Positions 1 to 64,000 of a DNA stretch of 64,000 nt are shown here, piece by piece. The notes under the pieces are model-generated. The model searched no databases and was not told where the DNA came from. It saw only the letters and a list, made by a program, of their open reading frames with translations. The first letter of the stretch is position 1, and each line of letters starts with the position of its first letter. The stretch covers positions 23,060-87,059 of IMG/VR virus record IMGVR_UViG_3300036770_007034; one strand, written 5' to 3'. The position numbers were made by a program, and so were the translations under genes. This DNA is from a virus.

Positions 1-600
1 ACCACAGAGATCCTGCGCAGTCCCAATGTATGGTCGGGCCAAGCCGGAGTGACCAGCGTGGCAGCTTTGTTGAGCGATCCTCGATTGCAAGATGCTGTAC
101 AGACTGATCTTTATCAGCTATCTCTGCAAAATCTGCGTTCTCAAGGCATAGTCACAGGCGACGAAAACCCTGCCAAACTCGCTGGAATCATACAGGCCGG
201 TAGCAAATATGGTGCAGAAACCGTGAGAGATTGGCTCAAGGGCACAGTACAGGACGAAACAATATTGACTGATCTCAACAAGCTAGGTCGCAGTGCTCAA
301 TATGCTGTGCAATTAGTAGACCAGAAAGTGAGTTCGGCTATACAAGGATTTAGCACAGTGCCCCTGACATCGACCAATGTCACTGCTCGCAATCTCATCG
401 ACGATGCGGTCAGCAACGTGATTGGAAATCCCAAAGTTCCTAGCCCTAATTATGTGGGCACTTTGGATTTTTACGCTAACACATCAGATGCTGATCTCAC
501 CTACACAGGTGATGATGAGATAGTGTTGGCTCGTATCAATGCTGAACGAGCACGCCGTGGGTTGCCGCCTTTAGGCCCAGGCGGCACCATCCTAACATAG
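1..600 (+). CDS. Virion structural protein, C-terminal part (gene enters from the left)
   Basis: The frame is open from base 1, so the gene starts outside the window; the GTG at 49 is internal. About 199 residues are visible and end at a TAG just before gp25. The segment around residues 10-85 (ILRSPNVWSGQAGVTSVAALL, then a helix-rich stretch with DPRLQDAVQ and GSKYGAETVRDWLKG) resembles the C-terminal helical region of large T4-like baseplate-associated proteins encoded upstream of gp25 in marine phages. I recall that similarity as family knowledge and cannot verify it here. No catalytic motif is visible. Its position and strand put it in the late structural operon. Confidence 0.7.
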   Translation, partial: TTEILRSPNVWSGQAGVTSVAALLSDPRLQDAVQTDLYQLSLQNLRSQGIVTGDENPAKLAGIIQAGSKYGAETVRDWLKGTVQDETILTDLNKLGRSAQYAVQLVDQKVSSAIQGFSTVPLTSTNVTARNLIDDAVSNVIGNPKVPSPNYVGTLDFYANTSDADLTYTGDDEIVLARINAERARRGLPPLGPGGTILT

Positions 601-610
601 TAAATACAGT

Positions 611-985
611 ATGGCTACTTTTATCGGATTCAATACTATCGACCAATATAAGAAATTCGTGCTCACGGATTTTGCTCTGATCAAGCGCGATCTCTTGAAC
701 TACCTCAACATACGCCAGGGAGAAAAACCCGGCCGGCCAGACGTAGGCACCACGATGTGGAATCTCATATTTGAACCACAGACCGAAAAAACAGCAGATC
801 TGATCATACAAGAGATACAGCGTATCGTTGGACAAGATCCTCGTATCTTCCTTTCTGATGCTGTGGCCTATCCTCAAGACAACGGTATCTTGGTAGAAGT
901 GGAGATCCAGACAGTGCAAGGTCAAGATGCACAGCGCCTGGCCGTGTTCTTCGATCAAGAATCACGCAGAGCTTCCTACGTATAA
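611..985 (+). CDS. 25: Baseplate wedge subunit gp25-like
   Basis: A 124-residue protein of the usual gp25 size. The core GEKPGRPDVGTTMWNLIFEP matches the conserved gp25/phage lysozyme-like fold signature (pGer.m.p.fG..l...LFEP). In T4-like phages gp25 sits in the baseplate wedge next to gp6 and helps nucleate the sheath. The next gene is gp6, the standard T4 order. The start ATG at 611 follows the upstream stop by 10 bases, with an AGTAAATA late-promoter-like stretch in the gap. A 7-bp inverted repeat (982-999) overlaps the stop codon. Confidence 0.93.
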   Translation: MATFIGFNTIDQYKKFVLTDFALIKRDLLNYLNIRQGEKPGRPDVGTTMWNLIFEPQTEKTADLIIQEIQRIVGQDPRIFLSDAVAYPQDNGILVEVEIQTVQGQDAQRLAVFFDQESRRASYV

Positions 986-999
986 ACTGCCCAGTTTAT
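982..999 (+). other. Short inverted repeat between gp25 and gp6
   Basis: ATAAACT and AGTTTAT are separated by GCCC and overlap the gp25 stop codon. No T-tract follows, so it is a weak terminator or processing hairpin at best. Confidence 0.4.
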
Positions 1000-1004
1000 C
1001 TGGC

Positions 1005-1013
1005 ACATAAATA
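1005..1013 (+). promoter_or_regulatory. Late promoter-like motif upstream of gp6
   Basis: ACATAAATA matches the T4 late -10 element (TATAAATA) except near its 5' end, and lies 18 bases before the gp6 ATG. The same nine bases recur at 18954 and 19711, also just upstream of structural genes. Confidence 0.6.
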
Positions 1014-1030
1014 CTCGAACGGAAAGTATT

Positions 1031-4000
1031 ATGGCCAAGACCACGAGACAAACTGCTATTTTTGGCGTAGAAGACTGGAAAAGGATCTACCAGACCTATC
1101 GCGAAGCTGACTTCCAAAGCTACGATTTTGAGACTCTGCGCAAGAGTTTCATCGACTACATACGCCTGTACTATCCCGAAAGTTTCAATGACTACATCGA
1201 GTCTAGTGAATTCGTGGCCTTGCTGGATGTCATGGCTTTTATGGGTCAGGCCTTGGCCTTCCGCAATGACCTAAACATCCGCGAAAACTTCCTGGATACC
1301 GCCGAACGACGCGATTCTGTGATACGTCTGGCTGATCTAGTATCGTATACTCCCAAACGCAACCAAGCCGCCCAGGGATTCCTCAAAGTGTTCAACGTGA
1401 GCACCACAGAAAATGTGATCGATTACAATGGTGTAAATCTATCTGGAGTCACAGTGAACTGGAACGATGCTACCAATGCCAGCTGGCAAGAGCAGTTCAC
1501 TGTTATTATCAATGCCGCTTTGGTAGACAGCCAGCGATTTGGTCGTCCTGGTGCGACTAAAAATATCTTGGGCATACAGACCGATGAATATACCGTGAAC
1601 TTGGTCCCGGGTTATCTACCGGTAATCCCTTACAATGCCACTGTGGATGGAACAGCCATGGCTTTTGAAGCAGTGAGCTCTACATTCCAGGACCGAGATT
1701 ATGTGTATGAACCCAGTCCAAGACCTGGCGGCGAGTTCAATGTGATGTTCCGCAATGACCGGTTGGGTTTTGCCAGTCCTAACACAGGATTCTTTTTCCT
1801 GTTCAAACAGGGCAACCTACAAGATCAAGACTACAATCTCGGCGAGCGTATCTCTAACCGAGTGATCAATGTCAATATTGAAGGCATCAACAATGACGAC
1901 GTATGGCTTTATCAACTCGACGAAGTAGGGCAAATCGCGCAAGAATGGACCAAGGTTGACAACATCTATGCCGCAGCCGTGGAGCAATTATCTCCAGACG
2001 CACGTAAATTTTTCTCAGTGACCAGTCGTACCAATGATCAGATCAATCTCAACTTTGGCGACGGTGTGTTTACAGAGATTCCTGTGGGTATCTTCCGCTC
2101 ATATGTTCGTGCATCCAACGGATTGCAATACATTATCAATCCTGAAGAGATGCAGGCCATACAGATCTCCATCGGCTATGTGAGTCGCACAGGTCGATTT
2201 GAAACTATTACTTTCACCTGCGGATTGAGCCAGCCAGTGAGCAACGCTGCCAGCCGCGAGAATATCGCCGATATCAAACAGCGTGCTCCTGCTCGTTATT
2301 ACACACAGAACCGCATGGTCAACGGTGAAGATTACAACAATCTTCCTTACACCTTGTTTGGTACTATCATCAAGAGCAAGGCAGTAAACCGTTCATCTAT
2401 CGGTACCAGTCGCTATCTTGACCTTGTTGACATCACGGGCAAGTACAGTTCTACCAACATCTTTGCCAGCGATGGCCTGATCTACGAGAATACCGAAGTT
2501 CCTACATTTACTTTCACCTTCGTGGATCAGAACGATATTGCCAATGTAATCATCAACGAGCTAGAACCCGTGCTGGCCAGTCGTGGAATGTTGGAATTTT
2601 ACTACAACAATTTTCCTCGTCCTAATCTTGTGCCTATCGGCATCGAGTGGAATCAGAGCACCACATTGGCCAACGAGACCACAGGATATTTCCAGTTTAT
2701 CGCCAGCGGTGCTCCAGCTCCTATCGGTTCTAATACCAGCGATAACAAAAAATACATCACACAAGGTGCCCTGGTCAAATTTGAACCTCCTGCAGGATAT
2801 TGCTTTGATGCTAACAATAGACTAAAACTAGGTCTGCCCACACAGCCCAATGACAAGATCATACTATGGGCCACTGTTTCTGCGTTGATATTAGATGGTA
2901 CCAACTTTGGCAATGGTAATCTGCCCGACGGTACCGGTCCAGTGACACTGAACAATTTTATACCATCAGAAGCTATCGCCACGCAAGTAATCGCCAAATT
3001 CATCACAGATCTTCCCACAGACGTAGAACAGCAGATCAAAGATCAGATTGAGCTCTACAGAGATTTTGGTCTAGGATATGATTATCTCGACGGTGAGTGG
3101 TATGTGATCACATCTACTAATCTCAATCCTGCCACTACATTCAGTCTGGCCAATGCACAGAATCAATCCGGTCAAGGTCTGGATAACTCCTGGCTAGTGG
3201 CATTTGAGACCGATGGTGTCACGTATACAGTGACTTATCGTTCATTGGAAAGATTCTTTGCCAGCATCTTGCAGACACGCTTCTTCTATGATGGGTCGCA
3301 GGCCGTGTATGATCCTCGCACAGGTACCGTGATCAATGATTTCATCAATGTGCTCAAGATAAACACACAACCTGATACTTCGATAGCGTTGAATAATGAT
3401 GTGATAATGGACATCGTGGGTCAGCCTATCCAGAGCGACGGATTTGTTGATGACTTCCGTGTGCGGGTAAGTTTCAAAGACTTTGACAATGACGGTGTGC
3501 CAGACAATCCTGACTACTTCCAAGAGTTAGTAGCTCCTGACGTGAATCCCAATCAAAAACTGGTGTTCCTGCAACAGACTGTAGACTTTGACAATCTCGA
3601 GCGTTATGTACCATTGGCCGAAGGAGTAGTACTAAGCGAATTTGCTACAGAAGATGCTATCGAGCTAGTCAAAGATGAATATGCCAACGGGCAGATTTTT
3701 TATGCTTATGAAGAAGAGTTATTTTACGAACTTGAGATAGCTTATACCGGAGTCCGTACACTCAAAGAGATTACTGGACTGCTGGCATATACCGGCCGCC
3801 AAGATCTCAGTTTCCAGTACAGACACAATGCCCCACTGAGTCGTAGGATCGATCCTGGTACTACTAACATCATCGATATCTATCTGGTCACTCAAGCCTA
3901 CTACACTGCCTATCAGAATTACATCAAAGATAGCACAGGTACGATCCCCGAACCCGAACCTCCCACTATCGATGAGCTTACAGCTTCTTATTCCAGCCTG

Positions 4001-4438
4001 AATCAGTACAAGATGATTTCAGACAACGTGATCTTGAACTCAGTGAAATTCAAACCTCTGTTTGGTATCAAGTCTTCTCCAGAACTGCGTGCCACTCTCA
4101 AAGTCGTGCGCAATGGCGGCAGCACAGTGAGCGTGAGTGAGATCAAGAGTCGCATGGTCGCAGCCATCAATGAATACTTTACCATCGACAAATGGGATTT
4201 TGGTCTTACATTCTACTTCTCGGAATTGGCAGCATATCTGCATAGAGAACTAGGCGATATCATTTCTACCGTGGTGTTGGTACCCGAAGATCCTCTCAAG
4301 AGCTTTGGAGACCTGTACGAAATACGTTGTGCCGCTGACGAAATATTCGTGAATGCTGCCACAGTAAATAACATTGAAGTGATTGATGCGCTCACTGCCA
4401 GTGAGCTCCGTACAGCACCTAACAGCGGCGTAATCTGA
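1031..4438 (+). CDS. 6: Baseplate wedge subunit gp6-like
   Basis: A 1135-residue protein. The first 110 residues carry the gp6 signature: FDFETLRKSFIDYIR-type start, YPESFNDYIESSEFVALLD, a helix with FRNDLNIRENFLDTAERRDSV and SYTPKRN. The C-terminal region (KFKPLFGIKSSPELRATLKV onward) is the gp6/J-type baseplate domain. It is longer than T4 gp6 (660 aa), as is common in marine T4-like phages. gp6 dimers form the inner ring of the wedge. It directly follows gp25 and its stop is one base before the ATG of the giant gene, so translation is probably coupled. Confidence 0.93.
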   Translation: MAKTTRQTAIFGVEDWKRIYQTYREADFQSYDFETLRKSFIDYIRLYYPESFNDYIESSEFVALLDVMAFMGQALAFRNDLNIRENFLDTAERRDSVIRLADLVSYTPKRNQAAQGFLKVFNVSTTENVIDYNGVNLSGVTVNWNDATNASWQEQFTVIINAALVDSQRFGRPGATKNILGIQTDEYTVNLVPGYLPVIPYNATVDGTAMAFEAVSSTFQDRDYVYEPSPRPGGEFNVMFRNDRLGFASPNTGFFFLFKQGNLQDQDYNLGERISNRVINVNIEGINNDDVWLYQLDEVGQIAQEWTKVDNIYAAAVEQLSPDARKFFSVTSRTNDQINLNFGDGVFTEIPVGIFRSYVRASNGLQYIINPEEMQAIQISIGYVSRTGRFETITFTCGLSQPVSNAASRENIADIKQRAPARYYTQNRMVNGEDYNNLPYTLFGTIIKSKAVNRSSIGTSRYLDLVDITGKYSSTNIFASDGLIYENTEVPTFTFTFVDQNDIANVIINELEPVLASRGMLEFYYNNFPRPNLVPIGIEWNQSTTLANETTGYFQFIASGAPAPIGSNTSDNKKYITQGALVKFEPPAGYCFDANNRLKLGLPTQPNDKIILWATVSALILDGTNFGNGNLPDGTGPVTLNNFIPSEAIATQVIAKFITDLPTDVEQQIKDQIELYRDFGLGYDYLDGEWYVITSTNLNPATTFSLANAQNQSGQGLDNSWLVAFETDGVTYTVTYRSLERFFASILQTRFFYDGSQAVYDPRTGTVINDFINVLKINTQPDTSIALNNDVIMDIVGQPIQSDGFVDDFRVRVSFKDFDNDGVPDNPDYFQELVAPDVNPNQKLVFLQQTVDFDNLERYVPLAEGVVLSEFATEDAIELVKDEYANGQIFYAYEEELFYELEIAYTGVRTLKEITGLLAYTGRQDLSFQYRHNAPLSRRIDPGTTNIIDIYLVTQAYYTAYQNYIKDSTGTIPEPEPPTIDELTASYSSLNQYKMISDNVILNSVKFKPLFGIKSSPELRATLKVVRNGGSTVSVSEIKSRMVAAINEYFTIDKWDFGLTFYFSELAAYLHRELGDIISTVVLVPEDPLKSFGDLYEIRCAADEIFVNAATVNNIEVIDALTASELRTAPNSGVI

Positions 4439-4439
4439 T

Positions 4440-7400
4440 ATGGCCAACCAAAGAATAAGAACCGTAGACTTCCTGCCTGAGATATTCCAAACGCCGACCA
4501 ATCGGCAGTTTCTCAGTGCCACTCTTGACCAGTTAGTCCAGAATCCCAAGCTCAAGCAAACACAAGGTTATATCGGACGCCGTGTGGGACCTGGCGTGAA
4601 TCCCAATGACAATTATGTACTTGAGCCCACACGTACTCGTACAGATTATCAGCTAGAACCTGGTGTGGTATTCCTGGCGCCCAACACTAACAATGTGGTC
4701 GATGCTATGACCTACCCCGGTCTTATCGATTCGATCGCGGTAAAGGGTGGTAATGTACAGCGCCAGGATCGATTGTTTTCTAGCCAATATTACAGCTGGG
4801 ATCCGTTTATCGATCTTGATAAGTTTGTAAACTTCAGCCAATATTATTGGTTGCCCGAAGGCCCTGATTCAGTAGATGTGTTTTCTGCCGCTGTACCACT
4901 TCGCGATGACTTTGTGGTCAGTCGTACCAGCACCGGATATACATTCAGCGGAGTCACAGGGACCAATCCTACTCTTACCTTGGTCAGAGAAGGCAACTAT
5001 ACATTTGATGTCAGACAGACCGGCTTCCGGTTCTGGATACAATCTGTTCCTGGTGTATCAGGTGTGCTACCCCAGACTCCTAATCAAAGCAGCCGTGAAG
5101 TGCTTGGTGTTACCAACAACGGCGATGACAATGGCGTGATTACGTTTGACGTGCCTGCCAAGTCTGCACAAAATTTCTATTATCAGTTGGCAGATGCTGG
5201 TCAAGTTGACTTTGCTACAGATATACAGTTTGATGATATCAACAATCGTTATCTCAGCGAATTCATAGAAGAATATGGTGGCATAGATGGTGTCTCAGAC
5301 ATCAATGGTCGCACAGTAATATTCCTCAATGATGCCGGTTGGTTCTTTACTGGACTGTATGATGCCAATGGACAACCGTTTGATTCTGTGCCCTATGATG
5401 AAACAGTTGAGATCACCCTTGAAAGTCAGAAGTACAGTGTGTGGCGAATCAATCTAGTATATGATGATCCGTTGAACCCTTATATCAAGCTCACTGTAGA
5501 TCGTCCAGTTGATAATCTCAGTCGCTTGTTGGTACTATACGGAAATCAATACTCTAATATCAGTTTCTACAAAGATGCCAGCGGCACCTTTGAACGAATT
5601 CCTTTGATTACCGCCAACCTTGATGTACTATATTATCAAGATGCCACGAATCCTGATTTCTTCGGTGTGATTCGATTGGTAGATCAAGCCGGGGATCAAA
5701 CACTGGACATCGACGAGATCATCGGCAAGAAAACATATACCAGTCCTAATGGTGTGACATTTACCAACGGACTCAAAGTACAATTCCAAGGACTGACCAA
5801 CCCAGCTAGTTACGAAGGCAAAGAATATTATGTGGAAGGTGTGGGCACCGCGATACAGCTAATACCTGTCAGCAAGATGATCACCCCTGAAACCTACACA
5901 CGCTCGGCTACTATTCCCTATGATTCTCTGCCCTATGACGAAGGTGGGTTTGATGACACTCTGAATGCACCTCTAGATCAAGATTACATGACTATCAATC
6001 GTGCTAGTTTTGGTTACAACGCCTGGAGCAGATCAAATCGTTGGTTCCATGCGCAGGTCATAGCAGACACCGCCCGATACAACGGTATAGATCCTTTCTT
6101 AGACAATGATCAAAGAGCCAAACGTCCTATCATTGAGTTCCGCCCTGACCTCAAACTGTTCAATTCAGGAACCTTAGGGATTGATCCTGTAAACATCATA
6201 GATTTCCGAGCCACAGACGCCCTAAGCGATATCAATGGTACCATTGGATATTCTGTGGACGGCTATTCGTTCATTGACGGGAGCCGAGTGATATTTGCGG
6301 CAGACCGAGATCCAGAAGTCAGAAACAAAATCTACCAGGTCAACTTTATAACCCCGACAGGATCCGGCACGCCTATAATCGATCTACAACCAGCCAATCT
6401 CGAGACTCCGGACCAGTTGATCAATGAAATGGTAGTGGTCTTGAGTGGCATCACACAGCAGGGCAAGAGCTACTGGTTTGATGGTGCGACCTGGATTGAA
6501 GCACAACGCAAGACCGATGTGAATCAACCTCCATTGTTTGATGTGTTTGATGAAAACGGAGTGAGTTATAGCAACTCTACGGTATATCCAGCAACCAGTT
6601 TCCGTGGCAGCAAACTTTTCAGCTATGCCATTGGCGATGGAGTGACTGATCCTATAGTAGAACAACCACTGAAATATCTCACCATCAACAACGTGGGAGA
6701 TATCATATTTGACAACAATCTCAACATAGATACTTTTACCTATGTTGAAGATACAGTAAGCGTGACACTGGATATCAATGATGGTGTGGTCCGTCAATAT
6801 ATTGATCGAGTGAATTTCCGCAAACTGTTGGGTTGGCAAACAGCCAATACCACTGTGACATCTCGACAGAGTTTCTCTTTTGATTATCAAGGATCTGAAC
6901 AATTGATACTGGATATTCCTGTAGACACTACATCTACAGATATTCCAGTGAAAGTATTTGTAAATGCGATCTTTGTTGATCCTACGAACTATACCTATGT
7001 CGTCAACAGCAATGGATCTACCACTATCACATTTGTGTCGCCTCCAGCGGCTGGCTCCAAAATTGAAGTCAGTGTGGTCAGTGAAGTGGCCAGTAGCACA
7101 GGCTTCTACAGCGTTCCTCTCAATCTTGAAAACAATGCTGTCAATGAAGATATCATACAGCTCACTCTGGGTACCATCCGCAATCACTACGGATCGATCT
7201 GTCAGAATCTGCAGACATTCCAAGGACAGATCAATGGCCAGAACAATAGCAGAGATCTAGGCAATCTCATACCCTACGGTTCGATCATACTGCAACAGAG
7301 CTCACCGCTCACGATGACTGCTTCGTTTATCAACAGCCAGAGATTTGATTTTTTCCATGCTATCGAATTTGCGGCCAAAGAATACACCAAGTACAAAAAT

Positions 7401-10400
7401 CTCATAGTCGATGCAGTGATCAAGAATGATTTCCAGAACATGACCGCGGCTGAGATACTGGATGAGTGTATAGACACGATCAACCTCGGTAAGACCGAGC
7501 TGATGCCATTCTATTGGACAGATACCTTGCCTACTGGTGGTGCGTTTGATGTGACCACGTACACAGTGACTCCAATCACTACCAATGTGTTTGATACGCT
7601 TTACACTTATGATTTCACTTCAGCTAACTACCGTGCGATACTAGTTTATCTCAATGATGTGCAGTTGATTGGCAACGGATACGAGTACACCGTGGCCACA
7701 GATGGCCCACGTATCACTATCAATGTACCATTGTCAATCGGCGATGTGATCACCCTACGTGAATATACCAGCACTTTTGGTAACTTCGTACCTTCTACTC
7801 CCACTGTGTTGGGATTGTATCCTTCCTATGTACCTGCGATATTTCTTGATGATACTTATGTCACTGACAAATTAGTGATACGTGGGCATGATGGATCGAT
7901 CACTGTGGCCTATGAAGACATCCGAGATGAAGTGCTGTTGGAATTTGAAAAACGCATATTCAACAATCTCAAGACCCAAAGTAATCCTGTCCCTCTGCAA
8001 TACTCTGATGTTGCACCAGGACAGTTCCGTACCACAGAATACACACAATCCGAAGTAACCAGCATCATGGGTGTGAGCTTCTTGGCCTGGGTCGGTGCAA
8101 ATAAACTGGCCTATAGAGAGCAAGACTACATTCCAGACAATCAGTTTACCTGGAACTATACTGCCAGCGAGAACAAACTCACAGGAACCACTCTGCTAGG
8201 CGCCTGGAGAGGTATCTACAATTACTTCTATGACACTGATGCTCCTAACACCCGCCCATGGGAGATGCTGGGTTTCAGCCAGAAGCCCACATGGTGGGAA
8301 GATCAATACGGCCCAGCTCCATACACTTCTGGTAACTTGGTGCTGTGGGACGATTTAGAAGCAGGCCGTGTGATGGATCCCGCGGGATCTTATGTCATAG
8401 AAAAATACAAACGTCCTGGGCTTACCTCAGTGATACCTTCAGATTCAGAAGGCAATCTCCTGCCACCATTCGATGTGATGGTCGGAGAATATGACACGGG
8501 AAGTTTCCGCAAGAGCTGGACAGTGGGCGATGGCGGTCCAGTGGAAGCATCTTTCTGGAAATCCAGTTACTGGCCGTTTGCTGTGCAGAGACTGCTGGCC
8601 CTGACCAAGCCCGCACAGTATTTTTCTCTGTTCGCAGATAGAGATCTCTATAGATTCAACGATGAATTTGGTCAGTATCTCTATGAAAATCGTTTCCGCT
8701 TACGCCCGGAGAATATCCAAATCTACGGCAACGGCACGATCAAGAACAGCTATATCAACTGGATAGTGGACTACAATCGCCAGACTGGATTGGATTCCAC
8801 GGTAGATCTCAAGCGCGAGTTGGAAAATCTCGATGTGCGCCTGTGCTATCGTATGGCATCATTCTCGGATAAACAATATCTCAAGCTCTACACAGAGAAG
8901 TCAAGTCCTAACAGTCTCAACACCAGCCTGCTGTTGCCTGACGAAAGCTATCAGCTGTTGCTGTATAAAAATCCCACACAGTCTGCCCTGACCTGGAGTT
9001 CTATAATAATCCAGCGCAGTGATAGAGGATGGGTGGTCTATGGATACAGCACGGTGAGACCTTATTTTGAGATACTCACTAGCATACCCAATGGTAATTT
9101 CCGCACCTTCACAGTGAACGAGACTACTATACGTGTGGCCAATGATTACAGCAATCAAGTCACTCGTGTACCTTATGGCTATGAATTCTCCACCGTGAGT
9201 GGTGTGGTGGATTTCTTGTTGAGCTACGGAAAGCTCATGGAGTCTCAAGGCATCACTTTCCAGGACATAGAGCGTAATCGTGTGTTGAACTGGGATCAGA
9301 TGGCCTACGAGTTCATGTACTGGAGCCAGCAAGGATGGGCACCTGGCAGCTTGATCAATATCAACCCAGTGGCCAATACTTTGCGTATTGAGCGACCAGG
9401 ATTCGTAGCTGAGCCGTTGAGCACTACAGCGCCCGAAGACATCTTGCTGAATCAGAATAAGAATTCACTGCAAAGCCAGGATTATGTGGTTGAGCGTTTT
9501 GAAAATGAATTGGTATTGAGAGCCGTAAACAATAACACTTTCAGCTATCTTGGTGCCAAGTTCACACAGTTTGAACACATGATCGTGTTGGATAACACCA
9601 GTGTGTTCAATGACCTCATTTATAATCCCGCCACTGGCGCCCGCCAGAGTCGACTACTGTTTGTAGGCTACACCACTTATGAGTGGAACGGTACGCTGGA
9701 TGCCCAGGGCTTCATACTCAATCAAGACAATATCGTACAATGGGTTCCCAACAAAGCCTACAGCAAAGGTCAGATCGTTCTTTACAAAGATTCATATTGG
9801 TCTGCGGCCAAGATCATACCTCCGTCAGAGACCTTTGACTTCAATGTGTGGATCAAGAGCGATTACGATCAGATCCAGAAAGGCCTGTTGCCCAACGCTG
9901 CCACTAATGCTGAGAACATCCGTAACTTCTATGATGTGCATACTGCCAATCTTGAGAGAGATGCAGATCTGTTTGCATTTGGTCTTATCGGATTCCGTCC
10001 ACGTCGCTACATGCAGAATCTCAACTTGGATGATATCAGCCAAGTCAATCTCTACAGCCAGTTCCTGGGTATCAAAGGTACCACTCAGGCCGCGGAAATA
10101 TTCACACGTGCCAACCTTGGCAAAGAAGTAGCTGAATACGAAATATTTGAGAACTGGGCCATCCAGCGTGCCATCTACGGTGCTAATGCCAACCGCAGTT
10201 ATTTTGAACTGAGGCTGAATGAAGCTCTGATGCTAGCCAACCCTAGCACTATCCAAGTGATCGAACCTGGTGAATTTAGTGATGCAGATCAGACCGTGCA
10301 GGTAAACCAGATCTGGAAAGAAAGCTATCCGATCACTTCTTCCGACATCCTGCCTACCAACTTTCTCAATGCCACCGACGTACTGCTGCCCAGTGCAGGA

Positions 10401-13400
10401 TATGTAAACTGGGACGATGCTGACATCAAGGTGTTCAGTTTTGCAGACCTCACTCCTATCATCAATGACATCGAAAATATCGCAGTAGGTACCAGCGTCT
10501 GGGTAGCCAAAGATAACAGTTATGATTGGAATATCTATCGTAACAATCTAGTGATATACACCATAGATTCCGTGAGAGACAATCTCAATGGAACCTGTAC
10601 CTTGACTTTCGCAGGACAACACGGTCTCACTGTGAATCAGAAGATCGTGATCAAGTACTTTGGTCTTGGTGTGGATGGTGCCTATGATGTATTGAGTGTA
10701 CCAAGTCTAAAAACAGTGACTATAGCATTGTCATTGGGAGGTGCAGCCACTACAATCACTGGTACAGGTGTCTGCTTTGTGCTGGAAAGCATGCGTGTGC
10801 GCCAGGCCAGTGATGTGTCATTGTTAGAATACAGCAATAGTCTCTTACCGGGTAATCGCGCCTGGGTCGATGACGATGGCACTGGCCACTGGGTGGTGTA
10901 CGAAAAAATCAATCCCTTCTCTACACCAGCAGAACTTATCCCAGAACAACCCGAAGCAAACAGCCGATTTGGTTCTGCTATCACACAGGGATTTGGAAAT
11001 CTTGGCGCCCTGATCGGTGCGCCCGGATTTGACAATGATGTGGGAGCCGTTTATGCTTTTACCAAGGGTGGCACTAGCACCTATGTAGAAACTGTGTTGT
11101 TGACCATGGGAGCAAATAATTTTGTGAACTACGGTAGCGCAGTGGCTTCTGGTGGGTCTCAATGGGGCATCGCAGGCGCGGCCAACTCATGGGCCAAACA
11201 AGGCTATGCAGTCACTATCAATCGGAATCCTGACAGCGGTAACTACGTGCAGGCGCAACTGCTCACAGAAGTTCCTTATAGATTGTATACCGCCAACGGG
11301 GACGGATCCACAGTCGCATTTGATCCCACAGGCACACTAGGCGCTATTTCAGATCCTGAACTACTGGGAGTGGTAGTAGGCGATACTCCTCAGGTTTATG
11401 GAACTAACTGGACTTACTCGGCACCTAATGTAATATTCTCTTCGGTGGCCACACCTTCTGGTACCGAAGCCGCACCACCAGCCGGCACAGATAACGTCAA
11501 GATATTCTATTATGATGAATATGGCCATGGATTAGCAGTAAGCCAAGATGAACGTTGGATATATGTAGGTGCTCCTGCGGGTAATCGTGTGTATGCCTAC
11601 AACAAAGTGGATGTCCAGACCCAAGTAAAGAACTTTGTAGGTGACGGTGCTACTGATGAATTTTACATCGCTGATGTGATCATTGTGGATGATGATTCGG
11701 CAGATGGCGGTATTGGTGCTCAACAGATTGGTGTCACGGTAAACAATCTTCCCAAACAAGCCGGTGTTGATTACGAATACAGTAACGGTTCTGTGATATT
11801 TACAGCACCTCCAAACACTGATGATACCATACGTATCATCCGTCTGCAGAGCAAAACATTCTTCCCTACCACGGCAGAAACGGTATTTGCGATCGAAGAT
11901 CTCTACACTGCGACCAATATCTATAGCTTCAGCGTGTATGTGAATGATGTGTTACAGCGTCCTAACATGGACTACACTTTCAATTCCGGTAATAAGACTA
12001 TCACTTTCGTTTCTGGCGGTGTCATAGGCACCGTATTGGTGGTATCACGCACTTATTTCCAGTATGTTGATTATTTTGACATGCCTAGCCCTGCGCTGTC
12101 AACTGCCAGATTTGGACATGCACTATCATCAACCACAGATGGTCGTCAGGCCTTGATTGGCGCACCAGATGCCACAGCAGATTCCAAACTGTTGGCCGGT
12201 CAGATTTACGTGATAGATCGTAGTGTAGAACGTTTCACAGTGACTGATACTTCAGTGACATCTTATACTACTCTGCGTAATTTCAACGGCCCAGCCACAG
12301 TCAAGATCAATGCTACATTCTTGATACCAGACAACGGCTTCAATAACAATGGTCAGTTTACCGACGATGGAGTAAACACTGTGACCATTGATGTACCATT
12401 GAACATTGGCGATTTTATCGAGATCGAAACCAACACATTCAAACTAGTCCAGGCCGTGGCATCTAATGCTCCTCAGGCCGCTGCTAATTTTGGTCGTGCG
12501 CTGGATCAGTGCCCAACAAACTGTAGCCTTTACATAGGTCAGCCCAATGATTCCTCTATCGTGCCACAGGGCGGTAGTGCAGAGAGATGGATCAATCAAA
12601 ACAGACTATATGGCATTATCTCAGGAGTAAATCAGAATCCCACACTCACTCCAGGAGAAAGCATCCGTATCAATGACGTGGATGTGCTAGTATCTACACC
12701 CACTGCTTGGACATCAGCCATTGGCTGGTCGGCCAATGTGTTCGTGATAGATGGCACTGCGATCTATCGTAGTATCCGGGCAGTTCCTGTGTCAACTAGC
12801 ATCGATGACACTTCTTATTGGCAGCCATCTAGTTGGGTAGAACTCTATGTCGGAGATATCACTACAGCCAACATACCCAATGTCTCGGCCACGACCAGCA
12901 ATGGATACATCACACTGAGTATCGCCAATGCAGATGCGGCCATACCTTTCACACAGTTAGTAGTACTACCTGGTTTAGGTGATACTTTCTATGAACTGGG
13001 TCTGGAGCCGATGTATTATACCCAAACTATCACGGCGCCGAATCCTGTGGCCTATGCGCATTTTGGTGCCTCAGTTGACATCAGCGATGATTCACGCACG
13101 CTAGTGGTCGGATCGCCACAGGGTACAGCGTTCAAACCCACTACCTTTGACAACGGCATCACTTACTTTGACAGCAAAGCCACAGAATTCTTTGATCCTC
13201 TCAGCGAAAGCGGAGTGGTGTTTACATATGATCTGCTGAGCTCGGCCAATGGTAGCATACGAAATCCCAGCAAGTTTGTGTTCGGACAACAAATATACGA
13301 TGAGGATCTCAGATCTCTGGATGAATTTGGCACGGCGGTGAGTTATAACAATGGCATCCTACTGATAGGATCTCCACAGGATGATCTCGGCGACAGTGTT

Positions 13401-16400
13401 GGAGATTTTGGTCGCGTGGCACAGCTCAATAATCCTGACAAACTAGCCGCATGGGATATCGTGTATCGCCAGACTCCTATAGTAGACGTGAATCTTATCA
13501 ATTCAGTGTTCATGTACGATAGGTTAGAAAGCAAGGTCACACAATATCTCGACTTCATTGATCCATTGGCTGGTAAGATACTAGGTGCCGCCCGTCAGAA
13601 TATAGATTATCTAGGAGCCATAGACCCTGCTGCCTATAACACAGGTCCTGTAAACAATTATGGCGATCAATGGGTAGAAACACATCTGGGAGAAATCTGG
13701 TGGGATCTGTCGACCTGCAGATTTATCGATTATCACCAGGATACTATCGCTTATCGCAGTCGTCGTTGGGGACAACTGTTCCCAGGATCTACTGCCGATG
13801 TGTATCAGTGGATAGAAAGTCCGGTGCCGCCAGCTCAGTATTCTGGCCCAGGCACACCATACAGCACGACCAGTTATTCAGTGTCTAGCAAACTCAACAA
13901 CGATGGTTTGTTCGCCACACGTTATTTCTTCTGGGTGAGAGGATTGAGAGATGTGGCCACACGTGCCAAAAAGACCCTGAGTGTGCAGGCTATTTCTCAA
14001 TACATTGAAAATCCTCGCAGCTCGGGTATACCTTACATGGCAGCTATAGCATCGGGCACTTTGGCTCTATATAACTCTCGTAATAACATCAGTGCTCAAG
14101 ACACTATCTTGCATGTGGAGTTTGATAAGATAGCCAACAGTGACAATGTACACATTGAGTACGATCTCATAGCTGCTGGTGAACCGAGCAGTTTCTTGAG
14201 TGGTGGGTTATATCGCAAGATGCTGGACAGTTTCTGCGGTGAAGACACCCTGGGCAACAAAGTACCAGATCCTAATCTTTCACCTGCGGATCTTTATGGC
14301 GTATATTTCCGTCCACGCCAGAGCTTCTTTGTAGATAGATTCCTGGCCCTCCAGAATTATCTCGAGCGTGCTAATGCTATCTTCGCTGCATTCCCGATCA
14401 GTGACAGCAGACCATTCAACCTGCTCAACAGTTCAGAACCCGAACCCACATCTGCATCTGGCGAATGGAACAAACGGGTGTTGACTTATACTGAACTGAC
14501 TTATCAGGATCTTGGTCAAGTTCCAGTGGGCTACCGATATCTAGTGGCATCAGATTCAACCAATGATGGTCTATGGACGATCTATACCGTGGTGCTAGGT
14601 AATGCTCTGTTAGGGTCGCCTAAAGAACTTTTATTGACCCGTGTTCAAAATTACGACACCCGCTTATACTGGGAGTATATCAATTGGGTACAGCCTGGTT
14701 ATAATGTAGGAACTAAGCCGGTAGCAGAAGTTTCTACTTTCAACGATTTACAGAGACTCACAGTGCCCGAAGGCGCCAGTGCCAAGGTCACACGCAATAG
14801 TTTTGGTAAGTTCGAGATCTATCAGTATCTCGGAGGCGAATGGCTTCGTGTAGTGCTCGAAGATGGCACGATCGCCATCAAAGAAGAGATATGGAATTAT
14901 GTTGTAGGAAGATTTGGTTTCGACATCGAGACCTTTGATAGCCAGAGATTTGACCAGTTTCCTGCTATAGAAACACGCCAAATCTTGCGTGCTATCAACG
15001 AAGAATTACTCACTGGAGAGTTAGAGATCTTCCGTAATGAACTCCTGATGCTGGTGTTTGAGTTTATATTGACCGAACAGCAAGCACCAGATTGGTTGTT
15101 CAAGACCAGCTTGATTGACGTAAATCACAAGATCCGAGATCTCTTGCCATATCAGATCTTCCGTCAAGACAATCAAGATTTTGTGTTAGACTATATCAAG
15201 GAAGTCAAACCTTATCACGTCAAGATCAAAGAATTCAATCTCAAGTACGAAGGTATCGACACCTATGACGGCAACGTCACAGACTTTGACTGCCCGGCAT
15301 ATTATGACACTGCACTACAGGCATTCGAGGCTCCTGCCCTTGATGATAGCGATCCACCAAAATATAGCAACAGCGAACCCAGCACAGATCCTATATGGTA
15401 TGAATTGCCTTGGAGTCAGTGGTTCCAGAATTACACCTTGCAGATCCAAGGAGCCGATGTATTAGAAGGTGGTGTGGGTTATACAGTAGCACCCGAAGTG
15501 TTGATTGGTGAGGCCTGGGCCGCCAACACAGCATTTACAGCAGGACAACAGATATATTTTGCCCGTAATCTTTACACAGTGACACAATCAGGTGTGAGTG
15601 GAGTCACTGGTCCTGTGTTTACCAGTGGCAGTGATGTCAATGGTACCATGACTATAGCCTATGCTGGTACTCGTGCGCTGGCCGTGAGCCGCGTAAACAC
15701 TGCTGGACAAGTGGTAGAAATCATCGTAATTGATTCAGGATCAGGATACATTACAACTCCATCACTTACCATCGTCGGCGGTAATGGCACTGGTGCTCGA
15801 GGCGTACCGGTACTTGGAAATGAGTTAGTAAGAAACATATTGACCACGATCAAATATGACCGTTACGAGTATGTGAGCCAGGTTGTTGATTGGCAACCTA
15901 ACACCAAATATCTCGAAGGACAGTTGGTTCGTTTCCGCGATCAAGTATATTCTGTCGACGAAGTGGATGACAGCACAGAGCTAGACAGTGGTCCTCAATT
16001 CAATCCTGCTGATTATACCTTGGTAGATGAGTCCACGCTGTCGGCAGCCGATCGTGTGATCGGACTTTACACTCCTGATCCCAACGAACCAGGGCGTGAG
16101 CTTGCTCTAGTAATCAACGGTATAGACTATCCTGGCGTGCAGGTGCAAGGTCCAGGATTCGATCAGAATACCGGATTTGACGTGGGCAACTACGATATCA
16201 ATCCGTTTGACAACATCGACTTTGGCCCAGAAGGCCTGCCTACATATGATGAAGGTATCCTGGATGCGATCTATCAGAGTTCATTTGATGACATCTATCT
16301 AGGCACACGCACCACAGATATCAATGTAGATGGTGGTGCTTTTGTGGATACCTATGAAAGCCACGCACCGGAAGAATTAGTGCCTGGTATAACCTACGAC

Positions 16401-18947
16401 ACATTGGATTTCCGTGTGTACACTCGTCCAGGATCTGATTGGTCAGGCGACGGGCATGGGTTCAACATCAAGCAAGTGAATCTGCTCTATACTACTGCGT
16501 CCAACTCTGTTTATTTTGGTGATTTGATGGCCCATGCAGTGGCCGTGAGATTGATAAATGTCACTAACTTGGTATCTCTGAATCCTGGGCAGTACGTGAT
16601 AGATTGGCCACGCCAACGTGCCACAGTGCTATCTGGTGCAGCCGACAATGATATCGTCGGGGTGATAGTGTATGGAGTAGGTGGCGGTAGCCAGCTGTTC
16701 AAGGAGAGCTATCCTGGCCAAACCGTGGGAGACGAGCTGGTCATACCTGTAGGTACCGCAGTAGATTGGGCCACTAACACCATATACTCACAAGGAACCT
16801 TGGTGCGATTCAATGGAAACGTATATCGTGCCAATATCACGGCTAACAGCGGATCTTCGTTCAATATTCTGCTATACACTATTGTAGACAGTGATAGTAT
16901 CATACAATCACTGCTGGTGTTGGTCAACGGCGAAATCATTACCAACTACACTTATCAGAGTTATAACGGCTGGCAAACCAAGATATTATTCGATGACACC
17001 TATGGACAGGATGACTGGGTAGTGGTCACAGCACTCGGAGCAACCACTCCGCAGAAGAGCTGGAGCTTCCCATTGACTCAGTACTTTACATTTGCCAATG
17101 ATAGCACGGATGTTTTCTTGCTAGATAACAGTCTCCAAGGTACCAACAACATAAATCTCATAGTAGAGAGAGATGGCCAGAGACTGCGGCCTCCTGAAAG
17201 CGTGGAATATTTTGGTGATGGTTCCAGCGCAGGCCCTTATTATCTGCCCACTCGCGGCGAGATCAATCAAGGTCTGATTTCAGACAATGATGTGATAGTG
17301 TTTGTGGATCAACAGCCGAAGATACTCAGTGTTGATTTCACTGTAAGTCCTTGGGATGGTAGCTCGGACCGCTATGTAGAATTCCAGACCGCTCCAGCGG
17401 CCGGTGCTCAGATCATCATAGCAGTGACCACTTCCGCGGACTACGCACTGAATGGTAATCAACTCACTCTGAGAGTAGGTGCAGCAGTGGGCGCCACAAT
17501 CGCTGTCACCACATGGAATGACACACAAGAACAAGGTCTTCTTACACAAGTATTTGTTGGACCAACACAGACTGGTGTAACTACCGGCCAACCCTATGAT
17601 ACTACAGATTTTGATGTGGGCGATATTACTGGCGATCCTGGTAGCTTTGACTATACTTCAGGAACAGTGATTTCTACCAACGACTTTGATACAGGCAGGA
17701 TCATACTAGACAGCGAAAGATTGTGGGTCACCTTGAACGGATGGAGATTGATTGCCGGTGAAGATTATACGGTAGAAGGATCAGTGGTGACTATCGGTGG
17801 CAGTATCATCGGTCCGGCCGATCGAGTGACTATAACATCTTTCACACAGACCGTGGTACCCGAAGCCATTGCTTTCCGTATATTCCAAGACATGCTAGGT
17901 ATACAGCGTATCTATCGTATCACTCCAGAAAACACCACCGTGCTCACACAGCCCTTGGAGCCCGGAGATGACATCATCTATGTCGAAGATTCGCGTATGC
18001 TGTCAGAACCAAATCCCGAAGGCAATATTTTCGGAGTGCTGACGATCAACGGCGAACGTATAACCTATCGCGAAAGAGATGACTGGAACAATACCGTATC
18101 TGGTCTGCGTCGTGGAGTAGCAGGCACAGCCATAGCATCACATGCTGTGGGTAGTGCTGTATATGATATCGGTCGTGGCGAAGCTTTGCCACAGAGATAT
18201 CAGCAGAACATTATCGCAGATGATTTTATTGGTGATGGCGCTACCAAAACTTTCAACGCAGAAATTGGATTCGTGAACGACATCACGGTATTCCTGGGTG
18301 GATCTATCCGTTGCTATCTTGGATTATCGCTGGGAACGCTAGAGGAAATTCCCCAAGAAGATTTCACGATCATCAGCGTGGATCCTATCACTGTACAGCT
18401 AAACTTTGTTCCGCCAGCCGGACGAGTTTTCCAGATCGTCTACACACCCACAGTGGGATCACCATCAGTACTCACAGTTCCGACCACAGGTGCTACAAGC
18501 CGTTGGACCGCTGCCTTCTCAGCCACAGATTTGGTGTTGCAATCAACTGATGTGTATGACGTGACAGATTTCAATCCTGTGACTGTGCAGTTTGATGATC
18601 TTATACCTCCCAAGCGTGTGGTAGTGATCAATGACTTGAACAGCGACACTTTCTTTATCACACAGGCTGACGTGGCCACTGATACCTTTGTGACGGACAT
18701 ATCTGTGACCAAACCTGTAAGAGTGAAAGTGGGTGGAACTTTATTGGCCGAAACCGCATATACAGTATCTTCGGTAAATCCGATTTCAGTGACCTTGGTA
18801 GATGCACCTCCTCTGGGAGTAGAAATACAGATATCTATCATACAGGCCCGGGTGTTTTATGCCCAGGGCATAGATACAGCCAGCGATGGACAGCCTTTGC
18901 AAGAGCAACAAACGCTGGCAGCATGGTTTATAGAAGGTAGGGTATGA
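4440..18947 (+). CDS. Giant baseplate/tail structural protein with FG-GAP beta-propeller (gp7 position)
   Basis: An uninterrupted 4835-residue frame, occupying the place of T4 gene 7 after gp6. The N-terminus (RIRTVDFLPEIFQTPTNRQF, about residues 5-24) resembles large structural proteins of marine T4-like phages. Seven FG-GAP-type repeats lie at about residues 2175, 2232, 2362, 2556, 2681, 2870 and 2960 (for example FGSAIT..IGAPGFDN and FGHALS..IGAPDA), enough for a complete seven-bladed integrin-like propeller. Between and around the blades are repeated beta-sandwich units with the pattern GDGxTxxF...VxVN...DYT...ITF..PP..G..I.I. The product should be a long baseplate or host-recognition component. 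T4 gp7 has 1032 residues, so identity with gp7 is positional only. The stop overlaps the next ATG (ATGA). Confidence 0.85.
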   Translation: MANQRIRTVDFLPEIFQTPTNRQFLSATLDQLVQNPKLKQTQGYIGRRVGPGVNPNDNYVLEPTRTRTDYQLEPGVVFLAPNTNNVVDAMTYPGLIDSIAVKGGNVQRQDRLFSSQYYSWDPFIDLDKFVNFSQYYWLPEGPDSVDVFSAAVPLRDDFVVSRTSTGYTFSGVTGTNPTLTLVREGNYTFDVRQTGFRFWIQSVPGVSGVLPQTPNQSSREVLGVTNNGDDNGVITFDVPAKSAQNFYYQLADAGQVDFATDIQFDDINNRYLSEFIEEYGGIDGVSDINGRTVIFLNDAGWFFTGLYDANGQPFDSVPYDETVEITLESQKYSVWRINLVYDDPLNPYIKLTVDRPVDNLSRLLVLYGNQYSNISFYKDASGTFERIPLITANLDVLYYQDATNPDFFGVIRLVDQAGDQTLDIDEIIGKKTYTSPNGVTFTNGLKVQFQGLTNPASYEGKEYYVEGVGTAIQLIPVSKMITPETYTRSATIPYDSLPYDEGGFDDTLNAPLDQDYMTINRASFGYNAWSRSNRWFHAQVIADTARYNGIDPFLDNDQRAKRPIIEFRPDLKLFNSGTLGIDPVNIIDFRATDALSDINGTIGYSVDGYSFIDGSRVIFAADRDPEVRNKIYQVNFITPTGSGTPIIDLQPANLETPDQLINEMVVVLSGITQQGKSYWFDGATWIEAQRKTDVNQPPLFDVFDENGVSYSNSTVYPATSFRGSKLFSYAIGDGVTDPIVEQPLKYLTINNVGDIIFDNNLNIDTFTYVEDTVSVTLDINDGVVRQYIDRVNFRKLLGWQTANTTVTSRQSFSFDYQGSEQLILDIPVDTTSTDIPVKVFVNAIFVDPTNYTYVVNSNGSTTITFVSPPAAGSKIEVSVVSEVASSTGFYSVPLNLENNAVNEDIIQLTLGTIRNHYGSICQNLQTFQGQINGQNNSRDLGNLIPYGSIILQQSSPLTMTASFINSQRFDFFHAIEFAAKEYTKYKNLIVDAVIKNDFQNMTAAEILDECIDTINLGKTELMPFYWTDTLPTGGAFDVTTYTVTPITTNVFDTLYTYDFTSANYRAILVYLNDVQLIGNGYEYTVATDGPRITINVPLSIGDVITLREYTSTFGNFVPSTPTVLGLYPSYVPAIFLDDTYVTDKLVIRGHDGSITVAYEDIRDEVLLEFEKRIFNNLKTQSNPVPLQYSDVAPGQFRTTEYTQSEVTSIMGVSFLAWVGANKLAYREQDYIPDNQFTWNYTASENKLTGTTLLGAWRGIYNYFYDTDAPNTRPWEMLGFSQKPTWWEDQYGPAPYTSGNLVLWDDLEAGRVMDPAGSYVIEKYKRPGLTSVIPSDSEGNLLPPFDVMVGEYDTGSFRKSWTVGDGGPVEASFWKSSYWPFAVQRLLALTKPAQYFSLFADRDLYRFNDEFGQYLYENRFRLRPENIQIYGNGTIKNSYINWIVDYNRQTGLDSTVDLKRELENLDVRLCYRMASFSDKQYLKLYTEKSSPNSLNTSLLLPDESYQLLLYKNPTQSALTWSSIIIQRSDRGWVVYGYSTVRPYFEILTSIPNGNFRTFTVNETTIRVANDYSNQVTRVPYGYEFSTVSGVVDFLLSYGKLMESQGITFQDIERNRVLNWDQMAYEFMYWSQQGWAPGSLININPVANTLRIERPGFVAEPLSTTAPEDILLNQNKNSLQSQDYVVERFENELVLRAVNNNTFSYLGAKFTQFEHMIVLDNTSVFNDLIYNPATGARQSRLLFVGYTTYEWNGTLDAQGFILNQDNIVQWVPNKAYSKGQIVLYKDSYWSAAKIIPPSETFDFNVWIKSDYDQIQKGLLPNAATNAENIRNFYDVHTANLERDADLFAFGLIGFRPRRYMQNLNLDDISQVNLYSQFLGIKGTTQAAEIFTRANLGKEVAEYEIFENWAIQRAIYGANANRSYFELRLNEALMLANPSTIQVIEPGEFSDADQTVQVNQIWKESYPITSSDILPTNFLNATDVLLPSAGYVNWDDADIKVFSFADLTPIINDIENIAVGTSVWVAKDNSYDWNIYRNNLVIYTIDSVRDNLNGTCTLTFAGQHGLTVNQKIVIKYFGLGVDGAYDVLSVPSLKTVTIALSLGGAATTITGTGVCFVLESMRVRQASDVSLLEYSNSLLPGNRAWVDDDGTGHWVVYEKINPFSTPAELIPEQPEANSRFGSAITQGFGNLGALIGAPGFDNDVGAVYAFTKGGTSTYVETVLLTMGANNFVNYGSAVASGGSQWGIAGAANSWAKQGYAVTINRNPDSGNYVQAQLLTEVPYRLYTANGDGSTVAFDPTGTLGAISDPELLGVVVGDTPQVYGTNWTYSAPNVIFSSVATPSGTEAAPPAGTDNVKIFYYDEYGHGLAVSQDERWIYVGAPAGNRVYAYNKVDVQTQVKNFVGDGATDEFYIADVIIVDDDSADGGIGAQQIGVTVNNLPKQAGVDYEYSNGSVIFTAPPNTDDTIRIIRLQSKTFFPTTAETVFAIEDLYTATNIYSFSVYVNDVLQRPNMDYTFNSGNKTITFVSGGVIGTVLVVSRTYFQYVDYFDMPSPALSTARFGHALSSTTDGRQALIGAPDATADSKLLAGQIYVIDRSVERFTVTDTSVTSYTTLRNFNGPATVKINATFLIPDNGFNNNGQFTDDGVNTVTIDVPLNIGDFIEIETNTFKLVQAVASNAPQAAANFGRALDQCPTNCSLYIGQPNDSSIVPQGGSAERWINQNRLYGIISGVNQNPTLTPGESIRINDVDVLVSTPTAWTSAIGWSANVFVIDGTAIYRSIRAVPVSTSIDDTSYWQPSSWVELYVGDITTANIPNVSATTSNGYITLSIANADAAIPFTQLVVLPGLGDTFYELGLEPMYYTQTITAPNPVAYAHFGASVDISDDSRTLVVGSPQGTAFKPTTFDNGITYFDSKATEFFDPLSESGVVFTYDLLSSANGSIRNPSKFVFGQQIYDEDLRSLDEFGTAVSYNNGILLIGSPQDDLGDSVGDFGRVAQLNNPDKLAAWDIVYRQTPIVDVNLINSVFMYDRLESKVTQYLDFIDPLAGKILGAARQNIDYLGAIDPAAYNTGPVNNYGDQWVETHLGEIWWDLSTCRFIDYHQDTIAYRSRRWGQLFPGSTADVYQWIESPVPPAQYSGPGTPYSTTSYSVSSKLNNDGLFATRYFFWVRGLRDVATRAKKTLSVQAISQYIENPRSSGIPYMAAIASGTLALYNSRNNISAQDTILHVEFDKIANSDNVHIEYDLIAAGEPSSFLSGGLYRKMLDSFCGEDTLGNKVPDPNLSPADLYGVYFRPRQSFFVDRFLALQNYLERANAIFAAFPISDSRPFNLLNSSEPEPTSASGEWNKRVLTYTELTYQDLGQVPVGYRYLVASDSTNDGLWTIYTVVLGNALLGSPKELLLTRVQNYDTRLYWEYINWVQPGYNVGTKPVAEVSTFNDLQRLTVPEGASAKVTRNSFGKFEIYQYLGGEWLRVVLEDGTIAIKEEIWNYVVGRFGFDIETFDSQRFDQFPAIETRQILRAINEELLTGELEIFRNELLMLVFEFILTEQQAPDWLFKTSLIDVNHKIRDLLPYQIFRQDNQDFVLDYIKEVKPYHVKIKEFNLKYEGIDTYDGNVTDFDCPAYYDTALQAFEAPALDDSDPPKYSNSEPSTDPIWYELPWSQWFQNYTLQIQGADVLEGGVGYTVAPEVLIGEAWAANTAFTAGQQIYFARNLYTVTQSGVSGVTGPVFTSGSDVNGTMTIAYAGTRALAVSRVNTAGQVVEIIVIDSGSGYITTPSLTIVGGNGTGARGVPVLGNELVRNILTTIKYDRYEYVSQVVDWQPNTKYLEGQLVRFRDQVYSVDEVDDSTELDSGPQFNPADYTLVDESTLSAADRVIGLYTPDPNEPGRELALVINGIDYPGVQVQGPGFDQNTGFDVGNYDINPFDNIDFGPEGLPTYDEGILDAIYQSSFDDIYLGTRTTDINVDGGAFVDTYESHAPEELVPGITYDTLDFRVYTRPGSDWSGDGHGFNIKQVNLLYTTASNSVYFGDLMAHAVAVRLINVTNLVSLNPGQYVIDWPRQRATVLSGAADNDIVGVIVYGVGGGSQLFKESYPGQTVGDELVIPVGTAVDWATNTIYSQGTLVRFNGNVYRANITANSGSSFNILLYTIVDSDSIIQSLLVLVNGEIITNYTYQSYNGWQTKILFDDTYGQDDWVVVTALGATTPQKSWSFPLTQYFTFANDSTDVFLLDNSLQGTNNINLIVERDGQRLRPPESVEYFGDGSSAGPYYLPTRGEINQGLISDNDVIVFVDQQPKILSVDFTVSPWDGSSDRYVEFQTAPAAGAQIIIAVTTSADYALNGNQLTLRVGAAVGATIAVTTWNDTQEQGLLTQVFVGPTQTGVTTGQPYDTTDFDVGDITGDPGSFDYTSGTVISTNDFDTGRIILDSERLWVTLNGWRLIAGEDYTVEGSVVTIGGSIIGPADRVTITSFTQTVVPEAIAFRIFQDMLGIQRIYRITPENTTVLTQPLEPGDDIIYVEDSRMLSEPNPEGNIFGVLTINGERITYRERDDWNNTVSGLRRGVAGTAIASHAVGSAVYDIGRGEALPQRYQQNIIADDFIGDGATKTFNAEIGFVNDITVFLGGSIRCYLGLSLGTLEEIPQEDFTIISVDPITVQLNFVPPAGRVFQIVYTPTVGSPSVLTVPTTGATSRWTAAFSATDLVLQSTDVYDVTDFNPVTVQFDDLIPPKRVVVINDLNSDTFFITQADVATDTFVTDISVTKPVRVKVGGTLLAETAYTVSSVNPISVTLVDAPPLGVEIQISIIQARVFYAQGIDTASDGQPLQEQQTLAAWFIEGRV

Positions 18948-19117
18948 AAGACAACATAAATATATCCATGGACCAAAACATGGAAGAAAACAAGCAATCT
19001 CAACCTGCTGTGAGCCCGGAATCACGTCCCAACGAGCGAGGTAGTTTTGCTGTGATGGGCCATGTAAAGATATTTGACCCTAACACCAAAGAAACTATCG
19101 TGGAGACCCGAGCATGA
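18944..19117 (+). CDS. Small protein (57 aa) related to the N-terminus of the next gene
   Basis: ATG at 18944 overlaps the giant gene's stop (ATGA) and its own TGA overlaps the next ATG (ATGA). GGTAGGGT just upstream may act as ribosome binding site. The C-terminal half reads GHVKIFDPNTKETIVETRA, closely matching GFVKIFDPNTQEIFVDKKNA near the start of the following gene. This looks like a partial duplication or a shared attachment motif. A late promoter-like motif lies inside the first codons, so an internal ATG at 18968 is possible. The function is unknown; it is probably structural. Confidence 0.7.
   Translation: MKDNINISMDQNMEENKQSQPAVSPESRPNERGSFAVMGHVKIFDPNTKETIVETRA
18954..18962 (+). 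promoter_or_regulatory. Late promoter-like motif
   Basis: ACATAAATA, identical to the motifs at 1005 and 19711. It lies within the start of the 57-aa gene and could drive that gene's internal start or the 19114 gene. Confidence 0.5.
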
Positions 19118-19716
19118 TGCAGGTACCAGTAAAGATCGAAGGATTTGTAAAAATTTTCGATCCCAACACTCAAGAGATTTTTGTGGATAAAAAGAATGCT
19201 ATCCACTATGAAAATATCTCGGTAAGCATGGCCAACACCCTGGCCAACAAGACCATTGGACAGATCTATGTCATGGCATTTGGCAACGGTGGTAGCTCTG
19301 TGGATCCCACTGGCGTGATCACTTATCTTCCGCCCAACACCACTGGACAGAATGCGGATCTTTACAATCCTACTTACGCCAAGGTGGTAGATAATAATTC
19401 AGCAGCCAACACAGATCCCAGCAGAAACAACATGACCATCCTGCACACTACCGGTCGTGTTTATACAGATATCCTAGTGAGCTGTTTGCTAGACTACGGT
19501 GAACCTGCCGGACAACAGGCCTTTGACAACAGCACCAATTTCAATGGTGAATACGTTTTTGATGAGCTGGGCTTGAAAACTTGGAACGGTAGCCCTACAG
19601 ATCTACGGTTGATCACACATGTGATTTTCCACCCGGTACAGAAGAGTTTGAACCGACAGATCCAAATAGACTACACAATTCGCATACAGACCCTAACAAA
19701 TCTGAGTGCTACATAA
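19114..19716 (+). CDS. Virion structural protein, conserved in T4-like phages of aquatic bacteria
   Basis: A 200-residue protein beginning VPVKIEGFVKIFDPNTQEIFVDKKNAIH, followed by a beta-rich body with YVMAFGNGG near residue 55. Proteins with this beginning sit among baseplate and tail genes of aquatic T4-like phages, which I offer as family recollection. It lies between the giant protein and the tail fibre genes, and its ATG overlaps the previous stop. No enzymatic motif is visible. A T4 gp8- or gp10-type role is possible but cannot be shown from sequence alone. Confidence 0.75.
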   Translation: MMQVPVKIEGFVKIFDPNTQEIFVDKKNAIHYENISVSMANTLANKTIGQIYVMAFGNGGSSVDPTGVITYLPPNTTGQNADLYNPTYAKVVDNNSAANTDPSRNNMTILHTTGRVYTDILVSCLLDYGEPAGQQAFDNSTNFNGEYVFDELGLKTWNGSPTDLRLITHVIFHPVQKSLNRQIQIDYTIRIQTLTNLSAT

Positions 19717-19719
19717 ATA
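19711..19719 (+). promoter_or_regulatory. Late promoter-like motif upstream of tail fibre gene
   Basis: ACATAAATA overlaps the stop of the previous gene, 50 bases before the ATG at 19769; a second AT-rich stretch (TATATAAAGATA) follows at about 19724. Confidence 0.6.
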
Positions 19720-19768
19720 TGAGTATATAAAGATATGGTAAATATCTCTAAAGCGGAGTGAGAACACA

Positions 19769-21202
19769 ATGGCATATACGATCAATCTAACTGACGGTAC
19801 GATTTTCGCGGTAATCGCGGATGGTACTATCAACACCGATTCCAGCATGACCCTGGTGGGTAAAAACTATGCGGGCTACGGTGAATTCCTTGATGAGAAC
19901 TTCATCAAACTGTTAGAAAACAGTTCCAATACCACAGCACCAGGTGCACCGTTAGTGGGCCAGCTCTGGTGGGACAAGACCAATAATCTAATGAAGGTGT
20001 ATACAGGTACAGCCTTCAAGGTAATATCAGCTGCCACAGCCAGCGCTTCTGCTCCTACCAATAATGTCACTGGCGATCTATGGTATGATACAACAAATGC
20101 TCAGCTCAAAGTTTGGAGCGGATCGGCATTCATCCTAGTAGGACCTGCGTTTACCGCTGGCACAGGTACTTCGGGCGCGATTGTTGATACTATCACGGAT
20201 AGCTCTCCTGGAGCAGACCATGTGGTAGTAAAGATCTTTGTAAACAATACCATCGTATCCATATTCTCCAAAGACGCTACATTCACTCCTGCCGCGGCCC
20301 TTTCAGGCTTTGCTACCATAGGACCTGGTCTCAACATGAGTACCACGGTTTCGGGCGCTGTGTTCAAAGGTACAGCCACAGATGCTGAACAACTTGATGG
20401 ACTTGATTCCACAGCATTTATGCGTACCAACACTAATACCTCAACCACCGGTACTATCAGTATCCTCAATGACACTGGTTTGTATGTGGGTGGTGATAGT
20501 GATGCTCGACTTTTTGTGACTGGCACAGATGTATATCTGCGCAATCAGACACAAGACGGCGACATCTATATCCAAGTAAACGATGGTGGTTCAACTACCA
20601 ATGCTATCACTATCGATGGCGCCACAACAAATGTCACACTGAATGCAGGATTGACAGTGGGAGGAAATATTTCTTCCACTGGTGGATCAGTAAACTTTGG
20701 TACCGCTGCAATCAGTCTTGGCAGCATTATCAACAACAATGCCAATGGTGTTGGTAATATCGGTAGTTCAACCACTTATTTCAACACTATATTTGCTAAA
20801 GCAACGTCGGCTGAATATGCTGACTTGGCAGAAAGATTTGAAGCAGATGCTGCATATCCTGCAGGCACTGTAGTGATCCTGGGCGGTGAGAAAGAAATCA
20901 CCGCCGCTATGGAAGATGCCACAGATGAAGTATTTGGTGTGATTTCTACTCGCGCAGCCTTTACTATGAATGGTGCTGCCGGTAGCGATGAAACCCATCC
21001 ACCAATCGCGATGACAGGCCGAGTTCCTGTGCGTGTGGTTGGTAAGGTACGCAAAGGTGAACGCCTGGTGTCAGCCGGCAACGGCCTGGCCCGTGCCGCT
21101 GCTCGCAATGAATGGACTGCTTATAATGTGATTGGTCGTGCATTGAAAGATAAAACGACCGAAGACGAAGGCACAGTAGAAGCCATCGTCACGATAAACT
21201 AA
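19769..21202 (+). CDS. Tail fibre-like protein with C-terminal head or chaperone-type domain
   Basis: A 477-residue protein. The N-terminal 100 residues (NLTDGTIFAVIADGTINTDSSMTLVGKNYAGYG, then GQLWWDKTNNLMKVYTG and GDLWYDTTNAQLKVWSG, a repeated LWxD..N..LKVW unit) are typical of tail-fibre and baseplate-tip proteins of marine T4-like phages. The middle is a Thr/Gly-rich beta-repeat region. The last 110 residues (SAEYADLAERFEADAAYPAGTVV, GRVPVRVVGKVRKGERLVSA) match the end domain seen on many phage fibre proteins, including autoproteolytic or chaperone types. A ribosome binding site (GGAG at about 19755) precedes the ATG. It is probably a receptor-contacting fibre or its base. Confidence 0.85.
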   Translation: MAYTINLTDGTIFAVIADGTINTDSSMTLVGKNYAGYGEFLDENFIKLLENSSNTTAPGAPLVGQLWWDKTNNLMKVYTGTAFKVISAATASASAPTNNVTGDLWYDTTNAQLKVWSGSAFILVGPAFTAGTGTSGAIVDTITDSSPGADHVVVKIFVNNTIVSIFSKDATFTPAAALSGFATIGPGLNMSTTVSGAVFKGTATDAEQLDGLDSTAFMRTNTNTSTTGTISILNDTGLYVGGDSDARLFVTGTDVYLRNQTQDGDIYIQVNDGGSTTNAITIDGATTNVTLNAGLTVGGNISSTGGSVNFGTAAISLGSIINNNANGVGNIGSSTTYFNTIFAKATSAEYADLAERFEADAAYPAGTVVILGGEKEITAAMEDATDEVFGVISTRAAFTMNGAAGSDETHPPIAMTGRVPVRVVGKVRKGERLVSAGNGLARAAARNEWTAYNVIGRALKDKTTEDEGTVEAIVTIN

Positions 21203-21232
21203 AAGGAATAATTGATACCCAGCTATAAAATC

Positions 21233-21295
21233 AGTAAATGACGCCTGCGGTAATCCGCTTTACTAACATAAGTAAATGTTAGAACGCCGTTTTTT
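21233..21295 (+). other. Two adjacent hairpins and T-run between tail fibre genes
   Basis: AGTAAA..GCGG-TAAT-CCGC-TTTACT (21233-21264) is followed by CTAACAT/ATGTTAG (21263-21282) and a run of six T at 21290-21295. The T-run is seven bases from the second hairpin, so this may be an inefficient terminator or an mRNA stability element between two highly expressed structural genes. Confidence 0.5.
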
Positions 21296-21335
21296 ATAGC
21301 GTTGATGAATCAACTAATTCAAAGGGATAGATGGA

Positions 21336-22313
21336 ATGACATATTCAACCGGATCAGTAATACTAGATGACGACTATAATATTTTTGCCACAGGTAATGC
21401 TGCCGGTACTGGCGATAACAATGTCGCAAACGTAAACACCGTATGGGGAGTTGGAAATGGCGATAAAGGATATGGTCAGACTACTCTTCCGGTTCTCAGC
21501 GCAGTATCCGCAGGACAGACAGTGACAGCTACACAATGGGCTACCATGCTGAATCGTATCTCTTCAGCCGCCAGCCAGCAAGGATCTTCGATTACCGGCA
21601 TCACTAACCCTGTAGCAGGCGACACAATTAGTGCTTATGCCGCTCTTTCAACTAACATCACGACAATCTACAACAACCGCTTGAACTGTGCCGCTGTAGG
21701 ATCATCGATCACTTCGGGCGGTAGTACAGATCGTACTACATCTTGGGCTACATCGGTGACATTTACACAGACGGTGACATTCGCAAGTGGCGATGCCGCT
21801 CGCTACTTTTTCAACGCAGGTGGACGTATCACACAGACGTGGAGTCGCTCAGGCGGTTCTGTGAACGACCAAAATACAGCTATCACTAACCTATGTACAG
21901 CTTGTGGTACGCTGAACTACACAGCAGGTACTGGCACACAGACCATCGCCGGCAGTAGCTACACAGGTACTACCAAGACCGGTGGTTCTGGTTCGCCCAC
22001 AGTGGCAACGACCACAGGTTACTACGATTACACCACTGCCAACGTGCAGGTATTCACGCAATCGGCCAGTTCTTACTACGGTTATGAAGGCAACTCAATC
22101 ACTGTCAACATCCTGACCAACGGTACCCAGGGTTCCAATGCTGACACAGGATCGGTGATCACTATCTACTCTACTGTAGCAAAAGGTGGTGGGTTGACCA
22201 CAGTTGACGGTACTCTAAACTCTACTATCACACTGATCCCCAGCTCGACGACATATCTTACCACGACCAGTTGGGGTACACCTACATTGGCTGGATCACA
22301 ATCCGGATCGTAA
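21336..22313 (+). CDS. Tail fibre-like structural protein, Ser/Thr/Gly-rich
   Basis: A 325-residue, low-complexity, Ser/Thr/Gly/Asn-rich protein with almost no charged runs. It lacks membrane segments and catalytic motifs. The N-terminal 110 residues (DDDYNIFATG.., VNTVWGVGNGDKGYGQTTLP, WATMLNRISSAASQQGS) resemble structural proteins that follow fibre genes in marine phages. The remainder has beta-structure periodicity (TFTQTVTFASGDAARYFFNAGG). A ribosome binding site AAAGGGA lies just upstream. The gene ends 19 bases before a strong terminator, so it closes the late structural operon. Confidence 0.75.
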   Translation: MTYSTGSVILDDDYNIFATGNAAGTGDNNVANVNTVWGVGNGDKGYGQTTLPVLSAVSAGQTVTATQWATMLNRISSAASQQGSSITGITNPVAGDTISAYAALSTNITTIYNNRLNCAAVGSSITSGGSTDRTTSWATSVTFTQTVTFASGDAARYFFNAGGRITQTWSRSGGSVNDQNTAITNLCTACGTLNYTAGTGTQTIAGSSYTGTTKTGGSGSPTVATTTGYYDYTTANVQVFTQSASSYYGYEGNSITVNILTNGTQGSNADTGSVITIYSTVAKGGGLTTVDGTLNSTITLIPSSTTYLTTTSWGTPTLAGSQSGS

Positions 22314-22331
22314 TCGAAGATTTTGGAGAAC

Positions 22332-22360
22332 AAAAAGGGCCTCAGGGCCCTTTTGTTTTG
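22332..22360 (+). terminator. Rho-independent terminator closing the structural operon
   Basis: AAAAGGGCC / GGCCCTTTT stem with a four-base loop, followed by a GTTTTG T-rich tail. Confidence 0.88.
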
Positions 22361-22373
22361 CTACATACTCTGT

Positions 22374-22379
22374 TATAAT
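22374..22379 (+). promoter_or_regulatory. Possible -10 element upstream of the glycosyltransferase operon
   Basis: A perfect TATAAT sits right after the terminator, but the -35 region 17 bases upstream (TTTTGT) is poor and the ATG at 22385 is only five bases away. If used, it would give a leaderless transcript. Confidence 0.35.
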
Positions 22380-22384
22380 GGAGT

Positions 22385-22699
22385 ATGAACTTGGATCCAG
22401 AACAAATAGTCAAAGAGATCAAAAGCCGTTTTGATCATGCCACGCAGAAGAAACTGCTCCGCGAAAAATATCACTCTAAGATGACCTTCGCCCATGCTGG
22501 CGGTATGTGGAAAGCCGGTCCGGAGTTGCTGACATTACTGCATGCTTGCCCAGTAGAGGATTCTGTAGTGATCGAAGACCTCTATGGCAATCCTGTAAAG
22601 ATCAACCCATTGGAGCTACAGCATCTTGCACATGGTCGCTGGCAAGAGCAGATGACTGCCTGGTTGTGCGAACTTGAAGAGTTGAGCCGTAATCGATGA
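22385..22699 (+). CDS. Conserved phage protein of unknown function (104 aa)
   Basis: The protein begins MNLDPEQIVKEIKSRFDHATQKKLL and contains FAHAGGMWKAGPELLTLL. It is mainly helical, with no known domain. Similar short proteins occur between fibre genes and sugar-modification genes in cyanophage-type myoviruses, as far as I recall. GGAG lies directly before the ATG with very short spacing. The stop TGA overlaps the next start (ATGA), so it is translationally coupled to the following glycosyltransferase-like gene. Confidence 0.7.
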   Translation: MNLDPEQIVKEIKSRFDHATQKKLLREKYHSKMTFAHAGGMWKAGPELLTLLHACPVEDSVVIEDLYGNPVKINPLELQHLAHGRWQEQMTAWLCELEELSRNR

Positions 22700-23517
22700 C
22701 CCGAGGCGCAGTACTGTTTGCTTTCAACAATGATCGCGTGGACTACGTGAGCCAAGCGCAATGGTCTGCACCTCGCATCAATCGTCATCTAGGATTGCCT
22801 GTGACCTTGGTAACAGATGTCATGCCTGATGATGTTAGTATGTTTGATCAAGTGATTATCCGTGAAAGTCGCAGTGGCGGTACTAGGAAATATGATCACA
22901 TGAATGCTGACTCATCCGCTAACTGGTATAACCGCGGTCGATGTTCGGCCTATGATGTTACTCCGTATGACGAGACGTTGTTGCTAGACACAGATTACAT
23001 AGTAAGTTCCAGTCAGCTGTTGGCGTTGTTCAATGCTGACAAAGATATCCTATGCCATCGATACGTACTAGATGTCACTGACCGAAGAAACTTTGCCAGT
23101 GATACTAGATTCGGTGATGTAGAATTTCCCATGTGGTGGGCCACAGTCGTGTACTTCCGCAAGAGCAAGGCGGCCCAATCTGTGTTTGATATGATGCGCA
23201 TGATCGAAACTAATTGGTATCATTACAGTCGTATCTATAAATTCAATCAAGATCTCTATCGCAACGACTATGCTATCAGCATCGCACTGAACACTGTGTA
23301 CGGACATTTGCCTGACGCTGTGCCCAGCATACCCTGGCCTTTGTTCACAGCGTTTTATGATGTATATCTCAATCAATTAGATGATGATCGATTCCAACTC
23401 AATTACGTTCGCATGGCCGATCATCAAGAACGCCATCAGCGCATGATATTGGCAGACTGCGACCTTCATGTAATGAACAAACCCGACCTAGGAAAGATCT
23501 GTGGCAGTAGAATTTGA
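22696..23517 (+). CDS. GT-A-like glycosyltransferase, paralogue 1
   Basis: A 273-residue protein. The N-terminus GAVLFAFNNDRVDYV looks like the first beta-strand of a nucleotide-sugar fold. YDETLLLDTDYIV at about residues 94-106 holds a DxD motif preceded by a hydrophobic strand, as expected for metal-dependent GT-A enzymes. A conserved W..VVYFRKSKAAQ segment lies near residue 153. The next gene is a divergent paralogue with the same layout (IKLEADMIV). It starts at an ATGA overlap with the upstream gene. The donor and acceptor sugars cannot be deduced. Confidence 0.7.
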   Translation: MTRGAVLFAFNNDRVDYVSQAQWSAPRINRHLGLPVTLVTDVMPDDVSMFDQVIIRESRSGGTRKYDHMNADSSANWYNRGRCSAYDVTPYDETLLLDTDYIVSSSQLLALFNADKDILCHRYVLDVTDRRNFASDTRFGDVEFPMWWATVVYFRKSKAAQSVFDMMRMIETNWYHYSRIYKFNQDLYRNDYAISIALNTVYGHLPDAVPSIPWPLFTAFYDVYLNQLDDDRFQLNYVRMADHQERHQRMILADCDLHVMNKPDLGKICGSRI

Positions 23518-24319
23518 ACGCGGCTATCTCATCATAGCACAGAATACTGATGCCACTGACTACATGGCCTGTGCTCGCGCATTGGCACGCAGTTTGCGTT
23601 GGCACATGCCCGACTGCAAGATATGTTTGGTCACTGATACTCCAGAGAGTGATCCGGTATTTGACATAGTCCGCCCGTTGCCGTTTGGAGATCAAAAAGG
23701 ATGGGCCAATGACTGGCAAGTGTTCGCAGCCACACCATTCCGAGAAACCATCAAGCTAGAAGCAGACATGATAGTGACCAATGATATTAGCCACTGGTGG
23801 GCATGGTTTGAACATCGAGACGTAGTGATCAGTCATGGCATGAGGAACTATCTCAATGAGTCCAGCGAGTGTCGTGCTTATCGGCGCATGTTTGATGACA
23901 ACGATCTACCAGATGTCTACAATGCCATCACGTATTGGAGGCTCAGCCGCACTGCCGCTGAGTTCTGGCAGCTGGTGCGCACATTCTTTGAGCAGTGGTC
24001 CACAGTAAGGCAGACACTCAAATACTGCGACAATGTACCGGCTAATACAGACATGATCTATGCCATGGTGGCCAAGTACATGGGCACAGAACTAGTGACT
24101 CTGCCCGCGGCCTGGCCCACGATCACGCACATGAAACCTGCTGTGAATTACCTAAAGACAGATGCACGTCCATGGAACGATGAATTCGTCTGGGAATTAG
24201 TGTCCGGAGATTTCCGTATCAACACAGTATCGCAACAAGACATCGTGCATTATCAAGAAAAAGCATTTGCTAAACCATTAGAGGAACATTATGGACGCCT
24301 TCTGGCAAGCCGTCGCTGA
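23501..24319 (+). CDS. GT-A-like glycosyltransferase, paralogue 2
   Basis: A 272-residue protein with a GTG start at 23501, 17 bases inside the previous gene. RGYLIIAQNTDATDYMACARALARSLRW opens the fold, like sugar transferases that act on nucleotide sugars. ETIKLEADMIV (about residues 85-95) stands at the place of the DxD strand but carries EAD rather than DxD. AITYWRLSRTAAEFWQLV parallels the W..VVYFRKSK segment of the upstream paralogue. It is probably a glycosyltransferase or a relative that lost strict DxD use. Confidence 0.65.
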   Translation: MAVEFERGYLIIAQNTDATDYMACARALARSLRWHMPDCKICLVTDTPESDPVFDIVRPLPFGDQKGWANDWQVFAATPFRETIKLEADMIVTNDISHWWAWFEHRDVVISHGMRNYLNESSECRAYRRMFDDNDLPDVYNAITYWRLSRTAAEFWQLVRTFFEQWSTVRQTLKYCDNVPANTDMIYAMVAKYMGTELVTLPAAWPTITHMKPAVNYLKTDARPWNDEFVWELVSGDFRINTVSQQDIVHYQEKAFAKPLEEHYGRLLASRR

Positions 24320-24641
24320 ACACGATTGGGTTCAACCCGAGATACGTCAGGAATTTCGATTGTACTATGATACCCAAGACGGTCGTGTGCTGTTTTACAG
24401 CATGGAAGATGTTCCTGGGGATTATCTAGTGATTGACCGACACACGTTCGAACTGCATCGATTTGATATCAAAGTCAAGGATGGTAAAATCATCCGAGTG
24501 AAACACCCTGCTAGTTGGAAATTGGTGCCAGCAGACTCTGGTGAATATGCTTGTCATCCTCAAGACATTACCCTAATAGTACCACCAGCATCGGCACAGA
24601 AACAATACTGGAAAGTGGAGACCACACATGAAGAAGATTGA
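24291..24641 (+). CDS. Conserved phage protein of unknown function (116 aa)
   Basis: ATG at 24291 lies inside the end of the previous gene. The protein is small, acidic and beta-rich: EIRQEFRLYYDTQDGRVLFYSMED, then DYLVIDRHTF and a C-terminal PQDITLIV...KQYWKVET. It has no catalytic motif or membrane segment. Its stop overlaps the next start. Its place between two transferases in a tightly packed operon suggests an accessory role, but none can be named. Confidence 0.65.
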   Translation: MDAFWQAVAEHDWVQPEIRQEFRLYYDTQDGRVLFYSMEDVPGDYLVIDRHTFELHRFDIKVKDGKIIRVKHPASWKLVPADSGEYACHPQDITLIVPPASAQKQYWKVETTHEED

Positions 24642-25557
24642 TGTAGCAGATCTAGACTGCATCTACTTGAGCTATGACGAACCTCAGAAAGAAGAGTTCT
24701 GGGTCAAGATACGAAACATGGTACCTTGGGCCAAACGAGTAGATGGCGTCAAAGGGTCAGATGCCGCACACAAGGCCGCTGCTGAGGCCAGCGAAACAGA
24801 TCGCTTCGTCCTTATTGACGGAGACAATATTCCGCAAGAAAAGTTCTTCAATCTCACATTAGAGTTTCCAGATGAGAGCTGGGAGCAGGCTACGTTCCGT
24901 TGGCGAGCCCGCAATCACATCAATGGATTGATGTACGGCAATGGTGGATTGAGTTCATGGACGCGAGACTTTGTGCTCAACATGAAAACACACGAAAACA
25001 CTGACGGTAAAGATGAGACCGTGGTTGAGTTTTGTTTCGATCCACTATACTGGCCCATGCACGATTGTTATAGCACTACCTACCCTAACGGATCACCTTT
25101 CCATGCCTGGCGTGCCGGCTTCCGAGAAGGCGTGAAGATGTGTTTAGATCGTGGCCGCAAACCTTCGGTATCGGAGTTCAAAGACAGTGTACACAAACGC
25201 AACTTTGATCATCTCACTATCTGGCATAATGTAGGATCTGATGTAGAGAATGGGTTCTGGGCCATAGCTGGCGCCCGCCAAGGCACATATATGACCATGT
25301 TGAGCGATTGGGATTACAGAGAAGTACAGTGGTTTGATACCTTAGAGAAGATCTGGGAGTCCACAGTGGCCAATCAAGATCCAGCCGGGGTGATTGACTT
25401 CTACCACGAACCCTTGAGTACACGACTTGATTTACCCATGGCATTCATGCCTCCGTTCCAGAGCGCATTTTTCAAAGATCATTATCGTAGCAACTGGCAC
25501 AACCGCGGAGTGATGACTCGAGAAATAGATGTGATAAGGCAGCAAGAAGGATGGTAA
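24628..25557 (+). CDS. Glycosyltransferase-like protein (LSYDEP...DGDN family)
   Basis: A 309-residue protein. CIYLSYDEPQKEEFWVKI (residues 11-28) is followed by AKRVDGVKG and AHKAAAEASETDRFVLIDGDN, the pattern of phage proteins annotated as glycosyltransferase family 2-like, with DGDN in the place of DxD. HAWRAGFREGVKMCLDR follows in the C-terminal half. The same family, including NPVNGLVYG / NHINGLMYG and MAWRTAFREALKL, makes up the C-terminal half of the protein encoded at 40721-42328, so the two are paralogues. The start overlaps the previous stop. Confidence 0.7.
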   Translation: MKKIDVADLDCIYLSYDEPQKEEFWVKIRNMVPWAKRVDGVKGSDAAHKAAAEASETDRFVLIDGDNIPQEKFFNLTLEFPDESWEQATFRWRARNHINGLMYGNGGLSSWTRDFVLNMKTHENTDGKDETVVEFCFDPLYWPMHDCYSTTYPNGSPFHAWRAGFREGVKMCLDRGRKPSVSEFKDSVHKRNFDHLTIWHNVGSDVENGFWAIAGARQGTYMTMLSDWDYREVQWFDTLEKIWESTVANQDPAGVIDFYHEPLSTRLDLPMAFMPPFQSAFFKDHYRSNWHNRGVMTREIDVIRQQEGW

Positions 25558-26537
25558 ATGTCAGAGTGATATCCAGTGATTGCAAAGTTTGGAATCGAGA
25601 TCAAGTCATCGTAGAAATCGGCCATGCTATGTCTATCAATGAAGATATTACTATAGATCTCATAAGCGAGGGTCCGTGTTTTACTTCGTTGGAACTGAGC
25701 GAGTCGATCTCTCTGATGAGATCGTTGTATGACTATCAAAAAGATATATCAGTAAAGACCTGTAATCTGTCTCAACAAAGATGCGACGGATTCCAATTTG
25801 ATGTCCAACCTCCCACACATTTTATAAAGAATACCAAAGATAAGTTATCTAAAAATACCCAGACAAAACATCTTACTAAAAAGTTTGGATTGTTTATTGG
25901 CAGATCTAATGCACCTCGACTTGATCTGGCCAGTTATATTTGGAAAAATCACAAAGAAGACACCGTGATGACCTATCATTTTGATACAGAGATAGACTAT
26001 CACAGAAACAATATTGGATTAGATGACTTAGTCAGATGGCAAAACACCAAAGATTTGCTTGACGCAGTTGATTTGATAAAGTCATCGCCACTGAAGTTTG
26101 AGGAAGTGAGATATCCTATACTCATGGACCAGCATTGTGATATCAGTCGGTTGTCAAAAGATTTTTTGATAGAGGTAGTGTGCGAAACATATTATACCGG
26201 AACAACTTTTTTCCCTACAGAAAAAATATGGAGGCCGATCATGTCCGGATCTCCGTTTATTGTGCAAGGACCGAGATATTTTTTGCACAAACTAAGAGAT
26301 CTTGGATTCAAGACATTCGATAAATGGTGGGACGAAGGATATGGCGAAGATCCAGCCGCCTGGCAAATAACAGAAATAAAAAAAGTGATAAGTCATATCG
26401 CTTCTTTTGATTACGACACTATACAAAAATGGTATCAGGAGATGATTCCATTGTTGGATCATAATCGCAAAAGATTTTTAGAACTGAACAAAAAAGATTT
26501 ATCTTCTATCTACAAGGATTTATCAAAGTATGATTGA
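25551..26537 (+). CDS. GT10-like glycosyltransferase, paralogue A
   Basis: A 328-residue protein. The C-terminal half carries FLIEVVCETYYTGTTFFPTEK, then IWRPIMSGSPFIVQGP and LRDLGFKTFDKWWDEGY. The E..Y......TEKIWRPI..GSPFIV pattern resembles the nucleotide-sugar-binding motif of GT10 alpha-1,3-fucosyltransferases. Three paralogues share it at 27944, 38489 and 39673. This gene is richer in A/T and in AAA and ATA codons than its neighbours, which suggests separate acquisition. It is followed by a radical SAM gene, and this two-gene order is repeated once downstream. Confidence 0.7.
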   Translation: MVNVRVISSDCKVWNRDQVIVEIGHAMSINEDITIDLISEGPCFTSLELSESISLMRSLYDYQKDISVKTCNLSQQRCDGFQFDVQPPTHFIKNTKDKLSKNTQTKHLTKKFGLFIGRSNAPRLDLASYIWKNHKEDTVMTYHFDTEIDYHRNNIGLDDLVRWQNTKDLLDAVDLIKSSPLKFEEVRYPILMDQHCDISRLSKDFLIEVVCETYYTGTTFFPTEKIWRPIMSGSPFIVQGPRYFLHKLRDLGFKTFDKWWDEGYGEDPAAWQITEIKKVISHIASFDYDTIQKWYQEMIPLLDHNRKRFLELNKKDLSSIYKDLSKYD

Positions 26538-27960
26538 TCAGAACAAAGGCGACGAAGTCGCGGCTGATTTCAAGTCTAAATTTCTCAGTGATGCTGAGAT
26601 AATGAAACAACGTCTGGACTCGGTAAGTCCCAGTATGTGTCTAGCCAAATGGAAACAGGTCAGCCTTCATCTTACTACAGGACATACCAACTCCTGCTAT
26701 CATCCCCCGTTGCATCGTATACGCATTGAGGATATACAGCGCGGTGGTATCGGACTTCACAATACTGAGCACAAGAAACAGCAACGGAAACTCATGATGG
26801 AAGGTACCAGGCCCTCTGAGTGCCAGTATTGCTGGAACATGGAAGACAACGGCAAGCTCAGTGATCGCCATTACCGGTCGGGCGAACCCTGGGCCGCGAA
26901 AGATTTTGAACGGATAGTCAGCGCAGATTGGAGCCAAGATGTTTTACCAAGTTATGTTGAAGTCAATTTTAGTCATGCTTGTAATCTCGCCTGTAGTTAT
27001 TGCAGTCCTCAGTTTAGTAGCACGTGGCAACAGGAAGTTGAACGGCATGGCAGCTACCCCACTTCGACGCCTCATAATGATCCCGATTATTTTCGCGGCG
27101 AGCGTCGCCCTATTCCTAGTCGTGAAGCAAATCCTTACCTAGAAGCTTTCTGGGAATGGTGGCCCACGCTGTATCCAGAACTTGAGCACTTCCGCATGAC
27201 CGGTGGTGAGCCTATGATGGACAAGAACACCTTCCGGGTGTTTGATTATGTGCTGATGAACCCTAGTCCTAAACTGCATCTCAATGTCACGAGCAATTTC
27301 TCTGCAGATGAGAAACTGTGGCAACGCTACAAAGGCTATGTAAAGATGCTGTGCGACGGAGAAAAGATCGAACACTTCATGCAGTACGTGAGCCTTGACG
27401 GTTGGCTTGACAAAGCCGAATACATGCGCCACGGCCTGGACTTTGGGTTGCTATGGAATCGAGTGAATGAGTTCTTGAGCGAGATACCCGGGCGTAGCAG
27501 TCTGACATTCATCATCACTATGAACAATCTGTCGGTGACAAGTTTTGAACAGCTCATGGTCGCTGTGCTGGGATTGAGACAGATCTATTCAAACACATAT
27601 CAGCGGGTGTGGTTTGATACTCCTGTGCTCCGTACTCCCAGTTGGCAGAGCATGCAACTGTTGCCGGAGAGCTATGTAGAGAAACTGGAAGCTGTGTGGG
27701 TCTGGATGATGAAGAACATGGAGACCGAAGAAAAGCGTTTCAAAGGTTTCAAAGACTATGAACTACAACGTCTGGATAGAGATATCGCCTGGATGCGAGA
27801 CGGACAGAAATTAGAGCCCGACTATATCAAACGGCAAAAAGCCGACTTCTATAGATTCTTTGCAGAGCATGACCGTCGTCGTGGTACTGATTTCCTAAAG
27901 ACATTTCCTGAAATGAGTGCTTGGTGGGCAGAGTGTCAATATCATGCCAACAACGATTGA
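26530..27960 (+). CDS. Twitch-type radical SAM protein 1
   Basis: A 476-residue protein. The cluster motif CNLACSYC (CX3CX2C) is at about residues 148-155 in SHACNLACSYCSPQFSSTW. MTGGEPMMDK near residue 220 is the GGEP SAM-binding motif. The N-terminus has extra cysteines (SCYHPP and CQYCWNMED) preceding the radical SAM domain, as in the twitch-domain radical SAM family. Such proteins cleave S-adenosylmethionine with a 4Fe-4S cluster to modify a substrate; the substrate here is unknown. It shares the GLHNTEHKK...CQYCW layout with the 28926 protein and differs from the four FCxxPW-type proteins. Confidence 0.85.
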   Translation: MIDQNKGDEVAADFKSKFLSDAEIMKQRLDSVSPSMCLAKWKQVSLHLTTGHTNSCYHPPLHRIRIEDIQRGGIGLHNTEHKKQQRKLMMEGTRPSECQYCWNMEDNGKLSDRHYRSGEPWAAKDFERIVSADWSQDVLPSYVEVNFSHACNLACSYCSPQFSSTWQQEVERHGSYPTSTPHNDPDYFRGERRPIPSREANPYLEAFWEWWPTLYPELEHFRMTGGEPMMDKNTFRVFDYVLMNPSPKLHLNVTSNFSADEKLWQRYKGYVKMLCDGEKIEHFMQYVSLDGWLDKAEYMRHGLDFGLLWNRVNEFLSEIPGRSSLTFIITMNNLSVTSFEQLMVAVLGLRQIYSNTYQRVWFDTPVLRTPSWQSMQLLPESYVEKLEAVWVWMMKNMETEEKRFKGFKDYELQRLDRDIAWMRDGQKLEPDYIKRQKADFYRFFAEHDRRRGTDFLKTFPEMSAWWAECQYHANND

Positions 27961-28933
27961 TCCAGATGTAGTACTGAGCTACCTAAGTTCAAACATCACT
28001 GATGCAGACTGGCGTATAATCTCAGTGAGAACTTTGCTAGAGCAGTGGCCAGAGATAGAAAAACAATTATCTCAAGGTCAGATTACAGCGGTGGAGAAAA
28101 CCGACGAAGGAGTGACTACACTTTGGCATATAGTGACCAATGTCCAGTATGCTCCTTGGATCCGTTCCGGGCAACTACGACTAATAACTAGCAGTGATGC
28201 TGATTCCAGCATTTCAAATTTCAATGCCGAACATTTCCTAGCAGCCACGATCGGTAGCCAAGAAGTTCGTTTGCCGCTGACATATACCGATCAAGCAAGG
28301 CCTTATACTTTTCTTTTCCCTAACAGAAAGATAAGACCACATCGTAGATATCTCATATTGGAATTACAAAAAAGAATGTTGCTGGATCGCGCTCTCTGGA
28401 GCTGCCTCAAAGGGCATAACACACAAGGACATCCAGAACATACTCGTGTTTATGCAGATGGAATCAGTATGCCAGTAAAGAAGCTGGATGAAGGATATGA
28501 TCCAGCGATCGCACCGGACTGGATAGATGGTGTGATATATCCCCAACAGTATCAACACACTTGGTTTACATTGGTATCAGAAACTGCGTTCGAATATCCT
28601 TACAGTTTCCGTACTGAAAAAATCTGGAAACCCATACTAGCAGGACATCCATTCTTGGTTTGTGCCAACACAGGATTCTATAAAGATCTGCGAAACCTGG
28701 GATTCAGGACATTTGATCGGTTGATTGATGAGTCATTTGATAGTATAATAGATGGTAAGGATCGTCTAGATCGCTTGATTGATACTGTGGCCTGGTTATG
28801 CCAACAAGATCTTGCCGAATTCTGGCGAGCCTCGCGAGAAGTGTGTTTATATAATCACCAACGTGCTTTGGAACTACATAATAGTCTTGCTCAAAATTTT
28901 ACTTCCCGACTACTGGAATTCATGAATGCCTAG
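27944..28933 (+). CDS. GT10-like glycosyltransferase, paralogue B
   Basis: About 329 residues from the ATG at 27944 (MPTTIDPDVV); an ATG 27 bases further upstream is possible but lies deeper in the previous gene. The diagnostic C-terminal block is FTLVSETAFEY..SFRTEK, IWKPILAGHPFLVCAN and LRNLGFRTFDRLIDESFD, matching paralogue A. It is again followed by a radical SAM gene, so 25551-27960 and 27944-30278 look like two copies of a GT10-like plus radical SAM unit. Confidence 0.7.
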   Translation: MPTTIDPDVVLSYLSSNITDADWRIISVRTLLEQWPEIEKQLSQGQITAVEKTDEGVTTLWHIVTNVQYAPWIRSGQLRLITSSDADSSISNFNAEHFLAATIGSQEVRLPLTYTDQARPYTFLFPNRKIRPHRRYLILELQKRMLLDRALWSCLKGHNTQGHPEHTRVYADGISMPVKKLDEGYDPAIAPDWIDGVIYPQQYQHTWFTLVSETAFEYPYSFRTEKIWKPILAGHPFLVCANTGFYKDLRNLGFRTFDRLIDESFDSIIDGKDRLDRLIDTVAWLCQQDLAEFWRASREVCLYNHQRALELHNSLAQNFTSRLLEFMNA

Positions 28934-30278
28934 ATTACACAACGAAACAGACTTGGAATACAAGCGCCGAGTGATTGATATCAAATCGGAAAGTTTCTGC
29001 GGAGCCAAATGGTACAATGCCACGATCTGGCTAGGATCAGGTATGACTACCAGTTGCCATCACCCGCTGCCACACAAAGTAGAGATCTCTGAAGTTGAAA
29101 CCAACCCCAAAGCATTACACAACACAGCTCGTAAAAAAGAAGAGCGCAGACAGATGCAGGCAGGGGAACGTCCCGCAGGATGCGAATATTGTTGGAAGAT
29201 CGAAGACATAGGTCGAGATAACATATCAGATCGTGTATACAAGACTGTAATCTACTCAGACGAGGAACTCAATGAAGCTTATCTATTACCCCCCTCTGCG
29301 GACACAGATCTACGCACTCTTGAGATCAGTTTCGACCGTACTTGTCAATTGGCTTGTAGCTACTGCAATCCTGCTTTCTCTAGCACTTGGGTCAAAGACA
29401 TTAGAAACAATGGACCATATACCCAGTTGGTCAGCGACGGTCGTAATCACTTCACTCATGATCATGACAGTGCTCAACTTTATCGATACGGTGAAGTCAA
29501 TCCGTATGTTGAGGCATTTTTCCGCTGGTGGGAAACCGACCTACATAAGACGCTTAGAGAGCTACGGATCACCGGAGGAGAACCACTCATGTCCGGATAC
29601 ACATGGAAACTCCTAGACTGGTTCAAGGCTAATCAAGGTCGCAGCCAAACACGTCTAGCCATCAACTCAAATCTGGCCATGCCCACAGAAGATGTGCTAC
29701 GATTGCTAGACCGCGCCGAAGGTATCACTCTAGACATCTACACTTCTAATGAAAGCATGCCCAACCATGCTGAATATATCCGTGATGGATTGAGTTGGGG
29801 CAATTGGATGAAGAACATGCACATGCTGGCCGGTAGCCGTAGATTGCGTGGACTACATGTGATGTGTACTATCAACGCATTGTGCTTGGAATCACTTACA
29901 GAATTTTTAGATGTGATGATCAAGTTCAAAGAACAGTATGGAAGAGACTTTCCTACTTTTACTTTGAACATCCTACGTTTTCCCAGCTTCCAATCACCAT
30001 TGGTATTGCCGGACAATATACGTCAGCGTCGGTGCGAAAAATTACAAAAATGGTTCGATGATAACAAACACAATGAACTATTGCATCAGATGGAACTGAA
30101 TCAAGTGCAGAGATTGATCGACTATCTCGATGTAGTCAAGACTCCGCATAGCGATACCTTTGATCGTGCGAGCCTGCACAATGATTTCAAACGATTCTAC
30201 GAACAGTATGACCAGCGTCGAGACAAATCTTTCCGAGATACGTTTCCAGGTCTATCAGGATGGTACGACAGCCTATGA
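28926..30278 (+). CDS. Twitch-type radical SAM protein 2
   Basis: A 450-residue protein. CQLACSYC (CX3CX2C) lies at about residues 139-146 in DRTCQLACSYCNPAFSSTW, and ITGGEPLMSG supplies the SAM-binding GGEP. The N-terminal region TTSCHHPLPHKVEI...ALHNTARKKEERR...CEYCWKIED aligns by eye with protein 1, so the two are closer to each other than to the other four. The start overlaps the previous gene's last codons. Confidence 0.85.
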   Translation: MPRLHNETDLEYKRRVIDIKSESFCGAKWYNATIWLGSGMTTSCHHPLPHKVEISEVETNPKALHNTARKKEERRQMQAGERPAGCEYCWKIEDIGRDNISDRVYKTVIYSDEELNEAYLLPPSADTDLRTLEISFDRTCQLACSYCNPAFSSTWVKDIRNNGPYTQLVSDGRNHFTHDHDSAQLYRYGEVNPYVEAFFRWWETDLHKTLRELRITGGEPLMSGYTWKLLDWFKANQGRSQTRLAINSNLAMPTEDVLRLLDRAEGITLDIYTSNESMPNHAEYIRDGLSWGNWMKNMHMLAGSRRLRGLHVMCTINALCLESLTEFLDVMIKFKEQYGRDFPTFTLNILRFPSFQSPLVLPDNIRQRRCEKLQKWFDDNKHNELLHQMELNQVQRLIDYLDVVKTPHSDTFDRASLHNDFKRFYEQYDQRRDKSFRDTFPGLSGWYDSL

Positions 30279-31612
30279 ACAAAGACAATAATCTCAGTAA
30301 TTACAACTGGAAAGATCGTGTGCCCACTTATATCGGCCTCGATCAGCTCTCTGAGCAACAACAACACAGGTTGATGCACAGCGACAGCTTCTGCATGTTG
30401 CCGTGGATCCACTTACACGCATGGCCCGACGGCAGAGCTTATCCGTGCTGTTTAGGTAATGCTTCATTTCCTGTAGGCGACTTCAAACAAAAGTCCATGC
30501 GCGAGATCTGGAACGACACAGACATGCGAGAGATGCGTCTGAACATGTTGAACGATCGTCCGTGCCGCCAATGTAGTGATTGCTATGAGCAAGAGTCTGC
30601 TGGATTCGCCAGCATGCGCAACAACTCCAACAAGAACTTTGGCCAGCACATTGAATTGATTGACGAAACTCTGCCGGATGGATCTTTGCCAGACATGCGC
30701 CTGCATTACTGGGACGTGAGATTCTCCAACATCTGCAATCTCAAATGCCGTAGCTGTGGGTCGATCTTTTCTAGCCGTTGGTATGACGATGATGTCAAGC
30801 TCTGGGGCAAAGCTCTGCGGCCTCGTGTACAGTTCGCTGGACGTCATGAAGAAGACGTGTGGGAGCAGATGCAAGAACACATTCCACATCTGGACCAGAT
30901 CTACTTTGCTGGTGGCGAACCTCTGATCATGGAAGAGCATAATCGTATCCTCAAGCTGTTGATTGAAAAAGGCAACACCAAAGTCAGATTGATCTATAAT
31001 ACCAATCTCACTGAATTGAAATACAAACGTGAAAGCGTGCTAGAGCTTTGGAAACATTTTCCACATGTATGCGTAGCTGCCAGCCTTGATGACATGGGTC
31101 CGCGAGCCGAAGTCATACGGTCGGGCACTGACTGGGCACAAGTAGAACAAAACATCCGCGATCTCAAACGCGAGTGCCCACATATAGATTTCATGATCTC
31201 TCCTACTTTGAGCATGATGAACATCTGGCACTTCGTTGATTTTCACAAGTACATGATCGAGCAAGGATTCATCGAACCCAAGGATCTCAATGTGAACATC
31301 CTTCAAGGACCACGTGGCTATCGCATAGACATGTTGCCAGCAGACATAAAGCAACGATTCCGCGCCCAGTTCGAAGAACACATTGAATGGCTGCAGGACA
31401 AGGATCCTATCCATCGAGCCATCGGCGGGTTTGAAGCTGCCATAAACTTCATGATGGCGCAGGACAACAGCGAATTGCTACCGGAGTTCTGGGAAACAGT
31501 GAATGAACTGGACTGGGCCCGCAGTGAATCATTGCTAGAAGTGGTGCCAGAACTTGAAGAGATTGTGCAATATCGTCCAGCATCCACTAGGATACCTCTC
31601 AAGAAAAAATGA
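30275..31612 (+). CDS. Twitch-type radical SAM protein 3
   Basis: About 445 residues from the ATG at 30275, which overlaps the upstream stop as ATGA; an in-frame ATG at 30260 is less likely. FCMLPWIHLHAWPDG with CC at AYPCCLG marks the second subtype. CNLKCRSC (CX3CX2C, about residues 153-160) sits in SNICNLKCRSCGSIFSSRW, with FAGGEPLIMEEH after it. CRQCSDCYEQE supplies extra N-terminal cysteines. It is the first of three consecutive genes of this subtype. Confidence 0.85.
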   Translation: MNKDNNLSNYNWKDRVPTYIGLDQLSEQQQHRLMHSDSFCMLPWIHLHAWPDGRAYPCCLGNASFPVGDFKQKSMREIWNDTDMREMRLNMLNDRPCRQCSDCYEQESAGFASMRNNSNKNFGQHIELIDETLPDGSLPDMRLHYWDVRFSNICNLKCRSCGSIFSSRWYDDDVKLWGKALRPRVQFAGRHEEDVWEQMQEHIPHLDQIYFAGGEPLIMEEHNRILKLLIEKGNTKVRLIYNTNLTELKYKRESVLELWKHFPHVCVAASLDDMGPRAEVIRSGTDWAQVEQNIRDLKRECPHIDFMISPTLSMMNIWHFVDFHKYMIEQGFIEPKDLNVNILQGPRGYRIDMLPADIKQRFRAQFEEHIEWLQDKDPIHRAIGGFEAAINFMMAQDNSELLPEFWETVNELDWARSESLLEVVPELEEIVQYRPASTRIPLKKK

Positions 31613-32820
31613 AAATACCCCACGATAAATTCTGTGTGTTGCCTTGGGTCAGCTTAGAGGCCAGTCCCATTGGTACAGTGAGACCTTGCTGTCTGGCCAT
31701 AGACGAGATAGTGGACGATCAAGGAGAAAAATTCCGCCTGGCAGGATCTTCGTTTGATGCCATACAGAACAGTCAGCACATGACTACCCTTCGGCAGGAG
31801 TTCCTTGATGGTAAACAGCCGCAGACTTGTCGCAGATGCTGGCAAGAAGAACGAGCTGGTCGCACATCAAAGCGTATGCATACATTAGATCGTCTCAAGC
31901 ATATGATAGATGATCGTCCATGGACCCAGGATGCCAAACCCTTGATGTTCTTAGATCTCAAGCTAGGCAACATCTGCAATCTCAAGTGCCGTATTTGCGG
32001 GTCGTGGTCTAGTTCTACATTCGCTACAGAAGAACTGAATTTTATCATCGATCGCGAAGAAAAGAAAACGAGTTTTCATTATCAGATGTTGCGTGATGGT
32101 GCTTGGCCCCGCAACAGCGATAACTTCTGGCATCAGCTAGATTCTGCCATGAGCGAAGTGCGCTACATTGAGTTCACTGGCGGCGAACCTTTTATGATCC
32201 GTGAGCACTTTGATCTTCTGCGCAGACTAGTGGATCGAGGATATGCGCATCAGATAGAAATACACTACAATACCAACGGCACACAGTACCCTGCTGAAGC
32301 CGAAGATATCTGGCGCCATTTCCGGCACGTGGAGATAGCATTCTCTATTGACGATGTGGGAGAGAGGTTTGAATACCAGCGTACCAATGCCGGCTGGGCG
32401 GAAGTGAATGAAAACATAGAACTCTTCCGTCGCATGAGATCACGCAATCGCAATATCACTCTGCAGGTGTGCTGTACAATCAACGTGTTCAATGTGATGT
32501 ATCTCGAAGATGTGGCTAACTGGATAGTCGAACAAGACTTTGATTTCATCTACTGGAACATGCTACATGATGCCTATTACTTCAGCATCGGAACTCTGCC
32601 AGAAAAGGCCAAACGTCTGGCCCAGCAGAGATTAGAACAAGCTCGCATACCAGAACAGTTCCGCGACGAATTTGCCAGGATCATTGACTTTATGAACAAC
32701 GGTGTGAGTCTAGATGGCAAGCTGTTGCGCATCAAAGCCCAAGACCTTGATTTCAAAAGGAAAGAGAGTCTGTCTACCGTGATGCCTGAACTGGCATCTT
32801 CCATAGACTATGAAGCCTGA
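31609..32820 (+). CDS. Twitch-type radical SAM protein 4
   Basis: A 403-residue protein starting at an ATGA overlap. FCVLPWVSLEASPIG and RPCCLA form the FCxxPW...CC N-terminus. CNLKCRIC (about residues 122-129) is the 4Fe-4S motif and FTGGEPFMIREH the SAM-binding motif. CRRCWQEERAG adds cysteines between them. It belongs to the same family as the upstream and downstream genes. Confidence 0.85.
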   Translation: MKIPHDKFCVLPWVSLEASPIGTVRPCCLAIDEIVDDQGEKFRLAGSSFDAIQNSQHMTTLRQEFLDGKQPQTCRRCWQEERAGRTSKRMHTLDRLKHMIDDRPWTQDAKPLMFLDLKLGNICNLKCRICGSWSSSTFATEELNFIIDREEKKTSFHYQMLRDGAWPRNSDNFWHQLDSAMSEVRYIEFTGGEPFMIREHFDLLRRLVDRGYAHQIEIHYNTNGTQYPAEAEDIWRHFRHVEIAFSIDDVGERFEYQRTNAGWAEVNENIELFRRMRSRNRNITLQVCCTINVFNVMYLEDVANWIVEQDFDFIYWNMLHDAYYFSIGTLPEKAKRLAQQRLEQARIPEQFRDEFARIIDFMNNGVSLDGKLLRIKAQDLDFKRKESLSTVMPELASSIDYEA

Positions 32821-34105
32821 CACACTATGTATGGCTCCCTGGACTCACACTTATCTGAGTCCTCAGACCGAGCGCCGTATGTGCTGTGCCAGCCGCGAGC
32901 CTGCGCAGAACTTCCAGCAGTACATTGATACCAAGGCCGGCACGGGTCAATATATCCCCATCACCTTAGAAGAACATTGGAACGGCGATCACATGCGATC
33001 GGTGCGCAGGCGTATGATGGCAGGAGAGACTTTACCAGAGTGCGATGTGTGCAATAGTAAATTATTGAACACCGATGTGTACCGCAGTTATTTCAATGGG
33101 TTGTTTGGACACAAGTATGAAGAAGCCATGCGCCAGACCGATCTAGATGGGCGCACTGACATGAAGCCGGTGAGCTGGGACTATCGCTTCTCGAATCTCT
33201 GCAATTTCAAATGTCGTATGTGCGGCGATATGTTGAGCAGTAGTTGGGAAAGCGAACAGCGCCAACACAACATGATCAACTGGGCGGATCCCAAAAACAA
33301 TTGGATGATTCCGTCAGTGCGTCGTGAAATAAGTAAGTTCCAAGACACCCAGATCGAAGCTGAGTTTGCAGAAGCAGTGGAAGAACACCGTGTGGAAGAG
33401 ATCTACTGGGTAGGCGGAGAACCGCTAATGTATGAGCAACACTGGCGATACATGCGACGTATCGTCGAGCTGGGCGATGGACCAAGACTATATGCTAGAT
33501 ATAATACTAATCTCAGTCGCGTGGATTATCGTGGCGTCAATCTTTATAGTGATATCCTTCGACATGTTAGGGACTGGCAGATCTGCGCCAGTCTCGACGG
33601 CACAGGAGCCACAGGAGAATACATCCGTACTGGACTTGACTATGATCAATGGCGAGAAAACTTTGCCCGAGGACTGGACATATCCCGCCATCGTAGGCAG
33701 ATGCGCATCGACTTCACACTCACTCTACCTGGACTATTTGAAGTGGGAAGAATACAAGAACTCGCCGACGAATTCCAAGTCGACATCCTAGCCAAGGTGA
33801 TCTTTGCTTTCAGTCCAGATATCGTCATGAGTCCTTTGGCCTTGCCTAGGTCAGTGCTAGATCGCAAGATCGACGAAGTACTCCGATCAGTATCTAGTCC
33901 GGCACTGCGAGATGTATTGGTGCAACTGAAGAATCGTCCCACGTTTGAGGAACAATGGCCGGATCAATGGAAAGCAGGCTTGATCAAAGGAAAGCAACGC
34001 ATAAAAACTCTCGAAAGCATACGTTCAGATACATACACATTCGAAGATATAATAAAGGAAGATACAGACATCTATGAGTGGTGGCAAAATATTAGATCAG
34101 ATTGA
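32810..34105 (+). CDS. Twitch-type radical SAM protein 5
   Basis: A 431-residue protein whose start lies inside the last codons of the previous gene. LCMAPWTHTYLSPQT and RRMCCAS form the subtype N-terminus. CNFKCRMC (about residues 130-137) binds the cluster and WVGGEPLMYEQH is the GGEP motif. CDVCNSK provides extra cysteines. It is the last of the four consecutive radical SAM genes before the carbamoyltransferase section. Confidence 0.85.
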   Translation: MKPDTLCMAPWTHTYLSPQTERRMCCASREPAQNFQQYIDTKAGTGQYIPITLEEHWNGDHMRSVRRRMMAGETLPECDVCNSKLLNTDVYRSYFNGLFGHKYEEAMRQTDLDGRTDMKPVSWDYRFSNLCNFKCRMCGDMLSSSWESEQRQHNMINWADPKNNWMIPSVRREISKFQDTQIEAEFAEAVEEHRVEEIYWVGGEPLMYEQHWRYMRRIVELGDGPRLYARYNTNLSRVDYRGVNLYSDILRHVRDWQICASLDGTGATGEYIRTGLDYDQWRENFARGLDISRHRRQMRIDFTLTLPGLFEVGRIQELADEFQVDILAKVIFAFSPDIVMSPLALPRSVLDRKIDEVLRSVSSPALRDVLVQLKNRPTFEEQWPDQWKAGLIKGKQRIKTLESIRSDTYTFEDIIKEDTDIYEWWQNIRSD

Positions 34106-35168
34106 GATCGAACTCAGGGATTTTGATACCAAATCAAAATCCAAGATCTATATCAATGTTTATGAAAACACTTTGTCAGAAAAGTGGCTGTCTTCTCTTG
34201 ATGTACTGCTGAAAAATCAGTACCATCTGGAAAAAAATTATTGTTTTTTTGGCTTCGCCGACAACAAAAGAGATGGCGAATATATCTTGGATGCTGTAAA
34301 TTCCAGCATCGACGCTATCAATCGGGCCGACATTGGCTACCACATCGACGATCATTTTGACTTGTCTACCACGCTGTATGATGGGCCCGTGGGGGAAGGT
34401 CTTCCTGGACTGAAACTCATCCATGATCGTATGAATTGGCTGCATAGGTATTTCGAAGATCTACAAGGAGTGAGCGGCCAGATATCTCAGTTCGCAAAAA
34501 AAGCTGATCCAGCAACACAATGGCACATCCGTCAACTCAATTTGTTGTGCCATGAGTTTGAATCCTGGGCACTGAGTTATAGGAACAAGATAGTGGCTCC
34601 GCAATGGCAACGACCCAGCCAACTGATGTGTTGGCTGAACGCCCCGAGATTTGTGTTAGAACAAGACGACTATGAATTATTTGGCATTGACACTATAAAC
34701 AGGCCGCTGGGCGGAGTATTTGTCGGCGTCAACAAAGCCATCGGTAAACACCACTGGGAAGTGTTCAATGACGAAGGACGCGACAGCAGGATAGATGAAT
34801 TGGTATCTACTACGCTGAGGAGCCAGACCGAAGCTGCCGGAGATTTTGACATCGAATGGGCAAACAATCCCGGCGAATTCAAATGGCAGAAAATCAAGAT
34901 CGCAGAATTCCGTCAGTGGCTGATAGACAACGGCTTCGACCCCGAAGACAAGAGCCTCACGATAGGTCATCCGCAAGTGGGGCAAGTCAACTTAGAGCGC
35001 AGTTTCAAAACCACAGATTACACGACCATATGGAACACGCTCAATCAACAGTTGGACGTATGGTCGATCAAGACCAGCAATAATTATGCGGTCTATGATT
35101 ATCATTGGAGCGACCCTGATTTTCAACAACGACAGATCGATATATTATCAAAAGGAAGACAATCATGA
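34074..35168 (+). CDS. Phage protein of unknown function (364 aa)
   Basis: I do not recognise a named domain. AAGGAAG at about 34059 gives a reasonable ribosome binding site for the ATG at 34074, although it lies in the previous gene. Visible features are a DRMNWLHRYFEDLQG helix, CHEFESWALSYRNKI, and a C-terminal TIGHPQVGQVNLERSF. No cysteine cluster, DxD or signal peptide is seen. Its position between radical SAM genes and the carbamoyltransferase makes it part of the same operon; a substrate-carrier or accessory role is only a guess. Confidence 0.65.
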   Translation: MSGGKILDQIEIELRDFDTKSKSKIYINVYENTLSEKWLSSLDVLLKNQYHLEKNYCFFGFADNKRDGEYILDAVNSSIDAINRADIGYHIDDHFDLSTTLYDGPVGEGLPGLKLIHDRMNWLHRYFEDLQGVSGQISQFAKKADPATQWHIRQLNLLCHEFESWALSYRNKIVAPQWQRPSQLMCWLNAPRFVLEQDDYELFGIDTINRPLGGVFVGVNKAIGKHHWEVFNDEGRDSRIDELVSTTLRSQTEAAGDFDIEWANNPGEFKWQKIKIAEFRQWLIDNGFDPEDKSLTIGHPQVGQVNLERSFKTTDYTTIWNTLNQQLDVWSIKTSNNYAVYDYHWSDPDFQQRQIDILSKGRQS

Positions 35169-35266
35169 AATGGATACGCAATCTTATAAACAAAATCAAG
35201 TTAGAAATACGCTATCGCAAGAAGCTAAAAGAACTGCGCAAACGAGATCCTTTTATCTATAAATGA
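35165..35266 (+). CDS. Very small basic protein (33 aa)
   Basis: An ATG at 35165 with an excellent ribosome binding site (AAAGGAAG) opens 33 codons ending in RKRDPFIYK, with TGA overlapping the carbamoyltransferase ATG (ATGA). The product is strongly basic and amphipathic (MKWIRNLINKIKLEIRYRKK). Similar tiny proteins ending KRDPFIY(K) occur in other T4-like phages, from memory. It may work as a protein or simply couple ribosomes to the next gene, which has no ribosome binding site of its own. Confidence 0.7.
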   Translation: MKWIRNLINKIKLEIRYRKKLKELRKRDPFIYK

Positions 35267-36747
35267 AACACATACTAGGTATCAGTGCTGGGTTCCATGA
35301 CGCGGCTGTGAGTGTGGTACGCGAAGATGGAGAGATCGTTTTCGCTGGGCATTCTGAACGCTACAGCAAGATCAAGAATGATCCCACGATACATCCTGAT
35401 CTCTTGAAGGAATGTTGCGATTATGAGTTTGACACCGTGGCGTTCTACGAGCGTCCGTGGATGCACAACTATCAGCAATGGCGTAGTGGACAAAAGGCCT
35501 ATGGTTCCTGGACTACCCGCCAAGCTATCCGTCAGCATCTAGGCGAGTGGTATCAACATCCTGCACGCCGAGAAGTCAGCTTCCGGCATCATCTCAGCCA
35601 TGCTGCCGCAGGATTCCAGACGAGTACATTTGACAATGCCGCTGTTGTAGTGATCGATGCCATTGGAGAGATGGATACTATCTCCATCTATTCTGCCGGA
35701 TACTCACACGACGGCAACGCTCAATATAATCTCGTATGGCGTCAAGGATACCCACACAGCATTGGGTTGTTTTACTCAGCGATAACAAAAGCCGTGGGAC
35801 TCAAACCCATGGAGGAAGAATACATCACCATGGGCATGGCTGCTTATGGTACCGACCTTGGCACTGCCTGGATGCGAGATCAGTTTGTCGAGGATGTTGA
35901 AACAGCCCGGTTCAAACAAAACTTGCACATCGGATTTGACGAATACGATCTGAGTTTCACCCATGCCGAAGACATTGCCGCGTCTGCACAAAGACTCACA
36001 GAAGAGCTGATCATGAACATCATACGTCGAGCCAGGCAAATGATCAACAGCGACAATCTCGTCTACATGGGAGGTGTAGCACTCAACTGTGTAGCGAACA
36101 CTAGACTAGGACAGATATATGACAAAATATGGATCATGCCGAACCCGGGCGATGCGGGTTCCAGCCTTGGCGCAGCCGCGCTGGCTTACAGGAAACGGCT
36201 TTGCTGGCGCGATGCTTTTCTTGGCCACGATATTGCTGGCCCTTACCCTGTTCGCGACATTCTTGATCGTCTTATTACCCATCGCATTGTTGGTGTGGCT
36301 AGTGGGCGTAGTGAATTCGGTCCACGAGCACTTGGAAACCGAAGTTTATTGGCCGATCCCCGAGGACCAGACATCAAAGATCGAGTCAACGAAATCAAAA
36401 GACGACAAAAATTCCGTCCCTTCGCACCCGTCATACTAGAAGAAGTGGCTGATGATTATTTTGAAATGCCCCAAGGTTGGGCACGTAGTGATTACATGCA
36501 GATGGTAGCCAGAGTACGCAGACCGGATCTTTATCCTGCTATCACACATGCAGATGGTACAGCCCGAGTACAGACCGTCCCTCCAGGAGATAGTGGTATC
36601 CGTAGATTACTCGAAGAGTGGTATGTACTGACAGGATGTCCAATGTTGCTCAATACTTCGTTGAACATTCGAGGCGAACCCATGGTCGATGATCGTGCTG
36701 ATGCTGATCGATTTGAAAAACTATATGGCGTGGCCGTCTGTAGCTAA
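35263..36747 (+). CDS. Carbamoyltransferase (NodU/CmcH family)
   Basis: A 494-residue protein of usual family size. The N-terminus KHILGISAGFHDAAVSVV is the ASKHA-type fold start. FRHHLSHAAAGF (about residues 107-118) contains the catalytic or metal-site histidines. MGGVALNCVANTRL and the C-terminal SGRSEFGPRALGNRSLLADPR are family signatures, and MLLNTSLNIRGEPMV is the last one. Family members transfer a carbamoyl group from carbamoyl phosphate to a hydroxyl of a sugar or antibiotic. In this operon a phage-made glycan is the likely acceptor (inference). The 3' end overlaps the convergent SGNH gene by 27 bases. Confidence 0.92.
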   Translation: MKHILGISAGFHDAAVSVVREDGEIVFAGHSERYSKIKNDPTIHPDLLKECCDYEFDTVAFYERPWMHNYQQWRSGQKAYGSWTTRQAIRQHLGEWYQHPARREVSFRHHLSHAAAGFQTSTFDNAAVVVIDAIGEMDTISIYSAGYSHDGNAQYNLVWRQGYPHSIGLFYSAITKAVGLKPMEEEYITMGMAAYGTDLGTAWMRDQFVEDVETARFKQNLHIGFDEYDLSFTHAEDIAASAQRLTEELIMNIIRRARQMINSDNLVYMGGVALNCVANTRLGQIYDKIWIMPNPGDAGSSLGAAALAYRKRLCWRDAFLGHDIAGPYPVRDILDRLITHRIVGVASGRSEFGPRALGNRSLLADPRGPDIKDRVNEIKRRQKFRPFAPVILEEVADDYFEMPQGWARSDYMQMVARVRRPDLYPAITHADGTARVQTVPPGDSGIRRLLEEWYVLTGCPMLLNTSLNIRGEPMVDDRADADRFEKLYGVAVCS

Positions 36748-37476
36748 TTGTTTTTCTGTCAGATACGGAATAAGATAATCCCGAGTCCAATGCAAGTATC
36801 CTGCAGGATTAGGATGACCATCGATTTCTTGCATGTTTGATGCCCTAGCAACATCGCCTAAATAATCAATTTTGTCGATCATGGATTTTATGTTGGCACC
36901 GATAGAAACTTGACATAGATCTGGTGTAGGATCCATCCAGCTAGTAAAAATAAATTGGAATTTTTTCTGCTTCAAGTAAGATTCTAGTGCGATAATTTTC
37001 AAACAACTTTCATATATCTGAGCTGTTGGGGAAATAATTTTTTTGTACTGACGACAAAGTTTATCTATTTCCGAATTACCGTCGACTTGATTGAAGATAG
37101 ACATAGTCGACCATACATCGTCGAACCTATAAGCTCCCATATGATGCCAATCATGTACTATTTCTTTTTCAGTGATCACATCTGTTCTTGTAAGGCCAGA
37201 CCACATCACGATTACTAGAGTATCATCGGGGTTGATTTCACGATTAGTTTCAATTTCATTGATTACGCTATTGAAGATGTGATTGCTTCCGGCTCCGCTT
37301 TGGCTGCAATCATATACTTCGTCAAAGTTTGCTAAGTCTCTAAGATAGTAGGGCCAACTGCAAGCCACTGAATCATGATTATTGAAAGTAAAACTACATC
37401 CACTGACCAAAAGTTTTCTATACTTTGATTGATGGGTCGGTGCGAAGTCTCTCTGAATAATTCTTTTTTTCGCCAT
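36721..37476 (-). CDS. SGNH/GDSL-type hydrolase-like protein
   Basis: About 251 residues from the ATG at 37476 (AKKRIIQRDF), which overlaps the upstream stop as TAATG; a longer frame to 37527 would run into that gene. LLVSGCSFTFNNHDSVACSW is an SGNH block I (GxSxT) and SQSGAGSNHIF a block III-like GxGxN. DGHPNPAGYLHW supplies the terminal DxxH-type block (here HPNPAG). Such enzymes add or remove acyl groups on sugars, or cleave esters. A second SGNH protein is encoded at 62204. Confidence 0.75.
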   Translation of the reverse strand: MAKKRIIQRDFAPTHQSKYRKLLVSGCSFTFNNHDSVACSWPYYLRDLANFDEVYDCSQSGAGSNHIFNSVINEIETNREINPDDTLVIVMWSGLTRTDVITEKEIVHDWHHMGAYRFDDVWSTMSIFNQVDGNSEIDKLCRQYKKIISPTAQIYESCLKIIALESYLKQKKFQFIFTSWMDPTPDLCQVSIGANIKSMIDKIDYLGDVARASNMQEIDGHPNPAGYLHWTRDYLIPYLTEKQLATDGHAI

Positions 37477-38504
37477 TATAGATAAGACTCTAAACCACCG
37501 CGTCGTCTGACGTCTTGGGTGCAACAACTGATACCGCCGTCCCAGAAATAACTGTGCCGCAGTTCGCAGATGATGGGCTCTATCTTGTGCTTTTTACAGA
37601 ATTCAAAAACATCTCGATTATAAGCACTGAAAATCACATTCTGCTCATCTAGCACTAGGCAGTTGACATCAAACACTGTTTCAGAAACAAAACCTGTCCA
37701 TTTATTGAGATAGGTATCAACAAACTCGGCGAATTGTGGAGTAGGTGTCTGTCCTTGTACATACCATCGACCGTTGAAGTTTTCTTCTTTGAACTTACCT
37801 ACTTCCATGGCTGCCCATATACTCGAATCCCAAATCTTCAATACTTCCCATCCGGGAAAGTCTGCGGCAAGATCTAGATTCACATCGTGTTTGCTGGACA
37901 GGATTACACCGGGTTTGAGGATGGCAAACACCGCATCTCCATGTCCATCTGTGACTGCTTCATGTATGCGATACTCGGGTCCGAGCACATTGTCTACTAT
38001 CCAGCGACTCTGATCCGGGCGCAAAAATTCACTGTTGTCAAAAAATACATCTCTGCCAACTCTGACTATGCAACTGGCACTGGCCCCATTTAGAATACAA
38101 TCAGCATCGTAGTCATCTCCATGCGGACTGATCACTGAATCGCCGTAGGATGAGCAGATGTCATTGAGTTCTGACACTGGCAAGACTCTTAGGAGTTTTT
38201 GTCCCAGTGTTATCTGCCAATCTCTCGGAGTCAACGGAGGCAGAGGTGCCTCATGTCCTTGGGTCTGCCATTCTTGGAATTGATGGATATCCGGCAAAAA
38301 AGGTCTACGCACCACAGATCCGTATGACTCTATGGTCTTTTGTAAGTTATCGAGATCTTCGGCGGTCTCGGATAGTATCTGCTGTAGCTGATTCTTGACC
38401 TGTGCATCATTGATGAAATCAAAATACTCGGGCTCGTAAGCACGTCCTACGATAACTTCTTCCAATGGTTGCCAGCTGGTATAACTGTTTACGATATTTT
38501 GCAT
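37476..38504 (-). CDS. Glycine amidinotransferase-like (pentein superfamily)
   Basis: A 342-residue protein. The start SWQPLEEVIVGRAYEP matches the amidinotransferase N-terminus. The catalytic His is in DGHGDAVFA (about residue 200). The catalytic Cys lies in the C-terminal GGISCCTQDVRRRG block, equivalent to the GG.HC.T.DVRR block of glycine and inosamine-phosphate amidinotransferases. The reaction moves an amidino group from arginine to an amine. With the sugar aminotransferase and carbamoyltransferase nearby, an amino-sugar acceptor is plausible (inference). The ATG lies within the 3' end of the gene at 38489. Confidence 0.85.
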   Translation of the reverse strand: MQNIVNSYTSWQPLEEVIVGRAYEPEYFDFINDAQVKNQLQQILSETAEDLDNLQKTIESYGSVVRRPFLPDIHQFQEWQTQGHEAPLPPLTPRDWQITLGQKLLRVLPVSELNDICSSYGDSVISPHGDDYDADCILNGASASCIVRVGRDVFFDNSEFLRPDQSRWIVDNVLGPEYRIHEAVTDGHGDAVFAILKPGVILSSKHDVNLDLAADFPGWEVLKIWDSSIWAAMEVGKFKEENFNGRWYVQGQTPTPQFAEFVDTYLNKWTGFVSETVFDVNCLVLDEQNVIFSAYNRDVFEFCKKHKIEPIICELRHSYFWDGGISCCTQDVRRRGGLESYL

Positions 38505-39679
38505 GATTGTTGTATTCTGTTGAGCAAGGTACTTAACCTATCTATCTTGGATGCCATGAATAATTCTTGATTCCATATGAGATCACTTCGGCAGCTGAGA
38601 TACATCTGGTGGAGATTAGTCGCGCATAATCTTTCTACTTCTAAACAAGCTCGATTCCAGCGCTCTGTGGTATTTTCTATCTGATCATAACTGTGATCAA
38701 TCACATGATCGAATGTTCTGTATCCCATGTTTCGTAATTGTTGTATACTACCTGCAGCTCCGACAAGAACGAAAGGCTGACAATGCTTGATAGGTTTGAA
38801 TGTCTTTTCTGTGAGGAACACTCCGCCACTTTGATCTACATCCATATGAGTTTCTATTACTACATTGAGATAACTGTCCGAGAAATGTTTGTCTACAGTA
38901 CTGGCATAAAGGTTATGCGTAGTACTATCTAGATCATCAGCATGGAATGGACAACTCTTCAAAAACTCTTTGGTAATGGATCGTAAATCTCCGAAGCTAT
39001 CGACTTCTATAGGATTGTCATCTTCGGGTTCTCCCACAGCGATATTGGGATTATAAGAGAAATAACTGTGTTGATGTAATCCAAGATACCAGAATCTCGC
39101 CATGGTTGTGGCTCTCCACCATTTGTGTGTTCTTACTAACGCAGTGAAATGGCGACTCCGAAGATTTTCGTGATAGTCCAATGCTGGACTTTTATTGCGT
39201 AGTTGATATAGGAATTCGTCATCAACAAAATGTGTGAACCCAGTGATAGATGAAGCCGCGCTGTTGGCGCTGGTAAATTGTATCATCTTAGGATCTATTT
39301 CGTGTTGCTGACATAATTGATCGAGATGCTCTCGTATGCGTTGAGGATTATCACCTTCGCTGTAAAAAAACCAAACAGTAAGACTCTTCGACCTAAGTTT
39401 TTCTTTGATCATAGTAGGCATGATAGAAAACCAATCAACCTCAAAATCAAAGTAACTGATGCTGATAGGATATAAAGTATGTCGGTCGGCCTGTGTCCAA
39501 TCAACAAACTGATATTCTATTCCGCACCGATCAAGATATTCAAAAAAATGCACAGGTTCGCTGAATGGCCAGTTGACGCTGAACTGTCTCCACTCGGGGG
39601 TGTAAGGTCTAGCCTCCCATCGAGCGAGGTTGGGGTAAGGACGTCCGTCTACAAATCGATCTATACAAAACTTTACCAC
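38489..39679 (-). CDS. GT10-like glycosyltransferase, paralogue C
   Basis: A 396-residue protein. The C-terminal block LNVVIETHMDVDQSGGVFLTEK, TFKPIKHCQPFVLVG and LRNMGYRTFDHVIDHSYD has the same TEK..KPI signature as paralogues A, B and D. The N-terminal part (SISYFDFEVDWFSIMPTMI) does not resemble A or B closely. ATG at 39679 is 7 bases inside paralogue D. The C and D genes are adjacent and share the order ETH/ETV...LTEKTFKPI, so they are a closer pair. Confidence 0.7.
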   Translation of the reverse strand: MVKFCIDRFVDGRPYPNLARWEARPYTPEWRQFSVNWPFSEPVHFFEYLDRCGIEYQFVDWTQADRHTLYPISISYFDFEVDWFSIMPTMIKEKLRSKSLTVWFFYSEGDNPQRIREHLDQLCQQHEIDPKMIQFTSANSAASSITGFTHFVDDEFLYQLRNKSPALDYHENLRSRHFTALVRTHKWWRATTMARFWYLGLHQHSYFSYNPNIAVGEPEDDNPIEVDSFGDLRSITKEFLKSCPFHADDLDSTTHNLYASTVDKHFSDSYLNVVIETHMDVDQSGGVFLTEKTFKPIKHCQPFVLVGAAGSIQQLRNMGYRTFDHVIDHSYDQIENTTERWNRACLEVERLCATNLHQMYLSCRSDLIWNQELFMASKIDRLSTLLNRIQQSCKIS

Positions 39680-40722
39680 GACATTGCCATAGTTGATAAT
39701 TCATTCCACAAGAGATCTTCAAATCCTTGTCCGTAAAACCATTGGAAATTATGTTCGACTATAGGGACAAGATGTCTATGTAATTGTTGTTTTTCTTTTT
39801 GGGTCATATTGTGTAAATCACTCAACAATTTTCCTATACGCATAATCCTAGCATCGTCGTTGTATTCGTCGTAGTCTTCGTTCCAAAATTCTCCAAATGT
39901 ACGAAATCCGTAGCTTCTAAGATACTCCAGGCTTCCTTGACATGACACCAACACAAAAGGTTGTTGCATCACGATCGGCTTGAACGTTTTTTCTGTGAGG
40001 TGATGACGCCGACCTTGATACACAGTTTCTGTTACTACATGTAGCAGACTTTGATTGGCCAAAGACCACATGTCAACTTGGTGACTGTTTCCAGCATGAT
40101 GCGCTCCATGATCAATCACTAATGGCAATTCTACATGTCCTAGTGGAATATCGTACTCTACACAGAGATCTCTCACATCGCGATTCTCATAAGGGCACAC
40201 CGAAGGAAAACTAATCAAGTTATCTTCAACGAGTTCTCGATCTACTAACTCGTTTAGTAGTTCTAATCTATGCCGTCTTTTTCCTCCGATGATGTTGTTG
40301 GGACAAAGGAATGTGTATTCTGGTATTCGATCTCGGAACTGAGTATAAGTCAAGATACGATTATATCCTCGATACCAGTCTAGACAAGCCCATCCGTGGA
40401 AAAAATAATATTCACTATCCCATCCGTATCTTTCACACACTGCATCAACAAATTCACTGTTTTTTTCGCTTGTGACCAATGTAGTACGACGACTACGGAA
40501 TGTGTCAGCAAAACGATCTAGCGTATCGCGATGCACATCGAGATGTATGGGTTCTTGATCCCAGAACAAAAAGTTCCGCGACATCTCTTCAATATAGGGC
40601 AGTTGGCACAGCGATTCAAAGTCAGTACGACCAAAAGGATCAAAAAAATGGCTGCATTGGCCAGGTCGAGATTGTATTAGTGGAACAAAAATGTTACTAT
40701 ATATTTCATCGATACGAATCAT
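39673..40722 (-). CDS. GT10-like glycosyltransferase, paralogue D
   Basis: A 349-residue protein. LLHVVTETVYQGRRHHLTEK, TFKPIVMQQPFVLVSCQGSLEYL and YGFRTFGEFWNEDYDEYND form the diagnostic block. Its ATG at 40720-40722 overlaps the ATG of the divergent gene at 40721, so no intergenic space is left between the two. The promoter, if any, must lie inside the opposite gene. Confidence 0.7.
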   Translation of the reverse strand: MIRIDEIYSNIFVPLIQSRPGQCSHFFDPFGRTDFESLCQLPYIEEMSRNFLFWDQEPIHLDVHRDTLDRFADTFRSRRTTLVTSEKNSEFVDAVCERYGWDSEYYFFHGWACLDWYRGYNRILTYTQFRDRIPEYTFLCPNNIIGGKRRHRLELLNELVDRELVEDNLISFPSVCPYENRDVRDLCVEYDIPLGHVELPLVIDHGAHHAGNSHQVDMWSLANQSLLHVVTETVYQGRRHHLTEKTFKPIVMQQPFVLVSCQGSLEYLRSYGFRTFGEFWNEDYDEYNDDARIMRIGKLLSDLHNMTQKEKQQLHRHLVPIVEHNFQWFYGQGFEDLLWNELSTMAMSW

Positions 40723-42328
40723 GTTTGACGTTTTTTACCTAAACAAACCCACTGGATTATTTCCACATGAGCGATCTGCTGACAGCATCGAGCATGCCTG
40801 TGAAATGTCGCGCACGAGATACTTATGGGTAGTAGACGGTCATAATGACTATTCTCGGCACGACTGGTTGTGGGAACCTGTGCCATGGGAAGGTGAGCAG
40901 ACACACGTATGGCCCAGCCAGCATCAAGAGAATGGCGGCACATATCTTGTACCCAAATCTGGTATGAAAGACGTCAACAGATCTCATCCTGTGATTACAC
41001 GTCGAGATCATCCTCTCATTATAGGTATAGATCACGGAGATGGATTGACTGTTGATTGTGATGTGCGTACTAGATTTATATCTGACTATCTAGGAACACT
41101 CCGACGTGTGTTGGCCAAAGTAGATGCAGAATATGTTTGGGTAGTGAGTTCGGTTTGCGATTACAGTGGATTTGATTTCACTTGGCATTCCAGCGAATGG
41201 CAACTGGACATGCTCCATGTGTTTCCAAGCGCAGAACAAAAGTTTGGCGATACGTTCTACATACATGTACCCAGCTTCCTTGAGAAAAGCGAAAATCTGG
41301 CACTCCTGGAATGGTTTGATACCATCCACTTCGTAGAAGACATCCGAGTGCCCAGGCGCACTCCACCAGTGTATGCGCATCAACATGACACGCAGGTACC
41401 AGCAGTATGGGAATACGATTTCCGTAGTCCTGTGGCACAGTTTGCCATAGACGGTCCACTCAATCGCATGCCCGCGATCAACCTATGGCGCCAAGAAACT
41501 CGGGCCATAGTTCCACTCACTCCTGGTGCCAGCAATGTATTGGTACCCAGGGAAGCCAAGAACTTCCTCAAGACACAGCTCTATGATTATCCGGTGATAG
41601 ACAAGAGCCATCGAGGTTGGGGGCAGGATCGTGTGCAGGACATAGTGTTCATCAGCAACGGTGAGACCAATGCCGACCGAAACTGGCAATGGTTGAAAGA
41701 AACTGTACAGGCCAAGATGCACGGTAATCGCATCGTGCGCATAGATGGAGTGAATGGCCGTGCTGCCGCATACAAAGCCGCGCTAGAAGCTAGTAATACT
41801 GACTGGGCATTCTGTGTGTTTGCCAAGCTACAAGTAGAACCCACTTTTGATTGGTCGTGGCAACCTGACAGGATGCAGGCTCCCAAACACTATATCTTCC
41901 ATGCCAAGAATCCTGTGAATGGATTGGTGTATGGACACATGGCCATGATCGCCTACAACAAAAAGCTCACTCTGGAGAATCGAGCCGAAGGTCTGGACTT
42001 TACGCTGGACCAAGCACACGAAGTAGTACCCTTGTTATCTGGCACAGCCTGGTACGCAGACAGTCCATGGATGGCTTGGCGTACAGCATTCCGCGAAGCA
42101 CTGAAACTCAGACATAGTCTACCCGATGTGGAAAATGAATACAGACTCAACCAATGGTTGAAAGAAAATGACAACGACGACTATGCGAAATGGAGTCATC
42201 TCGGTGCCCAGGATGCCATGGAATACTACGATGATGTCGACGGTGATTTCGCGGCGCTGAAGAAGAGCTACGAATGGTCGTGGTTGGCTAGCTACGCTTT
42301 GTTGAAGCGAAATCTGACAGCTGACTAA
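40721..42328 (+). CDS. Glycosyltransferase-like protein with internal repeats
   Basis: About 535 residues from ATG 40721; an ATG at 40691 is also possible. The N-terminal half contains two copies of one unit: YLWVVDGHNDYSRHDWLWEP..THVWPSQHQ and YVWVVSSVCDYSGFDFTWHS..LHVFPSAEQ. A third, diverged copy is FDWSWQPDRMQAP in the C-terminal half. That half (IVFISNGETNADRNW, RIDGVNGRAAAYKAALEAS, NPVNGLVYG) is a paralogue of the protein at 24628. DxD-type acids are retained only partly. This is probably a multi-module transferase; the start is uncertain. Confidence 0.65.
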   Translation: MFDVFYLNKPTGLFPHERSADSIEHACEMSRTRYLWVVDGHNDYSRHDWLWEPVPWEGEQTHVWPSQHQENGGTYLVPKSGMKDVNRSHPVITRRDHPLIIGIDHGDGLTVDCDVRTRFISDYLGTLRRVLAKVDAEYVWVVSSVCDYSGFDFTWHSSEWQLDMLHVFPSAEQKFGDTFYIHVPSFLEKSENLALLEWFDTIHFVEDIRVPRRTPPVYAHQHDTQVPAVWEYDFRSPVAQFAIDGPLNRMPAINLWRQETRAIVPLTPGASNVLVPREAKNFLKTQLYDYPVIDKSHRGWGQDRVQDIVFISNGETNADRNWQWLKETVQAKMHGNRIVRIDGVNGRAAAYKAALEASNTDWAFCVFAKLQVEPTFDWSWQPDRMQAPKHYIFHAKNPVNGLVYGHMAMIAYNKKLTLENRAEGLDFTLDQAHEVVPLLSGTAWYADSPWMAWRTAFREALKLRHSLPDVENEYRLNQWLKENDNDDYAKWSHLGAQDAMEYYDDVDGDFAALKKSYEWSWLASYALLKRNLTAD

Positions 42329-42969
42329 TTTCTACTGTGCTCTTGAAGCCCTTGAGGGTAAGGATATTTTTCTGGATTGGTACTGCTTCCTTGTTTTTCT
42401 CTTAGAGAAATGACCGGAGTATTGATGTAGCCCCAATCTAAAATATTAGATGCGATAAGTTTATCATTGTATTTTGGCCCAGCTGATTTGCAATGATCTA
42501 TCATTTTCTTTGCACCTGATGTAGATAACCAATAGCCGAATGCGCCTGGCGACCATCTGCCTAATGTGTCGTGTTCTTTACATGCTCGAGGCGCATGCAA
42601 TTTCACGACGTCTAGATTCGTGGATATCGTTATCATTGGAGATAATATATTGGCATCATCTTCGAGTACTACGATTGGTTGATTAGTGTCAACACATTTA
42701 TTCCATAAAATGTAATGACTCAAGAAGCATCCCAATGCCCCGGGCTTGTCTCCAAATTTTCCTTTACCATTGGATTTTTTTGGAATCTGTAATCCATATT
42801 CCTGCCAGATAGATTCATTCATCGTATACCCATCTATAGCATCGAATACTTCCAGGTCCCATCCAAATTTCTTAGCAAATCCTAGGGTCCTTGACAATTT
42901 TACTTTAGCAACTGATTGATGTTGACCGCTGCCGGATTTGGCCAAAGAGATCACATAAGTTTTATACAC
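42325..42969 (-). CDS. Glycosyltransferase family 25-like (LOS/LPS type)
   Basis: YKTYVISLAKSGSGQHQSVAKVK at the N-terminus, GCFLSHYILWNKCV, and VVLEDDANI (the EDD metal-binding motif) are typical of GT25, which adds hexoses to lipooligosaccharide or collagen. I place the start at the GTG at 42969 because the family begins right at YVISL; ATGs at 42993 or 43005 would overlap the DegT gene more deeply. The 3' end overlaps the stop of the convergent gene by four bases. Confidence 0.8.
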   Translation of the reverse strand: MYKTYVISLAKSGSGQHQSVAKVKLSRTLGFAKKFGWDLEVFDAIDGYTMNESIWQEYGLQIPKKSNGKGKFGDKPGALGCFLSHYILWNKCVDTNQPIVVLEDDANILSPMITISTNLDVVKLHAPRACKEHDTLGRWSPGAFGYWLSTSGAKKMIDHCKSAGPKYNDKLIASNILDWGYINTPVISLREKQGSSTNPEKYPYPQGLQEHSRN

Positions 42970-44059
42970 AATCGAGAACCTGATCGATGACATATTCAAC
43001 TTCAAGATCTGTGAGTTCTGGATAGAACGGCAGACTCAACACACGTCGGCTCAGTGCCGAAGCACAACTCAACAACCCTGGACCATCATATTGTCGGAAA
43101 CTGCCCACTTCGTGTAGAGGTTGTGTGTAATGTATCTTGGTTTCAATCTTGCGTACATTCAATGCCTGTTGTAGTTCATCTCTGCGATCGGTCTCGATCA
43201 CGAACTTGTGATAAGCATGATCGTGTTCATTGTCGTCATTGATCAATGCACGGATGCCAGATCCTTTGAGCCTTTCTCTCCAGTGATCTGATATCTTCCT
43301 GCGCCGTTCCTGCCACTGATCGATGTAGCGTGTCTTGACCATCATATGAGCGCAATCTAGTTCGCTCATCCTGTTGTTTGTTCCAGGATAGATATAATCA
43401 GGCTTACCGTTGTCTTTCCATCCTCGGGCAAAGTGTGCTAATGCCATATCATCAGTCAGCACGGCACCTCCGTTGCCATAGGCTGGAAGATTCTTCATGG
43501 GGTCAAAGCTCACAGCGGCAGCTCGACCGATACGCACATAGTCTGCGGCTAACCAATGTTGTGCGGCATCTTCGATCACGATGAGATCATTCTTGACCAT
43601 GCGTTGCCACCATTTGGTATCACCGTGATGTGTGATGCTGGCACCGTATAATCCCACTATCACTGCGGCCTGGAAACTCATTCCTTCGGGTATAGCATTG
43701 ACGTTTAGTATACCTTGTGGATCTACATCTACAAAGTAGATATCCCACCCGGCTCGCATGAAAGCATTGGCAGTGGCCGCATATGTGAGACTGGGTATCA
43801 ATACTCTGGGAGGTCTAGGCAGATGCTCATGATGTTTGTAGAACTCTGCGATGATTTCTAATGCCGATGTTCCCGAATGACAGGTCACAGCATACTTGAC
43901 ATTGTTGCGTTTTGACAACCAGTTCTCAAATTCAGCAGTCCAGTTTCCATTCATGAGATTACCCGAACGCAACACCTCATCGGTAGCGTCTAGGATCTCA
44001 GTACGGAGATTGTTATACTGTTTTTTGAGACCAGTAAACGGAATGCTCAAGCCAGTCAT
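42962..44059 (-). CDS. DegT/DnrJ/EryC1-type sugar aminotransferase
   Basis: About 365 residues from the ATG at 44059, which has AGAGG at suitable spacing; the longer frame to 44083 lacks one. IPFTGLKKQY opens the fold. CHSGTSALEI is the phosphate-binding loop. IEDAAQHW carries the PLP-ring aspartate. SFDPMKNLPAYGNGGAV contains the Schiff-base lysine (KNL). NNRMSELDCAHM completes the signature. The enzyme makes 3- or 4-amino sugars on nucleotide carriers. It sits directly after the epimerase, so both may build one nucleotide amino sugar. Confidence 0.9.
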   Translation of the reverse strand: MTGLSIPFTGLKKQYNNLRTEILDATDEVLRSGNLMNGNWTAEFENWLSKRNNVKYAVTCHSGTSALEIIAEFYKHHEHLPRPPRVLIPSLTYAATANAFMRAGWDIYFVDVDPQGILNVNAIPEGMSFQAAVIVGLYGASITHHGDTKWWQRMVKNDLIVIEDAAQHWLAADYVRIGRAAAVSFDPMKNLPAYGNGGAVLTDDMALAHFARGWKDNGKPDYIYPGTNNRMSELDCAHMMVKTRYIDQWQERRRKISDHWRERLKGSGIRALINDDNEHDHAYHKFVIETDRRDELQQALNVRKIETKIHYTQPLHEVGSFRQYDGPGLLSCASALSRRVLSLPFYPELTDLEVEYVIDQVLDCV

Positions 44060-44999
44060 AGTACCTCTTGAATCCTTCTTCAATATCTACTTTGGGATCA
44101 AAATCAAGATCGCGACGTGCCGCATCGATGTTTAGCGCACCACGGCTTGGAAAGTCAACGTCTTTATCTCGGATTTCTACTGTACCTCGTCCTACTATCT
44201 TCACTGCTAGATTGGCTGCATCCAGCAAGCTCCAACTATGACTCTTGGTTATGTTATAGGTATTATTGTTTGCTGATCCATTGAGAGCGGCTGCCACGAT
44301 ACCATCTGCGGCATCTTCTACATAGGTGAAGTCTAGCGTTTCGGCAGCTCCGTTTACTTTCAGTGTACCACCGCGCAGCGCGGTGAGCAGGAACTTAGAG
44401 ATCACTCGATCTTCTACATCAAGTTCTCCGTACACAGCACTGGGCCGGATAATCACATGATCGAAACAACCGCGGCGTGTGTAATCACGCACTAACCACT
44501 CACCGGCCAACTTCATTATACCATATTGTCCTTGTGGTCGGCACTCAGCATCTTCTTTGACATCGTCAGTGAAATCACCGTAAACCATGCTGGAACTGAT
44601 GTAGATGAATTTACATACTTGATTTTTCTTTGAGGCTTCTAATAGATTGAGCAAGCCTTCACTCATGGCACGACTACCAGCCATGGGATTCACATTGACT
44701 ACTTTCTGTCTAGGAAAGCTGGCCATGTGTATGATAGTGTCAGGCTGATAGTGTTTCAGTAACCAATCTATTCCATCCTCGTCATCAATGTCGATGCGAT
44801 GTGTACGCAGTTCGACTTCGGGGATTTTCTTCATGCGCTCGGTCATGAGATAATCTAGTTCATCTTGCGGCACTAGTCCGTAGTTGGTTCTAGTATCTGT
44901 GATTGAGACTTCATGTCCATGGTCGAGCAATCTACGGACCACATTGTGTCCGATAAGACCTAGTCCACCTGTGACTAGGATTTTTCTTGGTTGGGCCAT
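44013..44999 (-). CDS. NAD-dependent epimerase/dehydratase (extended SDR)
   Basis: A 328-residue protein. GGLGLIG at residues 11-17 is the NAD-binding GxxGxxG. YISSSMVYGD holds the catalytic Ser, and QYGIMKLAGE the YxxxK pair. IRPSAVYGELD and FTYVEDAADGI are substrate-domain motifs of UDP-sugar epimerases and dehydratases. The usual role is conversion of a nucleotide sugar for the following aminotransferase. The start lies 25 bases inside the small gene upstream; the 3' end overlaps the DegT gene. Confidence 0.9.
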   Translation of the reverse strand: MAQPRKILVTGGLGLIGHNVVRRLLDHGHEVSITDTRTNYGLVPQDELDYLMTERMKKIPEVELRTHRIDIDDEDGIDWLLKHYQPDTIIHMASFPRQKVVNVNPMAGSRAMSEGLLNLLEASKKNQVCKFIYISSSMVYGDFTDDVKEDAECRPQGQYGIMKLAGEWLVRDYTRRGCFDHVIIRPSAVYGELDVEDRVISKFLLTALRGGTLKVNGAAETLDFTYVEDAADGIVAAALNGSANNNTYNITKSHSWSLLDAANLAVKIVGRGTVEIRDKDVDFPSRGALNIDAARRDLDFDPKVDIEEGFKRYYDWLEHSVYWSQKTV

Positions 45000-45226
45000 C
45001 TTAGATAATACTCCGTAACTTTGCGTGGATCTCTGATCTCACCTCTTATAACCACTCGATGTCCCCACGTGTGTTCATCGGGCCTAGTATGAAAAGTGAG
45101 ATTATGTGCATTTTCCATCACCCATTTGCCATGTTCTGTCTGTTGCCATTCGTGTATAGGCTGGGCGGCATAGATTTCTACGTCGTCTACATCGCCCATA
45201 GTAAAGGTATGGAAATTGATCTTCAC
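44975..45226 (-). CDS. Conserved phage protein of unknown function (83 aa), GTG start
   Basis: GTG at 45226 starts a protein reading MKINFHTFTMGDVDDVEIYAAQPIHEW, followed by WQQTEHGKWVME and VVIRGEIRDPRKVTEYYLRW. This layout is familiar from T4-like phages of cyanobacteria and SAR11, without a known role. A sigma70-type promoter (45233-45261) lies so close that its transcript would begin at or next to the GTG. The gene overlaps the epimerase start. Confidence 0.75.
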   Translation of the reverse strand: MKINFHTFTMGDVDDVEIYAAQPIHEWQQTEHGKWVMENAHNLTFHTRPDEHTWGHRVVIRGEIRDPRKVTEYYLRWPNQEKS

Positions 45227-45232
45227 TGCTGT

Positions 45233-45261
45233 ATTTTAGCAGAGTTACGAGGTTTGGTCAA
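45233..45261 (-). promoter_or_regulatory. Sigma70-type promoter in the 3' end of thyX
   Basis: TTGACC at 45256-45261 and TAAAAT at 45233-45238 are separated by 17 bases. It belongs to the set of near-identical TTGAC(C/T)-N17 promoters on this strand. The expected start site coincides with the GTG at 45226. Confidence 0.8.
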
Positions 45262-45919
45262 CAAATTCCGAAGACATCGGAAAGATATTGGCTATAACAT
45301 GAGCACAAGCTCGAGCGATCTCCCTATGCTCTTTCTGTGTACCATTGGCGCTACGGAGCTCGATGAAGTGTACCCAACTACGCAAGGTGCCGTTCATATA
45401 GAGACGGCTTTCGATCAAGCCCTCGGGCAATACAGCCCGGGCCTGCTCTTTGGCTATGCCATTAGCGATAGCCCACTCGTACTCTTTTCGTGCGGCAAAG
45501 ATGACTCGCTTTTGAGCTCGCTCCCATTCGATCTGTAGCATTCGATCATCCGTCTCGACGCTGTTCTGTCGGTTCTTGGAGTCTTGAAGTCGTGCTTCTC
45601 TAACCACGAACGAGAGGTCTTCAACTGGGTTAGCATATCGCTGACTGAACTCTTGGAAACTGAAAGAGCGATGTCGTAGGATTTGGCGGGCGATATCTCG
45701 GGTGGTTCGTATTTCCACGCAGGCTGAGACCATTTCAAGTGGCGACCAGTGTGCGTGTTTGACCAAGTATCTGATGAGTTTGTCTGACGTCTCTGTGTTG
45801 AGTTGATTGGCAGGATTGCTGACACGGGCGCAATACGCGATGAGTTCCTGCGCATCTGCGATGCCCATGTCTCTAAATTCACCAGTGGGTTGGCTGTAGG
45901 ATACCAAGCGAACATCCAT
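45245..45919 (-). CDS. thyX: Flavin-dependent thymidylate synthase
   Basis: A 224-residue protein. RHRSFSFQEFSQR at about residues 82-94 is the ThyX signature RHRxxSxxxxSxR. HWSPLEM upstream and LPEGLIESRLYMNGTLRSWVHFIELR downstream complete the FAD- and dUMP-binding parts. The enzyme methylates dUMP using FAD and methylenetetrahydrofolate to feed phage DNA synthesis. It belongs to the run of small phage genes 45245-47121 on the minus strand. A promoter for the next gene is embedded in its last codons. Confidence 0.97.
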   Translation of the reverse strand: MDVRLVSYSQPTGEFRDMGIADAQELIAYCARVSNPANQLNTETSDKLIRYLVKHAHWSPLEMVSACVEIRTTRDIARQILRHRSFSFQEFSQRYANPVEDLSFVVREARLQDSKNRQNSVETDDRMLQIEWERAQKRVIFAARKEYEWAIANGIAKEQARAVLPEGLIESRLYMNGTLRSWVHFIELRSANGTQKEHREIARACAHVIANIFPMSSEFVDQTS

Positions 45920-45921
45920 GT

Positions 45922-46230
45922 TTATCCTTTGAGTTTGTTTAGAAAATGATCGGTGATAGGCTGTACATGCTGGGCCACGGAGCGTACATCGATAACGAAA
46001 TCAATATTCACTATAGATCTTCCTAGCTCGTTCATGGTGCGAGATACCACTGACTCTATTTCTTCAATGTCAAGACCATTCCTGCGCAGGGTTTCGAGAT
46101 TGATGGTCTTCTGGCGGTTGCCACGGAGTTTGAATACGACTTTTTTTACGCAGTCGATGGGGATGTTTTCTTTATCAACGCTAGAGACAACATCCTCCCA
46201 TTTTTCTATTTCATCAACCCTGAGCTGCAT
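45922..46230 (-). CDS. Conserved phage protein of unknown function (102 aa)
   Basis: I use the ATG at 46230 (MQLRVDEIEKWEDVV), preceded by AAGGTGG; the open frame extends to 46260 but further into the upstream gene. The protein is mixed helix and strand, with KKVVFKLRGNRQKTINLETLRRNG in the middle and IDFVIDVRSVAQHV near the end. It has no known motif. It sits two bases upstream of thyX and 17 bases inside the preceding gene, so all are co-transcribed. Confidence 0.7.
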   Translation of the reverse strand: MQLRVDEIEKWEDVVSSVDKENIPIDCVKKVVFKLRGNRQKTINLETLRRNGLDIEEIESVVSRTMNELGRSIVNIDFVIDVRSVAQHVQPITDHFLNKLKG

Positions 46231-46921
46231 CCGCCACCTTCGCTTTCGCTGGACGACCACGCTTAGACGTGGTAGAGGTGGGGGTGGCAGTTTCGCCGGC
46301 CATGGCGGCAGCCTCTTTCATAAGGCGCTCACTTTCTGCAAGCAATCCTTTTGCTTCGGCAGCCATCTTTGCGGCTTGTTGTTTAAAATTCTCTGCCAAG
46401 GCAGCATCATCTAGTGCGCGAGCGGCATCGCTACCGGCTACATAAGAACGATTGCGATTGTCCACGGGCGCACCAACTTCGCGACCAAAGTCATCGCGAC
46501 GGCGTGCTTTGCCTGTGAGGCCTGAATCTGCATCCAGTCGGGCCAGTTTCTCGATAGCCTGTTCGCCTTCCTTCATCTGGCGAAGGATGTCATTCAGCTC
46601 ACTGAGCTTCACGGTGGCGTTGGGTGTGGGTGTAACTACCACGGTTTCGGTCTGCACTTTCTTGATCATACCTTCGGTGTGCAAGGCTACCAGCATGGGA
46701 CGACCATCTGGAAACATAGCACGGTGGATAGCATCACCAAGATTATCAGATGCTTGCGCTTCAGGCGTCTCAATGGCCTTCATTAGAGCATCATGCAGAT
46801 GGCTCGGTAGCACATCTGGGTATACTACCAGGCACATGTGATCTTCATTGGGTACTTCACGGAATACGATGGCAACCCGGCGGTCGCCTTGTTTTCCTAC
46901 GTGTTTGATGAACATTGTCAT
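46214..46921 (-). CDS. Conserved phage protein with coiled-coil C-terminus (235 aa)
   Basis: The N-terminal half (FIKHVGKQGDRRVAIVFREVPNEDHMCLVVYPDVLP) is beta-rich and is known in T4-like aquatic phages without a function, as I recall. Residues about 105-215 form charged helices (LNDILRQMKEGEQAIEKLARL, ALAENFKQQAAKMAAEAKGLL) ending in a basic, Pro/Thr/Ser-rich tail with KRGRPAKAK, an AT-hook-like stretch. A DNA- or RNA-binding role is conceivable from the tail, not shown. Its start overlaps the upstream stop (ATGA-type). Confidence 0.7.
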   Translation of the reverse strand: MTMFIKHVGKQGDRRVAIVFREVPNEDHMCLVVYPDVLPSHLHDALMKAIETPEAQASDNLGDAIHRAMFPDGRPMLVALHTEGMIKKVQTETVVVTPTPNATVKLSELNDILRQMKEGEQAIEKLARLDADSGLTGKARRRDDFGREVGAPVDNRNRSYVAGSDAARALDDAALAENFKQQAAKMAAEAKGLLAESERLMKEAAAMAGETATPTSTTSKRGRPAKAKVADAAQG

Positions 46922-47121
46922 TCTCCTTGTGTTTGGGGGCTTTCACCGGTGTTTTCGGCACTGGCGGTCATCTGTGCTAACCAAGCAGTGAGTCGGTCAT
47001 AACAACCGCCCACGTTGGACATCTCTTCGGCCCTGAAAGCCCCACGCTCGCAGGCCACTGACACGGCATTCTTGAGAATGATGAGATCCGACAGAGATAG
47101 ATTCACGGTTTGATTTTCCAT
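46918..47121 (-). CDS. Conserved small phage protein (67 aa)
   Basis: The protein reads MENQTVNLSLSDLIILKNAVSV, then CERGAFRAEEMSNVGGCYDRL. This N-terminus and the RGAFRAEEM segment occur in small proteins of cyanophage-type myoviruses (from memory). It is helical, with no catalytic motif. It heads the 45245-47121 operon and shares four bases with the next gene. Confidence 0.75.
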   Translation of the reverse strand: MENQTVNLSLSDLIILKNAVSVACERGAFRAEEMSNVGGCYDRLTAWLAQMTASAENTGESPQTQGE

Positions 47122-47166
47122 GCATTTATTTACGCCGTGAGAAGATATCTACGCATATTATCGCCA

Positions 47167-47194
47167 CAAAAAAACCGCCTTAGCGGCGGTTTTC
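47167..47194 (-). terminator. Rho-independent terminator after the VWA gene
   Basis: On the minus strand the stem ACCGCC/GGCGGT with a five-base loop is followed by seven T. It ends the transcript of the VWA metallopeptidase gene. The A/T flanks on both sides make it possibly bidirectional. Confidence 0.9.
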
Positions 47195-47223
47195 TTGTAG
47201 GGTATGGAATCGATTTAGCCGAA

Positions 47224-48501
47224 TTATGCCTGCTCTTCGTATAATGCCCAAGTACCAAAGGGCGGATTAGGATTACGATCACCATGGATGATCCATACCG
47301 TGTCGCAATAGTGTTCATCGCCCCACGACCCAAACGGATAACCGTCTGTGAACACTACCAGGCGCTTGGGTTCGATCTGTTCATCCTTGAGATGATGGAA
47401 TATAGCATCAAAGTCGGTACCGCCGCCGCCCTGGAGATCATACTCAAGTATGGAATCCAAGTTGTCGGAATTGAAATCCTGTGGGTTATACACTTGGGTA
47501 TCGAACGTGAACAGGTGGATACGATAACTGTCAAATGCCTCCATGATGCCTCGGACTTCGCTCAGGAAGTCTCGACCCTGTATATCAGAGATCGAACCAC
47601 TCATGTCGATAGCGATAGCAATATCAATGGCTTCGGTATTGCGCATACCTGGCATGACTGCATCCATGTGCCATCCGCGACGGCTGGTCTTCATCCAGGT
47701 ATAATCACTCTTGATCGTTGACTCCAATTGCATTCGGAGCAGTTCGCGCCAGTTCATCTTGGGATCAGTGAGATCCTGGATCATGCGTTTCACGCCAGCT
47801 GGAATATTGCCTGCATCACTTGCCTGTGCCGCGGCTAGCATGGCTTCCTTGATCTCGTCCTTGATCTTCTGGCGCTCTTCGGCACTGAGCTTGGGACGGC
47901 CTTTACCATTTTTGCCATCACCATCGCCCTCGCCTTGGCTATCGCCATCCAAGTGCTCGTCTAACACTCGATCTAAGAGATCTGCAAGACTGATCTTTTC
48001 GGCGTTCTCATAGAGATCGTCATAGACTTCTTCGGAACTCTTGCCTTCGTATTTCTGATCATAAAGGCAAGGCACTGACGTGATGAACTCGCCCACACGG
48101 TGTTTCTTGAGATCGCCGTTGACACAAAAGTCATTGGCGATGTTCCAGAGTTGAGGATCGCGATCTCCTCTGCGACCAAAGTGGTCATACACACAATGCA
48201 AAACCTCGTGTCCAAACAGGAACTCAATCTCTTTGGGTTTCAGCATCTCGATGAAACGAGTATTGTAATAGAAGTGGCGACCATCTGTAGCGGCCGTGGA
48301 GCACCATTCATCGGCATTGATCAGTTTGAGTCGGGTAGCCAGGTTGCCAAAGAAACTGGCACGGAGCAACAGACCCACACGGGCGGTGACCAATTTTTCA
48401 CGAACCACGCGATCCAGTTTGGGATCGGTGGGGCCCAAGAGATCAGCGAACTTTTTGGCGTCGTCTTTGTTCTGGGTATTAGCGGCAGTTGCAGTTGTCA
48501 T
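47224..48501 (-). CDS. VWA-domain metallopeptidase-like protein (DUF2201 type)
   Basis: A 425-residue protein. HEVLHCVYDH at about residues 98-107 is an HExxHxxxxH zinc motif. The middle is an acidic, Gly/Asp-rich linker (GDSQGEGDGDGKNGKG). The C-terminal third is a von Willebrand A-like fold with the MIDAS-type DMSGSIS near residue 298 and GGGTDFDAIF further on. Such proteins pair with MoxR AAA ATPases; one is encoded at 49169. GGAG lies at suitable distance from the ATG. It has its own sigma70-type promoter and terminator, so it is a single transcription unit. Confidence 0.85.
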   Translation of the reverse strand: MTTATAANTQNKDDAKKFADLLGPTDPKLDRVVREKLVTARVGLLLRASFFGNLATRLKLINADEWCSTAATDGRHFYYNTRFIEMLKPKEIEFLFGHEVLHCVYDHFGRRGDRDPQLWNIANDFCVNGDLKKHRVGEFITSVPCLYDQKYEGKSSEEVYDDLYENAEKISLADLLDRVLDEHLDGDSQGEGDGDGKNGKGRPKLSAEERQKIKDEIKEAMLAAAQASDAGNIPAGVKRMIQDLTDPKMNWRELLRMQLESTIKSDYTWMKTSRRGWHMDAVMPGMRNTEAIDIAIAIDMSGSISDIQGRDFLSEVRGIMEAFDSYRIHLFTFDTQVYNPQDFNSDNLDSILEYDLQGGGGTDFDAIFHHLKDEQIEPKRLVVFTDGYPFGSWGDEHYCDTVWIIHGDRNPNPPFGTWALYEEQA

Positions 48502-48524
48502 GGATTCTCCTAACTATATCTATT

Positions 48525-48553
48525 ATTATACCGTTTTTGCATTTATTGGTCAA
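48525..48553 (-). promoter_or_regulatory. Sigma70-type promoter of the VWA gene
   Basis: TTGACC (48548-48553), 17-base spacer, TATAAT (48525-48530), embedded in the block GGTTGACCAATAA. The -35 box overlaps the stop region of the upstream gene. Confidence 0.9.
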
Positions 48554-48896
48554 CCGGGTATTTCAGCTGGAAAAGCGTGAGTTCTTGCGGGCTTTTCACG
48601 TAGATACGCAGGTCATCATATCCGTTGGTCCATGACCAGTAAGGATTCACAGCACCGGGCATTTCGGGCAAAGGGTTGGCTCCGACGTACATGTAAGGAT
48701 TAGAGTAATGTTTCTGGATATCCGACCACAAGCGTATTTCGGCACTCCAGCCATAGGTGTCAAAAAAGTATTGTTGGGCGACGGAAAAATTCTGCGGCCC
48801 TTTCCAATTGGTCATGCGATTGGAAAAGATTATGGCATATTCAAAATGCTGACGGTAGCTCCACCGTCCATCGAGTCGGACTATCTTGTATTTCAT
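48543..48896 (-). CDS. Conserved phage protein of unknown function (117 aa)
   Basis: The sequence is aromatic-rich (WSYRQHFEYAIIFSNRMTNW, QYFFDTYGWSAEIRLW, NPYWSWTNGYDDLRIYV). A pattern like this is common among short proteins next to MoxR/VWA genes in T4-like phages, though I cannot name the family. The 3' end FQLKYPVDQ overlaps the promoter of the VWA gene. Its start overlaps the stop of the gene upstream (ATGA). Confidence 0.65.
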   Translation of the reverse strand: MKYKIVRLDGRWSYRQHFEYAIIFSNRMTNWKGPQNFSVAQQYFFDTYGWSAEIRLWSDIQKHYSNPYMYVGANPLPEMPGAVNPYWSWTNGYDDLRIYVKSPQELTLFQLKYPVDQ

Positions 48897-49126
48897 CTTG
48901 AGTATTTAAGCCCGAATATCATGGCATCATTGGGATCGCGGAAAAAGAACTCCAATACCCAGACATTGTCATCTATGGTACCTATGTCAGGGCTACGATA
49001 GTACCACCGACCCTTGTCTCGTCCGAAATCTCGATAGACTTGGACTAGGAATTCTTGTACATCGTCGTGATCGTAGGGATCGAAAGTGATCCGTACGCTG
49101 TGAAAAGGTAGGGTGGGATCCGACAT
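48893..49126 (-). CDS. Conserved phage protein of unknown function (77 aa)
   Basis: The protein reads HSVRITFDPYDHDDVQEFL and ends WVLEFFFRDPNDAMIFGLKYS. It is related in style to the next gene, whose C-terminus is LTLFQLKYPV; both end in a DLR/WVL...(F/L)xLKY strand-helix unit. The two may be diverged duplicates. It lies in the MoxR-VWA interval, with no catalytic motif. Confidence 0.6.
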   Translation of the reverse strand: MSDPTLPFHSVRITFDPYDHDDVQEFLVQVYRDFGRDKGRWYYRSPDIGTIDDNVWVLEFFFRDPNDAMIFGLKYSR

Positions 49127-49168
49127 AGCCCTATGTCCCTCTCGGTATGGACCCCACCCTGTTGACTC

Positions 49169-50263
49169 TTAGGAGTTCTGAGAGGCTTGCAGGATGTACT
49201 TGCCGTACCGCTGATGGAACTCATCAAAGTTCTTGAGCTTGGTAGGCTGGAACGGCAGATTGTACGTGGTAAGCGCGATACGAGCACCCATCACCACAAG
49301 CTCAGTCTCAAAGTTATCCATCATGTAGCGGAAGAAATTATCCGACATAGAGTGGAACTCAGTGTCCTTGACCTTGCGCTCGATGGCATTCTTGAGCTCG
49401 TAGCACATGGAGATCACTAGGCTGTACATGGCTGAAACTTCTTTGACCTGTAGGTCCTTGACTTTGCCACTGAGGATCTCTTCGGGCTTGGGCATCTTGC
49501 TGGCGATCTTACGATGCGCCTGGAACTTCACTGCCAAGCCCTCGCCTACAGCACCCGCCACAAGATCGGTCAGAGTGTTCTCGTCGGTATCTTCGTCTTC
49601 CAACAGCTCGCTGACGAAAGTCCAAGAGCGTGGAGTAGCGAAAGAGCGGCTGGCACTCTTGGCATCGAAGTCGTAGAGGTCCTGCTTGGCGAAACTGAGA
49701 TAGCCAACCACGTCTTTATGAATGCCATTGTTCACGGCCCATTCTTGCCACACCGGAAAGTCTACTCGCATCTCCAAGTGTACGAAGCGGTTAGCCAGCG
49801 GAGTTGGCATGCGATATGTGACACCTTTATCGCTCTCGCGGTTGCCCGCGGCGATCATGACCACATTATCGGGTAGAACATACTTGCCCACACGACGGTT
49901 CAGCACCAGCTGATAGGCCGCACTCTGCACAGCCGGGGGAGCCGAATTCATCTCGTCCATGAACAAGACTACGATAGGATACTGGCTAGCAGTCTCTTCG
50001 TCGGGCAGTTCCACAGGAGGAGCCCAGTCCATTTTGCCGATCTCTTTGTTATAGAACGGGATACCACGGATGTCAGTTGGGTCCATCTGGCCGAGGCGCA
50101 GGTCGATCATCAACCCACCCAGGCTTTCAGTGATACCGGCAACCACTTCGGATTTACCGATGCCGGGAGGACCCCACAGGAACAACGGACGCTTCTTGGC
50201 GAAGCACTTCATGATCGATTTGCGGGCACCAACCGCGGTTACGGTGCGATGTTCTACGGACAT
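49169..50263 (-). CDS. MoxR-family AAA+ ATPase
   Basis: A 364-residue protein. GPPGIGKS at residues 31-38 is Walker A. VVLFMDEMN near residue 100 is Walker B, preceded by DPTDIRGIPFY (the MoxR family loop). AAGNRES serves as sensor 1 and PTPLANRFVHL carries the arginine finger region. ATPases of this family remodel targets together with VWA proteins, and a VWA metallopeptidase is encoded 668 bases downstream. AAGGAAGAG gives a good ribosome binding site and a dedicated promoter lies at 50302-50330. Confidence 0.92.
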   Translation of the reverse strand: MSVEHRTVTAVGARKSIMKCFAKKRPLFLWGPPGIGKSEVVAGITESLGGLMIDLRLGQMDPTDIRGIPFYNKEIGKMDWAPPVELPDEETASQYPIVVLFMDEMNSAPPAVQSAAYQLVLNRRVGKYVLPDNVVMIAAGNRESDKGVTYRMPTPLANRFVHLEMRVDFPVWQEWAVNNGIHKDVVGYLSFAKQDLYDFDAKSASRSFATPRSWTFVSELLEDEDTDENTLTDLVAGAVGEGLAVKFQAHRKIASKMPKPEEILSGKVKDLQVKEVSAMYSLVISMCYELKNAIERKVKDTEFHSMSDNFFRYMMDNFETELVVMGARIALTTYNLPFQPTKLKNFDEFHQRYGKYILQASQNS

Positions 50264-50301
50264 AGGGCTCTTCCTTTTGGTTGTTTACTTACTGTTCTAT
50301 T

Positions 50302-50330
50302 ATTGTAAGATATCTGGGTTTATTGGTCAA
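50302..50330 (-). promoter_or_regulatory. Sigma70-type promoter of the MoxR gene
   Basis: TTGACC (50325-50330), 17-base spacer, TACAAT (50302-50307), again within GGTTGACCAATAA. Confidence 0.88.
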
Positions 50331-50331
50331 C

Positions 50332-50589
50332 CTAGCAGTATTCATAGAACCGGACCTTGGGATCAAGTTTCCGGAGCTGGTCAGCACAACGAGTAAGTTC
50401 GCGATAACGAGCCTGCACCTGCGAGCGGCTCAGTTCACCATCGCAAGTGAGGTTCTCTGGACTGAGCTGGCTGTCGATGCTGTCGGCGATCTTTTGGCGA
50501 TCAGCGGCTGAGCTGAGATCCAACGGCTTTTTACCAAAGATCTTGGCAAATTGATTCTGACGTTCTACGAAGTTTTTTAGGTCTTTCAT
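50332..50589 (-). CDS. Small helical phage protein (85 aa)
   Basis: The protein begins MKDLKNFVERQNQFAKIFGKK and contains SRSQVQARYRELTRCADQLRKLDP. It is fully helical, acidic and basic in turn, with no known domain. It has its own promoter (50622-50650), and the MoxR promoter begins right after its stop. AGGAGC upstream of the ATG is a usable ribosome binding site. Confidence 0.7.
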   Translation of the reverse strand: MKDLKNFVERQNQFAKIFGKKPLDLSSAADRQKIADSIDSQLSPENLTCDGELSRSQVQARYRELTRCADQLRKLDPKVRFYEYC

Positions 50590-50621
50590 AGTAGGGCTCC
50601 TATGATGTTTACGATTCTGTT

Positions 50622-50650
50622 AGTATAACAAATAGCGAAATAATGGTCAA
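50622..50650 (-). promoter_or_regulatory. Sigma70-type promoter of the 85-aa gene
   Basis: TTGACC (50645-50650), 17-base spacer, TATACT (50622-50627). Confidence 0.85.
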
Positions 50651-50748
50651 CCATCGTCCCGGACTTAGGCATTTACTGTTGTTTTTACACAACACACCCT
50701 GGTTGACGGCCGGGGCAGGAGATATACTGTTTTTACTAGCATATCTCT

Positions 50749-50777
50749 ATTGTACGGAAATGGGAATTATTGGTCAA
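50749..50777 (-). promoter_or_regulatory. Sigma70-type promoter with no obvious gene of its own
   Basis: TTGACC (50772-50777), 17-base spacer, TACAAT (50749-50754), in GGTTGACCAATAA. About 90 bases lie between its start site and the next promoter, and I find no convincing coding frame there; it may give a small RNA or a second transcript for the 85-aa gene. Confidence 0.75.
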
Positions 50778-50781
50778 CCTA

Positions 50782-51711
50782 CTAGAAATCCACGCTTTCC
50801 AATCTGACTAAGAAACTGGTACGACGTTTGGTAGAATTATCGAGCTGGACTTGGTGCCAACAAGCCGGCGCCCACATGCGTAGTTCTTCGCTGAAAGTAT
50901 TTCCAGGAAATATAACTCCTTCGCTGGCCATCAAACGATGTCCTATCTCAACAGGTTCTGATTTTTTCAGCATATAAGTATCATCGAGATAATCTCTTAC
51001 ATGAAGCCCGGGCTCACTTTCATACAGTACCGCAGTCATCATGGATCCATCTATATGAGTATCGAGTATGGAGTTCATTTCTGGATGCCATCGATAGTCG
51101 ACGATTCTTATGGTAAGTCGTTTTTCAAATCCGGTAAGATCTACTCCTTTGGATTCGCAAACTTCTTTCAGGAATTGGTGCATCTTAGGGATCAACGAAT
51201 GAAGTCTTGACATCAATTCTGGGTTTTTAGTTTTGCTAAGATCAGATGCCATCTGCACCTGAGTCCATAACATCACATCTCGATAATAATGGCCGGTTAC
51301 TCCGTGCGTGGGTTCTTCGATCTCCCATATCCGGCTCTGATAAAATTCAATAAATTCTTCTATGTCTTTTTTGACCGGGGCGATATCAAAAAAGAAATAA
51401 GGCTTTTTGGGATCTGGAAACAGACCGCAGGGCCGATTGAAATATTCATAATCGTAATTCTGATCTACCGACACATTTTGATATCCATGACGGATCAGAG
51501 TGTCTGCGGCTCGTTCTGCGTAGCTCGGAGGCCCTCCATTGTCTACGATGACTAGTTCAGTGCTGTGATCAATACCAGAAAAGGTTTCCAGGATCTGCGC
51601 CTGGGTGGCATTGATTTTTTTATCGGATCGAGGAGATACGATGATGGGGATCGGAAGGTGTAGATCGTAAGGTACTTCTTTTCGAGGATTTATACTGATG
51701 TTCACTCTCAT
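50782..51711 (-). CDS. 2OG-Fe(II) oxygenase-like protein
   Basis: A 309-residue protein. The iron-binding HxD is in LDTHIDGSMMTAVLYE and is followed by the PGLHVRD strand. The distal His and the 2-oxoglutarate Arg lie in ACWHQVQLDNSTKRRTSFLVRLE, the order of the isopenicillin-N-synthase type. Such enzymes hydroxylate or oxidise small molecules or side chains using Fe(II), O2 and 2-oxoglutarate. The ATG overlaps the stop of the aminotransferase (ATGA), so the two probably act in one pathway. Confidence 0.8.
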   Translation of the reverse strand: MRVNISINPRKEVPYDLHLPIPIIVSPRSDKKINATQAQILETFSGIDHSTELVIVDNGGPPSYAERAADTLIRHGYQNVSVDQNYDYEYFNRPCGLFPDPKKPYFFFDIAPVKKDIEEFIEFYQSRIWEIEEPTHGVTGHYYRDVMLWTQVQMASDLSKTKNPELMSRLHSLIPKMHQFLKEVCESKGVDLTGFEKRLTIRIVDYRWHPEMNSILDTHIDGSMMTAVLYESEPGLHVRDYLDDTYMLKKSEPVEIGHRLMASEGVIFPGNTFSEELRMWAPACWHQVQLDNSTKRRTSFLVRLESVDF

Positions 51712-52805
51712 GATAGTGCTTCCTTCATATGTTGATAGAGGTATTCTAACTCTTCTTCGGATGTGTTTAGTGGTAGCATCAATCTGATGCTATCTCCTAA
51801 ACTCCGAGTTACCAATACTCCGTGCTCATAGCATGATCTCCATGCTTGTTCTGCTGTGAGATTTTTTAGATCTATCGCGACCATGTGTCCGTTGAATCGC
51901 ATAGCCTCTACTGTTGAAAGATCAGATAGATCGGAAAGATGGACTTTCACTGCACGGCGTGCCCGATTGAGATTTATAGTGGGTAGGATATCTAATACAC
52001 GATTAGCTACCGCACAACTCAATGCTGTGCCACCATACGTAGTACCGTGTCTCCCTAACACAAAATTATCTTTGAACAAACATGCCGATAGCGGCAGACC
52101 ATTAGCAAGTCCTTTGCTCAAGATCAGTATGTCAGGATCCAATCCTAGCTCTTTCATCACGCTGGGACCGCCGCATCTATAAAACCCGCACTGGCATTCA
52201 TCTGCTACGATGATGCATCCTGCTTGTTTGGCCCTATGATAGATATCAACTAACCAAGATTCTTCCAGTGCTCGACCGCCGCCCATGCCTAACACAGGTT
52301 CGATCAATACTGCCGATATGTTTTCAAAGTCGATATCATCGACGTTTGTATCTGCTGAAATGTGTATGGGATCGATGAAGCGTTTTTGTAGAGTTTCGTA
52401 AGTTCCGGGCCATTGGGTGATCATGGTCGTGATCAGACTGGTTCCATGGAAAGCACGATCTACGGTAGCTATCGTTCCAGGACGATTCCAAAGAGATATC
52501 TTGAGTGCCAGATCCATGGCCTCGCTACCAGTGGCATGGAAAAACACTTGATCCATGCCCGTGATATGACAAAGTCGTCGGGCTAATCTATCTCTTTCTA
52601 CTTCTCTCAATTGATTGCTGACTTGCCATAGATCAGAGACCTGCTGTTGGGCCACCTTCACTAGTTCAGGTTCGCAATGGCCCAACAGGTTTGACCCTAC
52701 TCCGTTTATGGCATCGAAATACCGACGGTCTTGGTCATCCCAGAGCCATACGCCTTGACCGCGTATGAACTCTGAGTCAAATCTCTGATAAAACGGGGTC
52801 AGCAT
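51708..52805 (-). CDS. Class III PLP-dependent aminotransferase
   Basis: About 365 residues from the ATG at 52805, which overlaps the symporter stop; a longer frame to 52844 would overlap it by 46 bases. FIRGQGVWLWDDQDRRYFDAINGVGSNLLGH is the family N-terminus. HATGSEAMDLALKIS binds the PLP phosphate, and VADECQCGFYRCG holds the ring aspartate. ILSKGLANGLPLSA contains the Schiff-base lysine. Members transfer amino groups to or from omega-amino acids, ornithine or diaminobutyrate. The place between transporter and 2OG oxygenase suggests processing of an imported amine or amino acid (inference). Confidence 0.92.
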   Translation of the reverse strand: MLTPFYQRFDSEFIRGQGVWLWDDQDRRYFDAINGVGSNLLGHCEPELVKVAQQQVSDLWQVSNQLREVERDRLARRLCHITGMDQVFFHATGSEAMDLALKISLWNRPGTIATVDRAFHGTSLITTMITQWPGTYETLQKRFIDPIHISADTNVDDIDFENISAVLIEPVLGMGGGRALEESWLVDIYHRAKQAGCIIVADECQCGFYRCGGPSVMKELGLDPDILILSKGLANGLPLSACLFKDNFVLGRHGTTYGGTALSCAVANRVLDILPTINLNRARRAVKVHLSDLSDLSTVEAMRFNGHMVAIDLKNLTAEQAWRSCYEHGVLVTRSLGDSIRLMLPLNTSEEELEYLYQHMKEALS

Positions 52806-54250
52806 GGGATATTGATAGGTTCTCTCTTTTGGCTGAATATCCAACTGAACACAAAGCTACCTAGGATAGCGATCAGTGTTCCTGTCAGGGCGATATCGGT
52901 GTTCTTGATCAAGCTGCCATACACAAAGGTCGGGATCCCTAGGATCAAGGCCAACAACATTCCTTGGAACAGACCTTTTTCAGTGAACCATTCTGGACGC
53001 AACACAGCGACCATGCTGGGCAGCCAAACACTGGCTCTCAGTGTGGCAAAGAACAGGAAGATATGCAACAGCGTGATTCCAGGAATAAACGCTATCCCGA
53101 TTCCCAGCACAGCCGCGATCACCATACCCCAACGTGCATAACTGATACTGGTCTGATCAGCGTCATCTGTTTTGAACTTCTTATAGATATCATGTCCTGC
53201 CATGCTGGCTACAGAAGAGAATTGGCTATCCAGCACTGATATGAGTCCAGCAAAAACAACGAACACGAACAGGATGCTGACCCAGCTAGGTAAGTATTGT
53301 GCGATCATGAATGCGTTGACCATCTGCTCTTGTCCTTTGGGTACCACGAGTTGGCTTCCTGCGGCCAAGAATCCCAACAGCCCCATGGCGATAGGAATCA
53401 CACCGTATATGATCGACCCTTGGGCGAACACACGGAACACGCTTTTCTTTGGTACAGAAAATGCTCGCTGATAGAATGCATTGTCTCCAAAAAATGCACC
53501 CATCTGGCCTAAGAACGTGGCCAGACCAAAAGTCACAAACACCACCCAGGCTTTGTCTGTACCGATGATCGATCCACCATCACCTTTGATACCGCCCAGT
53601 CCAGCTACCACTGTGTCCCATCCGTTGGTCACTGCCATCACGGAACCCACGATGAGTAATACTCCGAACCATACCATGATGATCTTGAATATCTCAGTGA
53701 TCACTGACGCTTTGAGTCCGCCACGGAAACTGTACAGCAAAGCGATAGCGGCCATCACAGGCACAGTCACGTAATAGTTCAAGCCAGTCAATAGTTCAAC
53801 GATTTTACCACCGGCCAATAGATTCAGTGCAAACACGCTCACGGCCAGCACTACCATCTCGAAGATGTAGATGTTTTGTACACGAGTGCTATACGTTTCT
53901 TTGATATAACTGGAGAATGTGAATCCATCAGGATAACGATCACGAAGTTTCTGTGCGAACCAGCCAAACAGCCAGTAGGTCAAGATGGCTCCGAATGAGA
54001 ACCAAAATAGTCCTACCAGTCCGTTGACATAGGCCTGCTGTGCGCTGATGAATAATCCAGCGGCCCAGAGCCACGCAGCCGCTACACTGAGGCTACCTTG
54101 ACCAGTAGACAGATCTCGCCGGCTCAGTAAGAATGCTTCTTTGGTCGAAGCATACCCTCGGCTGAAGTAACTGGTCAGTCCGTATACCACTAAGGCATAC
54201 ACCGCCAGGATGATGACCCCCATCATGGGGTCAAATAAGGGAAGTTGCAT
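52799..54250 (-). CDS. Sodium:solute symporter family transporter
   Basis: A 483-residue, very hydrophobic protein with about 12-13 membrane segments, starting after MQLPLFDPMM. SVAAAWLWAAGLFISAQQAYVNG matches the family N-terminal helix (A.W...GtFisa...yt.G), and LISVLDSQFSSVASMAGHDIYKK matches the late core signature of the SSS family. It should sit in the host inner membrane and move a solute with Na+; the substrate is unknown. Complete transporters of this family are rare in phages. The ATG lies in the end of the PP-loop gene. Confidence 0.92.
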   Translation of the reverse strand: MQLPLFDPMMGVIILAVYALVVYGLTSYFSRGYASTKEAFLLSRRDLSTGQGSLSVAAAWLWAAGLFISAQQAYVNGLVGLFWFSFGAILTYWLFGWFAQKLRDRYPDGFTFSSYIKETYSTRVQNIYIFEMVVLAVSVFALNLLAGGKIVELLTGLNYYVTVPVMAAIALLYSFRGGLKASVITEIFKIIMVWFGVLLIVGSVMAVTNGWDTVVAGLGGIKGDGGSIIGTDKAWVVFVTFGLATFLGQMGAFFGDNAFYQRAFSVPKKSVFRVFAQGSIIYGVIPIAMGLLGFLAAGSQLVVPKGQEQMVNAFMIAQYLPSWVSILFVFVVFAGLISVLDSQFSSVASMAGHDIYKKFKTDDADQTSISYARWGMVIAAVLGIGIAFIPGITLLHIFLFFATLRASVWLPSMVAVLRPEWFTEKGLFQGMLLALILGIPTFVYGSLIKNTDIALTGTLIAILGSFVFSWIFSQKREPINIPC

Positions 54251-55406
54251 TTACGATCTCCTTTGGTTGTCGTTGATAACTCTTCATCAGATATTTTTTA
54301 CCACCGATGGTAGGTAATGCGGTACCAGAGTTATATTTGGGTATGATGTCGTGATTTAGAGCATCGACACCTCTGATGAATTTCTTGAATACGTCCTGAT
54401 CTGAACGTCGATTGTGATCGACTAGTCTACGGCTTTCTCCTCGAGTAACGAAATCACCGCGCCAGTCATTCACATATTTTTTGTACATGGCCATCTCATG
54501 TGGCAAACATTCTCTGCCCAAGGCTAGATTATAATCTCTATAGGCTTGATCACCACAGGCTGAGCTCTGGTTGAAGTGCAAGAACTCGTGACTGAAATTG
54601 TCTAGTTTCTCATAGAAATTCACGGCCATCCAGCATTGTTTGACATAAAGGTCTGGCATGTCATAACTGATATAGAAAGGTTCAGCATGATCACTGAGAC
54701 TGTAATCCCATATCGCGAAAGCATCCCAGATCTGTGCATAGAAGTTGCCTTGATAAAAGTCGAGGCTGGGTTTTTCTTTGCCCATGATCCAGGCACTGTT
54801 CTTCTTGTTCTGCTCTCTATCTTGGATGTAATCAGGATTGAACCTTTCTAACAGATAGATAGCCTGGCTTTTACCCATGAGGTGATTGTTGGTATAGTAT
54901 ATCCATTCATCACCAAGTTCCCGATACACCTGCGCGATATCATCCTGGGTATATCGTGGAGCGAAAATCTCCAGCCAGGGTTGATGTTCCTTTTTCACAT
55001 AATGTGCGAATTCGATACTGGGACCCCAGTCATAACTGTTATCGTAATATTCTTTCACGAAGCATATGATGCGATCCAACCGTATCTTGTGTTTGAGGAA
55101 TGTCAATAATATAGCATGGCTATCGTAGCCTCCGCTGTACATCAGACTGAGATGGTCGTATTTTTCACGCAGTTGCAAACATCTGGCCAGCATGAGTTCA
55201 TCCCAGGATTGAGAAGGCTCTTTGGTCCAGTCCACCTTATCCCATGCAGAATCATGCCAATGGAAGTGTATGCGATCACGATCGCCCTGGGCTTTTTGCA
55301 AAGCTTCGACCTTGCTCCAGGTACGCTCTCCATTGACTTCATACCAGACTTCGTTCTTTCCGGTGAAATCATTGAAGTTGTGACCAAACTGATTCTTTAT
55401 GCTCAT
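54231..55406 (-). CDS. PP-loop ATPase, asparagine synthase-like
   Basis: About 391 residues from the ATG at 55406, which has AGGAGAG before it. HLSLMYSGGYDSHAI contains the SGGxDS PP-loop that binds ATP and adenylates a carboxylate. Residues beyond show ICFVKEYYDNSYDWGPSIEFA, a typical second strand-helix of such folds. The N-terminal glutaminase domain of true asparagine synthetase is missing, so the nitrogen donor would differ. It could adenylate an amino acid or a small acid for amide formation. The gene follows a T4-type late promoter and a hairpin-rich leader. Confidence 0.75.
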   Translation of the reverse strand: MSIKNQFGHNFNDFTGKNEVWYEVNGERTWSKVEALQKAQGDRDRIHFHWHDSAWDKVDWTKEPSQSWDELMLARCLQLREKYDHLSLMYSGGYDSHAILLTFLKHKIRLDRIICFVKEYYDNSYDWGPSIEFAHYVKKEHQPWLEIFAPRYTQDDIAQVYRELGDEWIYYTNNHLMGKSQAIYLLERFNPDYIQDREQNKKNSAWIMGKEKPSLDFYQGNFYAQIWDAFAIWDYSLSDHAEPFYISYDMPDLYVKQCWMAVNFYEKLDNFSHEFLHFNQSSACGDQAYRDYNLALGRECLPHEMAMYKKYVNDWRGDFVTRGESRRLVDHNRRSDQDVFKKFIRGVDALNHDIIPKYNSGTALPTIGGKKYLMKSYQRQPKEIVNATSLI

Positions 55407-55542
55407 GGCTCTCCTGTACAATGTTCTGTGCTGGATGCATGAGCATCTACGGACCGGCGTTATAGGCGTTTCACGCTAGTAAAGGAGTTTCACTCCAGGC
55501 GTCGTTGAGTCCGGCGTCGAATGATTCGGCGCTGCTGACAGA
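55407..55542 (-). promoter_or_regulatory. Hairpin-rich leader of the PP-loop gene with GGCGTY repeats
   Basis: Between the late promoter and the ATG the plus strand shows GGCGTT twice, GGCGTC twice and GGCGCT once. Three short perfect hairpins are interleaved: GCGT-TTC-ACGC, GGAGT-TTC-ACTCC and CGAAT-G-ATTCG. This is not coding. It may be an mRNA control element or protein-binding array. Confidence 0.55.
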
Positions 55543-55550
55543 TATTTATA
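55543..55550 (-). promoter_or_regulatory. T4-type late promoter
   Basis: A perfect TATAAATA on the minus strand, about 137 bases before the PP-loop gene. A TACAAT -10-like hexamer overlaps it upstream. Confidence 0.7.
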
Positions 55551-55575
55551 TTGTAGCAGATCCAATAAACAAAAT

Positions 55576-56820
55576 TTACAAATATGGTAAAATTCCAGGA
55601 ACTAGATCGCCTAGTTTTTTAGGCCTGATAGTATCGTAGGCCCGTATGATTTCTTTGGCTCGCTCCCACTGTGCAGGGTCTCTGTCCTGCCGGAGACGAT
55701 TGATCACTCCTAGCACAGCGTTATTCCTGTAAGCAGTCCTATCATACTTGTCAGACATCACATATGTCTGATCTGGCAACCATTGAGATAACTCGTCGAT
55801 CATCCGTTGTTTGTATTCATCGGGTAGATGCTGTATGGCCAGTTCATCCGGGTAGGTAAGACATTGTATGCTATGCCCTGCAGATTTTTTTTCAGCCCAT
55901 CTGATCACATCGGGCAGGCCCCCGAGTCCGAGGCTGTAAACTGTAGTGTGTATGACACAGTGTTGGAAATTATCAAGGAGGTTATCTATTATGACTTCTT
56001 TTTTCTTCCAGTTTGTGGGATATCTAAGGTACTCGTCCAGCGCATCGTGCCCGTCCACACTGATTTCAAAATTCACCTGCTGGAAGGGTTTCAACGCATC
56101 GATGAATTCCGGCTTGATGTTTACAGCATTGGTGATGATAAAAATAGTGGTATGAGATGCGTATCCTTGCTCGGCGTACCATCTCAGGAATTCCAGCAAA
56201 GGGCGGCTGATGCTGGGTTCTCCGCCCTGCACCCGTATCCATCTTACATTGGGTCCTATGTCCTTCACTCTCTGCCAGAGGCTGATATCGTGTTGCTTTT
56301 CATCATGCAACATATCCTGTTGCATGATTATGCGTCGATTCTTGGTGTTAGGATCCCAACCTAACTTTTCATAATCTTTTAGGATGCTACGACTATAGCT
56401 AGGAGCACAATCTATGCATCTCAATTGACATAGATTTCCCACGCTGAAAAACAATCCAGTGACCGGAGCTTCAGTATGTCCGTCAGCAGAAGTCTGGGCC
56501 AGAGTTTGTTCGATGATCGGATCACCTATGTTTATATCTGCCTTTCCATAATATTGTTGATTCCTACGCAGACGTCCGCTGACTTTGCCGGCCGCTTCAT
56601 CCTTCCAGCAATGACGGCATTGTTCAAGTTGGTGTCCGTCGACGAAACTACGACGCACACCTTTCATGTAATCGCTGTTCCAGTGCTGTGCTATCTCTTG
56701 CTTTATAGGTACTCTGTGAGTGTTCAGATTCTGATCTTCCATGCAACACAGTCCATAGGTACCATTGCTAGTGATATACAGTTCATTCCAGGGCACAGCG
56801 CAGAATTTTTTTTGATCCAT
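55576..56820 (-). CDS. Twitch-type radical SAM protein 6
   Basis: About 414 residues from the ATG at 56820 (MDQKKFCAVPWNELY), five bases after the previous stop; the open frame further upstream overlaps that gene and lacks family sequence. FCAVPW and GLCCMED form the N-terminal subtype signature, and CRHCWKDEAAG adds cysteines. CQLRCIDC (CX3CX2C) at about residues 129-136 binds the cluster, and VQGGEPSISR the SAM. It matches proteins 3, 4 and 5 in layout but sits in the metabolic module, 21 kb away from them. Confidence 0.85.
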   Translation of the reverse strand: MDQKKFCAVPWNELYITSNGTYGLCCMEDQNLNTHRVPIKQEIAQHWNSDYMKGVRRSFVDGHQLEQCRHCWKDEAAGKVSGRLRRNQQYYGKADINIGDPIIEQTLAQTSADGHTEAPVTGLFFSVGNLCQLRCIDCAPSYSRSILKDYEKLGWDPNTKNRRIIMQQDMLHDEKQHDISLWQRVKDIGPNVRWIRVQGGEPSISRPLLEFLRWYAEQGYASHTTIFIITNAVNIKPEFIDALKPFQQVNFEISVDGHDALDEYLRYPTNWKKKEVIIDNLLDNFQHCVIHTTVYSLGLGGLPDVIRWAEKKSAGHSIQCLTYPDELAIQHLPDEYKQRMIDELSQWLPDQTYVMSDKYDRTAYRNNAVLGVINRLRQDRDPAQWERAKEIIRAYDTIRPKKLGDLVPGILPYL

Positions 56821-56824
56821 GATG

Positions 56825-57406
56825 TTATCTATCTGAAAAGTAAGTGAACAGTATACTTTCTCGGCTGGCACCGACAGGAACACGTCGGGTACCATGGGCT
56901 TTTTTGACTCGGTTATCATTGATATAACCAGCGTTGGGCGCATAACGAGTTTCCACAGTCGGTAAATTTCCGATATCTACTATGCTATCAGTTCCGTGTT
57001 TTTCCAATAGAGATGCGTTTTGATCTCCGATGTACCAATGTGTGCCCATGTTAGGTTGAGCTACATCACCGCAGTAGACCTGCAGGAGTATGTCATAATT
57101 GTTGTGATCGAAATGCCAAGTGAGTTGATGACCAGGAAGATCCACAAATATGGTCTGGTCGTGTGGGCGTAGTCTTTGCCCGGTGAGTTCGCTGACAGCG
57201 AGATTGATGTCCAGCGCCACTTCTTGGAGATAGTGGTAGTCTGGATTATTGGGTAGGCTCATGAGCCTGTTGGGAGAAAGGCACTGCCACCCTGTGGCAG
57301 TCTCTCGATAACATCGACGTATCTCTCGATAGGTCGGTAAGTCAAAGACCTGCGGAAGGTACCATAGTCTCTGACCCAGATGTTCTGCTGATTCTGTGTG
57401 GATCAT
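56825..57406 (-). CDS. 2OG-Fe(II) oxygenase-like protein (193 aa)
   Basis: HxD is in LTWHFDHNNYDILLQVYC (around residue 98), a common motif order in phage oxygenases. The distal His and Arg are in KKAHGTRRVPVGASRESILFTYF at the C-terminus. The protein is about the length of the short, single-domain members that hydroxylate free or peptidyl amino acids. The ATG overlaps the stop of the small gene before it (ATGA), and the stop is four bases before the radical SAM gene. Confidence 0.75.
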   Translation of the reverse strand: MIHTESAEHLGQRLWYLPQVFDLPTYREIRRCYRETATGWQCLSPNRLMSLPNNPDYHYLQEVALDINLAVSELTGQRLRPHDQTIFVDLPGHQLTWHFDHNNYDILLQVYCGDVAQPNMGTHWYIGDQNASLLEKHGTDSIVDIGNLPTVETRYAPNAGYINDNRVKKAHGTRRVPVGASRESILFTYFSDR

Positions 57407-57576
57407 TGGGCAGGATCAGTGCCTTTTTGCTCTCGTCGACTGCGAGGCTGGATTTTTTCTAAGAGTTCGGCTTCGACCACAGCTCGCATGATTGATCCCA
57501 ACCCGGCACGGTTCCAATTCACTGCTTTGTAGATCTTTGCTCGCTTGCTCATCTTATAAGAAGAAGTTGCTTTCAT
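57403..57576 (-). CDS. Small basic protein (57 aa)
   Basis: An ATG at 57576 with a strong ribosome binding site (AAAGGAAA) opens 57 codons: KATSSYKMSKRAKIYKAVNW, then RAGLGSIMRAVVEAELLEKI and a basic end. The stop shares an ATGA with the oxygenase gene. It is too short for routine ORF cut-offs. No function is visible; it is rich in Lys and Arg. The tRNA-Thr 3' end lies 19 bases upstream. Confidence 0.75.
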   Translation of the reverse strand: MKATSSYKMSKRAKIYKAVNWNRAGLGSIMRAVVEAELLEKIQPRSRREQKGTDPAQ

Positions 57577-57594
57577 TGTGTTTCCTTTTTGAGT

Positions 57595-57668
57595 TGGTGC
57601 CCCGGCGGTGAATCGAACACCGGACTGCTCATTACAAGTGAGCTGTTATACCACTTAACTAACAGGGC
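57595..57668 (-). tRNA. tRNA-Thr(UGU)
   Basis: Anticodon loop CTTGTAA with a 5-bp stem GCTCA/TGAGC, T-arm with TTCGATT, encoded CCA. Confidence 0.93.
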
Positions 57669-57680
57669 ATGGTTTTACAT

Positions 57681-57839
57681 CTATTGCGGAACTTGTCGAG
57701 GAAGGTAAGGTACGGCTCTTGGTCCATGGAGTTGTTGTAGCAACCTACGTGCTTCTTCGGCAGTTTCAGCACCGATCCGGACACGTATTTCTTCAGTGCC
57801 CGGACCGGGCTGTCTTATCGTGGCTTCCCATAGTTTCAT
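57681..57839 (-). CDS. Small conserved phage protein (52 aa)
   Basis: ATG at 57839 starts MKLWEATIRQPGPGTEEIRVRIG, then AETAEEARRLLQQLHG and a Pro-rich end. Short phage proteins of this MKLWxATIR...EA..LL pattern are common. The longer frame to 57965 overlaps the phosphoesterase and is likely spurious. The ATG is 8 bases after that gene's stop. No function is known. Confidence 0.65.
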   Translation of the reverse strand: MKLWEATIRQPGPGTEEIRVRIGAETAEEARRLLQQLHGPRAVPYLPRQVPQ

Positions 57840-57847
57840 AAGGATAC

Positions 57848-58456
57848 TTAGTCCACCACGGGGCCATTGCCGTTGCGAAATCCCACGACTCCGCCTTCTG
57901 CTTCGATACGTTTGATAACATCTTCGAACAAGATAGGAGCGAAATCTGGAGTCTGTTCTACGCACACACAGTGATAACGAGTATCGACTTCATCTGAGTA
58001 CAAAACTTCTCCAGTCTTGGCGTTGACACCACGTGCTCGCATTACTCTGTTGGCATGCAAGTGCCCGTGGATGTTCACACCAAATCTACCAAGGCTAGCC
58101 TCGTGGACGGGTATATGACTCAGGATCATACCATTCATCACATGGTAAGCACGAAGCTCTCGAAAGTATTCCATGTATTCTGTATCACGGAAGATGTCGT
58201 GATTTCCACGGATCAAGACTTTGTCTCCGTTTAGGCGAGAGAGTGTCTTTAGAGCTTTCCTATTGATCACTACATCACCAAGATGATAAACTTTGTCTGT
58301 GGGACGCACACGATCGTTCCAGGCTTTGACCATGGCTTCGTCCATTTCCTCAGGATCCGTCCATGGACGTAATTTAGTCACACCATCATTTCTAGTGAAT
58401 CGGCACACACCGGCGTGACCAAAGTGTGTGTCGCTTACAAGCCACACGCTAGGCAT
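57848..58456 (-). CDS. Calcineurin-like metallophosphoesterase
   Basis: A 202-residue protein with all the motifs of the family in order: VSDTHFGH (DxH), YHLGDVVIN (GDxx), RGNHDIFRD (GNHD), LSHIPVH and NIHGHLHANR (GHxH). Two metal ions and a cap-free fold suggest a small phosphodiesterase or phosphatase; the substrate is unknown. AAAGGAGGG is an excellent ribosome binding site. It lies in a gene run with the GNAT-like protein and rpoZ. Confidence 0.92.
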   Translation of the reverse strand: MPSVWLVSDTHFGHAGVCRFTRNDGVTKLRPWTDPEEMDEAMVKAWNDRVRPTDKVYHLGDVVINRKALKTLSRLNGDKVLIRGNHDIFRDTEYMEYFRELRAYHVMNGMILSHIPVHEASLGRFGVNIHGHLHANRVMRARGVNAKTGEVLYSDEVDTRYHCVCVEQTPDFAPILFEDVIKRIEAEGGVVGFRNGNGPVVD

Positions 58457-58469
58457 AGTGCCCTCCTTT

Positions 58470-58904
58470 TTAGATTATTTGATATTCGTAGTTGATAGTG
58501 TCGGCATTCTCACGGAAAATGCTGGCACCATTCTTGATGTGGAATTTCCGAGCCATCTCAGTTTTAGGACTCAGCGTGACAAATCGTTCCACAGTGGGAT
58601 ATAGTTCACGTATCTGCTCTACGGTCTGGAACAGCAGTTCCGTGGCTGCTCCAGGCACATAACTCCATATGGTATAGAATATAGCAGTGGTAGGTTCCGC
58701 AGGATCTCTGGCGAGATCTTCCACAGTGGCTGGCACGAAATCATGCAAACTCACGCAGACCATAGCTTGGGGATTTTCTTCTACCAATGCACTGACGAAT
58801 CTGTTGCCACTCACACGGAACTCACGAGGTATCTCCGGCCGCACCGGATCATCCTTGATATATTCCAGTAAGGGATCAGTTAGTTCGCGTATGAATGACA
58901 GCAT
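58470..58904 (-). CDS. GNAT-like acetyltransferase (phage family)
   Basis: A 144-residue protein. VPATVEDLARDPAEPTTAIFYTIWSYVPGAATELLF and LYPTVERFVTLSPKTEMARKFHIKNGA follow the GNAT layout: central beta-strands, an acetyl-CoA helix region and a C-terminal A..F..KNGA motif seen in phage proteins annotated as acetyltransferases. The classical R/QxxGxG/A loop is not obvious, so activity is uncertain. It is co-directional with rpoZ upstream. Confidence 0.65.
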   Translation of the reverse strand: MLSFIRELTDPLLEYIKDDPVRPEIPREFRVSGNRFVSALVEENPQAMVCVSLHDFVPATVEDLARDPAEPTTAIFYTIWSYVPGAATELLFQTVEQIRELYPTVERFVTLSPKTEMARKFHIKNGASIFRENADTINYEYQII

Positions 58905-58934
58905 AATATGTGTATATATCTCTTTTGGTAAAAA

Positions 58935-59162
58935 TCAGCTTTTTGAGCGTCGACGATCTACTTCAGAAGGCTTGAGAAGATAGTCTCGGCCAACATGCCC
59001 CTCTTCGATCTCTCGCAACGCAGTGACCACTGAATTGTCATCACATGCGATGTGCGGTTGCCAACCGCTGTTGAGTTCTCGGGCACGGCGAGCCGCGATC
59101 AAGATCATTTCGTATCTGTTGCCGATCTGTTGTACTGCTACTTGACTGGTGATTCGTGCCAT
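58935..59162 (-). CDS. rpoZ: RNA polymerase omega subunit
   Basis: A 75-residue protein from the ATG at 59162, with AAAGGA before it; the open frame further upstream is not family sequence. It reads [20 protein letters not shown], then [13 protein letters not shown] and [10 protein letters not shown]. This matches bacterial omega (E. coli [39 protein letters not shown]) almost across its length. Omega binds and stabilises the beta-prime subunit of RNA polymerase. An omega homologue is not a standard gene of T4-like phages, so it may adapt the host polymerase during infection (inference). It lies next to the structured RNA and tRNA region. Confidence 0.93.
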   Translation of the reverse strand: [75 protein letters not shown]

Positions 59163-59177
59163 GATTGTCCTTTGTTT

Positions 59178-59431
59178 AGATTGGAAAAACTGCTCTGACA
59201 GCCCACGGCGGTGATTTCTTTTACGACCCACTACGCCTGGTTAGTTCCCACGGGCAGCCATCGCTCCCGTGAACCCCTCAGCAGGCAGAATAAGGTAGTG
59301 GGACCTCCGCTCCTCGACCCAGGCCCGTTTACGCATTGCCAGCGCCAGTTCGGTTGGACTGGAACCACCCGTGGCCACCACGCCACTTCATCGTCTGGGT
59401 CAGACTAGAGGGAGGTACCCCTCGCGTTCTT
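59178..59431 (-). ncRNA. Structured non-coding RNA region (3' segment)
   Basis: No credible coding frame is seen. On the minus strand, long-range pairs include GACCCAG/CTGGGTC, CCCACTAC/GTAGTGGG, GCCTG/CAGGC, ACGGG/CCCGT, GTGGC/GCCAC and CCAGT/ACTGG, nested in at least two multi-branched domains. It is followed by rpoZ on one side and tRNA-Gly on the other. It may belong with 59588-60005 to one large RNA of the GOLLD/ROOL kind; this is inference. Confidence 0.6.
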
Positions 59432-59505
59432 TGGAGCGGCGAGCGGGAATCGAACCCGCGTCATGAGCTTGGAAGGCTCTCATTCTACCATTGAACTACC
59501 GCCGC
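59432..59505 (-). tRNA. tRNA-Gly(UCC)
   Basis: Anticodon loop CTTCCAA, T-arm GCGGG-TTCGATT-CCCGC, encoded CCA. Confidence 0.94.
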
Positions 59506-59513
59506 TTGCTGTT

Positions 59514-59587
59514 TGGTTGCGGAGGAGGGAGTCGAACCCCCAACACCAGCTTATGAGACTGGTAAGATACCATTTCTATACTCCGCG
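59514..59587 (-). tRNA. Initiator-like tRNA-Met(CAU)
   Basis: The 5' end is CGCGGAG and the 3' end CTCCGC-A-A-CCA, giving the C1:A72 mismatch that marks bacterial initiator tRNA. The anticodon loop is CTCATAA. The anticodon stem CCAGT/GCTGG lacks the three G:C pairs next to the loop that initiators normally have. Confidence 0.85.
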
Positions 59588-60005
59588 TCTGTATTCATGC
59601 CGCTTACGATTATGCGGCGTCTGTGTTGATGCTCGTATTCGCCTCTGCGATGTAGAGGACAGGAGTCGTAATCCTGTCATGCAGAGCACAGAGACTAGCC
59701 CAGACCGATTTAGTTTGTGGCAGTGAGTGGCTCCTGGATTTACGAAATACATAACACCAGGAATTCTATTGATCAGCATCACTGTTTGATCCACATTGAT
59801 TTGGGTACTACCGTGTGTTTGAGATCCGCACACTGATCGCTCAGCTAGAGCCGTTTTCCAGACGACGCACAGATCCCCAGAGGCATGTTTATCCGCCCGC
59901 CAGCGGTCCGGTCCAATAACGACTACAGCGGCCCTGGGTCGTCTACTCCCTTGGTAGTTAGGGTATTGCTTGCGAGGCTTTCTTTCGCTCACACCCAAAC
60001 CAATA
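59588..60005 (-). ncRNA. Structured non-coding RNA region (5' segment)
   Basis: About 420 bases without a convincing gene. Minus-strand hairpins include CTCTGC/GCAGAG enclosing GACAGGA/TCCTGTC, GCCGC/GCGGC, TCCTGG/CCAGGA, GATCA/TGATC, GTGTG/CACAC and ACGAC/GTCGT. A 140-codon frame (59576-59998) runs through it and into tRNA-Met and is rejected. It probably is a large structured RNA interrupted by, or next to, tRNA genes. Confidence 0.6.
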
Positions 60006-60080
60006 TGGTACTCGGTAGGGGAATCGAACCCCTCTTCCCGCCGTGAAAGGGCGGTGTCCTAACCGATAGACGAACCGAGC
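60006..60080 (-). tRNA. tRNA-Glu(UUC)
   Basis: Anticodon loop CTTTCAC, 7-bp acceptor GCTCGGT/ACCGAGT, encoded CCA. A strong promoter lies 33 bases upstream. Confidence 0.95.
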
Positions 60081-60113
60081 ATGGAATACTTGTATTTTTA
60101 AAGAACAACTTGT

Positions 60114-60142
60114 ATTATATAGAAAAAGAAATTGAAAGTCAA
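60114..60142 (-). promoter_or_regulatory. Sigma70-type promoter of the tRNA-Glu / structured RNA region
   Basis: TTGACT (60137-60142), 17-base spacer, TATAAT (60114-60119). Confidence 0.88.
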
Positions 60143-60189
60143 CCAGGTGTTTGGGTGATAAGGAACACCTGGAAATCCTCATCTAACCG

Positions 60190-60650
60190 ATCAAGCGGCT
60201 AGAGCGTAAACCTCATCATTGGCGTTTACTTTGTTTTGCTTCTACGGCCGGGAAGTCCCAACCCTAAGGGCTTCTGCTTTGCCCCGCTGTCCACTCCGCT
60301 ACTCCTTGCCCTGTCGAAACCATGTTCAGGCCCATCAAAAGCACACTGACTTGGTTATATGGGGTCTTTGAAGTTATCTCTTGATCCTTACGGACTACAC
60401 CCAAAGGTCAGTATGCTTATGGTGGACCTGCCGGGATTCGAACCCGGGTCCAGAACATATTTTACTTCGCTTCATACAGCGATAATGCCCGCATGGCCTT
60501 TCGGCTGACCCCTACTGTCTTGGGCGTTGTAGGCAGTTCACGAGCTTGCCAGGACATGTACGGAGCTCGCGTCTCCTGTGGCCTCTCACCACATCGACAG
60601 AACCAGCAGATGAATCAGTGCCACTGGGTGTATACTCCTGCGCAATAAAA
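60190..60650 (-). ncRNA. ssrA: Circularly permuted tmRNA
   Basis: Reading the minus strand, the acceptor piece comes first and ends CCCGGGTTCGAATCCCGG, then CAGGTCC-A-CCA (CCA at 60420-60422). After an intervening segment of about 86 bases (60334-60419) the coding piece starts at 60333 with GGGCCTG, which pairs over 7 bp with CAGGTCC. GGTTTCGACAGGG is the conserved tmRNA D-loop region. The tag frame (60194-60223) encodes ANDEVYALAA, then TGA at 60191-60193. A GGGC/GCCC pseudoknot-like stretch precedes the tag. The outer limits are approximate. This gives a two-piece tmRNA after processing, which rescues stalled ribosomes. Confidence 0.93.
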
Positions 60651-60651
60651 C

Positions 60652-60659
60652 TATTTATA
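60652..60659 (-). promoter_or_regulatory. T4-type late promoter upstream of the tmRNA
   Basis: A perfect TATAAATA on the minus strand in the short gap between tRNA-Ala and the tmRNA. Confidence 0.7.
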
Positions 60660-60662
60660 AAA

Positions 60663-60738
60663 TGGTGGAGCCGACAGGGATCGAACCTGCGACATTCTGC
60701 TTGCAAAGCAGACGCTCTCCCAACTGAGCTACGGCCCC
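60663..60738 (-). tRNA. tRNA-Ala(UGC)
   Basis: Anticodon loop TTTGCAA with stem TCTGC/GCAGA, acceptor GGGGCCG, encoded CCA. Confidence 0.95.
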
Positions 60739-60749
60739 ATTGATCTTTT

Positions 60750-60824
60750 TGGTACCTGTGGGTGGGAACGATCCACCGGCCACCGCGTTATCAACACGGT
60801 GCTCTACCACTGAGCTACACAGGT
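60750..60824 (-). tRNA. tRNA-Ile(GAU), unusual T-loop
   Basis: Anticodon loop TTGATAA with stem CCGTG/CGCGG and acceptor ACCTGTG/CACAGGT, encoded CCA. The T-loop reads ATCGTTC instead of the usual TTCGAAT-type sequence, within an intact GGTGG/CCACC stem. Confidence 0.85.
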
Positions 60825-60833
60825 ATGTATATA

Positions 60834-60910
60834 TGGCCGGTCTGGCAGGATTCGAACCCACGACTTCCTGTTTCGAAGACAGGCACTCTGTCCAACTGAG
60901 TTACAGACCG
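60834..60910 (-). tRNA. tRNA-Arg(UCG)
   Basis: Anticodon loop CTTCGAA with stem CCTGT/ACAGG, acceptor CGGTCTG/CAGACCG, discriminator G, encoded CCA. Confidence 0.94.
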
Positions 60911-60915
60911 ATAGT

Positions 60916-60991
60916 TGGCCCGGCCGGCAGGAATCGAACCCACATCGGACGCTTTAGAAGAGCGTTGCCTTATCCATTAGACCACGGCCGG
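60916..60991 (-). tRNA. tRNA-Arg(UCU)
   Basis: Anticodon loop CTTCTAA with stem ACGCT/AGCGT, acceptor CCGGCCG/CGGCCGG, encoded CCA. Confidence 0.95.
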
Positions 60992-60998
60992 AAATGTT

Positions 60999-61074
60999 TG
61001 GTGGTGATGGCTGGACTCGAACCAGCGGTCTTTCCCGTATGAAGGGCCTGCATTGGCCGCTATGCTACATCACC
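60999..61074 (-). tRNA. tRNA with CAU anticodon (elongator Met or Ile2)
   Basis: Anticodon loop TTCATAC. Acceptor GGTGATG/CATCACC is fully paired, unlike the initiator-type tRNA at 59514. The anticodon stem is weak (outer pairs mismatch). The T-arm GCTGG-TTCGAGT-CCAGC resembles Ile2 tRNAs read after lysidine formation, so identity is open between Met and Ile. Confidence 0.85.
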
Positions 61075-61079
61075 ATATA

Positions 61080-61186
61080 GGAGCACACCAAGTCCAACAA
61101 TCTAGATATTTCTGAGGGGCATAGTCGACTTAGCCTCTAGCATCTCCACGCGGGGGTTGGATCTAACTGCGTTCAGATGTGCTTTT
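61080..61186 (-). ncRNA. Self-pairing spacer RNA 1 in the tRNA array
   Basis: About 105 bases with closing stem GCACA/TGTGC, a second stem GATCCAAC/GTTGGAC and an inner GAGG/CCTC hairpin. There is no tRNA signature and no coding frame. Confidence 0.5.
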
Positions 61187-61189
61187 ATA

Positions 61190-61265
61190 TGGTAGGGGCA
61201 CAGGGATTCGAACCCTGGACTCTCTGGTTAAAAGCCAGATACTCTTGCCGCTGAGTTATACCCCT
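61190..61265 (-). tRNA. tRNA-Lys(UUU)
   Basis: Anticodon loop CTTTTAA with stem TCTGG/CCAGA, T-arm CAGGG-TTCGAAT-CCCTG, encoded CCA. Confidence 0.95.
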
Positions 61266-61311
61266 ATTGTACGTTTTCACGGATCCACTGCCAATATTCT
61301 TCTGTTGACAT
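61264..61311 (-). CDS. Possible 15-residue micro-ORF
   Basis: A textbook ribosome binding site (AAAGGAG, seven bases before ATG 61311) precedes MSTEEYWQWIRENVQ and a TAG whose last two bases are the first bases of tRNA-Lys. It may be a microprotein or leader peptide in the tRNA array, or the remnant of a longer gene. Confidence 0.4.
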   Translation of the reverse strand: MSTEEYWQWIRENVQ

Positions 61312-61333
61312 GATGTTTCTCCTTTGTATGAGT

Positions 61334-61409
61334 TGGTGCTCCTAGATGGATTCGAACCATCGTTTCTGCCTTACCATGGCAGCGTGTTACCATTGCACAC
61401 TATGGGAGC
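61334..61409 (-). tRNA. tRNA-Thr(GGU)
   Basis: Anticodon loop ATGGTAA with stem CTGCC/GGCAG, acceptor GCTCCCA/TAGGAGC (one mismatch), encoded CCA. Confidence 0.92.
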
Positions 61410-61411
61410 AT

Positions 61412-61516
61412 GTTGTTCCCGAGACCCGGCTTACCCGCGACCGGGTAGTCATCACTAGCCCAGAGATGGATTCAGCACTCTGGGCGACCGGCTGTACTTA
61501 CTGCGATGACTGGAAC
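61412..61516 (-). ncRNA. Self-pairing spacer RNA 2 in the tRNA array
   Basis: Four nested or adjacent stems: GTTCC/GGAAC closing, AGTCATC/GATGACT, GCCCAGAG/CTCTGGGC and ACCCGG/CCGGGT. No tRNA or coding signature. Confidence 0.55.
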
Positions 61517-61521
61517 AAAGT

Positions 61522-61595
61522 TGGCAGGGGTACTTGGAATCGAACCAAGAACGCATGAATCAAAATCGTGTGTGATACCATTTCACCATACCCCA
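61522..61595 (-). tRNA. tRNA-Gln(UUG)
   Basis: Anticodon loop TTTTGAT, acceptor TGGGGTA with the weak first pair usual for Gln, discriminator G, encoded CCA. Confidence 0.93.
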
Positions 61596-61602
61596 CCAGA
61601 AC

Positions 61603-61678
61603 TGGCGCCGCCTCGTGGGATCGAACCACGTTCCCTGGATTTTCAGTCCAGTGCTATGACCACATCAGCTAAAACGGC
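61603..61678 (-). tRNA. tRNA-Phe(GAA)
   Basis: Anticodon loop CTGAAAA with stem CTGGA/TCCAG, acceptor GCCGTTT/AGGCGGC, encoded CCA. Confidence 0.94.
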
Positions 61679-61680
61679 AT

Positions 61681-61755
61681 TGGTGCATCGTGAGAGGGTT
61701 GAACTCCCGACCTTGGCCTTGTAAGGGCCCTGCTCTACCACTGAGCTAACGATGC
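61681..61755 (-). tRNA. tRNA-Val(UAC)
   Basis: Anticodon loop CTTACAA, acceptor GCATCGT/ACGATGC fully paired, encoded CCA. The 3' CCA is two bases from tRNA-Phe. Confidence 0.94.
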
Positions 61756-61756
61756 A

Positions 61757-61820
61757 TGAGAAAACCCAGACGCAGTTGCTTCAACATCCCGGAGCGGTCA
61801 AGAACCGGAGGTCTGGGCCA
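61757..61820 (-). ncRNA. Self-pairing spacer RNA 3 in the tRNA array
   Basis: Closing stem CCCAGAC/GTCTGGG around two hairpins, CGGT/ACCG and GTTG/CAAC, a three-way-junction layout. TTTTC follows on the minus strand, so a terminator-like role is possible. Confidence 0.5.
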
Positions 61821-61827
61821 TATTACT

Positions 61828-61902
61828 TGGAGCGGATAGTCAGGTTCGAACTGACGACCTACACGTTGGCAACGTGTCGCACTACCACTGTGCTATACCC
61901 GC
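61828..61902 (-). tRNA. tRNA-Gly(GCC)
   Basis: Anticodon loop TTGCCAA with stem ACACG/CGTGT, encoded CCA. Confidence 0.95.
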
Positions 61903-61903
61903 A

Positions 61904-61986
61904 TGGTGCCCCTGCCCGGATTCGAACCGGGAAAATCTAGTCACTCCTTTTGAGAGAGCCGCCTTTTCCAATTTGGCCACAGGGGC
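61904..61986 (-). tRNA. tRNA-Leu(CAA)
   Basis: Anticodon loop CTCAAAA, acceptor GCCCCTG/CAGGGGC, variable region of about 11 bases (GACTAGATTTT), encoded CCA. Confidence 0.92.
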
Positions 61987-62040
61987 GAGTTTGAGCGCAA
62001 GAGGCTGGCTTACAAGGCCGGTCGGCATTGCTCTCTATAG
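61987..62040 (-). ncRNA. Self-pairing spacer RNA 4 in the tRNA array
   Basis: Closing stem AGAGCAA/TTGCGCT with an inner GGC-CTTGTAA-GCC hairpin whose loop looks like a Thr(UGU) anticodon loop, possibly a decayed tRNA. Confidence 0.4.
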
Positions 62041-62041
62041 A

Positions 62042-62120
62042 TGGTCTCGGAGGTGGGATTCGAACTCACGATCTCCTGCTCCCAAAGCAGGCGCTTTAAG
62101 CCGGACTAAGCTACACCGAG
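62042..62120 (-). tRNA. tRNA-Pro(UGG)
   Basis: Anticodon loop TTTGGGA with stem CCTGC/GCAGG, encoded CCA. Confidence 0.94.
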
Positions 62121-62126
62121 TTTGTG

Positions 62127-62203
62127 TGGTGCGGAAGGTGGGACTCGAACCCACAGGACCGGGATTTTAAGTCCCGTACGTATGCCGATTCCGTCACTAC
62201 CGC
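62127..62203 (-). tRNA. tRNA-Leu(UAA) with short variable region
   Basis: Anticodon loop CTTAAAA with stem CGGGA/TCCCG. Only five bases (GTCCT) separate the anticodon stem and T-stem, where bacterial Leu tRNAs normally have a long extra arm. The 5' end abuts the stop of the SGNH gene. Confidence 0.9.
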
Positions 62204-62863
62204 TCAATAATACTGATTGATGATTTCCTGTGCTATACCCATGTGCTCATGAGTAGTAGGATGGCCCCCAGGACGTTGTCTCCATGCGCCATTGGGATCA
62301 AATACATAGCCTAATCCATATTCCACAGGAAGTGCCTGTAATTCTACTAATTTTATTCCGAGATTTTCGCAAGCGTTTCTCACGGCGAAACTATAATTCC
62401 TTGCTCGTTCAACGAGTCGTTGATAGTCGCCGAAGTAGTTGCAGACAAAAAACTTATGCTGGCGTTCTAAGACATCTAGCAAATCTTCTCGATCGCTGGT
62501 TATATTGCACTCAGCGATGCGTTGTACTTTGTTGTCGTCAAACCGTGAAAAATCTTGATCCATACTACTGGCCCAACCAGGGATAAAAAACCAATGGCGG
62601 CCGGAATCTTCCCAGTGTAATCGATCCGGCGATGTCCAGGCCACGATGATGCTGTGTAGATCTCCGTCTCTTATCGCTGCCATAGCAGTGTGGTAGATGT
62701 CATCATTGCCAGATCCACTCAGCGCGAGATTTTCAACTTCGACACCTAATGTCTGACCTATCCAGGCCGGGTAAGCGTTTTTCGTATTGTTCTTGTGCAT
62801 GAATCCATTGAAGGTTTCGGCGCCGTGTGTGATAGAACAACCACATGCTACGATTTTCGTCAT
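62204..62863 (-). CDS. SGNH hydrolase-like protein (219 aa)
   Basis: VACGCSITHGAET is block I (GxSxT), SGSGNDDIYH block III (GxGxN), and GGHPTTHEHMGIAQEII the terminal HxxxH-type block. The residues between include AWTSPDRLHWEDSG. The fold removes or adds acyl groups; it is related in layout to the protein at 36721 but not a close copy. The gene sits between two tRNA-Leu genes and its stop touches the 5' end of tRNA-Leu(UAA). Confidence 0.8.
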   Translation of the reverse strand: MTKIVACGCSITHGAETFNGFMHKNNTKNAYPAWIGQTLGVEVENLALSGSGNDDIYHTAMAAIRDGDLHSIIVAWTSPDRLHWEDSGRHWFFIPGWASSMDQDFSRFDDNKVQRIAECNITSDREDLLDVLERQHKFFVCNYFGDYQRLVERARNYSFAVRNACENLGIKLVELQALPVEYGLGYVFDPNGAWRQRPGGHPTTHEHMGIAQEIINQYY

Positions 62864-62879
62864 GCAGATACTTATATCT

Positions 62880-62956
62880 TGGTGCCCCAGAGGAGACTCG
62901 AACTCCTAAAATTTGGTTTCTAAGACCAACACGTATACCAATTCCGTCACCGGGGC
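62880..62956 (-). tRNA. tRNA-Leu(UAG) with short variable region
   Basis: Anticodon loop CTTAGAA with stem TTGGT/ACCAA. Only five bases (ATTTT) stand where the long extra arm is expected. The 5' end overlaps the last codons of the 62947 gene by 10 bases. Confidence 0.9.
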
Positions 62957-63783
62957 GAATATTGAGGAAAAGTATCAATCCACTCTTTTGATTTATAGAT
63001 CACAAACTTTTCACTATCTTCGAGCAATCTAAATAATTTTTTATCTTTATTGACTATGACATCGTAGTAGTCTAAAAATTTCAAGTCTTCGAGATTTTTT
63101 ATCTCTAGGCGTCGCTGCAATATCAAGTTTGGCTTCCTCTGCGATATGATCCAATTACCTAAAAGTTCATATTCACTGAACCAGATCCATCCACTTGAGT
63201 CCGGAAATAAATTCTGACCTATCGATGTCATCCAATCTTTTTTGAATCTACTTTCAATTGTTTGTTTCAGTGAAGCCCAGTCATTTTTTGTTATTTTCAT
63301 GTAGTCGCATACAAGGCTGTACGGTGTTTGTCTTGCTATTCCTGTGATAGCCTCGGCCGACCTATAATATAATTCTGGCTCGTTGTAGTGCCAAAAATAC
63401 ATGTCGGGCTGATCTGAAATTTGTGAATCTACTGATCTTATCCATAATGCATCTGGATCATGTATGATCATCTGATTGTAATCATAGTAATCGAGACAAC
63501 AAAGTTTTATTATCTGTTGTTTTATCCACCAACCAGTATGATTTGTGCGTCTCATGAAATCACTAAACTGCGGGTATTTCGCGATTATATCATCATCTGA
63601 GATGATGACAATGTTGGTCATGTCAATATCAAACTGGATTAGTAGTTTTTTTATCTTGTCTACGTCTATAGAGGTTACTATAAAAATTTTATCATGATGG
63701 TCGATAAAAATTTTATTATTTTGTAATTGCAAAATCATTTCACCAACTCGATGCGGCCCTACACAAATCAATTTTATATCCAT
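62947..63783 (-). CDS. Glycosyltransferase-like protein (DUF6492-like), A/T-rich
   Basis: A 278-residue protein. NHTGWWIKQQIIKLCCLDYYDYNQMIIHDPDALWIRSVD (about residues 81-119) is the block shared by DUF6492-type sugar transferases, with DPD in the metal-site position. KIFIVTSIDV and VIISDDDII form the first strands. The gene is clearly richer in A/T and in AAA/ATA codons than its neighbours, like the gene at 25551. Its stop lies inside tRNA-Leu(UAG), so it may be a later insertion into the tRNA array. Confidence 0.7.
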   Translation of the reverse strand: MDIKLICVGPHRVGEMILQLQNNKIFIDHHDKIFIVTSIDVDKIKKLLIQFDIDMTNIVIISDDDIIAKYPQFSDFMRRTNHTGWWIKQQIIKLCCLDYYDYNQMIIHDPDALWIRSVDSQISDQPDMYFWHYNEPELYYRSAEAITGIARQTPYSLVCDYMKITKNDWASLKQTIESRFKKDWMTSIGQNLFPDSSGWIWFSEYELLGNWIISQRKPNLILQRRLEIKNLEDLKFLDYYDVIVNKDKKLFRLLEDSEKFVIYKSKEWIDTFPQYSPR

Positions 63784-63824
63784 ACCATACTTATTCTAGT
63801 AAAGCACCAGAGATTAGTGAACTA

Positions 63825-63899
63825 TGGGGTGAAGGACGGGACTCGAACCCGCACTACCTGATCCACAATCAAGTGTGCTACCATTACACTACCGACACC
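63825..63899 (-). tRNA. tRNA-His(GUG)
   Basis: Anticodon loop TTGTGGA with stem CTTGA/TCAGG, encoded extra G at -1 opposite discriminator C, as in His tRNAs, and encoded CCA. Confidence 0.92.
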
Positions 63900-63905
63900 A
63901 TTGTT

Positions 63906-63995
63906 TGGCGGAGAGACTGGGACTCGAACCCAGAAGCCGGATTACGCCGACCGACGGATTAGCAATCCGCTCCAATACCATTATGGGACCTCTCC
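63906..63995 (-). tRNA. tRNA-Ser(GCU)
   Basis: Anticodon loop TTGCTAA, long variable arm, acceptor GGAGAGG, encoded CCA. Confidence 0.94.
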
Positions 63996-64000
63996 TTGTT

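Follow-up and report, generated by a model that had tools for sequence, protein, structure and literature searches.

A beta-type two-piece tmRNA gene in a phage tRNA array

Does a tmRNA locus with reversed halves, located in the tRNA array of a phage, encode a complete ribosome-rescue RNA, and what would such an RNA do during infection? The locus lies in a window of 64,000 nucleotides (the whole stretch of DNA analyzed here), which corresponds to positions 23060-87059 of an 87,059-base IMG/VR virus fragment. An earlier note had described it as a phage-borne, circularly permuted tmRNA.

Gene identity and RNA structure

A permuted tmRNA (tmRNA*) with the tag ANDEVYALAA was identified by ARAGORN at 60100-60512(-). 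Using cmscan, RF04321 (tmRNA_permuted, the merged permuted model of Rfam) matched 60481-60191(-) over its full length (model positions 1-213 of 213) with 115 bits (cut-off 47, E=1e-21). RF01850 (beta_tmRNA) matched the minus strand with 91.8 bits against a gathering cut-off of 84 (E=2e-26). Both models scored above cut-off, and the description of the gene as permuted and phage-borne was borne out by the ARAGORN call, the RF04321 score and the order of the halves; as a correction to the note, the gene lies on the minus strand. In a direct DNA comparison of the gene with isolate phages no match was found.

The acceptor half comes first, the spacer second and the tag half last, which is readable directly in the sequence. 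From 5′ to 3′, a P2 strand, the T arm, CAGGUCC, A and CCA are followed by 86 nt and then by GGGCCUG, UGGUUUCGAC, the P2 strands, two hairpins and the tag. The pattern of the two halves occurred once in the window and in none of 100 shuffled sequences. All features listed are on the minus strand.

60663-60738 (-): tRNA-Ala(TGC), immediately upstream of the tmRNA (ARAGORN)
60476-60481 (-): P2 outer helix, first strand CGCUGU; 93% of cells paired, double changes in 4 of 6 pairs
60451-60457 (-): P2 inner helix, first strand UGUUCUG; 98.7% paired
60431-60447 (-): T stem and loop, CCGGG-UUCGAAU-CCCGG; 100% paired, double changes in 4 of 5 pairs
60420-60430 (-): acceptor 3′ strand CAGGUCC (60430-60424), discriminator A and encoded CCA, the 3′ end of the acceptor piece
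60334-60419 (-): intervening sequence of 86 nt, expected to be removed
60418-60407 with 60350-60339 (-): spacer-end helix of 12 bp that extends the acceptor stem; 89% paired, double changes in 10 of 12 pairs
60327-60333 (-): acceptor 5′ strand GGGCCUG, with which the tag piece begins; G.U as third pair
60313-60322 (-): D-loop-like UGGUUUCGAC; invariant in 33 genes, but required by the search patterns and so not independent
60307-60313 (-): P2 inner helix, second strand CAGGGCA (alignment of 33)
60285-60290 (-): P2 outer helix, second strand ACAGCG (alignment of 33)
60268-60284 (-): hairpin GGGC/GCCC between P2 and the tag; 94.7% paired
60246-60263 (-): second hairpin GGUUGGG/CCCGGCC; found in part of the phage genes
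60191-60223 (-): tag frame GCC AAT GAT GAG GTT TAC GCT CTA GCC GCT TGA, ANDEVYALAA and stop
60143-60180 (-): candidate H-type pseudoknot 3′ of the tag, in which GAGGA (60180-60176) would pair with UCCUU (60164-60160) and CCAGGUGU (60172-60165) with ACACCUGG (60150-60143)
60006-60080 (-): tRNA-Glu(TTC), immediately downstream of the tmRNA (ARAGORN)

The structure was named from the window alone and examined in an alignment with 32 related IMG/VR genes (33 phage genes in total). Double-sided changes were found in 43 of the 61 pairs, and 87.3% of all cells were paired, compared to 41-51% when the partner was slid by 1-3 columns. Covariation was strong in the acceptor stem, the T stem, both parts of P2 and the spacer helix, and the pair of hairpins ahead of the tag was supported as well. 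These compensatory changes show that the phage copies are under structural selection.

The acceptor stem, which rebuilds the tRNA-like domain across the permutation from GGGCCTG and CAGGTCC, was paired in 96% of the cells. The stem had been described as a perfect 7-bp helix; seven pairs are indeed formed, but six of them are Watson-Crick pairs and the third is a G.U pair. This G3.U70 pair is present in 33 of 33 aligned genes and in 120 of 120 and 106 of 107 genes of wider sets. G3.U70 is the alanine identity element, by which alanyl-tRNA synthetase recognizes tRNA-Ala and tmRNA.

In place of a pseudoknot preceding the tag, as the earlier note had expected, two tandem hairpins were found, and a by-eye search revealed no convincing pseudoknot in this region. 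The beta model of Rfam likewise contains only a short hairpin before the tag, although covariance models cannot hold pseudoknots. The second hairpin could be seen in none of the four cellular beta genes checked. A pseudoknot downstream of the tag is weakly suggested: the candidate fits the window, but the alignment is poor there and 52-64% of the cells are paired.

The tag reading was confirmed by ARAGORN and by direct reading. The resume codon GCC (Ala), the stop codon TGA and the hydrophobic -AA end are all present, and the tag is complete. The gene in the window is therefore a real and well-formed two-piece tmRNA of the beta type and belongs to a known kind. A standard one-piece tmRNA was ruled out, as the order of the halves is reversed. 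The combination of a chance tRNA and a chance ORF was ruled out by the E-value of 1e-21 and the covariation.

Phage context and related tmRNAs

The 87-kb contig encodes a portal and virion proteins, and a baseplate wedge gene is located at 1031-4438. By its baseplate wedge protein the closest isolate is Sinorhizobium phage Phosso (34.9% identity); the nearest isolate homologues belong to Phosso, Salicola phage SCTP-2, Agrobacterium phage Atu_ph07 and others (32-35% identity). These genes and homologues show that the contig is a fragment of a jumbo myophage genome. A host tmRNA on a misassembled contig was ruled out by the phage structural genes found across the contig and by the all-phage clade described below. 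No SmpB gene was found on the 87-kb fragment, which is incomplete, so the host would have to supply SmpB.

Several further genes were observed. A sodium:solute symporter gene (Pfam SSF, E=1.7e-25) on the phage contig (52799-54250(-) of the window) adjoins a class-III aminotransferase gene (51708-52844). Radical SAM genes form a cluster of four (26530-34105(+)), which adjoins a carbamoyltransferase gene (35263-36747), and two were found elsewhere (55576-56943(-), and 10663-11625(-) of locus L122). A VWA/metallopeptidase-like protein is encoded near an AAA ATPase (47224-50263(-)); both are 72-78% conserved in locus L096 and also occur in L049, and together they look like a MoxR/VWA pair.

The location within a phage tRNA array was confirmed by the tRNA-Ala and tRNA-Glu flanks. 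Besides the permuted tmRNA, ARAGORN detected 21 tRNA genes, in an array that spans 57.6-64 kb. Among the loci around close homologues of the array-adjacent phosphoesterase, a tmRNA was found nearby in only 1 of 80, many of the fetched flanks being short. The tmRNA thus seems to be dispensable in this lineage and an optional cargo of the tRNA array. By neighboring genes, the closest tmRNA-bearing relative is L096, with two proteins in common (72-78% identity). Two spacers of the array were without an Rfam match. One between tRNA-Gln and tRNA-Thr (61410-61521(-)) has a closed multi-hairpin fold (z -2.8, 2 of 200 shuffles as stable) and may be a small RNA of no known family; the other, of 418 nt between tRNA-Glu and tRNA-Met (59588-60005(-)), contains long hairpins (z -1.7).

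The rarity implied by the earlier note turned out to be wrong, since two-piece phage tmRNAs have been published and are very common in IMG/VR. In 2022, 53 unique two-piece tmRNAs were described in phages (PMC9004378), and the tmRNA database holds 79 phage tmRNAs of all forms (PMC11915505). Three pattern scans of IMG/VR, all requiring TGGTTTCGAC and one of the three requiring an encoded CCA, gave at least 120, 108 and at least 120 stretches. ARAGORN read a permuted tmRNA in 320 of the 331 extracted loci, four of them cellular, and more than 300 two-piece phage tmRNAs were found in IMG/VR.

In isolates, ARAGORN identified permuted tmRNAs in Marzo, Ps15 and Bhz51 (Menderavirus), Rb1, QDWS359 and BUCT-ZZ01, and RF04321 scored above cut-off in Marzo, Rb1, QDWS359, BUCT-ZZ01, Tunturi_5 and Phosso. 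A search with RF04321 of the jumbo relatives SCTP-2, Atu_ph07, XaC1, CBB and MIJ3 gave no match. The records of Rb1, QDWS359 and BUCT-ZZ01 (L522, L523 and L524; Marzo is L521) contain no permuted-tmRNA annotation. In Tunturiibacter phage Tunturi_5, whose host is an acidobacterium, an unannotated permuted tmRNA was detected with 86.4 bits (L527, 1466-1762).

Four groups of known phage tmRNAs can be compared to the gene in the window. The methylophage Melnitz, described with the two-piece tmRNAs of marine phages (PMC9004378), likewise carries a permuted gene on the phage genome with a single precursor and a complete tag. Its gene is related to Alphaproteobacteria and accompanied by a glutamine riboswitch (PMC9004378), whereas that of the window is of the beta type and lies in a tRNA array, with no Rfam match to a riboswitch at the gene. 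The Stenotrophomonas phages of the genus Menderavirus (Marzo, Bhz51 and Ps15) also have the permuted tmRNA inside a tRNA array (119 bits with RF04321 in Marzo), but differ in the tag (VAANDDSYTVRIAA), the spacer length (56-57 nt) and a separate position in the tree. The permuted tmRNA of Phosso (349596-350198; L530 1501-2103), which was missed by ARAGORN, is of the alpha type with an intervening sequence of more than 400 nt. In Lethe-like mycobacteriophages a phage tmRNA occurs alongside many tRNAs, as in the window; for Lethe, 34 tRNAs and one tmRNA were reported (PMC13097058).

The tag of the window was compared to those of the 320 permuted tmRNAs read by ARAGORN, among which 155 distinct tags were found. 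As in the window, the tag ends with LAA in 239 of the 320. Mycobacteriophage tmRNAs such as that of Lethe are probably standard one-piece genes. ANDEVYALAA itself is shared with at least five other phage tmRNA loci and is also encoded by some gammaproteobacterial tmRNAs of the one-piece form, namely in assemblies of Xanthomonas, Lysobacterales and Thiomargarita. The proposal of a phage-specific tag was therefore not supported.

Two families with long tags were observed. In 27 loci (L014, L015, L045, L047, L050, L058, L086, L094, L118, L372 and others), tags of 27-33 aa of the form ANADTFDFSAMSFTGNTV...ESRFALAA contain an in-frame extension preceding the normal tag. The differences within this extension are distributed over the codon positions as 572/569/1326, and this excess at the third position suggests coding selection. 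The tags of the second family (L056, L051, L353, L411, L383, L386 and L485; e.g., VNAKTSTGEVTVSGKGVKFSARTAKATLAV) end with LAV, FAV or AFA instead of LAA.

Among cellular genomes, a permuted tmRNA was found in 137 of 399 sampled Pseudomonadota genomes and in 16 of 399 genomes from the order of a beta-type genome (G705); matches from searches of gamma orders and the class were mostly below cut-off and were discarded. The betaproteobacterial type (RF01850) has in common with the window the order of the halves, the tRNA-like domain, a short hairpin before the tag, a paired spacer and possibly a pseudoknot after the tag. The window differs in its encoded CCA, present in only part of the sampled cellular beta/gamma genes, its 86-nt spacer and the additional hairpin before the tag. 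The spacer length was 5-42 nt in the extracted cellular beta/gamma genes and 20-50 nt in other phages, while the 70-100 nt of the first phage set reflect the range with which that set was drawn. A strict long-spacer pattern gave no match in cellular genomes, which is consistent with short cellular spacers.

In a tree based on about 225 columns, the window falls into a clade of 136 phage sequences (SH support 0.954). Those cellular sequences of the beta type and from gammaproteobacteria that were part of the tree are placed elsewhere among phages. The phage set was drawn with window-like patterns, the cellular sampling was thin, with several cellular sequences lost at extraction, and the gene is short, and the phage-only clade is thus a statement on this sample. 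The grouping argues against a recent origin of the window's gene by copying from any of the cellular genes sampled, and the tmRNA looks as though it has long been maintained by phages. It would go further to propose a large, old, phage-only two-piece lineage carried as stable cargo, from which the scattered beta- and gammaproteobacterial two-piece genes derived, and not the reverse; we consider this unlikely at present.

Promoter and 5′ region

The tmRNA had been proposed to lie behind a T4-type late promoter. Three features of the minus strand bear on its transcription.

60652-60659 (-): TATAAATA, candidate T4-type late promoter, just 3′ of tRNA-Ala
60503-60646 (-): stretch of about 140 nt separating the promoter-like motif from the tmRNA body
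60114-60142 (-): sigma-70-like promoter TTGACT-17-TATAAT between the tmRNA and tRNA-Glu; 11 of 12 positions, a consensus match only

In related phages a TAAATA motif is found close to the RNA. It peaks 51-60 nt ahead of the T loop, right at the RNA start, in 98 of 326 phage loci, and part of these loci also have a -35 box and thus the look of a host-type promoter. In 46 of 328 loci, the RNA begins, with TATTGC or a similar sequence, 3-7 nt after TAAATA and most often 4-5 nt after it; as background, the exact TATTGC at a spacing of 3-5 nt was found after 4 of 2,351 TAAATA sites.

In the window, TATAAATA (60659-60652(-)) is followed by GTTT (4 nt) and then by TATTGC, which is the start of the tmRNA in many relatives. 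The acceptor half, however, lies about 170 nt downstream of the motif. The stretch of about 140 nt in between resembles none of the related loci, and its folding is unremarkable (z +1.4); it looks as if it were an insertion, which would blur the 5′ end of the tmRNA.

The tmRNA may have no late promoter of its own; transcription that starts at an early or middle promoter and reads through the tRNA array could produce it instead. This explanation deserves consideration but is still doubtful. It agrees with the number of TATAAATA sites in the window, which is at chance level (2 observed, 2.0 expected), and with the distance of the motif from the RNA, which it abuts in relatives. It is opposed by the GTTT-TATTGC succession described above, which matches the relatives, and by the plus strand of the same contig, where all four NATAAATA sites are CATAAATA and three of these are located 24-57 nt upstream of virion or probable virion genes. 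Taken together, the late promoter proposal was partly supported, by CATAAATA ahead of virion or probable virion genes and by the TAAATA motif abutting the RNA in relatives, and weakened by the distance of TATAAATA in the window. A T4-type late promoter is therefore a plausible candidate for the tmRNA.

Proposed role during infection

The gene, its structure, its family and its context were observed directly, whereas processing, charging, partners, timing and benefit are deduced from these. The gene very probably encodes an intact beta-type two-piece phage tmRNA that is processed and charged by the host and rescues ribosomes during infection. Confidence is high for the identity of the gene and moderate for the benefit to the phage. 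Judged by the family, the most likely function is ribosome rescue with the AlaRS, SmpB and ClpXP of the host.

In the precursor, the paired ends of the spacer would extend the acceptor stem, placing the CCA in an internal loop. Such a precursor would probably be a good substrate for tRNA processing. Host tRNA-processing enzymes would cleave the precursor at the first G of GGGCCUG and behind the CCA, and the acceptor piece and the tag piece would stay joined via the acceptor and P2 helices. Charging by the host AlaRS would occur through the G3.U70 pair, and host SmpB would deliver the tmRNA to stalled ribosomes. Translation of the tag would begin at the resume codon GCC, and proteins ending with ANDEVYALAA would go to ClpXP. 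As for the surrounding tRNAs, the most likely benefit would be that translation is sustained when broken mRNAs and codon stress bring ribosomes to a halt.

Alternatively, the RNA could be made and charged but act mainly as a competitor of the host tmRNA, by providing a tag or stability of the phage's own or by blunting host rescue. The diversity of the phage tags (155 kinds in 320 genes) would fit such a role, but the tag frame and the LAA end of the window are intact, cellular tmRNAs use the same tag and there is no sign of a dead tag, which makes this reading quite improbable. A functionless relic or recent host copy, for instance from an attachment site, is extremely improbable: ssrA integration is a known source of phage ssrA fragments (PMC9004378) and the gene is sporadic among relatives, but it is complete and flanked by tRNA genes, groups with phage genes apart from the sampled cellular ones and belongs to a set of phage copies whose compensatory changes point to structural selection.

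The gene confirms that a jumbo phage encodes a ribosome-rescue RNA of its own in addition to a large tRNA array. The two-piece form appears to be widespread as cargo of phages, where it has a separate clade and separate promoters, and isolates with the same kind of gene, such as Marzo on Stenotrophomonas, would make the purpose of a phage tmRNA directly testable.
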